Below are positions 1 to 64,000 of a stretch of DNA of 64,000 nt, piece by piece. The stretch is from Tubulanus polymorphus (Eukaryota > Nemertea > Palaeonemertea > Tubulaniformes > Tubulanidae). The notes beneath the pieces were generated by a model. The model worked only from the letters and a program-made list of their open reading frames with translations. It ran no database searches and was not told where the DNA came from. Location of the stretch: assembly GCF_964204645.1 (NCBI RefSeq), contig NC_134025.1, positions 10,421,001 through 10,485,000 of the forward strand, given 5' to 3'. Numbering within the stretch: position 1 is the stretch's first letter; every line of letters starts with the position of its first letter. Made by a program: the position numbers and the translations under genes.

Positions 1-41
1 ACGACTGTGATACTGAAGTCTGTAATTTCTTCTCTAAACAG

Positions 42-2736
42 GATGAAGCTTTGGACTTCGCCGCTAACGTCGGTTATCCGTGTCTTCTGCGGCCGTCCTA
101 CGTATTAAGCGGGTCGGCAATGAACGTCGCTTATGGACCCGAACAGTTGAAACGATACCTAGAACAGGCGACTCAAGTATCGAGGGAGTATCCCGTTGTC
201 ATTACGAAATTCATTCTGGGCGCCAGAGAGATCGAGATGGACGCCGTGGCTAAAGACGGCGTCGTCATCTCACACGCGGTGCACGAGCACGTCGAAAATG
301 CAGGCGTACACAGCGGGGACGCCACTCTTATTTTGCCCACTCAAAGTATTAGCCAAGAGGTTATCGATAAGGTACTAGTTCGTGATCGAGTCAAGCCACA
401 TTTCAAAAAGAATTCTTTCATTACTTTCACGGCATACAGTCGTTTCTTTATGATACACGAATGTTTGATATCTTCCAACGTAGGTTCGGGATGTCACGGC
501 AAAGATCGCCAAGAAATTCAACATCACTGGTCCATTCAACACACAATTTTTAGGTTTTGATGGAGATTGTTTTGTGAGTTGAAATTGTCATTTTCATATG
601 AATAATCGCTATAAATGAATGTCTGTTTCATAAATCAATTCTGCATACCGGTACATATTCTACCGAATAACAGCGCTCGAATTGACAATTATGATTCGGA
701 ATCATTTTAACAGACATCTTTATTTCATAGCCAACAACGCGTATACAGATCTTTTTAGAAATGTTCTCTATATTCTGATTCAGGTGATTGAGACAAACCT
801 CAGAGCATCGCGATCGTTTCCGTTCGTGTCGAAAACATTGGGTACCGATCTAATTTCGACAGCTACCCGCGTAATGCTGGATCTACCGGTTTCGAAAAAT
901 CACACGATTCCTCTGGAGAAACCCCTGATTCCGGATGGATACGTCGGTATCAAGGTCTGTAAAAGATTCCGTAACATACATAAACCCTTGGAATAACGCA
1001 GTGTAACTATCTCAATATACCGGAATACTTATGAGAAAAATGGGAGTTCCAATTTGAGGCTCATGTGCCCATAAACCCTTTGAGTAACTGGGATAGGGCA
1101 TGACATAGCCCACTTAGGATACTGGGTAGTCACTTTATAGGTTATGTCATACCGTAGAGGTAAATTAATGGTTAAATTAAGTATATACGCAATTATAGGT
1201 GTTTTTATCAACACCCCGGCCCCATCAACCTTTTATTATTTGAAGAAACAATAAATACCAAAACGATCAATTATTTGAAGTTTGTTTAATGATTTAACCG
1301 TGATATATTTTTTTCGTATCCTATAGTCTCCGATGTTTTCATGGCCCCGTTTACGGGATGCCGATCCATTATTGAAATGTGAAATGGCGTCAACTGGAGA
1401 GGTAAGAGAACAAACATAGCCTAAAACATACATTACATTTCTTCTTCAAACAATCTTTCGACTTAAATAACATTAACACTGAATAACATTCATCGCCGAT
1501 TCAAAGCCGTTTCTTATCGTTCATTCAGGTTGCATGCTTTGGCAAGAATGTGCATTCCGCATTTCTCAAAGCCCTAATGTCGTCTGGCCTGCGACTTCCG
1601 CCGAAAAACGGGAACATCCTAATCGGCATTCAAAAAGATTTCCAACCGAACTTCTTACCGACAGCAAAAAAACTTTCCGATCTCGGGTACAATGTAGGTT
1701 TAAGTCAATCGATCAGATCTTAAAATATATAAACTTGACTGAAGCGATTAATTTTCTGGAATGAATAATTGTAAAACACTAATTTTTCCATTTGTTCTTA
1801 AATAATTGTAGTTATACGCCACAGAAGCAACAGCTCAATATCTTAATATGCATCATATTAAGGCAAACCCTGTCGGCTGGGCTATAGCCGAAAATAGCAA
1901 CAAAGCCATAATACCCGCGACAAGGTATAATAATCTTACAGTCGTCTATCCGAGTCTGCCTTTTACGTATATTCGAGTCTTCTTGTATTCAAAATATGCA
2001 TTATTTTTCGAATAGCTTGATTTTTGACAAGAAGATGGATTTGGTTATTAACTTGCCTAACCATAACACAAAGCTGGTACACGATAATTACTTGATTCGT
2101 AGAAATGCCATCGATTCTGCTACGCCCTTACTGACTAACTTCGAGGTACGAAAACTAAAAAAAAAAACTCAAACGATATTGTCTGAAACGATAAGCACGA
2201 ACAAGGAAATGAAATACTACTAAATGCAGTGGCAGGGGGCAAATCCAGGGGCAGAGTTTGACAGGAGCACAAAAAATGAAAAGGTCATACTGGAAAAGTT
2301 TAGTATCAACACAGCCAAAACAAGGGTCTGGAAAATTGAAAATTTTGATACTTCGTGCATTTTCATACAATTTCTAGGCACTTGAGGGACATTTAATAGA
2401 AAATAAGCTCAATCTTGCGCTGCGGACTGCTGTCTTATCTACAAGCAATCATTGAGATGATTGTTCGTAGGTCTTATTAGTTTCGGGTGGAAAAAGTGCC
2501 AGGAAAAAAATTGCCATAGTATTTTCAAAAGGGCACGGGAAAATTGCGACGGGAACACGTACTCAACGTACTCCACGTGCTCCCGTCTTGATCCGCCCCT
2601 GAGTGGTTAAGCGTTTTTTTTTCTTTCGTTTCAGATCGTCAAACTATTCGTGGAATCGTTGATTCACATCGGCGACGTGTCGGCTGAAAAACTGTTCAAG
2701 TTGTACACGAAACCAAAAGTTGGACAGGAAGACTGA
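42..2736 (+). CDS. CPS1: Carbamoyl-phosphate synthase, CPS1/CPS III type, C-terminal eight exons (5' partial)
   Basis: Exons: 42-371, 484-573, 784-954, 1327-1401, 1529-1693, 1812-1924, 2016-2145 and 2635-2736 (stop 2734-2736). They join in frame to 391 residues. The enzyme makes carbamoyl phosphate from bicarbonate, a nitrogen donor and two ATP; CPS1 acts in mitochondria in the urea/arginine pathway. Exon 1 carries the second ATP-grasp signature ([14 protein letters not shown], then [10 protein letters not shown] and [12 protein letters not shown]). Exon 3 carries [18 protein letters not shown]. Exons 4-8 are the allosteric MGS-like domain, including [17 protein letters not shown] and HDN. 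Residues known to bind N-acetylglutamate in vertebrate CPS1 (two Thr of ATEAT, the Trp, and the Asn residues) appear conserved. A stop follows the allosteric domain with no dihydroorotase or ATCase, so this is not CAD. The donor after exon 3 (AAG/GTCTGT) is weak but the protein continues correctly into [16 protein letters not shown]. The N-terminal part lies upstream of the window. Whether it is ammonia- or glutamine-dependent cannot be seen. Confidence 0.96.
2233..2601. mobile_element. Non-autonomous hAT-like MITE in last CPS intron
   Basis: The left end starts CAGGGGGCAAATCCAGGGGC and the right end finishes GATCCGCCCCTG, which is roughly its inverted complement. A 5-bp direct repeat AGTGG lies on both sides (2228-2232 and 2602-2606), consistent with a shortened target duplication. 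CAGGGGCGGATCC-type termini are typical of hAT-derived MITEs (family knowledge). There is no transposase ORF inside. Related termini occur at 26428-26720 and 37380-37399. Confidence 0.6.
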
Positions 2737-2909
2737 TCCGATAAAGTAACTGCATCGAAAACGGGAATTGCCAAGAAAACGCAATATATACAGCATTGCT
2801 CACAGTATTTAAAAAAGTATTTATGATGAGATAGAAATTTACATATTTTAACGTGGTTTTTTAGGTGGATAAGTTGTAGATGTGAATTATTTTAAAGTGA
2901 AGTGGAGTA

Positions 2910-2915
2910 AATAAA
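2910..2915 (+). terminator. Candidate poly(A) signal of CPS gene
   Basis: AATAAA lies about 175 bases after the CPS stop codon. It is the first canonical hexamer that I see downstream in this orientation. Confidence 0.5.
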
Positions 2916-3145
2916 ATATACAGATTTACTGATATTCGAATGTTTTGTCTTACGGTAGAAAAAAGTTTTGTCCGAGTCTAAATGTTTATCTTAGATAGAA
3001 ATTTGGTCTTTCCGAGAAAAAGTTTGTTGGAAAATGTAGCTTTTACACGAATCGTGGTTTTGAAATGAAGAAAGTATATGCTTTTCACAGACAAAATATT
3101 CTCAGAATTATTCACGTTAAATTTTGCATTTGCAATGGTGTCCAA

Positions 3146-3240
3146 GGTCCAGTTCCACAATTCAGAATTAAGATTTAACTCTGAGTTGAACTAACTTTAA
3201 CTCAGAGTTAACTCTAACTCACAACTGTGGAACTGGGTCC
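3146..3240. repeat. MITE family 1, copy 1 (GGTCCAGTTCCACA terminal inverted repeat)
   Basis: The left end GGTCCAGTTCCACAATTC is matched in inverse by CACAACTGTGGAACTGGGTCC at the right end. Internal AACTCAGAGTTAACTC palindromes make the whole element able to fold back. Four further full or partial copies are in the window (10434-10542, 33268-33280, 49524-49620, 50593-50687). Confidence 0.75.
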
Positions 3241-5028
3241 AGGATTGCAAAAAATTTCTATCTAACATCAATCGGCCATTTTGACTGTCGGTGAATTTGG
3301 ACGCGTATAGAGCATGCAGTTTTGGCGGCTGAGGCATGCGAGGATCGGGATTTATGTCTATTAGCATGTTTTGCCACAAAAAAAATGAAGACGAATAAAT
3401 TGGACGTATAGAATTCTCAAGATATGATATAGACTGACGTTACAGGTGTACCGGATGAGACTAATCATCGGATAGATCGCGACCTTAGTTAGGCCAATTG
3501 GCGAATATTTCAATTAGCGCGTATATCTCCCAACGGTCGACGAATTGCCTTGATTTAGGTGGATCTAGGTAAATTCTGCATTTGCAATTCGGTAATAATT
3601 GCATCATATGTTTTGGATATATGAAATTCTTCCGGTTCGTTCGGCTCAGCTTAAATTGGCTCGTTAGGCACCTGATCTACCGATTAATCGGCTAACCAGG
3701 TGAATAGAGATGAAAACAAGAGAATTATCTTCTCAAACATACAAAGGTTAACTAAAAAGTCGAGCGAGTTACCAGTGTTTAGTTCACTTAAGTTATACGC
3801 CAAGAACCGGCAATAGAATAGGCAAAGAACGAGTTAAAATTTTGACTATTATGAATAAGTATGATTCTCCAGAAATACGGTACTGTCGTAATAATGGTAA
3901 TAATAATATCTATTTACATTGAAATTATAACATAATATAGCACGCCTTTTTATAGATATACAATTACATAAAGGCGCCCAAGACTTGTAATAATGGGTCA
4001 ACTCAGCTCAGCGCACCGCTACAATTACCTACGCACCCATATTCACCGAAAAGAACAATGAAATTAAAGAAAGACACTCCACTCCATTATATATGGCGTG
4101 TAAAGTTTAAACTAACCGATAAAGCCAGAAAATATGTTATTTCTAGATTTTTGTTTAAAGTTCCAAGTGATTTAGAAGTTATAATGCGGACATTCAAGAT
4201 ATGTGTCTATTTACGTACCAAACGGTTAACGACTGAAATTTGACGTGCGCATTTGGTGATTTTTACGATCACGGTTTTGACTGTCGGAAAATATATTTTT
4301 TCGGAACGTCGCTTTTTTTAAATTCGTAATACGTGCGCGTGGCGTCTCGGCGCTTACGTGTGCTTTGATGTGCGGTAAAACACACATGGGTCTTTGTGGA
4401 GGCGAATCGCCTTCTCAATGACAAAAGACGTGCGGATACAAACGCAAGAAAACAACGGGGTTTAATGATTAGTCCTGTCTCATAGGTCTCGTACTAACGA
4501 AGCTAATCTCGTAGAGACGAACGTGTCCCCAACAGGTTGAAATAAACACGCCTTTCTGTCACACAGCCACGCATCACTTTTTTTACCCCGGTCGCATATT
4601 CCGGCGAAATCGTCAGCGTCGTCTAATTCATCGTCAAGCCAGTGCGACACCAGAAAGCCGATGTTCAGCATGTAAAAAATGTAATTTCGATTCTATATAT
4701 GACCCGTCTCTCGATAAACTTAATCCAACAAATAATCTATAGTCTATAGTTTATCTATCCTTATTGTATAGTTCAGAACGTCGTTAAAGGGGATAGAGGT
4801 GACAAATATTAAAATGGGAAAATATTAGGGAAACCAGCCGAGGTTTCAGAACAAAATGGCGCGCAAGATCGTCAGCCAAAACGACGCAGTCATTCTCGTT
4901 TTGGTGGCCACGCATTAGCGGAATTGAATCTTATAAATCTCTCATTTGGCGTACCAAAACAGATAAAAAATTTATTTTAGCGTCTCAAAATGTTTTTTTG
5001 GCGTTTGGAATGGAAAATCCCGTTCGCC

Positions 5029-5168
5029 GAGTTTTTGGCATTTCGGCGCGGTCACTTTCGTTTTTGCGTGCAGAAATTGATTTCCTACTCGTTTTGGTGC
5101 ATGCACAAAAATTAAATCTCGTCTGGGCGGGAAAATGAAAACGACCACACCAAAATGCCAAAACATCC
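5029..5168. repeat. Inverted-repeat (foldback) element
   Basis: The left arm begins GAGTTTTTGGCATTTCGG and the reverse complement of the right end reads GGATGTTTTGGCATTTTGG. The two arms match over about 36 bases with scattered substitutions, around a spacer of roughly 65 bases. There is no coding capacity. A decayed MITE is the simplest reading. No second copy was spotted. Confidence 0.55.
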
Positions 5169-8100
5169 GATTTTGCGATCAAAAATGGATTGTTATTGTG
5201 ATATTTCACCTGTTTTTTTCCAATGTTTTCCACTTCAACACTTTGGCGTTTTTTTCACCAGAGATTTTCACGATGGCCCGAATCAGCCACCATATCGGGT
5301 TTAAGAAAGCCGTTGCCAAATGCGGAACTTAACTAGGACATGTGCTTTAGCAACCAAATCACGTAAAACTCAAAACATTAACGTATTAACAGATCTATCG
5401 GAAACGGATGATTCGATAGTTCATCACGCTGAATAAATACAACGCGTCCGCGTTTCTTCATCGATTTAAGTTTTTATTTTCTGCGCTTGTATAAGATATC
5501 TGTACATCATCTATACACGCTAGCATATCTTATTCGCTTATCACTCAGCGTGTGCTCCGTCTTCGAGACTCGAAACGATGTCGCCAAACAAAACTAATTG
5601 CTCGTTATAATAAATTTGCTAACGAAGAAATCGGAGAGTTTGGTCGATGGGGTTAAGAATACAGATACGTTCGAATAAAAAAGCTTCGACAAATTGGAAC
5701 AATTGACCCGCAACTGCGATGATATTCTTTCGATGTTTTTCGATACGAAAGGTCAATAAAACCGATATTTACCGACTCTGATTTCTGGAGACGTTTCAGA
5801 ATTGAAAAGGTCACGCCCGCAAACTGACAGGATACAGTTGAATACGTGGTCGACGACGAATGTCCATCTCGTATTTTCCGCTATCACGCCGGACAACAAC
5901 GTCGGACCACGCCAAACGGTAAACTTCGTACCAATTTAGCCGACGTTTCGGCTTTCAAACCGAATAACAAGTCTTAGAAATAACTTCTTAATGGGCTTGT
6001 TAAGGACGTTGCAATATGAAACAGGCGGCCGACTGTACGACCAGATTGGCGCAATTACTACAGCGCGCGGGCACCAGTAAAGATGCTAGTTAGACTTGAA
6101 TGCGTTCGGCAGCATAGGTCAATCGCTTTAATGAGCGAATTATATCTAGTCACGCCCAGCATGGCACTATGCAGTCTTAACGACTAACGAGTTTCGAATT
6201 ATCTCCGACTGTTAATCTATCGGGAAGACATCGGTGTCGATCGAACGACTCTCTGGAACACGCGATACCTTTCAGCATGAGCGGCTTCACGAGATGCCGC
6301 AAAATCGGTGCCGCCACCGTGAAGCCTAAAAAAGAACCCCCGAAATCGTTTATGTGCCACCTCGATGATGGGTAAAGAAAATCAGATAGATTTTCCGTCG
6401 AGATATCTGAAACATTATTTTCTCTGGTTTTCTCTTCGCGTCTATGTGGACGAAACTGTGGACGAAACACCCTCCGACGGGAGACGTGTCGTGGCATCAA
6501 CGCGAGTCGTGTTCGTAGAACTGTCGACTTCATGCCGGGATTCTAACTCGAAGTTAACAATAATGAATATTGGTAGGTTAATGAAGCAAATGATCCTATT
6601 ACGGCATGTCGCTTCGGCTTCGTTATACACGCAACGACACGAGGAATCGCCTAATCAGGACAGTAGGCCGAGATCGTTTTCGCATTAATTGCGGGTTTCC
6701 TTTTCACGGGAGGTTCGACGGCTCGGATATTGGGACCACGGCACCAGACATGGCATTTGTTCCTATTGAAGCTTCCCAGAGAGCATCTGCCAACTCTGAC
6801 GGCGAGTTCGTATCGCTGTAAGAACTAACCGTCTTGTTAGGACTTCATTAACAAGACTTCACGCTGATATCATATGTTATAGAAACTATCCCAATGGCCA
6901 CTGGCAACACTGGCCGACTCCGTTCTCTATCGTGCAAGTTCCGAATCGCCGATTATTTCTTTCTGTACACGTAAGACGCGAGAGATGCTAATGGCCATGG
7001 GTCTAATGAAGCTATTTACCAGAGTCCGCAATTCGTGAGAACATGGTGGGCGTGCCTTCGGCACCAAAAGGCATTGCTTAGCACACATGTTTCTGTTGAA
7101 GTATAAACGACTCGAGCCTTTACAAGTTTGTTCGGTCCATGTCGTATGCAAACATCTTGCTTGTAATGAAACGACATTTTCTATGGCGAGCAAATATGTT
7201 TCCTAACCACGCGAAAAATTATTTGCCATGGACAGACTGCTTTGAGTGTCGATCGAGTATCGGGAAGGGTCCTCTGAGGCGTCGTTGATTGTATCAAACG
7301 GCGTGATGCCCTGGTCAGGATCGGTGCAGCTTTTTTGAGGTTCCTACTGTTAATTGGCGAGCCCTCGGGCTACGCATGTTACCGTGAAATTTCGCAGCGG
7401 TAACGCTCGAATCTCAATCGGGCTGTGTTATGATTTTCAATCGAAAGACACATGTTCGCAATAAAAATAGTCAAAGCGATTATAACGAGATGTTTTTGCA
7501 ATGGAATAAGGCAATATGTTCGGTTTGAAAAGACCGTGTGAAATCTTGAATAAAAATCAATCCAAATCGGGACGGGATATTCAAATCCCGGCATGCGGGG
7601 GGTTTCCACGGATGAGATTATTTCGACCCCCTGTGACCTCGTTCAATTTAGACTGGAATTTTTGTGCGCGCAAACGCCAGTAAGATGATTTCAGTATTGG
7701 AGAAAAACTACGATTACTTTATCTTTCAATATACATATTTTCAATAATAATAATGATATTTTTCTTCGTGATTTACGTACTTATTTGACTGGTTTCGGAG
7801 AAATCGATGACTCTTATTGTAAGTCATTCGAGAGATAGCCTTCAATAGAATTCAAACGCCTATAGACCGCTGCAGCATTTGGAGACTTTGCCGCGCGTTT
7901 TATCAATGTTTGGAATCATTCTATTCGATTGAATCGTGATGCAATCATTTTTTGTATTATTTCCTAACCGGGATGCTACATAGAGAGACGTTTTCCTTTG
8001 TCCACGAGGGTTCGGTTTTGTCGAGATGCGTCTGTTTGTCTGTCCTCTAGCTCCCCGCCACGATGTTCTACATTTGCGTTGTAAATCAGTCATCGAACTC

Positions 8101-8788
8101 TGTCGCACAGAACGTTGTACGTTCCGTTTTTGTTAGCCTATTCCCTCTCAATTGGAAGCAATTCAGAAGTGGTAATTTGTATTTTGTCGTCTAGAATATG
8201 TTGCGAAGATTAGTAATTACGTCTTTTGTCGAATAAATACAATTTTGATGCTAATTCCGCCAGCGCGTTTCTTTAAATGGTTCGGACGGTGACAGTTTCT
8301 ATCAGTACGAACCCCGCTGTACCTCGGATTATTCGCTCTTCAATTGAATTAAGCCGTTTCTGTTCGGTAGAAAATAGCGCGCTGCTGGGAAGCCATTTAG
8401 GAATCAGGTTTTCACGCTCGGAGATCGACTGCGCGCGCGAGCCGTCTTAGGATTGGGTTGGCTGAATCGGCCATTACGTAGCGATTTTGATTGACAGCCG
8501 TGATTTATTCATAAGCAATACCGATGGGAGGAAACAAGAGAACAAACAATAGCCAATTATCATGTACAAGCCAGATACATATCGGACTTAGATTGCAACG
8601 ACCCATAACATCGAGACTAGTTATCCTTACGACTTGTTACTGAGATTCTTTGGTTAGCTTCGCGACGTCGAAAAATTAGCGGGACTCGTCGACAATTAGG
8701 TTCAACTTCAGTGGAACGGTGTGTCGAGCGGTGTACAGTAGTAGTCTATAGTAACTCCAGCGAAAATACGAACGTTACTAAAACAACT

Positions 8789-11700
8789 ATGAATTCAGTT
8801 ATGAACGGCCTGCCGCCGCTGTCTATGGGTAGCTCGCAGAATTTTTTGGGGCCCCAGCAGAGGTATTACGCCTCGGCGCAGCCGATGCAACAGCGGTCGT
8901 CGTTCGCCATACAGGAACTGTTGGGAATCGGACAAAATCAATGCCAAGGCAATATCGGCCCGATGGCAAATACGAACCCGCCGAGTTACGGATTGCAAAG
9001 TTTCGGCAATATGCCGCAAGTCAACGACAATCGAGCGAATTTTTGCAGTGCGGTTTCAGCGGCTACGTCCTATTCGTCATGGAGACCGGGCGGGTTGATG
9101 AGTTTTCCCCGGTTCGACTCGGGTGCTGGAGTAACGGCGATGGGCCTTGGTGGTCAGAACTGGTCGAATGACAACAGAGCGTGCGCTTTGACACCAACAT
9201 CAGGTAATTGGTTTTTTATTCACGCATTTCATCTCTCTCCCTCTAAATCGATAATTAGCGATTATAAGATTGCTTTTTAATTAGGATATTCAACAAAAGT
9301 CGTCCCTCGATTGATTTTTTACATTGATTTTCATTAGCGGAAAATTGACGGTTTTCGTGAATGAATACGAGGAGAATCAATTGAACCAAACCATTCGATG
9401 AAAAACCAAGTGAAGAATATAATCTTCGCAGCATTTTCTTCGCACATAAGAAAATCTTAAAAATTGTCTTAATTAGGGAAAAACATCTAAACATTTCTCA
9501 GGTTTTTTTATAAAACTTTTCGCATTCCGCACAACGCGCAGAATGTTTTCTTGGCTTCGATTTAATCCAATCCCGTACGAAATACTTCATCCATTTCATA
9601 GCGCATTCTTTAACTGTAAAACTTGAAAAGCGATTCCACAATCATCCATTTATGGATTCGAATATTGCGATTTAGATTTAATTTTGCATTTTGTGCAAAC
9701 GGTTCCCTTATTTTCATTTTTACGGGTCAGCCGAGAATTTCCAAAGTAAATTCTTGACGCGGGCATCTTTGTCTTATTTCTATTTTACTATAAACGTAGA
9801 CCATTCATACCACTTGTAGTCAGAGACCGCGACAGCGTGTCTTTCAATTCGTCGATTTCAATATATTTCACAACATTACTTAATTGATAAATAGCTGCGC
9901 ATATATTTATTATCAATTCACCACGTAGTATTGTGGTTATTCGACGAAAAACGACGGTGTTCCTTGTGTCTTCTCATGGACCGGGTCAAAACGCAGACAA
10001 TCTTCCTGCGTCCTCGCCACTTTCTTACATTATTTACGCGTATATAAGATCATAACTACTAATGAGTTTATTCTTCCGATAACCATGTGTCGAACATATT
10101 ATCGGCAAACACGGATTCCTCATTAAATTGATCTAGTGAAAATTCAAGTGGCAACCGCGATCATTATATTGGAGAATAAACACCGCGAAGTAAGTACGAA
10201 CAGAAACCACTCGAGAAATCTTAACCATCTGTTACCGGCAAAAGGAAATCTGCGCAACAACCGCAAAATGACGAAATCGTCGTGACACATTTAACGCTTA
10301 ATTTATCACTTATTCATTTTTGATTGCTCAATTTATATATATATATATCTTATAGCAAGACTCAATAAAAACAAAATATTCCGTCATTAAGTTTACATTT
10401 CAATAAGAAACAATTACATTTATATGATATCATGGACCCAGTTCCACAGTTGTGAGTTAGAGTTAACTCAGAGTTAAAGTTAGTTCATTTTCAATGAGTT
10501 AACTCAGAGTTAAATCTTAATTCGGAATTGTGGAACTGGACCATGTACAATAATAGAAATCTTGGAATTGACAATGAGACTAACATTATTCCAACTAGTT
10601 CGTAATCTATTTCAGCTAGAATTCTCACTTGTTCATTTTTGGAAAAAATCATCCGCACGTAAAGCATTATTTGAACAATTTGTTTGCAAATGTATTTCTA
10701 AGTTCCGTTGAGCGCTGAGATCATTTTTAAAAAGCAAGAATTCATAAAAGAAGACATATCATTAACGACAATACTGTTTCGGAATCTTTCCGTACCAAGT
10801 TCCAAAAGTTAAAATTCATATTCAATCCCGATAGTAAATATGTCAATAATAGTTTGTGGATTTCAACAGGAAATATTTAATTTCAGATAAAATAGCCAAA
10901 TACCTAGCAAAATATTAGCATTATTGTATATGATAGTAACTCATCATCAAAGTGAAAGTTTTCTATCACTGTTTTTTTTTCTACTGAAGCCCGAAGGGGA
11001 TAGAAAAATGAAGCTTTGTATATAAGTTCTATCTTTTCGCAAGAAATCTATAAACTAGAGATACAAAGAGCACTGTGATCTTCATGAGGAGGGAAGGCCC
11101 AGGACCATTCCATCCGCATTAACGATCGAACCAATACTATATGACAAGGTGAATTCGACATTATTATAAAAAGGTTATACCTGTCTTCTATTCTCCTATG
11201 GCAACTTAAGTTACATTTTTTGTTGTAGTGCTGCATGGATGCGCATTAAACCATTTTTAACGCCGTAAAAACCGTTACAGTGATGTTTATATACATTGAT
11301 ACTTATGTGTTATTCAAGGGATTTGTGTGAGTTGATGCGCACTATGTCATCAATATTGGCGTTTCGAAATAACAATTTCAATTGCGAATTTTGGCGCTTA
11401 TTTTGAAATCAAATATATTTCATAATTCTTATTTTCCTTTTGATAAATTTTGATGAGAGGATGTGCACAACGTCATCAATGTATCGGGGCTAGACTGGTT
11501 GCCGGTCAGTTCAATTTAATTATCAACATTCGATTACAAAATTACTTAATTGATTCTTAATATAACCGGATTTATATCATATTATGCATTGTCGACAATA
11601 TCAGGCAATATATGTGTTATTTTTCAAGGTATCAATAAACTTTCAAGTCAGTTTTCTCGTCCATGCACAGATTCAGTGTTGAACGCAACGCGTTGTAAGG

Positions 11701-14700
11701 CGATAAAACAAAGGTTATAGATGATGACAATATTAATGTTAATCGGGCTGATATGGCGATAGTATATCGTATCATCGTTTCGTTCAGACGCGAATCTCTG
11801 CGAGCGCGTCTACATAATATTAGCTTTTAACGAGCAACAAGGCACTGCCAATTGATATTCACAAGCAATGCTTAATTAAATTGTCCTATTTTGCCAATTT
11901 CCGCGTAACGTTATTATTAGCGGCGTTATATACGCGCCGTTATTCGTTTCGCGATCTATTATGATGCCAACCGAGTGGAAGACGATGGCGATCGGTCCGG
12001 AGCGAAATGCATAATTCAAGGGCGGTGGCAGGGGCTCCTCGTGCGCTCCTTCCTCGCGCGCGCGGGGAATATAGTACACAATGCATTCATTAATCAATTA
12101 GCGCGTTATGGTTTAATTCACACCCTGGGAGTTTCTGTCACGAACGAATCAACCGGACCCGACGACGGAAACGCGCTTGAATATACGAGAAATTTCAAAT
12201 CTAAGTTCATGTCCGGTTATTCGAAATTCATTCTTTGCATATTTCTTTGCGATTCATTAAGCGTAGGCCTACCTCGGAATAGATCAGATCAGACGATCCC
12301 TAAATCCTGCAAGCTCGTGCGTCAAATAGATAGTTAACATATTATAGTACTACTTGTCTCGTTATCTATTCTACACCCGGTTAACACGGCTACTCTAAGA
12401 ATCTTTAAATCCTTTCATTAAAGCAGATTGATATGTATATGTCTTCGAATGACCTCAAACATAAATATACTAAAATTCTTATTTGTAAGAAATCTGAAAA
12501 GGTCTCCACGTTATCTTTGACTAAAAATGTTCGACAGTTCGATAGATCCTCTCGTCTTTTATCATTAAGGAGTTACTAATTTGCTTGTGTTGTTCATTCG
12601 ATTCAAATTAATAACACGGATACCAAGCGATAAACGATTATAGGCTGCCAATGATAATTGTCTGCATTGCTTTTGAGTGGGAAGATATTTTTCATAAGAG
12701 GCACATCAACGATATTAATAGCATGCTCAGAAACAAGGGCCGGCAATTATTGTTAATTAATGTTAACTAAATAGTTGCGTAATCTGTAGTCGCGTCTCCG
12801 CGGGGATTGGAATTGTGTCAGGTGCTCTATAGCAGGTAAATTCGCATTGGTAACGGAAACGCTTAAAGTAGGTGTAGGCGGGGAAGTGAAATCGGTGACC
12901 ATTCAATTAAGCCGATGTCAAAATTGCGGTTCAATTCGTGGCTTAATTAAGAGATAATTAGAAAATGATTTTCTCAGCGTGAATCCGTAAATATTGTTGA
13001 GTAACTCTGACACATAAATTGGGTGTCGATTCTCGTCGTGTTTAACGGTCACGCGGTGCTATTTCGACGAAGAGATGTTTTTCGGAACCCGGATGTCGAA
13101 TCCGTTCGGAATCGGGAAATCATAAGTAATATTTCATCGGCGATAAGATCTTCGATACATCGGTCAGGGGTGTAATTTGGAAGTACCAATTCGGCGGTAT
13201 CCAGCAGTTCGCGGACTCGGTTACCAACCGACATTCTACCCACCTCCCTGTTCCATCGAAAGAACAGCACTCAGCAAACGTTTTCATTGCCGATAAAGCC
13301 GCATTCTTATCCGAGGAAAGCATTTATCTCGCATAGCTTATCGCTGATATCTCGGTTTAAATTAGATGCTAGGTCGAGATAACAGAAAAGATGTTATGAA
13401 AAGATACTCAATAGCCCGAGTCGCATACCAGGACTTGCTCATGTATTATATGATGCCGAGGTGGGTTCCCCGGCAAAAGAAAATCATCCGTGTATTATAC
13501 ACGATATTCTCGTTTTTGTATATGTATGTATACACACGTTAAAACACGACCATAGTTCTAACATCAGTCTCATCGAATAGGTTTGAAATTACCATTATGA
13601 TAGAACGCAGTAGAGTTTGAATATAAAAAAAACATTCGAAATTTGAACTCTTTTTATTGTTAATATGCTTTGTCGCGACGTCTTGTTCCATTCCATATGT
13701 CGATGAATAAGAAACGTAATTTCGTTTAAATTCGACGGACTAGTCATACGGTGTGTCAGTTCAATCGCATCTCTCTTCGACAACGCTATACGAGATGCAC
13801 TTCTAAATATACAATGATTTCACTACAAAAAAAGGTCTCATAGAATGTCAGTTTACCGTGGTGATGATTTGCGAAATAGTCTTTGCTATAACAGTAGCTG
13901 TCATTCGACACTCAAACGATTGTCACGAATAATCTTAATAGCTATTTCATATAGAGCATGCGGACCAGGCAGGCTAGCGCTGTTATTATGTTACGCTGAT
14001 TGTATTATGCTTTTTTCCTACTCCAAAAATCTGTTTGTTCGACTAACAATCGAAAAATGTGTATTTCGACAAAAGAAACGATGACTTAACAACAACGCAT
14101 TTTGAACGAAATGCTTCATAATTCGTCGCATAACAAAATACTAAATGTTGAGTAGCGAAATACTCCGCGCTATTATACACAGACACTGTGTAGTAGCTTT
14201 CTTAGCAAATTGGTTGTCTAGGTTGTTGTAAGAGACTTAGATTTTTGAATAAATAACTTGTCGACCTCCTCTCGGCGATTTTGTTACTTTTTCAGTTCTA
14301 GTATCCACGCACGTGGAACGAAAAGTTAAGCCGCTACACGAGCGATTCCGTTTTAATTCGCTAAATCGGCTTAGCGGCGGCTGGTAGCACTTACGGGATG
14401 AGTGAGAAAAGAAAACGGTGCGCACACACTCGCCGGCGACTGTAATAACCATCGTTCTCCATCACCTATCAAATAATCACCACTTTCGTGGCATGACCAG
14501 GATTAGCGAACTGACAGACGATCGTGTCAGGTTATGATGTCATAAACTATAACATTGCGTGTTAGTATTTTCGCACTCGCTAATGATGATTATCGCCGAA
14601 ACGACGAAATCGGTCTTTATATTTGACGGCCAATTTAATTAGAAGAACGTTCAACTGTAAAACGGACACTTTATTGATAGAAAATTACTTAACGAGAATT

Positions 14701-17700
14701 ATCTAACGCCTGCACCCAAGTGCCAAGGCGCAATATTCGTTTCTGGGGCCGATTCTGTCTAATTGGATATCATAATTCTTGAAATTATTTTTTCTACATT
14801 CATACTTCATAGAGCAGGAGCGTCGGGGTGAAAAATTCAAAGCTATCGCGCATCAAAAAGTACGAACGTCATTAAACGATAGCCAAAAGGTACCGAGACG
14901 AATGAAGTGGCCATTATTTTTCTTTTTAAGGTCACAAAAACCTTACCGATAGACGCCGAACGTAACTAGACGCCGAACAACGGTCGAGATACGGCAAGAT
15001 CGAGCCGAACGCGTCTGCGACACTGTCTTTATCTCGGCTCATTGGAAGCAAATTAACGCGTCGTACGCTTGCGGCGTAAAATGATTCGAAAAATTGCGGA
15101 ATTAGACGATCGACGCGTTTCGCCGGTCTGACAGCGGAAATCCAAGCCGTCGATGCATTAAACAGCAATTACTGGGATTTCCCTGAAGACCAGAGGCGTG
15201 AAAAGAACCTCTTTAACAGATCGCTAATTCTGTAAATGCGCAACACACGGCTTGAGTGCGATTATTTCGTCACTGCAACATCGAATAGCTTCGAAAAAAC
15301 GCGTGCTTTTCGTATGAGATACAATCCCAAATTTGTGTGCATTTTGGATTTTGTAATGGATTTCGATATTTTAAGATTAATACGTCATCTTAGCATATCG
15401 TATTCTCGAGTTTATTTACAAAAGTATAACGTTTCAGTATATGAATTCAGTATAATATACTCATATTATGAGGTTCCTCTCCCAAGAAACATTGAACCCG
15501 TAATAATGCCATGCGCGCGTGGCGCTCAGTGGGTTGAGGGAATTTAAAAAAAAAGTATATGAAATTCTACAAAAATTATGATACATTTTGCCGGATACCA
15601 GACTACATATACATTAATTAACCTAAATTTCTCAATTTACCGATGTTAGCTATTTTTGGGATTCAAAGGAATTAAACTATCTAATTAAGCAGCTAACGAA
15701 ATAGCAAATTCTATTTTGACATGTACCACTTTCCTAACTGCATATCTATCTCAGCAAAATCATAGATTTAGACATGTGTCACCAACAAACAAGAAAAGTA
15801 CATATTTAAGATGTATATATAAGTCTACGAATGATTGTTCAAACCCACGTTCGTACATAATACGTTCGATAACCGTTTAGTTTGAGCAGCACAAATAAAT
15901 GAATAAGCGATTACTTCTGCTTTGAACGAGGACGATCAATATTGATTGTTTTCCCTCCATGTTTTCATTGATTTACTAGCTACACACTATGTCAGAAAAG
16001 GCGATGACAAAGAAACATATCACGGCATCGTGAAAATATTTAGTGGTCAGGCGAAGGATGGATATTAATGAACTATGAAAATAACTTATGAATTACTAAA
16101 ACTCGTGCGGTTGTTGAGTGATTTTTCCCTTTATTCTTGATGTTATAAACTATTTGAGAACTTAATTCATTGTGGTTTCAGTGACCGAACGTACTGGCAT
16201 TTAGTTTATTTTAAGTTCATTTCAACAACACTGAGTACTTAAATCGTAACATCGTAAGACTATAAAACACAGTAAACTATCTGCGGAATTTGAGTAGCAT
16301 ATAGCAGAGATGTTCGACTCTGTGGGATTAGGCGTCATGGGGCAGCCAGGGCTAGCGGGAAGAAAGAGGAATCAGGGAGTACACAAATCGTATTAGATAC
16401 ATGTGCGATCGGGGGATTATTCGAATATGCACACGCGCCAATTCGGACTAGAACATTTCGTACGTTTGGATTCCACATGTTTACGTAAAGTAATACCCAA
16501 TAAACCCGACAAAATCTACGTATTAATGGAGGCTTAATTGTTTTCCATTTTAGCCACACGCATTCAGTAAACGTTATACGACAACATCTGCAACACACTT
16601 TTTGGAAATCAATACTGATGTCTTCGGTTAGTTATTATATCTAATGGCGGTGTTTGACTTGTTTGTTTCTTACAGACTTAGATGACTGTAGCGTAGATCG
16701 AACCGGGTTTCTACCGCCAGGCACCAGCTGCAAACGAAAAAAGAAGAAGAGACGTCACAGGTAATGATTACAATCAGATATCAAGAGTTCGTTGTCGATT
16801 AGAAATCTTCTAGTGGAGTAGCGCTGAAGTGTACATCGACTTCCGGCGGTACCGTGCATGACCAATCGATAGTAATTGGTACCAGAGATAAGATTGAAGT
16901 ACCAATTAGAGTTGCATCCCTTCTCGCCCGATGAACTCGTTGAGCACATTTTTAGCCGCTGACAAATTCTTTCCAACCGAAAATGCGTGGGAAATATCCG
17001 GTACCGTCGTGGTATATATATGTATAATCCTCTAAATACCCTTAAAGCCCTAAATACAGTTGGAATAAAGAATAACAGTGCATGTATTATTGTACCACAC
17101 AAACAAACAATAAAAAGAACGTCAGATAATTCCTTTGTGTAAAACTGATTTTAGATTAGAGCCTGTAAACACCAGAGTGAATACGTTTTTTCTTCATCCG
17201 CATCCAATTATTGGCCGTAAATCCGATCTGATTGAAGTTCATTCTGATCTAGCTATGTATCTGTGCATTTGCCTAAACGAAATGAATGCTTCTGATCATT
17301 GTTTATCTCTTTGAGTACAATATCCTTTACGATATCATTTCATTTTCAAGGACAATCTTTACGAGTTACCAACTGGAGGAATTGGAAAAGGCGTTCAAAG
17401 ATGCTCATTATCCCGACGTGTACGCGAGGGAGGTTTTGTCTCTGAAAACCGATCTACCAGAAGACCGTATACAGGTAAAAATTGTTCACAATTGATTGAA
17501 ATAGTTTTGTCTGCGCTAGCGTTTCCGAACGAGCCTCAACGTAACTTCACGAAATGGCTAGGTTTACGAACAGTGCTCGACCTTTTCGTAAAAATCCGGT
17601 ATTTTCTCGTTTCGGAAGATGCACCCGATTCCCACGAATACCGAGAAATCTTAACCCCCCGCACTGTTGCACACGACCCCCGGGTTAGAACACAGACACA

Positions 17701-20700
17701 TCACGAATACCAGAGAATATCTCTAAAGCATCGGGATTACATGAGTAACATTAAGTGCATCTGGAATGCTTTAATGGACTAATCCATGTTCATATAAATC
17801 GATGATTGTTATTAACTCTGCTATTATGCTGTAATTTGGACGCTTGGTGGCCATATTGAATTACTATGGTGCGCACGATTTGATGCAGCTTTGATTCAAA
17901 ATCAACCAATTAATTTTGTATTACGTTACTGTTACAAACACGTATTTCACCTGAGTTTATAGGCTGAATATCATGAAATATTTTCCCACAACAAGAGGCT
18001 GAATGCCCATAATTTTTTTGGGAAATTGTCTTATTGTAATATCACTTGGTTAAGATATTCTGTTATGACGTATCCCATTCCCAATTTCCGATTTCAATGC
18101 AACGTATCTCCAATTGGTTCATTCATTATATTCGTTAATACACATCTAAAAAGCCAATTTCAGCATTGACCTGCGAAGCTGTCTTGTGAGTGAACTTCGG
18201 TTCATCCCAAAAAATCGTGGCGTCTTTTACATTTCGATTTGAAGGGGTAAATAAGTGCGTGTTTTCTCAGTTTTGTTATCTTATCGAAATCTAAATCTCG
18301 CTTCGAACATAATTTCTCGCAATTTTATACCCGGGCATCCGATTGTCGCATTCGGACGCGATCTTCATTACAAATTTTATCAGGGATAGACGTATAATTT
18401 TCTCAGTATGCAAGTAAAACGTATCGTTACAGTCGTATTGCGCTGTTAACGATTGGTTTTTGAAAAAAATGTTCGCCATTGAGAACTTGCGCTTTGTTAA
18501 GTTATTGGATTGATTGTCAACTTGTGGCTGACGTATTTGGGCCGTATTAGCGGAGCTGTGTGTCGGAGTAGTCCACCTGTAGAGGACGAGACGAGGGCCT
18601 CCCGGGAGCACAACAGTTACGGAGACTAACGAATTAGACTGCCATATAGAAATGTCTGTCAATTTGACGATTTGAAAAGAACATTCTTTTCTGCGACGCA
18701 TAACCATTAATAAACCGAACAATTAGGAGGTTATTATCTCAGTGTGACTCTTCGTCGAGGTCCTTCGTGGTTGTACATTTTTGACTCCGGTTTAATAGCT
18801 AATAACGTACGGTGTGATCCAATTATAATGACATTCGTGTACATTCGCCATAATCCGGACGTTCTCGTCATGCAATGTCTTTTCTTCCCGATTTTCAATC
18901 AGAGCTATTCACAAACATGCCAACAACCTCTCTCTAACCGTTAAGAGAGATAACAGTTCAGCATAAAGGACCCGGGATGACCAGGTGGAGGATTTTGTGC
19001 ACGATATTTCCATATTCCTACACCTTTTGACTCCGTTTGAATTAATTCTCAAGCTTGTTAGTAGGTTTCAATGGATAATCACCAGTCAGCTAGTTGGTGC
19101 TTATTACTGACCAATTTGGACTGGAGCCTTTGTCGTCCCTCCCACCGGTCTTCATTTTGAAAAATGAACAATGCCCAAACACGCGCGGGACAGTCAGTAA
19201 TTGTGTGCTTGGTGCACATTTGAAAAAGCTGTTTGTTCCCGAGAGCATATTTAGTGGCAAATAATATCATGATTATATGATGTCAAAATTTTTGCATCGG
19301 TCGGTCCGTCCATCTGTAGACACTATTATTTTGACTTAGAATGTTTCATCCAGTCAGAGTTGTTTGGGCCTATTTTTAGCTGTAAAAATAATAGTCCGAG
19401 ATGTTTCATACCATCTCTATGAAAGGCTAGAATAGTATTCAAACCCATTCCTAAGGAATATTAATCCATGGAGGCTATTTGTGCGGAACCCTTTCGTTTG
19501 GGGCCATCTTTCAGCTCTATGTCTATGTGCCGAAGTAAATATTTCATTGGGCCACGCTCGCTCCTATGGCCACTTCATGGCCACATACCGCCTCTGTCCT
19601 TGTTATCCCGTTACATGCCCTGAGGGGAGCGTAAGGTACGGCTCGATGCAACGGTAATTTATCGAAGGCCTCTGGCGATTGCCCGACGCACAATGTGAAA
19701 ATGGCCGTCATTAAATTGCGATGTTTTGGGTGTCGATTTATCAACATTATTCGTCGTTGATAATATGATATTGTCATAAACGACGCAAATAACGGTATCA
19801 GACATCATGTCGTTTTGTTTGTTCCGACCATCGTACTCGGCTCGGCAACCGAAGCGAAAATTGCTTCTACAAACACCTATTTCTTGTTAACTATATATGC
19901 ACTAAACGGGACAAGCAACGAAGCCGAAAGGTGCGAATTCACCATCTACTTATTAACGTTTATTTGATAGGACATTTAAGGAAGAATCATTTAATTGCGC
20001 GAAAAGTCAGTCAGGTGTTTAAAGCTCATCATCCGACAATTTTCCAGCCAATGATATACGCACGCTGGTATCTTGGTTATGTTCGTTTTATCGAGGATTC
20101 GTCGATAACTGAAAAGCGGGCTGATTTCCGGTTACCGTACTACACGGGGGATAAAGCTATAATGCGTAACTGACTACAAGTGCATTAGTTTCCTTGGTGT
20201 GGAAGTTTCATCTATACATGGAAAATCAAATCCAAAAATTGTGAAATCTCTCGATGAATGACAGTAAATCGTGATCAATTCCCACAGAGCTTAACTATAT
20301 TATCTTATCTGAAGAGCTATATAGTATGTGCTTCATAGAATAACCTTTTGTCGCGGAAAGTGGCATTAATTCCTCTCAGAGGGTTTTTAATTGCTGTATT
20401 CGGAACTTAATACGTCAATCAAACACTTCACTCACTTTGTTTCCTATATGCATATACATATATAGTCAGGTATCGATAAAATAAAGCATTAATTTCATAA
20501 GTAAACAAAATGACAGCGCGGATGAAGCGTTGCGAATGTCCTATACTGCGAGTATCGCGTGTTAGCGACGTAAATAGCGCCGAGTTTTTTGAACCGTTAC
20601 GGCTTTCAATGTCTCAACATGACTCTCGACGATAGCACAGAGGGGGGAAGCCTCGCTGAAAAGTGTGCTGAAACAAAGCTAAACGTACCCAATGGCCTGG

Positions 20701-22732
20701 TCGCATGAATGGTGTCCCCATGGAAATCGGTGAATAGAAATTCGGTGTATGTATACTCTCCTTGGCGAGGTGCGTGAAAAGAAACATATGCTGCTCAAGA
20801 TGGCGACTCGTGAAAACAAGAATCTCTATAAAATCGCTTTTGTCGTGTCGATGTTATTTGTGGGAAAGCATTAGGCCGAGCACTGTCGAGTATTGATATA
20901 GTTTGATATATTGATACAATGACTAAAAGACAAACAAACCGAAGAAAGCTTATCATTGAGAATTTCCGAAGGGCAGTGCGACATCCTATCCAGAATCGAT
21001 GACTTTTCATAGTGGCGGTGGAGAAATCTGACGTCGTCGTTGTTTTATGGTAGAAAATCTAGTCGAATTTCGATTTAAGGGTGGATTCGTATTCAATAGA
21101 GCCAATTTAAGCTTGAATTCAAGATGAATTTAGAAACCAGCCAACCAGTATCACAGGGAACCGGATACGCGGCAGCCTCGGGAGCAACATCGTCGGAACA
21201 AAGCATCTAGACATCAAACGTCACTCGTCCGTATCGTATTACGAAATTGGCCTTCTTATTTCCCATGCCCTGCGTAGCTTATTCGATGAAATATTGTAAT
21301 ATTAGTGAAAAAGTAAAAAGCTGAATTGAAAACGCTGTTCCGAATCAAAACAGCTAACAGAAAATCAATTTCCGGTTATAGATATTCTTCCGGTACAATA
21401 AAAGCGTGGCTGTCATAACGATTTTCTGTTTGCCATTTTGAAAAACGGATTTATCGCACTTTCGAACGTGAAAACGTAAAATCCTCGGCTCCATTTAAAT
21501 GTCGATGCTTCCTCATGCGGGCTTGAGGAGCCTTTCTTTATTTCGCACGGAGAAACTGATCTTCGAATGGAGAAAAATAAATCTATGGCTGTGTGTGTGT
21601 GTGTCTATTATTTTATATGGGTTAATTATCATAGATAACACATGCGTTTGAAACGATGACCCGTTTTACGCCAACAATCAATATATAGTTCGAGTGCGTT
21701 GCATTGATTATCTAAGTGCATTTTTTAAATACGGGCTAAGCTTAACCCTTAAATAACATCATTTCTACATCGCGATGGCCCCATTGAATTTTTAATGGAT
21801 TGAATGGTTTACATGCATAGATGTTCCCATAAAGAGAACTATCATTAATGGCGTTGTTTTTAAATTTGTCTAATTCGTATAGGTCTGGTACCAAAATCGA
21901 AGGGCGAAATGGCGTAAGACGGAGAAAAAGTGGGGCAAAAGCAGCATAATGGCCGAGTATGGTCTGTATGGTGCGATGGTCCGCCACTCGTTGCCCCTTC
22001 CTGAAACTATACTCAAAGCTGCTTCTAGCGATGAAGAAAAAGACTGTGCTCCATGGTTATTAGGTAAGATATGTTGAATATTTTCGACGCCGTAAAAATC
22101 GTTATAATAATGTTTACATGCATTGATATCTATTTAGCGTTATATGAGGGGTTCTGTGCGAATCGATGTGCACTACGTCATCAAAAGTGACATTTGAAAA
22201 TAACCATTATACAATATCAAATTTTGCCGTTTATTTTGTAATTAGATATATTTCATGACTCTTATTCAATTTTTGATAAATTTTGATAATCATTTTCGGG
22301 AGGATTGCGTCATCAATAAATCGGGGCTAGACTGGTTGCCGGTCAATTCAATTCAATCGATACAAGATACACATCCTTCACATTGGAATAGATAACGCGT
22401 CGGCCATATTGCATTGAAATCTTGGAGATACGAAATATGATGAATATCATAATTTTTCGTTTTGACGATCATATTTCTATATGTAATGTCTATTAATTCC
22501 AGGGATGCATCGAAAATCATTGGAGGCGTCCGAAAAACTAAAGGAAGTGGACGGCGATAGCAGCAGCGAGAGTCCGGTCAAAGAGAAGGGCGATTTCAAA
22601 TCGGAAAGCATCGCCATTCTGAGAGCTAAAGCCCAGGAACACAGCGCTAAAGTGCAGGAGGCATTGCATCACGGCGGCCCATCTCATAAAGACGATCCCT
22701 TGGCTTCGTTAACGTCGACGCTAACGAGCTGA
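8789..22732 (+). CDS. Vsx: Vsx homeobox transcription factor, paralogue A
   Basis: Exons: 8789-9203, 16676-16760, 17351-17474, 21883-22063 and 22503-22732. They join to 344 residues. The product should be a nuclear sequence-specific regulator of the Chx10/Vsx class, known for roles in retinal and interneuron fate. In order: eh1/Groucho-binding motif FAIQELLG (residues 39-46), basic stretch [10 protein letters not shown] ending in the homeodomain arm, homeodomain 163-222 (paired-like, Gln50), CVC region ([20 protein letters not shown], then APWLLGMHRKS) and OAR-like [12 protein letters not shown] (304-315). Introns split the homeodomain after Arg5 and between residues 46 and 47. The start at 8789 is the first ATG of the open frame. 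Oddity: codon 211 (21889-21891, TAC) gives Tyr at homeodomain position 49 instead of the near-invariant Phe ([10 protein letters not shown]). Intron 1 is about 7.5 kb and intron 3 about 4.4 kb. The C-terminal tail is the shortest of the three paralogues. Confidence 0.96.
10434..10542. repeat. MITE family 1, copy 2
   Basis: Starts GGACCCAGTTCCACAGTTGTG and ends TTGTGGAACTGGACC, near-perfect inverted termini. The interior has two AACTCAGAGTTAA palindromes, as in the 3146-3240 copy. It lies in Vsx-A intron 1. Confidence 0.75.
11261..11652 (+). repeat. Dispersed repeat family 3, copy 1
   Basis: Begins at CGCCGTAAAAACCGTTACAG, continues through TATGTCATCAATATTGGCG, TCGGGGCTAGACTGGTTGCC and TTTTTCAAGGTATC, and ends at TTTCAAGTCAG. 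The same blocks in the same order recur at 22086-22356 and 31611-31928. No terminal repeats or ORF were recognised, so the class is unknown. Confidence 0.65.
12903..12962. promoter_or_regulatory. Candidate homeodomain-site cluster in Vsx-A intron 1
   Basis: Within 60 bases there are CAATTAAGCC, its near inverse GGCTTAATTAA, and GATAATTAG. TAATTA/TTAATT cores are bound by paired-like Q50 homeodomains including Vsx (family knowledge). The region is AT-rich, so chance occurrence is quite possible. No function can be shown. Confidence 0.2.
17475..21882 (+). other. Vsx-A intron 3
   Basis: 4.4 kb between homeodomain codons 46 and 47. No exon or recognisable transposon was found. It contains a short GT microsatellite at 21591-21604. 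Several open frames of 60-140 codons lack splice context and family motifs. Confidence 0.55.
22086..22356 (+). repeat. Dispersed repeat family 3, copy 2
   Basis: Shares CGCCGTAAAAATCGTTATAA, TGTGCACTACGTCATC, TTTTGTAATTAGATATATTTC and TCGGGGCTAGACTGGTTGCC with the copy at 11261, in the same order. It occupies most of Vsx-A intron 4 and lacks the 3' part (TTTCAAGTCAG) of copy 1. Confidence 0.65.
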
Positions 22733-23921
22733 TATACGAACGTTTGGCCAGTGTGAATTCTGGGGGAATCATGTGCAATTCGAAGAAAAAGTGAACAATA
22801 CGGGAGTAACGCTGGCTCTAATTCTTATGTTTTTAACGTCAAATGGCTGGTGAAACATCAGGTTTTCGTCGTTCAGGAAGATGTTGTTGAGATAAGTAAC
22901 TTAAACCGAGTCGCGAAATTCTACTTCCTGTTTATCTAACAAACGTTGTGTAATATCTATACCATTGCAGTATCCATGACAAGTGGTCGCGTATATAACT
23001 GTCAACAAAGATGCATTTTCCATGAACATGTAGAGATAGGGCCTGCTGGGCGTAAAGAAATCGTCTCATAATGAGCATTTTTGTTGCATTTTGGTCGTTG
23101 AAATATATACATATATATAGTGATGTGTTCAGATAGTTGTAAATATTCTTTAAGCTTTATTTTGTGTAAAAGCCGTGTTACAGCACAAATTTTTCCAGTA
23201 CAGAAATTTGCTCAGTAGCGAAGATAAGCAAGCTAATCAAAAACCTTTACTTGTGTAAGCTATCATACATATCATAGTATATTTGTACCTGAAAACAATG
23301 CTCATCAATACGGTAAAAACTGCCTGGGGATATATATAGGGTTGTAATTGTAGATGCTTTAAATGGGATTTAGTCATAGACTTTAGAGAAGTCTTCCTTT
23401 TCTATAGTCTGCTAATCACTCGATAAGTCATTTTCTTATTCACATGTGGAATGGCTAGCTCCTCTTGGTGTTTTGCGTATTGTGATGAGATGATACTGAG
23501 ACACTGCACCTAAAATGTTAAACATTACGTTAAGTAAAAGCACTTTATTACTGTATCAAAAATGTAAAAATGAATTAATTTAATCTCTAAAATGCCATAT
23601 ATATATTTTGGCTCTCTGTTTATAATGTTTAAATATCACAAATCGGGGTTTGTTTGGCCCCATACGGCACTGTCAATTCGATGTCCCTCTCAATGGGAAT
23701 TTTGCGAAATGAAGAAAAAATTCTCGAATTTGTAATTCAAAATAAATTGACTTATCATTCTCTATGTATCGGAACATCATGTATATATCGGCTTAAATGG
23801 CAGTCCAATCACAATTGGTTATACATTCTAAGTTTTTTTTGTTGTATACACGGGTAAAATATATTACGTAATCTGTATGTTATGTGCCTATGCCCATTCA
23901 ATCAGTGTATTGGGATCGAAG

Positions 23922-23927
23922 AATAAA
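23922..23927 (+). terminator. Candidate poly(A) signal of Vsx-A
   Basis: AATAAA about 1.2 kb after the Vsx-A stop. An earlier AATAAA lies at 23741-23746. Which one is used, if either, needs transcript data. Confidence 0.3.
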
Positions 23928-26427
23928 AAACCAATGAAATGAACAAATAAATGGAAAAATAAATGATATCTGGATATTTAAAAGAATCTTTGAGTTGTTT
24001 TATGTTGATGAGGCTTATCATAGTGGGAAGTTGGTTTATGGATATCGGAAACGGAGGTTTAGACTACAATATACGGGTATTATCCAAGATAAGTGTGTAA
24101 ACGTAGATTTAGGATATCATGAGGAAGAGATTTAGACTATAACGACCACCGGATTGGAATATCAATATCAGGTAGCTGAATAACCAATAATCAGAAGCTA
24201 TTTAAGGCAAAGCTATCGGGTTTCTAGTGCTGCAACCGATCCTCAGGATAGCGACTGGCTGTTTCCGTAGGGTATGACGCTAATGCGAGATGACGGTCGT
24301 ACGCCATTGTCAAATAATTTGCTCATTAAATCCTGTAGATCACAGCACTTTGAGCAATCTAATGAGTTTAATTGGCGTTCGTCCATTGTGAATGAAATGC
24401 GCCGTCGCGTAGGCAAGCCCGGCTTATACCGGTGTTTCAAATGATCCATATAATTTGAAACCACCCTGGACTTCTTGACTCCGGATAGAATTGCACATAC
24501 CCGCAGCGATACCCACTATGCGCAGTACAAATGTATTTCACCGTGCTACCACTCCTATTGTGTTGCCAGTGACATGGTCACCTGAAATCTCAGAACGTTT
24601 GGGTTAGGATTTTCCATGCGGCTTAGGTCAGCACGAACCGCTAACGAAAATTGTCGGCGAATTCATCACTTGCATTCTACCCCATTGTAATCGATAAACG
24701 ATTTCAACGGTACGCAAGCTTTATGGGACGATAAGAACCAATGATGAAACAGCGGCGAGGTTTGAGTGAGAAGTTAAATGGTTACATTTCCGGTTCTAAT
24801 TGAAATAGAAAATTGAAAAAAAACATTTCCAATAATCATCTACTCAGACTTAAAACGTTTGCCCAATGTTATAACCGTACAATGACATCTTAACCACGAT
24901 ACGGAATTGATCAAGTGCGTGCCGAGCTTTTTTTAGGGGCAGTTCTATTTCTAGAAAAACGGCACATTTTAACAGTGAAAAAGGGCGCGTTCCCTATTGA
25001 AAAAGGAAACATCTTATGATTTTTTTCCGATAACCTTTACTTAAACAATGTATCATTACAATTTTGATGACGTTAAATCTAAAACATTCATCTCCAATAT
25101 TCAGCTATATCATACAAGTAATTGAACATTTTAACGGAATTGATTACTTTCCATTTTCCAAAATAAAAACACCAGATTATCCACACTGACTTTTTGAAGG
25201 AACCTTTTAGGGTATTTGTTCGCTACCCCCAAACCCCCTCTCTCGGCACGGGCCAGCTGGGTCCGGTTTTATTTCAGTTAGCCTGTTTTGCCGCGAATGA
25301 GGCACCGACATCGATCGCAGCGAAATGGAAACTGGATACACTGCGTGTTACATTATTTTTTCCGCTTTTGCACGAAAAGATTCGTTTTTCCGGGCAAAAA
25401 ACCCTATCGAAATACACGAAATGATAATCAAATTCCGTTCTTTAAGATAAGATCGAGTACCTTGTCTACGTGTATGGACAGTCAATGGATATGTTTTCAT
25501 ACGCGTACGAAATCCGGGGAGGCAGCTTGATTCCCTTTCTGATATTTACATTGCCGCTCGAATATAAACGATTCGACATGTTCCCGTCCCACAGAACGCG
25601 CTCGTATTAAATATTTCCCGTGTTGTTATTAGGTCTGAAATTTGCATTAGCTCGGCTTTTTGCGTTGCGAAAACAATCTAATCAAAGGCGTTCTTTCGCA
25701 GATGACTATATCGCTGCGAAGGGGCCTCATATCGTTGCGAGAGCTTGTCACCTCGCGCTGTTGTGAACTCGGCGCAATTGCCTTGATTAGGACTTACTGA
25801 AATTAAAAGTTTACAAAAATCATGCTCTAGCACTATTTTCAGATGGTTAATTAGTTTTTCCACACGGGCAAACCTGATCTTTATGCTTATCTAACTAGGA
25901 ATAAGTAGCTCGCGCCGGCGGCATAGAGTTAGTTATGTCTTAATTACCGGTACCGCGTCACGTATCCGAGTCGAATACTCTCGCGATTTGCGGCGTATTA
26001 ACACGGCCCCGCAGCCGAGGACGCTACCGTCTCCCGTCCACCAGCAAAAATCCGTCAGCACCCGCGGCGACGATTCTCCTAATCAGCCCTTACAAAAGAA
26101 TGAAGATCCTACTAACCGACGGCTAAATGTCCATTGAAAAGAAGTAATTAGACGTCAATTTCCGAATCTTTCATTTGAAATAGAAAAAAATAACTGAAAC
26201 CTTCAGTACAGTCTTCTGACGGTGTATAAAACGAACGAGCAATCGACTCGCTCAAAGGGTGAATCATAGATGCTTTTATATCACCGTGATTACAGGAGTA
26301 GACGATTGCAGAGTCTTGTAGTATAACAGGTCATCAGCCTGTTTTTCAAACAGTCGACAGATCGTGCAACGCAGAGAGTATATAGCTAAAAAGAGAAGCA
26401 CAGCTCGGAACTCGGTAAGGCCAATAT

Positions 26428-26720
26428 CAGGGGCGAATCTAGGGTCCAAAGGAAATTGAGTGCCCACTGAAATTTAGGGCATTTTCCTAAACTTCGCTGC
26501 AATTACGTTGTTCACATACACAATGATGTTGTAGATCTTCTAGAATTGGTGAAACAGTTAATTGCCACAAAAATTGTGGTATTTTTTCAGTTGTTCAATC
26601 ATAAATTTGATCCTTATTCAGAAAATGTTCAGTCCGAAATATTTGAGGATGGAACTTTAAGGGACCTCACAATTTTAGGGAAGGTGTCCGCACCCCCATG
26701 GACCCTGGATCCACCACTGG
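26428..26720. mobile_element. hAT-like non-autonomous element
   Basis: The left end is CAGGGGCGAATCTAGGGTCC and the right end is GGACCCTGGATCCACCACTGG, which is inverted with several mismatches. The interior is about 250 bases without a transposase frame. The termini match the type seen at 2233-2601. No clear target-site duplication was found. Confidence 0.55.
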
Positions 26721-27961
26721 ACAAAATACAGAATTATTCAACGTTTCAGCTTCTAATGAATTGCTTTAGCTGAATCTCCTGCGTCATGGAAACTACACAC
26801 AAGTTGCTAAGGTGCTATGAGATAAACAAATTGCAAAAGAATGCATAGATTATTTTCTTAAAATAAATTTCCAAAATTCTGCTTTCAAGTTAGCATTGGA
26901 TCGAACTAAGTGGCGAAAAAGACACGCCGTTCGGAAGGCCGATCGAGTTCAATTAAATTCAATCATAATTTATTACCCTAACTTGGTCCGTTTTATTGCA
27001 AATCTTGGTTGCAAATGTGATTTTGAAACATCTTTATCCGGCCCACGAGAGTTATCGGGCACCGCCTGAAATTTGTATATATAAACGTATCAGTTCTTTG
27101 AATCACGCAAGAGCGAAGTGCGAACCAAATTATGAGACTTAAAAATGAGCTAGTCGAGAAACCGAAACCACGAATATAAACACTATAGCTGTTCCCAGGA
27201 AAATCTAGTACAGAAAAAATGTCGGATATGTTATCATTCATACCCATCACCGGATCGTTGTATGTGTACAGTATATAGACCTATTCATATCTAGTTTTGA
27301 TTATCGTTCGAAAAACAAGCGAGCGATTTAATCGATTGATGAATCTGAAACATCAACGGACGGCGGCAACTGCGGCAAAGACGCGGCAAATATTTGGAAT
27401 CTTCAAGAAAATACTGGCGAAATTGTATTGTAGTTTTTGTCGACCCTGCAGAAATATCCATTTTCTCATCCAACGGAGCTCTGACAACGAGGATGCCACT
27501 AATGTGGCGAGTGAGAATCCACTAGGTTCGCCAGCGCATGGTCGAAAGCCCCGGTCTAAAGCAGACGAAAAGCGGATACTTTATTCAAATTTCATGCGGT
27601 TATTCATTTCCCTGTGGAGATAGAAGAAATAGCTAATAGATCTCATGATACAGTGCAAAACACTCATCTATTCTACACTATCGAGTTAGAAGCAAAATGA
27701 ATTAATACGAGCGTTCAAAATCGCGTCCAGTGGTCAGTGGCTGGTAATTAGTGAAAACTGCAGTCAGAACTCGATTGTATCATGTCTGAACTTCCGGTCA
27801 CGAGCGATAATTACGTTCTAATTAAAATGAGACGACGCATCCTGCTCTCGGCTAACTGACGCTCGAAACGTAGTTATATAGAATTGTACATTATAAATAT
27901 GCGAGAACTTAAGTGTAAGCCGGCTGAAACTGTTCAAAAACTGGTGTTACGGTTCGACAGC

Positions 27962-28170
27962 CACGGTGAACTTTTTTTTGGTTTTCGTAGCTAGCCGACT
28001 GGTGATCGGAACTAATAACCGAACGCACTATGGTTCGGTCGTAAGGCGATTCACAGTGTCGGCCATCTTGGAACATGGTCCGAACTAAAGCGACCGTGCT
28101 CAATTCCGTGGTTGACTGTTTACGGACCAATTTGCAAATAGTCGACAACTCCGATAACCGAAGTTCTCCC
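27962..28170 (-). repeat. Repeat family 4, copy 1 (inverted relative to copy 2)
   Basis: Read on the minus strand it runs GAGAACTTCGGTTATCGGAG, GTCGACTA, AGTTCGGACCATGTT, CGGTTATTAGTTCCGATCAC and GGCTAGCTACGAAAACC. The same blocks occur on the plus strand at 38193-38432. The ends are roughly inverted to each other, so a MITE is likely. Confidence 0.65.
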
Positions 28171-29676
28171 ATGATGTCAAAATGTTGCACGGCCCTTAAT
28201 GGCGTCATCTTGCCACCAAACAAATGATTGTCATGGCTTAGGTATAACTGCAACCAACAAATGGAGATTGTATTTTATGAATAGCGTTTTGAGATTATCC
28301 CTTTCAAAAACAATGGGCCGGTTTACAAAAATCAATCAGCGTGAAGCACTACAGTACATGTGACTCAAACGCCACCGTTTTTACTGTGATTCCATCAAAA
28401 CTGGCCGTCTAATTGGATTCTTTGCACATTTGTGTATACAACACGAAAACACTCGTTTTACAGGCATCGCAATTTACCGACGAATCGCGAGATTGGCCAT
28501 CAGGTAATTTCATTGACATCTGAATTACACCTGAAGTCGCTTTCAGCAGCGAGGGCATCATAGCAAGTGCAACTAGCGTGTTTATTTATAACCGAATCGT
28601 AGTAAATGATTAAAGTGTTTAGCGCGGTAAGGTGAGATGAATTCGCCGTTGATTGACAAGCGTTATTCCGTCGAACTGCCACTCGCCTGCTGCGTGTACA
28701 ACTTGAAAACTTTTCTAGAATTTTACCATTTTATTACTGTTTTTCTCCTATAGGAGCACACACCACACATGTTCGACAGGTTTTCTCCAGTCGGCGCAGA
28801 CGCCATGGAGGAAAAAAAATGAAACCACTGTTTCATCGAGCGCTATACGGCAATACGATGGTTCGGAATTATACGGTGCTGCCACCTTTGATTCGACAGA
28901 CTTTCCAAAATGTTTATCTATAGACCCGAACCCGCAGCGGGCAGTCCTATCGTGTTCTTTACTTAATCCCCGTACGAAAATTATCTTCCCATTCATTGAA
29001 ATGCAAATTTCCTCACTTCATTCCAACGCCACGAAAATACTGTATAAAAGAAAAATACAGAATGAGTTTATCGCATCGAAATTAACTTTCCGAAATTTGC
29101 AATTTTGCAATAGGTTAGGCATGGCACTTATCGGTCATTACCCAACCTATTTTGGTAGATAACCAAACAACTAAATGATTAACCTCAATCGAATAAACTA
29201 GAAAATTCCTTTTTTTGTGACTGAAATTACTAGGAGGAACGGATATGTGGACACAAGGATAGCGAGATAAGAAACAACATGCGAATAACCTGTCCAGGGT
29301 TTGTCGTGCGCTTACCACTCGGCGTATTAAGCCTGTATAAAGTGGTAAGAAGCGCGTAATAAGATTACCGAGAGAGGCGGGAAAAGCAAGTTATTGGTCG
29401 TTATCGCTACCGAATGGGAGTAGTACTGGCAATAACGAATGGCGGTGGGCGTGCCATCAAATGACTGAACATCGAGAAAATGCTGCTCATATAATTGAGG
29501 TGATTATCTGCGGTGCATTTAGACGTTTTAAATGATCTTATCATTTGCAAATGTCAATGTAAGAAATGCAATTCGACAGGTTGCCGAGGTATTAAAGGTC
29601 ATTTTCACAACAGTAAGCAATCACACGCTCCTCGGCTAGAAGACTAATGATACGTGTGTGCGTGTGCTATATATCG

Positions 29677-29684
29677 TATATAAA
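29677..29684 (+). promoter_or_regulatory. Candidate TATA box of Vsx-B
   Basis: TATATAAA lies 120 bases before the Vsx-B ATG at 29804, leaving room for a short 5' UTR. Sequence upstream of the other two paralogues shows no equally good match. The AT-rich context makes this tentative. Confidence 0.3.
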
Positions 29685-29803
29685 CATATTAACGCTTACC
29701 TAAAGACAGAGGACGCGCATTGTTTTATACTCGGGGCCTACTAAAAGACAATATCCGCGTGGCCAAAATTTGTTCTAGTATATTTCAATTATATATAGTG
29801 ACG

Positions 29804-32800
29804 ATGAACCTGATGCGCCCGGGAAGCCACCAACTTCATGACGTTGGGAACATTACGAATCTAGACTGTGGAAACGGCAGCACTGTTGGAAAATTCACTA
29901 CCAACGCGGTACAACGATCTCCGTTCGCTATCCAAGATATTCTAGGCCTCAGTCGACCTCAGGATAGAGCCTGCTCGTTTCAAAATGAAGCTATGTCCGG
30001 TTATTCTACCGCCAACCACATGTTTCAGGACCCTACGACGGCGTATATGGCCGCTGGAAGAATGTTACTGGGGCCTAGGAACGCTTCGTCTCATTGTTTA
30101 CCGTCCGAGCCCGGGCGATCGCAGGCGGCTTGGAACCCGAACGCCGCTTACCACTCGTACGGGACCGATTCCACGAACTACAACCTGTTTCGTTTCGGAA
30201 ATAACCAAGCCGAGCACCACATGCACCAGTCGTTAGCGACAATGCAGAACCTAGGTAGGTTTTCACTTTTGCTGCTTATCTCTTTTTCAAGTCACCCGCC
30301 TGAATATCAATTTCTATCGATTTTTCTGTCATTCATACACCCGTTCCATTCACTAGGCGGGTTTTATGAGTGCCACTGACGAGACGCCGAGCCGTCGAGA
30401 GATTAGTCGGGGCATTCCGGAATGGCGTTTTTTGTTTACGCACGCAATTCCGAATTATACTAATATCGAAACTCGAAACCGCACAAATTCTGGCGGTTTT
30501 GGACCAGCACTAGCTGGCTCCACAGTAAAATACCACACAAGTCAGTACTAATAAATGCAAAAATGTCGTTATCAATGAAATGAGACATGAAACTGTGAAC
30601 ACGACTCCAAGTCAGCGCCATAACACAAACCGTCTAACAAAGCATGTTAAAACAATGTTTGAGATATGTAACTGATAGTAAATGCCTTTTGACAGGATAA
30701 ACGCCCTCCAGTCTGGCCAATTTACGAAACAATATTTACATTTTACTAAAAATGACAAGTAACCCTGCATTAATAAGACAATTTTTCGAATACCGCTCAA
30801 GGCGGCACAGTCATTCACATGGGTCGATATCGAACATGTATGGATTCTTTTTGAGAAGAAAAGAACAGAACAAAAAAACGACATCGTCTGCACCCTTCAA
30901 CCCCTCGAAAAATACGGCGTTTAGGATGAACTGAAGAATATGCACCTGAAAGATACTTGCTTAAAATCCAATGTGTACGCCGACTTGACATGTATAAGAT
31001 GTCCCCCGCTGACAGATCGACGGCCTGTCAGTTACTGGATAGCGATACACCGAATTTTATCCCAATTTTTCTACAAGAATTCAAATCCCTGCCTTAGTAA
31101 ACCAGCGGGTGTGTCTGCTTGTGTGGTACCACTACTGTGCTGGTGGCCATTTTACGAGCCTTCGAGAGAACGGCACCCACATCCAAATGGATTACTTGAC
31201 CTATCGAAGTTAGAAATTTGACAATTTCTATTTAGACTTTTCTTAAATTGTAGATTACTTTCGTTCAGAATATCTTACGGTGTCGATTCAAATTCAGCCG
31301 CAAATTCGATTTCATTTATATGATTTTCTTTTTGAAAATACTGTGCATAAAATTGAAACCCCTGTTCTATTCAAAATGTTATCCTACGCAGCGATATTAA
31401 CTTTTAAAGTAGAAAATGCCTCAAATTGTCAGTGATGAATGTGATGGATGAAAGCGTCATTAACTGTCATAGCCGTGGCTGCGTGGTGACGGCAGATGTT
31501 AGTTCAGAAATTTATGCGCAGATGGCACCACCTACTTTCTCAAAAGTGCGCACAACTAACTATTTGGCAAATAAAAATCAATCTATTCTAGATTGTTTCG
31601 AGTTTTTTTGACGCCGTAAAACCCGCCGTAACAATAATGTTGATGTGCACTACGTCATCGATATTGGCGTTTCGAAATAACAATTTAAATTGTGAATTTT
31701 GGCGTTTATTTTGTAATTAGATGTATTTCATAACCTTTATTCTATTTTTGATAGATTTTGTTATAATAATTTTTCAAATAAATAATTACTTTTGAGGGGA
31801 TATGCACTACGTCATCAAAATAACTTTATTGATCCTTAATATCATATAACTTACGTTATATTATTTATTGTAGACAATATTGAGCGATATGTCTTATTTT
31901 TCAAGGTGTTAATTCAATTTCAAGTCAGTATTTTGTCACGCATTTGAGATTAGAGATTTTTCCAAAAGAGGATGACATCATAAGTATTGATCCACATTCA
32001 ATTGTGCCAGTCCTAAGATATATTCTTCCAATCAGTTATATGGATTTTTTAAATTGCCGTGATTTAAATCGTTCAGTGCCGTACATGGTTGGCTGTATAT
32101 ATTTCAGTGTTTTAGTTTTCTGCCTTAATATGCACTGACTACCAAGTTGAGGTCGTACAACGCGGTTTGCACTCGGTTTGCGTGTTTCATCTCATCTGCT
32201 CAATAATCTTAAGATAGTGTTAACGGCCGTTTCATGAATTTAATAAACATTTTATTATCATCTATCTAACAATTATATACTAGAAGCAATGTGTTTTTCG
32301 CGTAATTTCAAATGGGTTAATTAATTTTATATTGAACGATAAATCTACCGCCTCACTCACGGAGAGTTAGTGAGCCTTTCACCCAGATTACACTTTTTTA
32401 CATCATTTCATAAAAGATCCCATTATTGCCGCCAATTCATCATCTCGAGGGCGCATGGATGTCGAGTATTGATTTCCTGTATGGTATTCGTCTGTCGCGC
32501 GTGCGGCCCGCCGTGTGAGTGTGCCGATGAAGAGTCCTACAAGCAGCCGACATTTGCATTTTCTTTCACGCATGAACCACTCAACTTGCCTTTTCTAAAC
32601 AGTTTTCTTATTAAAGACCATTTATTCCGAGAGAAAATTCATTACCCTAATATTTCCTTCCATAATTTGCAATTATCAGTTGGAATGGCTTTAGAAGCTC
32701 TCGACCGACTCGACTTGATTGCCTAATCTTCAAACCACACGCTCAAGTACAATTTCAACATGCCAGTAACGGCACTTGTTCCTACTTGATCGGACGGACT

Positions 32801-35800
32801 ACAGCCGTCCTCAAAAACACGATGATCAGTAATGTATTCTAATATTTCCTGGCTAATATGTCATCATCAGTTAATGAAATAAGTAACACGCGACATCTTC
32901 TCGTTCTGTAATAGATTGTCGACCAGATTTTGCATTTACTGATGGCGGTACGTATGGATACTTTCCCCAAAATATATAACTCACTACAGAACTGTAACTT
33001 TTGTGATTTTTTCAAGGTGAAGATAAACAGATAAACAAAACTTATAAATGACCGTTATTTCAATCTGAAGATAGTTTTGGTGTGTCGTTTGTCAGAGAAC
33101 TGCTTGAAAAAAATCCTAAAAAGCTTGCATTATTGTGAAAAAAATGTAAAACTTCGATAAACACGATACAAATCTATAAACCAGTTATAAACTACATAAA
33201 GCATGAGAATGGCACTTGTTTTTTTGTGATGATGTTCATGTTCAAATACGTTGAGGACGACAACAAGTGGAACTGGGTCCTATCCGTATCGGGATGTGTA
33301 AAAACAGTTTCGATGCACCAGGCACTCTAGTTGATCGTTTTATAATAAAATCCACTATACCCTTCCGAGCCACTATCGATAGTATACATGGGCGCCATCA
33401 AGCACCCATCATTACAGTAGAGTCCGGCGGCATTGTCGTCTGGCAAAAGCGATGAAAAACATTTCTCACTTTTGTCAAACAGAAACTAAAAACGAGGAAA
33501 CATTTAGCTAATGTTCTGCGACTATCAATTACGGGGATCATCTAAACAAAAACGCAATCAAGGTATGTCAACAAATTGCGCTGCAGATTTAACAATCCAT
33601 TTGAGGCAAATTGCCATATGCTGTAAATTATATTGGCTCTGGGTGAAACACCGCGTTGTCGAAGCGAGCTCTGAAATCCCAGAGGCACGATAGTTGCCTG
33701 TTTATCTTTCCCAGGTAATTATTGAAAGCTGCGTCGAACTGTATCGTTGATCGAGGCGATCGAGAATGATCAACAAATATCATTAATTTTCATCGGAAAT
33801 TACCTATTTATTTCTGTGTTTGCAAACACACCGTATCCAAACTAGTGTTTGTCTAACCATTCGCCTGCACCATCGCAGTCAGTCGATCGTATATTCCGGC
33901 GAACCTTAGGCATTATTTCATATACGCTACGAAGCTATCATAAGTCCGCATGCTGGTTACAATACCGAGAACAAAAAAAACATCATCTTTCCATAATTCC
34001 GTCGGCGAAAACTGATGAAAATGCGTTTCCATTATCATTATTATCGAACCTTAATTACGAAGACTGTGTCCATATTTATGTTGTTCATGCGTTTCAAAAA
34101 TAAGATCCGCCAAGTGCTGCTTTTACAGTTTGTTCCTTACATTTCCTAGTTCTGAACGTATAAAGCATTAATCCATTAATCGATAGCATGTGACGATATT
34201 GGATTTGATAACTTCTTTTATGAACGACCCGGCCTTTATACTCACTTTTCACTTCAATTTTCCCCACTTTTTACCACTTCCAATAGCACAATATTGCATT
34301 TCATTGATGATATACATATTCATAAACATAATTTTCACTTCTGTTTAGAAAAGCATTCGTAAAGATTCTCCATCACCCATGAAAAGAGTCCAATATATAA
34401 GGTTTAGAAGATGAGTTGTATCAAAAGTACACTCTATGTGAATTTTCGGTTGTATGGATATATAGATGTGAAAGGAAAACGATATTTTGTATTCGTTTCA
34501 GGCCAAGATGAAGACAAGACTGAACTGAATTCCTACTCAACGCCATCTGCCGAACGAAAAAAGAAAAAACGCAGGCGTCATAGGTCGGTATGCAAACTTA
34601 TATCTTTCATGCTATGCTTAAACCAATTCCAGATGCAAGAATTCTATAGAATAAAAGCGAACGATGGAGAAAGATAAAAGAAAGCATTAAAAACCGAATA
34701 GAATTAAAATTAATTTTAGTGCAACAGATGCAAGAAGTATTTCTGTAGGGATGGATCTGTGACAAATTTGTCCGATCATCCTGGTTGTTTCTGTAAACGT
34801 GTATTAACTATTTGTTTGTGAAAACACATTTACTTGCTTTCGGAGCGAACAAAAGGAAAGGAGTCTTTTGCCCCACACAGTTCGCCCAGAGCACCGCGAT
34901 GAGAATTTCTCAACGAAATTCATCAAACGAATATTAGATTATATGGCGGCCAATTGCTATCAATCTTACAGTTAAATACAGCAGTGGCTGATGTGACGTG
35001 AACGGGGGACAGACGAACAAAGCTTCGCGCGAACGGAGCGTGTACAAGACGTCGGAATCTGTCCGTCCGTCGCATTCTTAAAACACCTAATGGATGACAT
35101 AGATGTGTCAATAAGAGAGTCGAAATCAAAACAAATGGGTAAACTAAGAGTCCAATCTGCCGGGCAAGAATGGACGGAAATCATATTACGCAGCCACCCC
35201 AAACGTAAATCCTATATGTAACGAATATCTCGAAAAGAAAAATGGAAATTTTTACGTTCCCGTCTTTTATATTTCTAGGACGATATTTACAAGTTATCAA
35301 CTGGAGGAACTAGAAAAGGCGTTCAAAGATGCCCATTATCCCGATGTCTATGCGAGGGAAATTCTATCTTTGAAAACGAATTTACCCGAAGATCGTATTC
35401 AGGTAATATATTATCAAGCGATTTCTACTGAACAGTTACCATTATTAATGGTAATATGTGATTTTCCATCAAATTTCATGCGCCTTGTTTGTTGTATCAT
35501 CGGACAAAGCAGAACCTATTATATACAAAGAAACAGTCGTAAAAAATTTTCAATCATAATTTGATAAACAGAATTCAGAGGCAATCTGAACGGTTTTAGG
35601 CATAGCAGATAAATCACCATTTCGAGTATAAATCATCGAATTACGTAAACGAATGCGGATCCGATTTTGCGAGCAATATCGCTGATTTAGGGCACTGCTC
35701 GATCTTAAGATTCGCATAATGAACGGATTCATGCGATCGGGCGAAGAACGTGTCCTCCAATCTCGGGTGCAAGCGCGTTCTCCGACAACAAATTGCGATA

Positions 35801-37867
35801 ACTTGCACGAGAATTAAATTATTACTGCTCTAATCTTCTCTAAAGCTTAACTCCCTGGCGAGTACACCGTACTAACAACTTATTTTTCAATTACTGCGTT
35901 TGTTCGTTCCAATGTCATCTCCCAGATCATGGTAATTTTTCAATTATCACTAATCACGTCACACGGACCGCGCAACTGCGAGACGCGCGAAACATCGCTC
36001 GATCGGTCGGGGACCGAATTCCCGTCATCTGACGGTATTAAAAACTAATCATGTCTTAAGATTGCTCTATAGTGAGTAATTGTTCGCGGAATTAATATAC
36101 CGGTGATAGATGTTTTTTAATTATTCATCGAACAATCATAAGAAGCCATCGCAGGCAAACAAGCGAAGACAAAATAGATGTTTGCTTTGCGACGCGAACG
36201 CCATTGATTTCTTGGTCGCATTTCTTGAAATAATCAGATATCGCGAGCGAGCTATCTAAACCAGCAGACTGAATTCTACTTAAAAGTAGCAAACTGAGTT
36301 ATAATCCTAAAACACATTCTTTTCCTGCGATTTTAAACAAATATTTTGAAAAAACTGCCAAATTTCAAGATACGTAATCAGGAATTTCGTTACTTTATTT
36401 TCTAAATTTCTTCGGCACTGAACGGACAACTTGCCAACGACGCTTCGGCAAGTTCTGACAACTAATGAGTTTATTAAATCAATTTGCCGAGATTAAGGGA
36501 GATTTTTAATTTGTATAAAAGCAATTCAGGCAAACTTGCCATCGTGTAATTGCTAATACCGACCCGTGCGAACGCGTTTGGCGGCGTAGCAAGAGGAAAA
36601 CGATGGCTGAGTTGAAAGTGGTTTTCATCGCTTTGTGTCACTCATTACGGAATTTACGCAGACCTAGCCTAATACCGAATGACAGGCTAAGTGCCTTTCG
36701 TTTTCAATTAATGGTGTAGAAGTATTCCCAATCAGATTCTCATCGAAATAAAAGTAGCCATCGGCAAATCGAGCAGCAACGATGACGTCACCACCGTATC
36801 GAATTTATCTCACGAATAAAAACAGCGAATAATTTCAGCGAAAGGCACTCTCCAAATCCATCGAGCCGATGAGAGAAAAAAAAACGGTATGAATTTCATA
36901 CCATTAAGTTTTTCGTAATTCATTTTGCTGATCAAATATATTTCTATCGCGCAGGTCTGGTTCCAAAATCGAAGAGCTAAATGGCGGAAGACCGAAAAGC
37001 GTTGGGGAAAATGTAGCATAATGGCCGAGTACGGTTTGTACGGTGCGATGGTCCGTCACTCGTTGCCCCTACCGGAAACTATTGTCAACTCGGCCAAAGA
37101 CGTCGGCGATCTCAAAGATTCGGCAGCTCCTTGGTTGCTAAGTAAGTTCAGTTTCATTCGATAAAAGTGGTCGCAGAAGTTGTGCAAGGTCTTTCATGCA
37201 CCACCTAAAACGCCAAGCCCTGAAATTACGCGGGAGAATGAAAATATTAAGCTGATGCCTAAAAATGTTTGTCCACTGTATTTCCAAAAGGGATTAATGT
37301 TTTCCCATGAACTTTCTTTGGGCGCCCTTTTAGTTATATGATATGCCCTATTTTGGGGGCGCACCCCTCACTGAGTCAGACCCTAGATCCGCCCCTGCAA
37401 TGGTTCTTTGATGTTTTTGATTCGATTCCCTATTAAGAAAAGTGTTTTTTTTTAAGCCAAAATAGAACCGATCCACTATTGACACAAGCGTGTGAAATGT
37501 GTGGAAACAGTCCTAAACCATCATTATCCATTTTTAAGCAGGCATGCACAAGAAATCGATCGAGGCGGCTGACCATTTGAAAGAGGCTAACGGCGCAGAC
37601 GCATTTTCGGATGATACTGACAATCCATCGCATAACAACAATAACAACGACAACAAAAACCACAACGATCACAAAAGCAAAGACGTGCGATCAAGCGATC
37701 GACGGACTGAGAGTATAGCTGCTCTAAGAGCCAAAGCCCAGGAACATAACGCTAAACTGCTCAATCGATTCGACTCGTCAGACATGATCGTCGATACGTC
37801 ACACGATCTGCTCATCGGGGGGCTCGGGGTAAATTCCGAGTACGGTGGCATGGCTCCGAATAGGTGA
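29804..37867 (+). CDS. Vsx: Vsx homeobox transcription factor, paralogue B
   Basis: Exons: 29804-30254, 34502-34583, 35279-35402, 36955-37141 and 37542-37867. They join to 389 residues, with intron positions and phases as in Vsx-A. The order is eh1 motif FAIQDILG (41-48), basic stretch KKKKRRRHR, homeodomain 174-233 with the normal [13 protein letters not shown] region ([34 protein letters not shown]) and OAR-like [12 protein letters not shown] (339-350). Distinctive features are an Asn/His-rich low-complexity linker (about 309-327) in the last exon, Asn instead of Asp in the helix 2-3 turn ([10 protein letters not shown]), and Cys in the CVC start. The donor after exon 2 is weak (AG/GTCGGT). 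The start at 29804 is the first ATG of the open frame. It lies 7 kb downstream of Vsx-A in the same orientation, a tandem duplicate. Target genes cannot be inferred. Confidence 0.96.
31611..31928 (+). repeat. Dispersed repeat family 3, copy 3
   Basis: Begins ACGCCGTAAAACCCGCC, then GTGCACTACGTCATCGATAT, GGCGTTTCGAAATAACAATT, TTTTGTAATTAGATG and TTTTTCAAGGTGTTAATTC, ending TTTCAAGTCAG. It is collinear with the 11261 copy but lacks the CTAGACTGGTTGCC block. It lies in Vsx-B intron 1. Confidence 0.65.
33268..33280. repeat. Solo terminal fragment of MITE family 1
   Basis: GTGGAACTGGGTCC-like end matching the right terminus of the 3146-3240 copy. No partner terminus is nearby, so this is a truncated remnant or a chance match. 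Confidence 0.35.
35403..36954 (+). other. Vsx-B intron 3
   Basis: 1.55 kb between homeodomain codons 46 and 47. I see no exon, repeat or motif that I can support. Confidence 0.5.
37380..37399. repeat. hAT-like MITE terminus in Vsx-B intron 4
   Basis: ACCCTAGATCCGCCCCTG is the same terminal sequence as the right end of the 2233-2601 element. The left end of this copy was not identified, so it is reported as a terminus only. Confidence 0.4.
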
Positions 37868-38024
37868 TTCCGCAAAAACGCTAGGCCTGATAATGAACAT
37901 GACTTTGATGAGCTCTGAGAACTGGAAGAACTCCCTCGTTCTGTGTTTCGTAATGTGTGTGTATCGTCGGATAAATATTGATAAAGATTTTTTTGTGTAC
38001 ATTTGTATGTGTACTTACTTCGCG

Positions 38025-38030
38025 AATAAA
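38025..38030 (+). terminator. Candidate poly(A) signal of Vsx-B
   Basis: AATAAA about 160 bases after the Vsx-B stop codon, the nearest canonical hexamer downstream. Confidence 0.5.
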
Positions 38031-38192
38031 TGGAAATCAGAGTGTCGTCGTTATAAAAGTGAATCGAATTTACCTATAGAGATGATGCATGGGCGTCACA
38101 CGTATTGGACGTCACCGCGTCATATTGGACGTGCCAAGTAGCAGTGAACTGTGACCTTTTACTTCGGTCAACTACCAGCGTTTGACATCCAA

Positions 38193-38432
38193 GGCGAACT
38201 TCGGTTATCAGAGTTAGTCGACTATGGCCGAACTAAGTGAAACCATGGATAGTCCATGGTGAAACCGAATGTCAGTTAGTCGGACTATAGTCCGAAAAAT
38301 GTCGATCACGGGATTGAGGACGGTTGCTGTATAGTTCGGACCAGTTTCGAGATGACCGACATAGTGAAATGCGTTACGTCGGTTATTAGTTCCGGCCACT
38401 AGTCGACTAGCTACGAAAACCGGAGTTCGTCC
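38193..38432 (+). repeat. Repeat family 4, copy 2
   Basis: Begins GGCGAACTTCGGTTATCAGA and ends CGAAAACCGGAGTTCGTCC, which is partly the inverse of its start. Internal blocks (AGTTCGGACCAGTTTC, CGGTTATTAGTTCCGGCCAC, CTAGCTACGAAAACC) match the copy at 27962-28170 in opposite orientation. There is no coding potential. Confidence 0.65.
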
Positions 38433-40766
38433 AATATGACGCGCTGGGATTTCAGACGCATTACCTCCGTACCCGGACTCTTTGTAAGGAGCAGCTTTGA
38501 AAACTCATTTCGTTAGACTTTTATGTATGGATGAAATCTATCTCAGAATGTTCAGATCTCAAGGATAGAGCTGGGTTCACACCGTGTAACCTATGAAGAA
38601 AACTCACGAACGAGTGAGAGTTGAACGATGTAAATGAGAAAAAATTGTCCGCGTTTCGGATTAATCAGAGGAAGTCCCCAACAAAAGTGACCTTGACCTT
38701 TTCACTAAAATAGTTATTGCAATAACCAATTGCTTATAACCAATATATACTTATTCGAAGTTTTGTACTAAATATTGTAAGTTGGCCAAGTGCATATTTT
38801 TCTAGTTACGTACTTCAAAGTGTAGTTTTCTTCGGAGTTCCGACTGTGGACCCAGTTTCAGATTCGAAGGCACGGCCAACCAACATTCGGGAAACCCATA
38901 GCGATTCGAACATACGTATACGTGAATTTCATGTGTGTGGGGCAATTATTAGGCTCTTAATGTTTCATAGAGCACGTTTACTTCGCAGCGAGCACTTCTG
39001 TATTCTATCGACTCGCTCGCAGCACGAGCTCCGTCCGGGAATATATCCTCGCGGATCAAATCTAAGTAAATAAGAAATGGTAACCATATTGTATCCAGTA
39101 CAATCGATTCGATTTCCTTCGCGTTTTATCGACAAGCGCAAAAATCCCAACGCGAGGTATTATTACTATCGCGAAGCCTCTCGCTACCCGGCGTTCCTTG
39201 AGTAAATAAACTTGAATCCTTGCTGTTTTATCCATTCGTTAGAATCAGTTGAATTTTCTGATAGTTCTGCGATGAATTCCTGTTTCTGGACCTAGTTCAA
39301 AAGTAATGAGATAAATATGACTTGATCGATAGTATATTAATGATATCAAGTAATCGTCTCTAAAATGTACGTTCATGCCACAAATGGGAGAAATATCCTG
39401 GATAAATCAAATTCAGAAAACCCGCACATATCACAGGAATTATTGAAAAAAATCGGGAATCTAAGATGAAATACACAAAAATAAAGTATCACAACTACAC
39501 GAACGCCATTTGATATCGCCATAGAAATCTATTGGAATTATGGATAAATGATATTTCATCTATGGTGAAATACAATGAAATACATTCGTAACAATTGACT
39601 GAAATTCGCAATGCGACACGAATTTTGAAAGCATCGTGAAGCTACATGACCTCTGCAAGAAATAATGCATATTACAGCTCTGCGTGAGATATCACCATTA
39701 GAATCGGCCAAAGTTCATAGGATCTGAACATCTTAAGCTTGTTATGTAGCTTGATATGAACGCAAGGTCGACGAACTGTCGTACGAAGCTTCCAATTAGC
39801 AGCCACTAATAAGCCAGGTGAGTAAATTAGGATGAGAAAATCGAAAGGCTAATAAGCTATACATAATAATGTCCGGCTGTATTGATTATAGATACCTCTT
39901 TCTCGACTTTCGCCACGTTGTGTGTATAGGCTCTTGTTTCGTCCTAGTACCAGTTTAGAAAACAGTTATACCACCAAAACAATTATACCACCATTTCAAA
40001 TTCTTCGCAAGGTTCCAAGGATGTGAATTTCGAAGCTGGTGCCGTTAATGTACCAGGAAGAAGGAATTACAGATCGGGTAATATGATTAATTATTTTAAG
40101 CGTTGTACGCTTTCCCCCCGGTGGGGATTCGGCTGCACGTCAATACAGCCAAATTAATCAAGAGATCTGAAAAATTACCAAAGATGCGTGGCCGCCGACC
40201 AATCTGTACAAGCAAATTAGTGATCCGCAAACATCACCGCGTGAGGCAGATTTCAGCACTCTTTTGACAATATGATACAAATAAGCTATTTTATTGGGGC
40301 TGACAAGTTTCCTGCTATTAAATCAATTAGGTATTAAGCGTTCTGTGTTCTTCCGATCAGACGATATTAAACTTCAACATGATTGGCGCTAGCGGCGGTC
40401 TCGGGTAGCGAGAAACGCGCGATCGGGTGCATGTGGCCGTCGCCTACAGGGATTCGGCTGATGACAACGTCACGCACACACACAGAGAATCAGCAATAAT
40501 GTGGTGAATGGTTAAACGGCGGATTTAATTTGTTAATTTGTCGACGAACGACTGCGAAACACTAAGTAACAATTCGGTAAATTATTCATCTAGGGAAATC
40601 TGATGAACAAATTGCAATCATTTAATTAACCCCGGTGTTTTTAGCTTTTCACCAAATATGATTTGTCCAGAATTTAAATACCTTTTATTTAAACAACATA
40701 GACAAGGTTAATGTATTGCATTGCACGACTTCATGCGAAAATTATTTCATCGAATTATGCCGGCAG

Positions 40767-40805
40767 TCTGAATACCAGACGATGTGCAACGGCTAAATAC
40801 TAGAC
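40767..40805. repeat. Short palindromic repeat, copy 1
   Basis: TCTGAATACCAGACGATGTG followed by CAACGGCTAAATACTAGACT. The two halves are imperfect inverse copies. A fuller copy is at 56993-57054. Confidence 0.5.
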
Positions 40806-43648
40806 TCTATGCTATAGGAACTTGACTGTGTGAATGCAGAACTTAACAGACTATTTTTCCAACAACAATTCCCGATGAAACATTTCACATCGCGAATATA
40901 GGCTATACGTATATACATAATACGACGAAGCCCCCCGTCGAGTGTCTATCACAAAAATTGAAACACAATGGCAGACGTGTTTTGTCATCCGTCTGCATGA
41001 ACGGTACAAGAGAAATAGATCAACATTTGGTCAGAGGGCGATCAACCACCAGACGACGCACAAGAAACTGGTTAGCTGCACGTGTCGGTTCGGAGGGTAT
41101 CGATAACATGCGTCCACAGTCGGTGTTAGACATATAATATTATTGTGCGCGTTTTCCCATGATAAATCATCATCTCATTCGATTAGATGAACGGGAAAGA
41201 AGTGATTTTCTTAAATTCAATTTGTTCAAGAATATCGAATTACAAGTGTATAATTATCGGGACGGTTTTCGTCTGATTAATGCGTCACCCGTCCGTCACC
41301 ATCGCATCCTCGTTACAATCCCAAAGCCGGTCCATTCAAGTCTGCTGCAAAATTTAATTAGAAGGCTAATCGTTTCCGTATATTCGCCGTACTGGTTTTT
41401 ATTGGATATGCCTTATGAAATACCGCTTATTGTTGTTATGATTTATGTGCCTAAGTTTATTAGCCATTTGAAAGTTAAAATGCAGCTGGAACAATGGGAT
41501 GCCATGATAATAGGTAATTTTGTCCGCGTTCGTAGGATTATGAATGCTTAACTGCGGTTGATGAAATTAGTTTTTTTTGTGGATGAAAGATGAATTGTAT
41601 ACTATGCGTTAGAAAGATTCTTCGGTATGAGGCAGGCCTTATATCTACAATGACAACAAACCATCGTCATCCTTTCTAGTAGGCCTAAATGATACAGAAA
41701 TTTAAAGCTAGAGACATTTTTTCTTTCAGATGGCAATGCATGAATACCAAAACCGTTCACGCTATGCCGGGTACGCACCAACGTAAAAAATTTTGAGTTC
41801 TGACCAGTACAGCTGGTATGCCAGTACACCCGAACCGAATATTGAAAGGAATCCCCACTGTGTTTGGTACCTTTACTCTAGACAAAAAAGTCCAGAGAAT
41901 CCCCTATTTCATCATCAATCAGTCTCTCAGGACCGACGAATTCCATACGTATAACCGTAATTTGTTACATATTCTATTCGTAGAAGAACTATGGGAACAT
42001 TTATGGGGGACCTCTTTTCTATGCTAGGTACTATTTTTGGGGTCCTCTATCCTACGCATCTTGAAACTACAACCTAATAGTGGTCTGATGCCATACGCTT
42101 GCTGAATTATGACCGCACCAGGTCTGAGGTGACGCCTCGGTGACAATCTAAGATCGTGAACATATAGACTTGGCTAATCTAGTCTATACGTCCATGCTAA
42201 TGGCCAAACATATTATCTAAATCCAAACATCTTGTAGTTATTTCCGTACTCGTCTCCAGCCACGACTGTCACTACTTGAGCAAATTATCAATTGTTTGTC
42301 GGAAGGCGCTACTGTATATCGCGTTACTTTTCATCAACACTTTCGGGGCATCTATCCAATTTGAGGTAAAAGCCGTCCGTCGCTGCGACGCTGGCGTCGC
42401 CGCGTAATCTAGATTGGTCAATTACGGGGCTTCAGCCAATTCGCTTATCATCTACAAATTTACTGAAGCCCCTCGACAAAATAGTCAATTATAGTGCGGT
42501 GTTTTCATTTCGTAATGATATAGCGTCGCTTTCGGTTTTGATAGAACGCGTCTAACGACTAGGCAATACAAAGGCCGCGTGTTAAACACTGCGAGATGCC
42601 CATTGTTAAACCCATGATTAAAAATTACGAAGAAACATCGTACAAAATACGAACACCAAATCTCCTGGTTGTTTGTGCTTTAGTTCCAGTCCGCCAGAGA
42701 CTAGAAGAACGGATAACAGAATCATTAGCGATAAAAGTGGGTTTTTTATTAATAGTAAACTTTTTCATCCGCTTATGAGTTGAAAAGTTAGCATACCGGT
42801 ATTATGTAAAAAGTATTGTGGAAAAAATGATTTTTGATTGATGGCAAGGCGGGTTTCTTCATTTATAGAGTCCTTTGTTATTTTCGTCCCATGGATTTGG
42901 TCTATACGGTTTTCTCGCCAATTCGATACAATCGGTCCTACACAGTAATATAGGGATTTGATATAGATAACACGTTCAGCTCTTTCAAGCGTGATCCTTG
43001 AAATGTCGACGCCGGATTCGCGCTTTCTTGCTAAATTTTGTCATTATATTCTGCAACGTATCTCAGAAACTGTGCACGGTATACTATTATGCCAACTGAA
43101 ATTCTAACATAGCCGAAATCCCCGACGCGAATCTTAGACGCGATCTGGGGTTTTGACGCCGTTGTGTGTTTCTTGGACACGGGGGTAGGGGAAAGATAAT
43201 CGACGTATGAAAACATCGCAAACAGATAGTATCTCATGCATTATGGATGAAATTTTCCACCGCCGCGCCTCATGTCGAGTCTCGTTTAGATTAACTAGAA
43301 TTAGGTCCCCGCAGAGTATCGGGGCCTCGGTGGCATGTGGAAGGAGAATTATACCCTCGTCTATAGAAACCTAGTGTACAGCTATAACTGCAAATTCGGC
43401 CTGACGCATGAAAGTTGATTTCATTCAGAAAATATTCCGGCAAGATTCAAGGAAGTTATTGATTGCTACCGTCGCGAATTCTCCACTTGTAACTGACGAG
43501 ATGATGAAGATTAAAAGAAAAATATAGCTGCAAAGCAACGATGACGGGTTTTCTGCATTAGAGTTGTTCCATACACGTCCTCTTCGTAGTAAATCATTTT
43601 CTTCGTTTCTTCGTTTTATTTGTGGCGCTACAAGATTAGCATTAGCTA

Positions 43649-43720
43649 GACCCGCTGGCTGAGTGGCAAGAGTCTTTAGGCTGACACACGAGAGATATTG
43701 CGATTTCGAGTTTACCGAAG
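43649..43720 (+). repeat. tRNA-like (Leu/Ser-type) sequence, possible SINE head
   Basis: A good RNA polymerase III A-box TGGCTGAGTGG (43656-43666) is followed about 35 bases later by a B-box-like GATTTCGAGTTT (43702-43713). The start resembles class II tRNAs (GACCCGCTGGCTGAGTGG). I cannot pair a proper acceptor stem or identify an anticodon, so a SINE head or tRNA pseudogene fits better than a working tRNA. Confidence 0.35.
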
Positions 43721-44821
43721 ATTAAAAAGTAGTCGACCGATCTATCTAAGTGTCTATCTAGTCAAGGGGTAAAAAAAACGTAACTGCGACTATACGATTC
43801 TATACCTTACGGTAAGAGCTAGGAGCAATGGCAACATTTCATAAGCTGGGTACCTTGGACTTAGAGCCACACGGCGCGTCGTAGAAAGGGCACATCATTG
43901 ACTTAACTTCAAGATGTAAAGAATAATTTCCGTGCTAGCAGACGAAATATTTTTTACATATTTCTTTTTCGTTGTCAAAAATCACTCGTGTCAGATTAAG
44001 ACCCGGTGGTCAAGCCGAGTGTGCGTGACTCCTCGGAAAAAAGAGCTTCATTTGCATCGCGTTTTTGCTAAATATAGGAATATACTTACTCGTACAATCA
44101 AGAGGGTGGTTCATTGTTCATGCAAGGCCTTTGTGTGCGGTGCTTGCTAATCTTAGAAATCTCGGATTGAATATGACCTGTAACGCTGCAAATATGGCTA
44201 ATACCGGCGTCAACTGTACACATCGTTAGCCATAAGTAGCAGCAGCATTAAAGAGGGTCACGTCTTCCGTCAGTTGCGATAGACCGTCATGACGCCGTAG
44301 ATACCAATGACTAAACGCCCTAACTAGCTTCGTTAGTGCGTCGACGAGCTCACGTCTTCAAAAATGTCAATTTTGTTCTAAGCAAATTAGCCTTCGCTGA
44401 GCACCTTTGTATCACGCGGCGGGAGCTGACGTATCACCGTTACTGCATTCGAATTCAATAGATATATGAAGAATATACGAATTTAGAAAGAGGAACACAA
44501 CATGTGTCCGTATCATCAACGAATTTAAAAAATGAATAGACGTGGAATGCGGTAACGTCGTCTGAATGTAAAACTTGTAATTTTCACAAATTTTAACAGG
44601 CCCGTATGGGGTTCGGGGATTCCAATAACCCCACCCCCTCCCCGTTCATTGACGAAGTTCCGCCCGATGCCGGCTTTAAGTAATTTTGAGCATCGATTTC
44701 AAAAGATTCACTAATTGGTAAGATTTTTTCGTTTTCGTTCAAAACAAATTGTCGGAAAAAGAAACAAATTTTTCACCAAATATGCTAGAGGTTGCGAAAA
44801 TCTTCTGTGCGAGTACTCCTA

Positions 44822-45006
44822 GGGGCGGGCGCAGGAAAACCCTGCTAGCCTAACCGTGGTTATTGGCTTATCCGTGGTTACGCTAACCAGATAAGAGGCC
44901 GTACTAAGACAGTGGGTAGTTAACAGCGTTTTCCTGCGTCCATTCATGCCTAACCACAGTGTACTAACCACGGTTAGCACTAACAGGGTTTTCCTGCACC
45001 CGCCCC
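44822..45006. mobile_element. MITE with about 25-bp terminal inverted repeats
   Basis: The left end GGGGCGGGCGCAGGAAAACC is mirrored by GGTTTTCCTGCACCCGCCCC at the right end, one mismatch in 20. The interior repeats CCGTGGTTA/TAACCACGG motifs. Total length is 185 bases with no ORF. It lies about 600 bases beyond the Vsx-C 3' end. Confidence 0.75.
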
Positions 45007-45580
45007 AGGACTCGGCCGTTGGGTACCTTACACAAATTTTCACTTTCGAGAATTTAGTTCCACTTCCATAAAAAAGACCCAATTTCTCCGGAAAATCATA
45101 TCTTCTGACGATTTCGTAATTAACAGCTACGTTACCTGTTACATTGTATCAATGAAGTCTTTTCAAGTGTTGTTGGGAAGTAACTTTTTTTTCTTAAACC
45201 GACGCGTGAGATATCGACGATTATGAAAATCAATCAGAAAAAAGAAAGCGAATACTTCATTGGCAGTAAACATTAAATTATATTCTTTATTTACATTTAA
45301 TCCATTAGAATATCTAATAATCATTTGCTTTACACGTATATTCACAGAAATCTGAATAGAGCGTTGAAAATAAAATCACAAATACGTTATTTAGCTTCTA
45401 ACCAATAAATAATACAATGACGCCCATTCACTCGATTCAAAATCGACAAAATACTACGAATTTTCATATACAGGACTATCGACGGATAAAATGATCCTTA
45501 TCCAACGATTATTTTAAACGAAAACAATGACTTGGATACTAGTATACATAACGTGTGCACATTTAGATAATCGAAAATTG

Positions 45581-45586
45581 TTTATT
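45581..45586 (-). terminator. Candidate poly(A) signal of Vsx-C
   Basis: AATAAA on the minus strand 33 bases after the Vsx-C stop, implying an unusually short 3' UTR if used. A second one is at 45287-45292. Confidence 0.35.
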
Positions 45587-45618
45587 AAGATTGAGATATT
45601 AACAAACTCCACTATTCA

Positions 45619-48600
45619 TCAGCTATCCATATCCACTATTTCATCTTCATCGCCATCGTTGTCGCCCTTATCTTCATCGCTATCGGAAATGCCTGTTTTA
45701 TTCGGAACGTAATTCGGCCGTGTCGAGTCCGGGGATAAATCGTTAGCAGAGTTCGTTACGTTTATTATTTCGTCCGTGTCGGATTCCGCATCCGCATCGG
45801 CGCCTGCGTGCGACGCCGATTTCATCGCTTCGAGAACTTTCGCGCTGTATTCTTGCGCTTTAGCGCGCAACGCGGCGATGCTTTCCGATTTCAGTTCGTT
45901 TTTGTCCCTTTCGTTTTTGTCGGCGGTCAAACTTTCGTCGGATACCGATAAATCATGGGCGTTCATTTTTTCGGCTGCTTCTTGGGATTTTTTGTGCATG
46001 CCTAAAAAATAAATAATATAACAGGTTCTTAATGTCCGAGTCCAGCTGTCGACATATATATTCCCTTTATCTTTAGGATTAACCATTAAACGGTCTGGTT
46101 TGTCAACGGTCATTTTGATTTTCAGCGGCTTTATCCAAAATTTGATTCATCGCCTTTTTATACCATGACCGTGGCAGCTATTAATAAACCATGGTGGTTT
46201 GAGAAAAGACATAAAATAGCGCTAAAGAAATGATATGAAAATATCCCCATTTTGTCAAAATGGTGATGGTGAAAATATGACCGAAGTAGGTATCTAAACA
46301 GGTGCTGCCTTTTCTCGTCAAGAAAAAGCGGAAAGATTATCGCCTTGAATGTACAATGTGTAAGGTTATCGCTTTCGATAAGTGAAATAGATGGAAAAAT
46401 TTCGACTAATTGAACTGCTATTGAAGAGGGGCTGTAAGAAGGTTGATTCATTTAAAAAAAGGAAAGGAACGAAAAGGTAATGCGGGCTGTCTTAGGTTTT
46501 GAGTACGGACAGGTGTGCTAAGCACCCGAGGGTTAGGACACATCTTGTAATGCGTATGAAATTGACGAACTATTTTCGTATTATGCTCGTAAATAGCAGA
46601 TTAAATGCTTCACACAGATTTTAATGGTGTATCAAATCATCTACAACAGAACATCCAATAAACCGAATAGAAATCCGTGTTGCTTCATTAAGTGGCTGAT
46701 TTAATCATGTCTTTATGCGACTATAAATAATTTCGTATTCTATGTTATTCTAACAGCATATGTTCACTCCAAAACTTAGCTCCCGAAGCAAAATGCAATT
46801 CGCATGGTTTTGAATGCGCAGCGACAATAGATCGTCATCGCCGAGCGCCTTGGGCCATCTTTCAAATATAGGATCCGTAGTCTAATGAAGGGGTTTTAGT
46901 GTTTATTCTTCACGGGTTATAAGGGAGAATTCACGCGCACATAAGAGGACTGGACTTTTCTAAGCAGCCTGACTTCATGGAGCCAAAACATTTCTCAAGT
47001 GTTTCGGACCAGCCCATTTTCGGAGATCGTGAGACGCGGCGTTCCGCGCGAGAAAGCGCCGTGAATTGAAGTTGTCTTCGAGCCATTAAGAAAAAAAATC
47101 ACCGTAAAGAATGTCGAACAAGAAATGGTAGCCAATGGTTGCCGCTTCATTTCCGACAAACATAATTCTATTGAATAAAACGTGTACGAGATATTAAGTG
47201 CGACGTTGACATTTTTAAGCGAATTTGGTTGCTTCGTAACAAAGGTGTTGGCTGGACGTTGATGGTTGGGAACCGTTGGTGTAATAGCAAGAAAGGTTGA
47301 AATGAACTACGTTACTTACTCAGTAACCACGGAGCGGGTTCCTCTTCTTCGTCTTTGCTTTTAAGTATCGTTTCCGGAAGCGGCAGGGAATGTCTGACCA
47401 TGGCGCCGTACAGGCCGTACTCGGCCATGATGCTACTTTTGCCCCATTTCTTTTCGGTTTTTCGCCACTTCGCTCGGCGATTCTGGAACCACACCTGTAA
47501 CGACATACCCGTCGGAAACATAAGCTACCTGAATATCGAACGAGATGAAAGAACACTGGCGTCGAAGTTCAAACGAACGCGAAAAACAAAGTCGACATTG
47601 TCTACAAAACGCAAGTCAATTATTGCATTAGTTACAGATCGCATTTGATCCGAACTTTTTGTATATACTGGCGATCGATATCCACGATTCTTTTTTTTTG
47701 TCGTAGCGAATAATGGTTTTATCTCGAATTTAAGTAAGCTATTGATATATTAGTGCGCGAGTGAAGAGACCATTCTTCTAACTTCGTAGTTTTCAAGTAC
47801 GAGTATAATAGGAAGTTCCGGTGACTGGTGAATGTGTAACACGAGGGCGTCAAATTTGTCGGAACGACGTACAAACGATGCTAAGATCGGAAATCGTCAC
47901 GAAGAGCTCGGCGCTTGTCCGGAAATCTTTAGAATATCGACGCTCAATGGAAATTGCCAATTACCAGGTAGAATATACGGGCGTAATATCCTAATTATCG
48001 GGGTATCGAGGGTTTGGACGGGATCGATCGTCCGCCACGTTTTTCGCCAAGTCGACATTGTTTTAATTACCTCGCGAACGAGTAGAAAAGCACGACCGTA
48101 CAAAAGGCAATTATATTTGAGGCGTTGTGTCACAAGCAACCGGCATTGACTTGGACGACTGGGGGTAAGATTGAATTGGTCACGCCCGACACTGAAGTCA
48201 ATGAACTATAAGCTACTTCTGATACATCTCAAGTACCTGATACAGGCTTTCGTTCGTCAAAGTTGATGGCACTTATTAGCGAAGATTTTCTAATGCCCTC
48301 GATTTGTCAAGTGGTATACATCGCCTTGTAAGTAATTATCATCGTTTTCAAGATGTTTCTTCTGCTTTCGTTACAATACCACACCGCACACTCTGATAAT
48401 CGAAGTTACGCAAGTTCTTATACAACGAAATTCGTTGTTTCGTGAATTCTTGTCCTATACACAACAGATGTTACAAACTCTGAGAAAAACTAGCTGACAT
48501 ATTTCAAACTCACAACTCCGCCTGAACGAGTTTCTAATATATAAAATTTTGTCAAATACGTATAATGTCTAGCTATATTACGGATATGCGGCAACGCTAC

Positions 48601-51600
48601 CCGATTTACAAAATAGAGCAACCCATGTGAACATAAGTTGCGATGTGAAAATTCCTAATTAGACCGTTCAAAATGTGTCGTTTTCCCAAGAGCTTCAAAC
48701 ACGCAACAATGAACCGAGAAGCCCGACCCGAATTCGGAATCAAAGCCCGCATATTACAATCGAAATTGGCCACCTATAAAGGCACCGCATCAGAAATAAA
48801 TTGATCATCGTTAATTAAAATGTTCCAGTCAGTCAGCTTGGACGAAACCGCATCGTATACCCGATTGATCTCTCGGCGGGAGAGGATACCGGCATAAACT
48901 GTCTTTTTTATCGCGTTATCGACTGAACAACGGTCAATGCGCCGCCATCCTTTTGTTCCCGCTTCAGAAATCGAGTGATAAAGCGCAAAACCTGCAGCAT
49001 CAATTGCAGTTTTCATTTTCATTACTATCGCGTGCATATATGTAATTAGACATCATAAAATGTTATTGCACGCAAAAAAGATTAATTTCAGGGATAAGGT
49101 TAAGTGTCCGTATGCCATCATTAAATACTTATGAATCATTCTTTAGAAAATAACTCATTCGAACCTGAGAGTTCAGGTTCAATGATCCACTTCGGAAAAA
49201 CTGGATAGACTATTTGATAAGACTTCTTGTGTTTGGGTACTTCATCAAGAATTCCGGCCCAAAGAGTGCATCCTGGCATCGTCGCATCCACTATGATTAA
49301 TACTTATTCCTTCGCCATTTTAAATTTTATCAACTTGGAAGAATATTATCTGATGTATACGTTAATCATTTTCTATCTAGTTTGATGCCGATTTATTTAA
49401 TGACCTTTAATGACCAAGACAGGTTGTTACTGTTAAAATTCGCGAGATACGCGAACAGCGATCTGTTAATGCTCTTGAAATATATATTGGACTGATTTCC
49501 GCGGAAAGAATAGGAGAAAAATCGGATCCAGTTCTGTGTCAATTTTGACCCTAGAGTTAAAACATTGAAAATGAACTGATTTTAACTCTAACTCTAAATC
49601 ACAACTGTGGAGCCGGGCCCTGTAGTTTAAATTAAAGATTTATTTACCTGTATTCGGTCTTCTGGTAGATCGGTTTTAAGAGACAAAACCTCCCTCGCGT
49701 ACACGTCGGGATAATGCGCATCTCCAAATGCTTTTTCTAATTCTTCCAACTGGTAACTAGTGAATATCGTCCTGTGTGATACAGTAAAATAAGGAAAAAA
49801 CTGTTGAAATCGCAACGAAAGCCTATGTTTCAAAATTCCAGTGACATTGTTATCATCTGAAACGGACTTATTTGAACTCTAGGGCAATAATCGAATTTTC
49901 AATGAATAAAAAGATGCGCATATAATTAAGGAAAACTTTAAGAAATTGGCCTATTCTTTGGTAGGCGGTTTTTTTAACGACAGCCGCGACTGTGCTATAA
50001 ATGATAATGGATCCTTTATAACTTCCAGTCAACTTGGCGCATAAGTTTCAGTGCCTGGTTTTTCTGAATTTGACGCTTTACACCCACAAAATGTTCGAAT
50101 AATTAGGAAATAAGCGAGGAAATGGGAAAGAACGCGCGTTAGTCATGCTATCTGGCTGACCGGCAAATCAAACCGGGCCTCATTGTCTACAGCCGCTTTC
50201 CCGCGCTCTTAATCCGTTAAAAGGCGTCGTCAAGATTTCCATATTCCTTTCGGCGATTAATTATGAAAAACGGGCATGCCAGGGATGCCCCAGTTGGTGG
50301 TGGTGGTGCGAGCACAAGCGCTAATAGATTGCAAATAGGCGACGGTTTTTATATGAATCGAAATATTTTCATCAAGTCTAGCTCTCAGTACGATTTGCCC
50401 GGAGTGAAATCATGTTTCAACATCATGTACATATTAGAATTTAACCAGGCAGACATCTTTCAAATGCAGAAACCTGGAACCAGTTGCATAGTCATGGCTT
50501 AGGTTTAGACCATCCCAGACCATCGTAGTTCCATAACCAATCTAACAACAAGACCAGTCTTAAGACCACTTTTGAGTCATGACTGTGCAACATGGCCCTG
50601 ATCCAGTTGCCCCCCGCAGTTGTGAATTAGTTCATTTTCAATTAGTTAACTCCTAAATCAAATCTTAACGTAGAACTGTGCCCTGGAGGTTTGGGGATTA
50701 TTTTACTAAACAGTTTTCTTCAACTTGACAATCAATATCTTACCTGTGTCTTCGCTTCTTTTTCTTCTTTTTGTTCGAAAGACTTTGCTGTAGGTTTTTA
50801 ACTTCGTGACATTCCTCGAGCGTATCTGGAATGAAAAATGTATTTTTCATGACAATGCACGGACTTTCACTTCAGTTTTATAAAATGGTTGTTATACTTT
50901 GCACGGGTTGTTTGTACACGACCGAGTACTAAGACAACTACTCTTTTGAACGCTAATGTTGGTGAAAAATAAAGCTACAGCGTTTATTTTGTTATAGATC
51001 ACAGCAAAGCATAAGTAGTCAAATATTTACTAGACATGCATCTCGTTTTATAAACAGAACGGAGCAAGAGATCCCATCAGAAAAGATGACTGCAGGCCTC
51101 CGTTTGATAGGCATCACTGATATGACAGTGGAAATGATAAAAAACTTCAAGTTGAGTTAAGCGTCAGTGAATGAAATCAAGGCAATTTGATGATGGGATT
51201 TATGGTGTATGGAGACAGCTCGTCATAGCAAAAAGTATTCAACAAATCTTATTTCTTTTTAAGAAACAGTCGCCGTCTAAGTCTGTATACTGTCGATCTT
51301 AACAACGATATTTCATTATCCGATGCTTAATTAGTTAAATCATAGGCATCGCGTGTTACGGCGCTCAAATGCACGCCTCGTTGGTAAATGCTGCATTGGC
51401 GCTGTTCGAACGGCATTGTGTTTGATGTAGCTTGCGTGACCACTGCCGAATCGGCAGAAAAATCCGGACATATTAGTGCGATCCGTTAACGCCGAGAATC
51501 TTTGTTGTGCGTATTAGCAACTGCAACTAATGCAGAAAGCAACTTGATTAAATGGTAATAAGACGGGCGACGGAGCGGTAAAATTGGCCGAGATTTTTTA

Positions 51601-54600
51601 CGCAATTGCACCCGCACCCGCAGGTTCATATGGAGCGGCTGATCGAGGGCAAAGCAAAAATATCGAACAAACTACCGCACAGAAGTCGCAAGATATCAGT
51701 AAAATTTCATTGTATGTTATTTCAGTATTGAGCAATGATGTAGAGGACAAAAGCCGCCATTTCAATGGAATTTACAGTATAATAGGCTTCATAATTTGAG
51801 AGCGTACGGCCCCTCACACCTAATGGAAAATACCAATAATATCTATAGGTCACTTTAATGAAATCTTGAACATTTCTAGGTTCTATCTTTGCTAATCAAT
51901 CTCGTCAAATTTGGGAAGATTGCGCTACACAATTAAAATGAAAGTAGTCTTCCATCAGCGTTTAACCAAATGAATCAAATGGAAATGCTTGAAATACAAA
52001 TGCACACAAATCCTTTGCAAATACTAATGATGGATTCGCAGAACTTGTTCACTCAACAAGAAATTTACTGAATAAGATATTGCATCTCTTCAAAAGAATT
52101 ACCGAATTCCCAACGACCTTGCTGAAAGTAGATCGCATGGAGAAGAAACTTATCACGATGTCAGTGAATGACGAAGTCATAAGTCCATATTCGGGGCCGC
52201 GGTTTCTCGATCATCGCATATGGAAAATAGTAATTTTTTCAAGAGGACAGAAGCGTCTATTAGGCAATGAGTTTATCATCGATTTAGCGAGTTATCGCGC
52301 TCGTCAACACAACAAGAGGAGAGGCGGATGGAACTTCATGTGTTTGACGACGAGTTGCACTCGAGTACGGAACTTGTATCGGGATCACAAACGACGCAAT
52401 CACAGTTTCAATTATATCCAATTAATCACTATTTGAACTGTCACTGACGATGATGTTAAAACCAACACTAAACTGTCTCCGCAATTATGACGAATTAATT
52501 AATATCGCGCAGTGGGAGAAATAGCGAAAACGGCTTCTTGATATTGATGTAACACATATACACACAATACAGGAAGAGAGACAAGTATCAACCCTCCTTA
52601 ATACCACCCTTGCGGATGCGTCAAGTGTCGACATCATATTTAGGTTTTCCTAAATTCATAATTCAATTGAAATCTATTTCCGAGGAAGAATTCTTGAGTT
52701 GTCAGACGATTCAAATGGCAATTGCCCATGCAGTACCAAAAACTAATACTTGATTTTGCAAATAAATAACGTTTTCAGCGTGCACAATGGCCTTGTCGTA
52801 AACTCTCTCTGACTTCAATTATAAACGAAAGTTTGGAACTTAAGGATAACAAGATATAAATATATATATATCTTAGAATTCTTTACTGTATCAAATATAA
52901 AATTAGGGGAAATAAAGAATAAAGACATAACTCTGTGACTATTTCGATGATAAAGCCTTCAAAATATCTCCATACATTTTTTCAGAGGACATTACATTGA
53001 AAATTCAGCTCGTAAACAAGGACGTAAGATATTGATGCTGCGACTTGTTGAGCCAAGATACTGGGCTAACGCTGTATTCTTAGGTACGTGTCGACCTCAA
53101 CTTGTCCCCTGCCCGTTCACACGGCTACCCCGGCTATATAGTGAAATAATTAAACTCACTGAAATAGGGAAGTCCCACTGCGCTGTCGCACAATTACCTT
53201 TTCTAAACCACCCGAATAACACTTTATTCATTCGCTTCCCGTCGTTTTACACAGAGCGTCGTCGTTTTGTACTTTTGGTCCAGAAATTCGTACGCTATAT
53301 ACCCGAGCCTTAAAATCCCGAAGTCCCGCCGCGAGTTGCGAATAAGTTCCCATTGGTTCAAACCACGAATAACGTATTGGACCAGATCCGTCCTGCGGGG
53401 CTCTTTTGAGACGCTTGCGTGCGCCCCTTAATTAACAGGGGTATTTTATAATAAGCCAGAGCAAGATCGAAATGGAAAGGTCTATAGTTGAAATAGACAC
53501 TTATGTAGACAACACCTACTTCATGTGTAATACGCAAAGTTTAGTGTCTTGCCGTGATTCTTAATAGAGTTTTTACGTACTAGATAATATACTTGCACGA
53601 ACACAGCGCTCGGATCGTCCAAATTGGCTTATTTCGGTAAACACGCGTAACAGAGCCGTAATGAATGACTATTCCGAGACACAGCGGTCGCCGCTGTACA
53701 GCACAGTAATGGGGCATTACATTTTTGTCAACTTATCTATGACGAGGACAAACATATTCAATTTGGTCAATTATGACGATCGATGATTTTTCAATAGAGC
53801 GTATTTAATTCAATTTCGTCTAGTAGGTCTTTGAAAAAACAAGCCAGTAGATTATTGTCGAGCCCAAATATACGCAAATGGATTCATCTTAATACATCTT
53901 AGTCCTCCAAAACCAATCCAAATACATATTTGGAGAGATTTGGGTCAGAATTTGGCAACTTTTTTGACAAAAAGTTCGATGTCCAATATAACTTTGTTTT
54001 ACGTGAACAGAGACGCAATTTGTATCCTTTGTAACAGTTCCAGAGGATGCAAATTGGATCTCTGCATGGAGTTGAATGAAAATGAACGCTTATGTAAATA
54101 TGATTGCTATAGACTCTCCGGGTCCTGCAGTTTTTATATGATATCTTTTAATCTTTTATGCCCATAATTCATAGCATCTTTTACGATAAACAATTGAAAA
54201 ATATATGAAAATAATTAACCTTTTCGTATATTTACGTATATATCGACATTAAAAACCGTTGTACAAATTTCACCAGCGATCCCAAGAAAGCGATTCGAAG
54301 TACCAATGGGATATTTATGAATCTTACCTCGGTTTTCTGAAAGTGGTCTGTAGAGTTCTCCGTTTTGACTTAGATTCAGCATACTCTGTACTGAATGCGC
54401 AGGACTCGACAGCGCCATGATCGCCGATGGCCATGATACAACCGGCGCCGAATGGGGGTCGATCCCGACCCTGCTCGTGTACATCGGGTTCGTCAAAAGA
54501 GCTTCGTGATGTTTGCTTGTCAGCGTACTGAACGGGCGTTCGTGGGCCCGGTTAAGTCCTAGAAGTTCTTGAATAGCAAACGATGACCGCGGATGCGAGT

Positions 54601-54676
54601 TGTAGGTATTCGAAATCGCTTCGACTATTCCTCCGGCCCCGGTTCCATGCGGTAACGGGTAAGCCAAATTCATCAT
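45619..54676 (-). CDS. Vsx: Vsx homeobox transcription factor, paralogue C
   Basis: Minus-strand exons in order: 54676-54328, 50825-50744, 49771-49648, 47494-47320 and 46001-45619 (stop 45621-45619). They join to 370 residues with the same intron phases as A and B. The order is eh1 motif FAIQELLG (33-40), a lysine run [10 protein letters not shown], homeodomain 140-199 with the normal [13 protein letters not shown] region ([34 protein letters not shown]), OAR-like [12 protein letters not shown] (284-295) and a strongly acidic C-terminal tail (about 349-370, rich in Asp/Glu). Gly replaces Lys in helix 1 ([10 protein letters not shown]). It starts at tandem ATGs (54676); either could initiate. 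It is inverted relative to A and B and converges on B. The 3' half of exon 3 is nearly identical in DNA to that of Vsx-A while its surroundings are not, suggesting gene conversion. Confidence 0.96.
46002..49647 (-). other. Vsx-C introns 3 and 4 (around exon 47320-47494)
   Basis: Intron 4 is 46002-47319 and intron 3 is 47495-49647. They contain no further exon. MITE family 1 copy 4 (49524-49620) sits 28 bases from the splice donor of exon 3. Nothing else is supported. Confidence 0.55.
49524..49620. repeat. MITE family 1, copy 4
   Basis: Starts GGATCCAGTTCTGTG and ends CACAACTGTGGAGCCGGGCCC, with internal AACTCTAACTCT blocks. It is more decayed than copies 1 and 2. It lies in Vsx-C intron 3 immediately beside the donor of exon 49648-49771. 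Confidence 0.6.
50473..50600. repeat. MITE with CCTGGAACCAGTTGCA / GCAACATGGCCCTG ends
   Basis: The left end CCTGGAACCAGTTGCATAGT and the reverse complement of the right end, CAGGGCCATGTTGCACAGT, match over about 28 bases, including a shared AGTCATG. It lies in Vsx-C intron 2 and abuts or slightly overlaps MITE family 1 copy 5. Confidence 0.55.
50593..50687. repeat. MITE family 1, copy 5 (degenerate)
   Basis: GATCCAGTTGCCCCCCGCAG at the left, GTAGAACTGTGCCCTGG at the right, with TTAGTTCATTTTCAATTAG in the middle as in copy 2. It lies in Vsx-C intron 2, about 55 bases from exon 2. Confidence 0.5.
50826..54327 (-). other. Vsx-C intron 1
   Basis: 3.5 kb with no exon found. It holds a short AT microsatellite near 52858-52871. 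Open frames of up to about 120 codons on the plus strand carry no recognisable motif. Confidence 0.55.
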
Positions 54677-56992
54677 TTTCTCCGCAGATATCTCGCAGCA
54701 GACGTCGATGAAAATTGTTTGTTTTTTTCTTATCGTTTTATCACCTTTTATGAACAGATTCTCGTAATCTTTTCGCCGTACTATACTAACAGTCAGCGGT
54801 TGATTCTTATACGTATGTAAACACAGTAAAGTTTGGCGAGCTGTTACGTGGCTGAAAACCGGTTAGTTAATCAAAATATCTCCGGTGATCAGGATGTTTT
54901 CACATCGGACCGATTAATCGTTTTCTATTTATTGGCTACGCTCCGTAATCGGCTTCTCCACCCCTTTTGCAAAATATTGATAACCGTGGATGACAGCCGT
55001 TTTATCAGCCAATCAATGGCCTCGTTGCACAATGGTTAGAGCCCGGGGCATTGTTCGGTGTCATACAAATCATGGTAGACTTTGCTTCGGCTCGTCGCCA
55101 CTAATAGGCGCTTCTTTTCTCGCAGTTTATGCTCGAAATTAGATATTAATACATTACCGCTCTTTCGGAATTGCCGCATTATGTCGGGAAAACGTTTGAT
55201 TGGCAGCAAACCGGCGAGATGCTAACCGACAGGAATCAGCTTTAAAGCCGCCGAGAACTGATTCAATTATTGACGATGAGAAGCGTCACATCTTTTCTTA
55301 TAGATAAACAGAACAACCCGAGGATAGCACCGTGTTTAATACCAGTTCCAAAACGCTTTGCATCGCATTACAAAACAGAATATTGGATATTTTTTTCTAA
55401 GACGACTGGGGCGCATAGAAGGTGGAAAAGTTAATTATTACAACATCAGAACTTTTCTCACTAATACAAGAGGACCCACATTGTCATGAGAATGCATTTA
55501 GCGAAAATCGTATCCACATCATAGAAAATGTTTGTGGGATCCATTTTGATGATTAGAATAACGATCCGTTCACATATACTATGTATATATGAAGTATCCT
55601 ATCGTCTGCTCTTGCCTACAGACTGGTTTTGTTTAAAACATCATGTTCAAAAATCGTATCGATATCGTTCGCGAAAAAACCTTTTTACCTCTAAAAAATA
55701 TTCGACGTTTTGATATTCATGAATCGGATCAGTCAGGAAGGGATGCAGACAAATGAAACGGCTACTATGCGCGCCTGGTTCATTTTATGATGATGTCAGC
55801 ACATAAAATATTTCCTTCCAGCGAATTATTTCTAATTAACAAACTAATAAATGCAATGGAGGTTGCGACGAGAGGCCGGTTTTTGTTGCGCGCACGGTCA
55901 CATTCAATGGGCTAATAAGTCCAATTGAGAACAACTTTACGCCGGTTTAAGGTATGGAGGCTGCACTTGAAAACTGAAGATGAAGCCCGTCGTCGTAATT
56001 CAAACGGTGACAATTGCATTTTACAAAGAAACGAGAAAAGAACTAATGTAACGCGACTTTCAATAGAATGCGTCGACGTAACATAGACGCTTATTCAATA
56101 GTTCGTCTGTTTACGAATTGTACTCTCGGGGAGGGTTTCGAACTGATTTTCCGAGAACGTGTTTAACTAATTAGCATATTATATCAGATAAACAAGACTT
56201 TTTTGGAAGCGTAATAAAACTTTAAACATATATTTTCTCAAAATACCGAAGTTCTGAATCGTTTTTAATTAAGATCTGGTGTTTTGGTGTGTGAATTGTT
56301 CCCCTCGCCGAAGGCACCCTGCCGACAATTTTAACTAGCGCAGCCTCCATCCAGGACCATTCAGTCGTAAAAAGTTTCATTAAGAATCACAGCGGTTTCC
56401 AACTGTGTTTTAGTCAGCGTCGAACAGAACTTTTCATCCTCAGTCATTTATACTACAATTTTGCGACCACGTTTTTCTAAAGGACTGATAATATTTCACG
56501 ACGCCGCGAATAAGAAACTCGATAGCCTTAGGTCACAGGACGGAGGAAGTTTCAATGGGTACGGCAATCTAAAAATACAGAAATCGCACAAAGACGTCTT
56601 GAAGCTGTATGAAAATTTGGAAGTATTTGCCTCCCGAGATCAATTTACCGTAACTCCGGTAAAACAGACCATTCACTGAAGCGCCGAACCGGGTGGGTTG
56701 ATAACTTTAAATGATGATTTTACATTGCCCGTAATCGTCAAGCGAATTCATTTCGTGGATCCAAACTGGTTATCATATCGTCACAGTTTTAGCGTTGAAA
56801 GCATAATGGTGGATGGTGGAATAACCACACTCTGACGTGGAGAACAGATAATGAGTTTAAACTCATTATTTACAGAATTCATAAGATTAAAAACTAATTT
56901 CATTCCTCGAGATTTAAAATCAAAATACACGACGTTTCGAACTCCCACTAGATATCATCGTCAGGTGCGAGGGAAAAACTAGGAACGAGGTT

Positions 56993-57054
56993 AGCCTGAA
57001 TACCAGACGTTGTTACGGTCCCCTGGGGAACAACGGCTAGATACTAGACTAAAA
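56993..57054. repeat. Short palindromic repeat, copy 2
   Basis: GCCTGAATACCAGACGTTGT, a centre of TACGGTCCCCTGGGGAAC, then AACGGCTAGATACTAGACT. The halves are imperfect inverses, about 60 bases in all. A shorter copy is at 40767-40805. Confidence 0.55.
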
Positions 57055-59045
57055 ACGAGGTGGATGTGGATGGATATCCTTACATACAATACCTTCAGAT
57101 GTGAGTGCAGTTTTATTTTGGTCCTTATACAACCAAGCTAAAAAATTAAGGTTCGATCAAATGTTGTTCTAATGCGCAGGGCACTGGCTTCGCGCCTACG
57201 TCTTCGCTTCAACATCCTCGGCGAGACGAGAGTATAAAATCGCAGATGACGAAAAAAACCGAAGCGCACGAGCATAAAACATCAATTTCGAGAAACAGCG
57301 ATATGTCGTCTGCGTTTGAAATTAGAGACTTCGTGGCTGTTATTAGTTTATGCCATTAAACGAAAACCGCGTGTACGTGATATGATTCCGATTCAATTAT
57401 CAAGAAGAGCCGTTGCGCTCATCAGAAAGAATATTGTTTAATTAGGGCTAATTAAACTTTGTTACAAGGCCCTTGCGGTAACCATCTGCGCCGTACAAGG
57501 AGCATAAATTGACATGAACAGACATCTGTAAACAATAGACACGTGCCTTATGGATATGCACGTTATATTACGAATTGTCGGTACCAGAAAATTGCGCTCA
57601 TCAGTACCGAGCCTCAATATAGTGTCGCATACAATATGAACGAAAAAACAATTTTCTATTCGAAAACTTTGACTTTATTGCGTAATGATACGTTTTTGTC
57701 TTTTTACAACTGGAAATGAATAAATGTCTGTGCCAGCGGGTCGTTCAAAGATAGTATTAATAAAATCTTAGGGACTGGTTTTTAGATTGAAGGAATCAGA
57801 GATTTAAAGTTGAGAGCTTGTTTTCGAACCAAAATGAATACTGTATTTTCTGACCAAAGACGAAAGTTGAATTATGAGATTATGCAACTACTATAGAGGA
57901 TGGTTTCCCTTGATTCATCAAAAGTGCGAATCAAGATGCCTTCTTCGAAAGTAAAGTCCACCGCCACGAGATATCGTGAGAAGAAATCTGCGTCGTATCT
58001 CGTCGAATTGAATTAAGAGAATGACCGGGGTTTAGCGGGGGTGCGTATATCGTGATCCGGGCCTTTGTATACCGGTGAATTATTCGCCACGTTCCTCGAT
58101 AATGGCCATGCGAATATCATTAATTAGAGCGAAACCGGCAGTTTTCTAACGAACTAAGTAGATATGACCAATTTTCATCGCATTGTTGCACCGCGAATGC
58201 GCCCGATATGGGGTTGTTATTGCGAGTATGGTCTTCCGAGTAATTATCTGGCCGTCTTTTAAAACTTTGCTCACGCCGTCGACTTGCGCCGCTTAAAAGG
58301 AAGCCGAGAAGATGTCCGACTAAAAGGCAATTTGAGTATTTGTGATCATCGTGAAGCCGTTGAAGAACAAAGAAACCCTAAAACACAGCACGCACTCAAC
58401 TAATATACCAAAATTGACGCAGATTTGAAGAAAATATAAGAAAGTTCATGTTCAATTTGGCCAGACAGGTACATTTGAAACACACATTTTAATCACATTA
58501 TAAATAAAAAGACTTGTAAAAGTGTATTAACTTTAAGTTCTTTTTTCCTTTTTCTTCCTATCTTATTATTGCTTTTGTCTGGCGGTTATTGCGGTTAAGA
58601 CCGCGTATGAAAACTCTATCAATGTCTAATCCTATTTCGTCGATTGTGGACGGATTGAAAAGTAAATAATATATTCGTTAAGGTCAACAATGCTCGACAA
58701 AATAGCCGGGCATTTTCGATGAGTTTACGTCCAGGTTTTTACACTAAGAAGCTAATCGGAACTAATTGGGCCCGAGTTTACAACGTCGCCGAGAAAGCAA
58801 GCTCTTGAAAAATGAATCGGCTATTGAGTAGTAGTGGCCTCTTTTATAGACGGGTTTATTGTCCGTCGATTTCCTTAAGGAAAACGTCTGCAACTTCGGC
58901 GAAGCCATTTACTCCGGTTTTTCGACTAATAAGCTTTTGAAGAGCGGAACCCATTCGGAAGGTTATTTAGGCGTGTTTGAAGAGGTCCCCCGTCTGTCCC
59001 AACCTTGGTTCCATCTGTTAAAAGGAGGTGCACTAGAGCCCGACA

Positions 59046-59058
59046 CCAGCAGAGGGGG
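59046..59058 (+). promoter_or_regulatory. Candidate CTCF-like site
   Basis: CCAGCAGAGGGGG matches the bilaterian CTCF core CCASYAGRKGGC at 11 of 12 positions. A weaker TAGAGGGCA match lies near 59183. It sits between the Vsx cluster and the next gene, where an insulator would be plausible, but a single motif proves nothing. Confidence 0.2.
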
Positions 59059-60983
59059 AACGTTTCAAATAAACCGAGCGACGCTGCTGGTGTTTCCTAT
59101 TTAGCTGGCCAAATTACGGGTTCAATTTAACCTCTAGCCCCGAGAGGCAAACAAATTCATTCTGCTGACTCAGTCGACGCCTAGAGGGCAACGATTTAAG
59201 CACGTCAATTAAATATTCGACAGTGGACACCCAGCTGAGAGCATCGGCGTTCAAATTCGTTCTTTATTTGAGAAGTGAGAAAAGACACCAAATTCTAATT
59301 CCAAATTAAATCTATTCAGATTTTTGCCTATTATACAGTTTATACTGAACGGGTAAAGAAGAAGGCCTGATTCTTTAAGATTTGAGGCGAATACGAAAAA
59401 AAACGATGTGATTGTTTTTGACCGAAGTGAAATGCAATATAACCGACGCCATCTGGCGTATAACACAGGCATTATCTAATTGTAAGTTCATCGCATAACG
59501 AACTAGATTTTAAAATTAATCACTGATTCTAGAAATCCATTATTCTTCATAGCTGATTAAAAGAACATTACTGAATCTTAAAATTGGGAGAAGAAAATGC
59601 GTTACATTTTGCTAGGAATTGTGGAAATGATAGTTTGTCCATATTATTCAAAGCCCTTAATTAATCATTGTTGCTAACTATCATTAGGATTATGCCTAGG
59701 GTATCATTATCGAGTGAAAATGTTTTTCAAACATTTATGAATTATATAATGTACAATGTGTAAATGTGAGAAAGTTGAATTAAATTGAAAATTGAAAATT
59801 CATTTTCGACTGACGCAACGTCGTAACACGGGAAATAAATAGAAATCAAAACTGCAAATTTTGCGTCTCTGTCGATTATGTGGCAATAAACGATATTTTG
59901 ATATTTTTTCAACAATAAAGACAGTTTGTGCGCTAAGCTGAGTTTTATCTATAGGCCTATAGGCTGCCAAATAATACACGGGCTTAGCTAAAATCAGATG
60001 AATACACGATTTTTGAACATATCATTGTAGAGGAGTCCACCCAAGAGAAGTATTGAAAAGCAACGCCGACGGGATCTCGCTATTACAGGTCTATATATTG
60101 ATTGATCCCTTCGATTGCTGGAGGCCAAACAAGTTCCATTTGATCAGAAATACATTCCATAATGTATATACACGTGTATTATATTGATAATGGTTATCAC
60201 GTGTATTGATATGCCTCTATTATGCCAGTACAACGTATATTTACAGTAAGATAACTGAAGCGTGGAAAGGTTAGTGCTTAGTTAACAACTGTTTTCCGTA
60301 TTTTACACAGTACTGCACACAAGTCACGTTTTGTTGAAGGAGATTGTACATTGTACAACAGAAATACACAGAGCTCTGATCTTACATGTTCACAATGGGT
60401 TTGTTCACATCTTTTTCACTTTCTTTTGATTCGATCCCGAATCACTTTTTTGGGAGAAATGCCTAGTCGCGATAGCAACATTCAGGTTTTGACGATTAAT
60501 CACTCAAAATATGCAGGTGGTTTTACATAAACAATATCTGTGGGCTTTTTATTATCATCCATTGCAAATCTCGTTTTAAGACGTTTTCGATTTTCGGGAG
60601 CAAAGTCCTTTATATTTATGGGGCTAACTAATTGCATAGTATATACGTGTATAATGATAATAAGATAAATTGTGGGGAGAATGAAAAAATGTGGTTCAAT
60701 CAATACACTGTGACATGGCCACGTACTTAATTGCTACGTTGATGGCGTGGATGCTATTATAGCGTTCATTCATAATGACTGTCACAAACAAAAGTTGCTA
60801 TAGGCCTACTGGGTATGCATATGCATATTTGTAACACGAACGGAGCATGTTGTGGTGGAGTCGAAGTAATTTTCGAGCCGGAGAAGGCCACGACGCAAGA
60901 AATATGACATGATTCTTCAATCTAACTTTCTGGACTAATATATGATTTCAGGTCGACAAAAGAGTTACGATTTGCCCGCGAAA

Positions 60984-63900
60984 ATGGACATGAATGTCAC
61001 CAAAAATGACGCCGTAAATGGGGTAAGGTTATCATGTAACAATGAAGCCTGGTAATGTTTGTACTACATAGTTTTATTCTGGGGACTCGATCGGGGAATT
61101 TACGAAATTCAAACTTTTCCAGAAAATCTTCGATGTTTATGAAATTATTCTACTTGGCTGGAATCTGTCTTTCCGCATGATATCTCGTGCATGATTCGGG
61201 GGAATTCCTCAGGGAATAATGCCTTAAGTCAAGATAAGATTCTGATATTAATCGAAGTTTTCAATCCAGGAATCGTACAGAAAATGGTATCACCGTCAAG
61301 ATGTATGGGTATGGGTGGCAGGCATGTTGTTTGTTATCGGGCTTTCTGGTGCTATATTTGGAATAGGTGAGCTTTTTACCACTTATAAACCCAAAGACTT
61401 ATTAACATCAGGTTTGACACTAAATTTGATTGAATCATCAACCTTGTTCTACGTTCATATTTTTTCAGGTAATGCAAAAGGTTGGTACGCACCATCCGGG
61501 TACGTGCACAACGTCAGTGTGACGTCACAGGAACGATTCTGGCCCGAACCATTTGTAGAAGAACCGGGCGTCCATGGCAGGTAACAACCTTATTAATACT
61601 TTTTAACCCACTTGAGACTTTAGTTATTGCGTTCACTTTTCGCACGTCGTCAGTCGTTCACGATTCATTTTCTGTCAAATTTCGGCCAATAAATCAATGA
61701 AAATCCAAAATCCCTCAACTTTGATAGCTTGAAATTTATTCTGAATTTCATTCGCTTTCGTCGTTTAAGATATGGCAGCGGACGCACGGGGCGCTGGTAT
61801 TACTGGAAGCTGCCACCAGACAGAGTGACCGTGTTCACACAATTCTTCATCTGGGCTTGTTATATTTCGCATCAAGTTTTCATGTGGACCGTTATTTACA
61901 TCGCTCAACTAAAAAAGGTAATTGTCATTTCAGCAAACGAATATCAAATCAGAAAATCTATTGTCTAGGAAATTTGTATGATTTTCCTGCCGTGTTTATT
62001 TATCTTCTATATGATATACGCAATACCTGAGATGCCGTTGTTCACCAAATTGCTTTGAGTCCTTTTAGGCACATTCGACGGGACCTAGATACAGTAGTAA
62101 ACTGGGGATTTTCAACTGGGTGGCATTCGGAGGAACTATGTTTTTCCATTTGCTGCATTTGTTGCAGACGCACACTACATACGATCCGTTAGCTCAAGAC
62201 GTTGTTATTACTAGTTCACAAGGTCAGTAAAAACATCCATCCACAAAATTCTGATTCCGATATATAAGATAGAGCAGGTTTATCTTTCTGTAAAAAGTGG
62301 ATAGATTTTTCAAAATAAGGTTTATATGGCTTCGAGCATCGATTCTTAACGTCAAAGTAGAGTATCCTATACTGATAAAACAAAAGATAAAGTCCGAAAA
62401 ATTTCCTATTAAGCTGATGTTTTTATTCATTCGACTTTTCGACTATAGTCAAATAGTCATTCCTGAAGATGAAATTTTTCGGACTTTTCGTTTTATCAGT
62501 GAGGGATACTCTACTTTATCGGTACAACACGGAATTAAATAGTGTCTCTTCAATGATTCTTAACGCCATTTGTCAGTAAAAAGCAATGATTTGACGATTC
62601 CATTTTATGATATAGGAATGATTTATATTGGAAGGATGGATTGACGTTGTTTTGAAGAATCTTATCCCACCAGATTATATTTACATTTTCAAACCCGTTT
62701 TATTCCAGAAATAACGTTTGATACTCTGTATATACAGCGACCAACCCATCATAAAAGTATATCATATTGATGTTTGTGAATTTTCCTATTCTCAATCTCG
62801 CAGGTTCTGTGATAATGCTGATCGTGTACGTGGTACTGATAGAATATCGGGATCGCGGACTGCTGTTCGGGTGGCCGACGAAACGCAACACCGACAAAGT
62901 CTCATCGACTTTGAGACTGTCGTACGGGCCACTGTACGTCGCTCGAAAATATCACGGATACGCTTTTTCGTGGGCGGCAATCTACACTTTCTGGTATCAC
63001 CCGATGGAGAATACGTGGGGCCATGTTATGGGGTTCGTGCACACATGGATGATCATGTTACAAGGTAAAGCCATAAGTCGCAATGACGCATGATAAAACT
63101 ACTTTTTCATTGTACAACTTGCTAATGGTTGTTGAATACGATCACGTGTTATTTTATTTGGATCCCAAATTAGATTTAAACAATTCGGTGTGTCATGAAA
63201 TTTGTGATTTCATAAAAGACGTCCGTTATGAGCATTGCTTCGAACTTTGTTCGCTGCATAAAATTTGATTACGATATCCAAAAGAGCTTGGACACTATAA
63301 TGTAACGGTAAAATAGACAGGTTTTTGTGTTAATCATTGTAGGCAGCTTGATGTATACGGATTTCCATCTTCATAAGTGGTGGAGATTTATAGTGGAAAC
63401 TTGGGTAACCTTACATGGCGCAGTAGTGGCATATCAAACCGGGGGTCCAATTGTTATGTGGCCAATGTTCCTGTTCGGGTTTCTACTGTTGGTCTGCACA
63501 ACTCAGGTAAGATCAGATCCCAATAACAGAGTCATGGCAGTTAGAATATATTGTCTTCATTTCCAAATAATCAACTTTAAATAAGTTCTTAACTTAAAAT
63601 TTGGATCAACTCATTTACAGGATTTATGAACATTTCAATTCGTTTATGAACAATACAAATCAATCAATCAAATTTACATTAAATATTCAAGAATTTCTTT
63701 ACATTTCTTTACGTGCGGCTTGAGAAAATAAATAGAAATTCAAGATTTGGATAATTTGGAACAAACATAAAGGAATCTGATATGTATAAGCCAATATTGT
63801 GGGATTAATTACATTATTTCCCACCTGCATTAACTACCGTATTTGGATATCATATCGGTATTTTAGTGACGTAATTCATATGTTCATTTTTTCAGATATT

Positions 63901-64000
63901 CAGTTTGCGGTTTTGGTGGGATATACCGTCTGGATTCAGGGCCATCCCTATCGTTCTATACGCGGGCGCCGCGTTAGCGGTGTACGGGCTCGTACCGGAC
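60984..64000 (+). CDS. Histidine/tryptophan-rich multi-pass membrane protein, family not recognised (3' partial)
   Basis: Exons: 60952-61022 (ATG at 60984), 61270-61366, 61469-61580, 61770-61917, 62069-62222, 62804-63064, 63343-63506 and 63896 onward. All join in frame, giving 360 residues before the window ends. ATG 60984 has a good context (AAAATGG), but the frame is open back to the acceptor at 60951, so an upstream coding exon is possible. About eight hydrophobic segments are visible: WVAGMLFVIGLSGAIFGIG; FTQFFIWACYISHQVFMWTV; FNWVAFGGTMFFHLLHLLQ; SVIMLIVYVVLIEY; AFSWAAIYTFWYHP; HVMGFVHTWMIMLQ; then TWVTLHGAVVAYQ/WPMFLFGFLLLVC and a final AIPIVLYAGAALAVYGL. Histidines recur in or near membrane segments (HLLHLLQTH, WYHPMENTWGHVMGFVHTW, DFHLHKWW, TLHG), which could ligate metal or haem; this is inference. 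I do not recognise the family and assign no function. Confidence 0.85.
62352..62520. repeat. Foldback element in intron 5 of membrane-protein gene
   Basis: The left arm AAAGTAGAGTATCC...ACTGATAAAAC...AAGTCCGAAAAATTTC is the inverse of the right arm GAAATTTTTCGGACTT...GTTTTATCAGT...GGATACTCTACTTT. Arms are about 50 bases with few mismatches around a spacer of about 65 bases. There is no ORF, so it is MITE-like. Confidence 0.75.

Follow-up and report, generated by a model that had tools for sequence, protein, structure and literature searches.

A stretch of 62 nucleotides in the homeodomain exon is nearly identical between two otherwise diverged Vsx paralogues, Vsx-A and Vsx-C, and this patch is most probably a short ectopic (interlocus) gene conversion tract between two old, inverted copies that lie about 32 kb apart. 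The genes are located in the window C1:10421001-10485000, the whole stretch of 64,000 nucleotides that was analysed, in a 268-Mb genome of 77 contigs. A preliminary description of the locus had read the patch as gene conversion, and this reading is supported by tract tests in which mismatches are penalised, by the saturation of silent sites between Vsx-A and Vsx-C outside the patch as against their near-identity inside it, and by the ordinary divergence of the third copy, Vsx-B.

Vsx is a control gene of the eye and brain. The window contains three paired-like homeodomain genes, Vsx-A and Vsx-B on the forward strand and Vsx-C on the reverse strand, with Vsx-A and Vsx-C arranged tail to tail and Vsx-B between them (Table 1). 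Their exons are predictions from the sequence, according to which each copy has its homeodomain divided among exons 2, 3 (residues 6-46) and 4 (residue 47 onwards), an octapeptide-like motif in exon 1 and an OAR-like block in exon 5. The hand-joined Vsx-A protein (exons 2-5) scores 80.9 bits with the Pfam Homeodomain model, as a paired-like homeodomain protein, and its closest solved relatives by sequence, among the best 60 of 118 matches, are ALX4 and aristaless. Vsx genes carry an OAR motif near the C-terminus; in Vsx-A, this motif reaches 24.3 bits in Pfam against a cut-off of 20.1, and in Vsx-B and Vsx-C it is recognised by alignment only. The intron between homeodomain residues 46 and 47, a position interrupted in many PRD-class genes, is predicted in all three copies. 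After the homeodomain, the three copies have in common a conserved block of 23 protein letters, which may resemble the CVC domain. According to a passage of PMC3447932, a CVC domain is discernible in VSX sequences only.

We also looked for further Vsx copies or duplicate haplotype contigs and rejected both: a 39-aa exon 3 query had 24 matches in the accessible part of the genome, of which the three Vsx exons showed 95-100% identity and the rest at most 67%. In search of outgroups, contigs of prokaryotes and of viruses were scanned with a 90-aa query; there were 95 and 15 pattern matches, respectively, none of which was confirmed as a relative. Two residues stand out in the homeodomains. In Vsx-C, residue 21, which is encoded a few bases before the 5' edge of the patch (49723-49725), is a glycine instead of a lysine, a difference that takes two base changes. 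In Vsx-A, residue 49 is a tyrosine and not a phenylalanine (WYQN, 21889-21891); in 69 other homeodomain matches of the genome with the W-F/Y-x-N pattern, this position is F in 67 and Y in two.

Table 1. Positions of the patch, of the predicted Vsx features (window coordinates) and of three other linked homeobox pairs (contig coordinates).
Feature	Position	Strand	Basis or remark
Patch in Vsx-A, homeodomain residues 24-44; tract by tests 17417-17465	17406..17467	+	1/62 differences to Vsx-C; permutation tests
Patch in Vsx-C, perhaps the likelier donor	49655..49716	-	alignment
Vsx-A exon 3, homeodomain residues 6-46, intron after 46	17351..17474	+	open frame, AG/GT borders, translation TIFTSYQ...DRIQ
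Vsx-B exon 3, third copy for comparison, outside the tract	35279..35402	+	14/70 differences to Vsx-A in 3' part
Vsx-C exon 3	49648..49771	-	translation as in Vsx-A except K21G
Vsx-A exon 4, aligned part: homeodomain from 47 and region after; Y at 49	21883..22020	+	alignment
Vsx-B exon 4, aligned part	36955..37092	+	alignment
Vsx-C exon 4, aligned part	47357..47494	-	alignment; silent divergence from Vsx-A saturated
Vsx-A exon 2 end: last bases of K/R-rich homeodomain start, before GT donor	16750..16760	+	predicted by pattern
Vsx-B exon 2 end	34573..34583	+	predicted by pattern
Vsx-C exon 2 end	50744..50754	-	predicted by pattern
Vsx-A exon 5, OAR motif block	22598..22654	+	Pfam OAR above cut-off (hand-joined protein); alignment
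Vsx-B exon 5, OAR-like block	37703..37759	+	alignment only
Vsx-C exon 5, OAR-like block	45835..45891	-	alignment only
Vsx-A exon 1, octapeptide-like motif SFAIQELL	8900..8923	+	
Vsx-B exon 1, octapeptide-like motif PFAIQDIL	29921..29944	+	
Vsx-C exon 1, octapeptide-like motif SFAIQELL	54560..54583	-	
NK1-like tandem pair L014/L013 (flanks L043/L044)	C2:6935330-6935500, C2:6953608-6953778		identical homeodomain proteins, 167/171 bases alike
SIX1/2-like pair L040/L041 (flanks L045/L046)	C1:11337127-11337279, C1:11380321-11380473		
Irx-like inverted pair L109/L111 (flanks L122/L123)	C3:1216636-1216809, C3:1133773-1133946		

The exon 3 sequences of the three copies were aligned without gaps. Between 17406 and 17467, Vsx-A and Vsx-C differ at one base in 62, as stated in the preliminary description, whose coordinates in Vsx-C also map exactly. 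This difference is at 17444, and the next one follows at 17468; over the same 62 bases, Vsx-A and Vsx-B differ at 13 positions and Vsx-B and Vsx-C at 14. In the 5' half (17350-17405), 14 of the 56 bases differ between Vsx-A and Vsx-C, seven between Vsx-A and Vsx-B and 13 between Vsx-B and Vsx-C, and in the 3' half (17406-17475) the corresponding counts are 2/70, 14/70 and 16/70. The earlier counts (about 13 of 55 for A-C and 7 of 55 for A-B in the 5' half, about 15 of 70 for A-B in the 3' half) were therefore right to within one. When the genome was searched with a 32-base probe taken from the patch, allowing three mismatches at most, it had two matching sites, the Vsx-A and Vsx-C patches themselves.

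We then examined the silent sites of exon 3 and 46 codons of exon 4 by the Nei-Gojobori method. Outside the patch, silent differences between Vsx-A and Vsx-C number 40 over 39.5 sites, as against 2 over 16 sites in 17406-17474. Their silent divergence is thus about 0.14 in this interval but has reached saturation in the 5' portion of exon 3 and in the aligned exon 4. Such a local silent near-identity between otherwise diverged paralogues is the mark of a conversion tract. Among degenerate residues shared by Vsx-A and Vsx-C, the codon is identical in 21/23 within 17406-17474 vs 18/56 over the remainder of exon 3 together with the aligned exon 4 (Fisher 1.0e-6), and the longest run of such codons is 20 when up to one mismatching codon is allowed (permutation p = 5e-5) and 12 when none is (p = 0.0034). 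The patch codons common to both copies include AGG, CCA, CCC, CTA and TCT, each of which makes up at most 0.15 of its residue's codons.

Tract tests were carried out with our own scripts, modelled on GENECONV and 3SEQ, on three sequences from one genome, with p given per pair or per mosaic. The preliminary description had proposed testing the three aligned exons for conversion and had considered that the lack of a significant tract would speak against it. With mismatches penalised, the GENECONV-like test found a significant A-C tract at 17417-17465 in exon 3 as well as in exons 3 and 4 together (p from 9e-5 to 0.0056 over all variants): 7e-4 in exon 3 and 9e-5 in exons 3+4, in each case both by site and by codon, 0.0044 and 0.0011, respectively, for silent codons, and 0.0056 for silent sites in exon 3. 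Strict runs without any mismatch gave 0.021 and 0.0052 for sites, 0.072 and 0.019 for codons and 0.043 for silent sites in exon 3, and were not significant on silent codons alone (0.13 and 0.059). No B-C tract was significant (p at least 0.07). In the 3SEQ-like test, Vsx-A as the mosaic gave p = 0.0033 by codon and 0.009 by site in exon 3, and 0.0033 and 0.013 in exons 3+4, and p was at least 0.029 with Vsx-B or Vsx-C as the mosaic. After a threefold correction, the GENECONV-like results with mismatches stay below 0.02, and after a sixfold correction (both directions, three mosaics) the 3SEQ-like result stays at 0.02 by codon and is not below 0.05 by site. Hence, when mismatches are penalised, the switch of closest relative within the exon comes with a significant permutation test, as is characteristic of a conversion tract. 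The exon 5 and exon 1 blocks showed suggestive switches that were not significant as further tracts (exon 5 by site 0.16, 0.10; exon 1 0.07, 0.30), which shows how noisy short blocks are. In the exon 5 OAR block (22598-22654), the first six Vsx-A codons equal those of Vsx-C exactly, and from there on agreement with Vsx-B is more frequent, without significance in the 3SEQ-like test.

The homeoboxes of the genome were compared pairwise, in a set of 115 matches that consists of 112 fetched sequences and exon 3 of Vsx-A, Vsx-B and Vsx-C; as 150 of the 170 first-look candidates were scored, the genome has at least this number. Six sequences with stops were kept and strands were set by hand for the resulting 6555 pairs; a smaller comparison involved 40 sequences (37 loci and the three Vsx exons, with L040-L042 left out) and 780 pairs, and for the homeobox translation set a script assigned the strands by guesswork. 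When one mismatch is allowed, the longest five runs among the 6555 pairs measure 135, 122, 87, 62 (Vsx-A/Vsx-C) and 54 nt, and all of them are between genes less than 100 kb apart. The other 49 of the 54 pairs linked in this way (less than 100 kb, one contig) have runs of at most 32 nt, and in the remaining 6501 pairs, which lie farther apart or on different contigs, no run exceeds 35 nt. This comparison covers homeobox genes only; a forkhead search of the genome, meant as a non-homeobox control, gave 32 matches. On contig C6, a run of homeoboxes lies on one strand and may be a spiralian Hox cluster, to judge from part of the translations.

Besides the Vsx pair, the NK1-like, the SIX-like and, weakly, the Irx-like pair appear patch-like from their sequences, on which these family labels, as we assign them, are also based; for all four leading pairs other than Vsx, the flanking sequence was inspected. 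In the NK1-like pair, 191 bp are alike (95%) and the neighbouring sequence is unalignable; the block gives p = 0.0077 for the strict run and 0.059 with one mismatch. In the SIX-like pair, 15 identical shared codons follow each other within a 557-bp stretch that is 79% alike, in an exon otherwise silently diverged (p = 0.0015 strict, 0.0046 with one mismatch, 0.021 with two). In the Irx-like pair, 258 bp are alike (90%) with unalignable sequence beyond, and the internal run is weak (p = 0.026 with one mismatch, 0.12 with none). In the fourth pair, L116/L118, the similarity extends over 967 aligned bases (93%, with 14 mismatches and otherwise gaps); these genes are recent duplicates, and the pair was rejected as a patch. 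We tentatively suggest, as a possibility somewhat short of even, that short, homeobox-limited conversion is a recurrent event in this genome between linked paralogues from a number of unrelated homeobox classes (Vsx, NK1-like, SIX1/2-like, Irx-like). If so, the DNA-binding region would be homogenised while the remainder of each gene diverges, and one could measure directly, in one genome, how conversion is balanced against divergence in regulatory genes. The other leading linked pairs could also be young duplicates with fast flanks.

For the Vsx patch itself, an unlikely alternative, though the best placed of those considered, is that the silent sites of residues 24-44 have been under strong selection in Vsx-A and Vsx-C and that this selection was lost in Vsx-B, so that the near-identity would be shared ancestry held fixed, for instance because the exon contains a splicing enhancer or another regulatory element or because an RNA fold is conserved. 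A constraint confined to Vsx-A and Vsx-C is given some room by the data, which are the three copies of one genome, and by the near-identical stretches in other linked homeobox pairs of the genome. It would, however, have to set in inside the exon and end near the exon border, and the longest near-identical run among homeobox pairs that are not closely linked is short. Vsx-B is about as far from Vsx-A and Vsx-C in the patch (12 silent differences over 15.5 sites for A-B, 13 over 15.5 for B-C) as elsewhere (23.5 over 40 and 35 over 40.2), which argues that the stretch is not frozen family-wide, and a synonymous constraint acting on the whole family is accordingly disfavoured. A known RNA element was also sought, and no Rfam family reached its gathering score within the window.

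A second alternative, which we regard as very improbable, makes Vsx-A and Vsx-C the true sister pair and ascribes the A-B similarity in the 5' half and in exon 4 to conversion or rate differences. The protein identities are in its favour (A-C vs A-B: 87% vs 74% in exon 4, 50% vs 40% in exon 5), as is an A-B tract that is nominally significant when exon 3 is tested by itself (by codon 17370-17397, p = 0.0065; by silent codon 17370-17394, p = 0.026). However, the tests on exons 3+4 gave no significant tract for A-B (0.12, 0.43), the residues common to Vsx-A and Vsx-C could be retained ancestral ones that changed in Vsx-B, and in exon 4 and the 5' half the A-C silent sites are saturated whereas those of A-B outside the patch are not (pS 0.59). 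Moreover, a recent A-C event at the patch would be needed regardless. Scarcely credible, finally, is a lucky run of identical codons between diverged copies, by chance or codon bias: the strict silent-codon tests, which are not significant, are in its favour, but the A/C run ranks fourth among the 6555 homeobox pairs, the codon scan gave p = 5e-5, and codon usage in the other homeoboxes of the genome (the 112 sequences minus the six with stops) predicts 8.6 of 23 identical codons where 21 were observed (P(>=21) = 2.4e-8), which rejects codon bias. The near-identity of Vsx-A and Vsx-C in the patch exceeds chance.

Gene conversion may have come about when a break or gap in the homeobox exon of one copy was repaired from the other Vsx copy, with pairing through the homeodomain exon, where the two copies had kept sufficient similarity. 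The copied stretch would have measured about 49 to 62 bp, perhaps passing from Vsx-C to Vsx-A, and given the constraint on the protein at residues 24-44, the product would have changed little and the copying would have been tolerated. The one silent change (two up to the exon end) may have arisen since the copying, or may mark the tract edge; as it contrasts with saturation elsewhere, the event probably took place long after the A-C split, in terms of relative age. When the window was compared with itself (E up to 1e-5), Vsx-A and Vsx-C shared their exons and no intron similarity beyond repeat-like matches. Exons would therefore be the only places where homologous pairing could occur, in keeping with a tract that ends within an exon. 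The adjoining half of the exon, in which a quarter of the bases differ (14/56), offers low similarity for strand exchange, and this speaks against conversion.

We next considered the direction of copying. Were Vsx-A copied over Vsx-C, the A-B and B-C identities in the patch should be as high as that of A-B elsewhere (33/53 identical codons), and were Vsx-C copied over Vsx-A, both should resemble that of B-C elsewhere (20/54). The patch has 10/21 for A-B and 9/21 for B-C, neither significantly different from the identity outside (Fisher 0.30 and 0.79, respectively). The donor likelihoods favour copying from Vsx-C to Vsx-A about 1.5-fold with the A-B counts and about four-fold with the B-C counts, which are not independent of each other, and thus give a hint only that Vsx-C was the donor and Vsx-A the recipient.

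Several other features were observed in the window. Repeat-like sequences at 10434-10514, in the Vsx-A intron region, and at 49544-49620, in the intron just after Vsx-C exon 3, are 80% alike; a further copy is located at 3139-3245, and the repeat is not near Vsx-A exon 3. A dispersed repeat family at 11253-11520, 22080-22357 and 31639-31932, with one copy shortly after Vsx-A exon 4, is probably a mobile element, and the inverted similar sequences that flank Vsx-B (27980-28181 and 38181-38421) are probably mobile-element remains. An open frame at 51-560 looks, by its translation, like a portion of the CAD carbamoyl-phosphate synthase region.

Gene trees of homeodomains, on which the classification of such genes is commonly based, are misled by conversion within the homeobox, and duplicates that are old then appear young. 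A full-text literature search, mostly of papers outside subscription, returned no report of conversion in Vsx. Homeobox conversion is described, in the parts of PMC3199776 that concern it, for the linked, inverted Dlx-a/Dlx-b genes of Capitella teleta, with GENECONV tracts of 150 and 31 bp. The same parts cite a homology of at least 50 bp as needed for conversion and warn that homeobox conservation can yield short tracts by chance. Vsx-A and Vsx-C, being linked and inverted, fit the pattern discussed there: both cases involve lophotrochozoan homeobox paralogues in which near-identity is limited to the homeobox and the remainder is diverged. Unlike in Vsx, the longer Capitella tract extends into an intron and the comparison took in other annelids, whereas the Vsx switch is revealed by a third paralogue in the same genome, in one species, and the tract lies within an exon. 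Gene conversion in hexapod engrailed/invected, which PMC3199776 mentions, likewise affects a homeobox pair, although of another family and phylum. As outlined in PMC8208926, repeated conversion maintains the similarity of the mammalian TPRX1/TPRX2 genes, PRD-class homeobox paralogues like Vsx, to a greater degree in the portion that contains the homeobox; there, repeated events are documented in many species, whereas Vsx offers one tract in one genome between copies that are otherwise silently saturated. In summary, the Vsx-A/Vsx-C patch is most probably a new instance of a known process, in another gene family.
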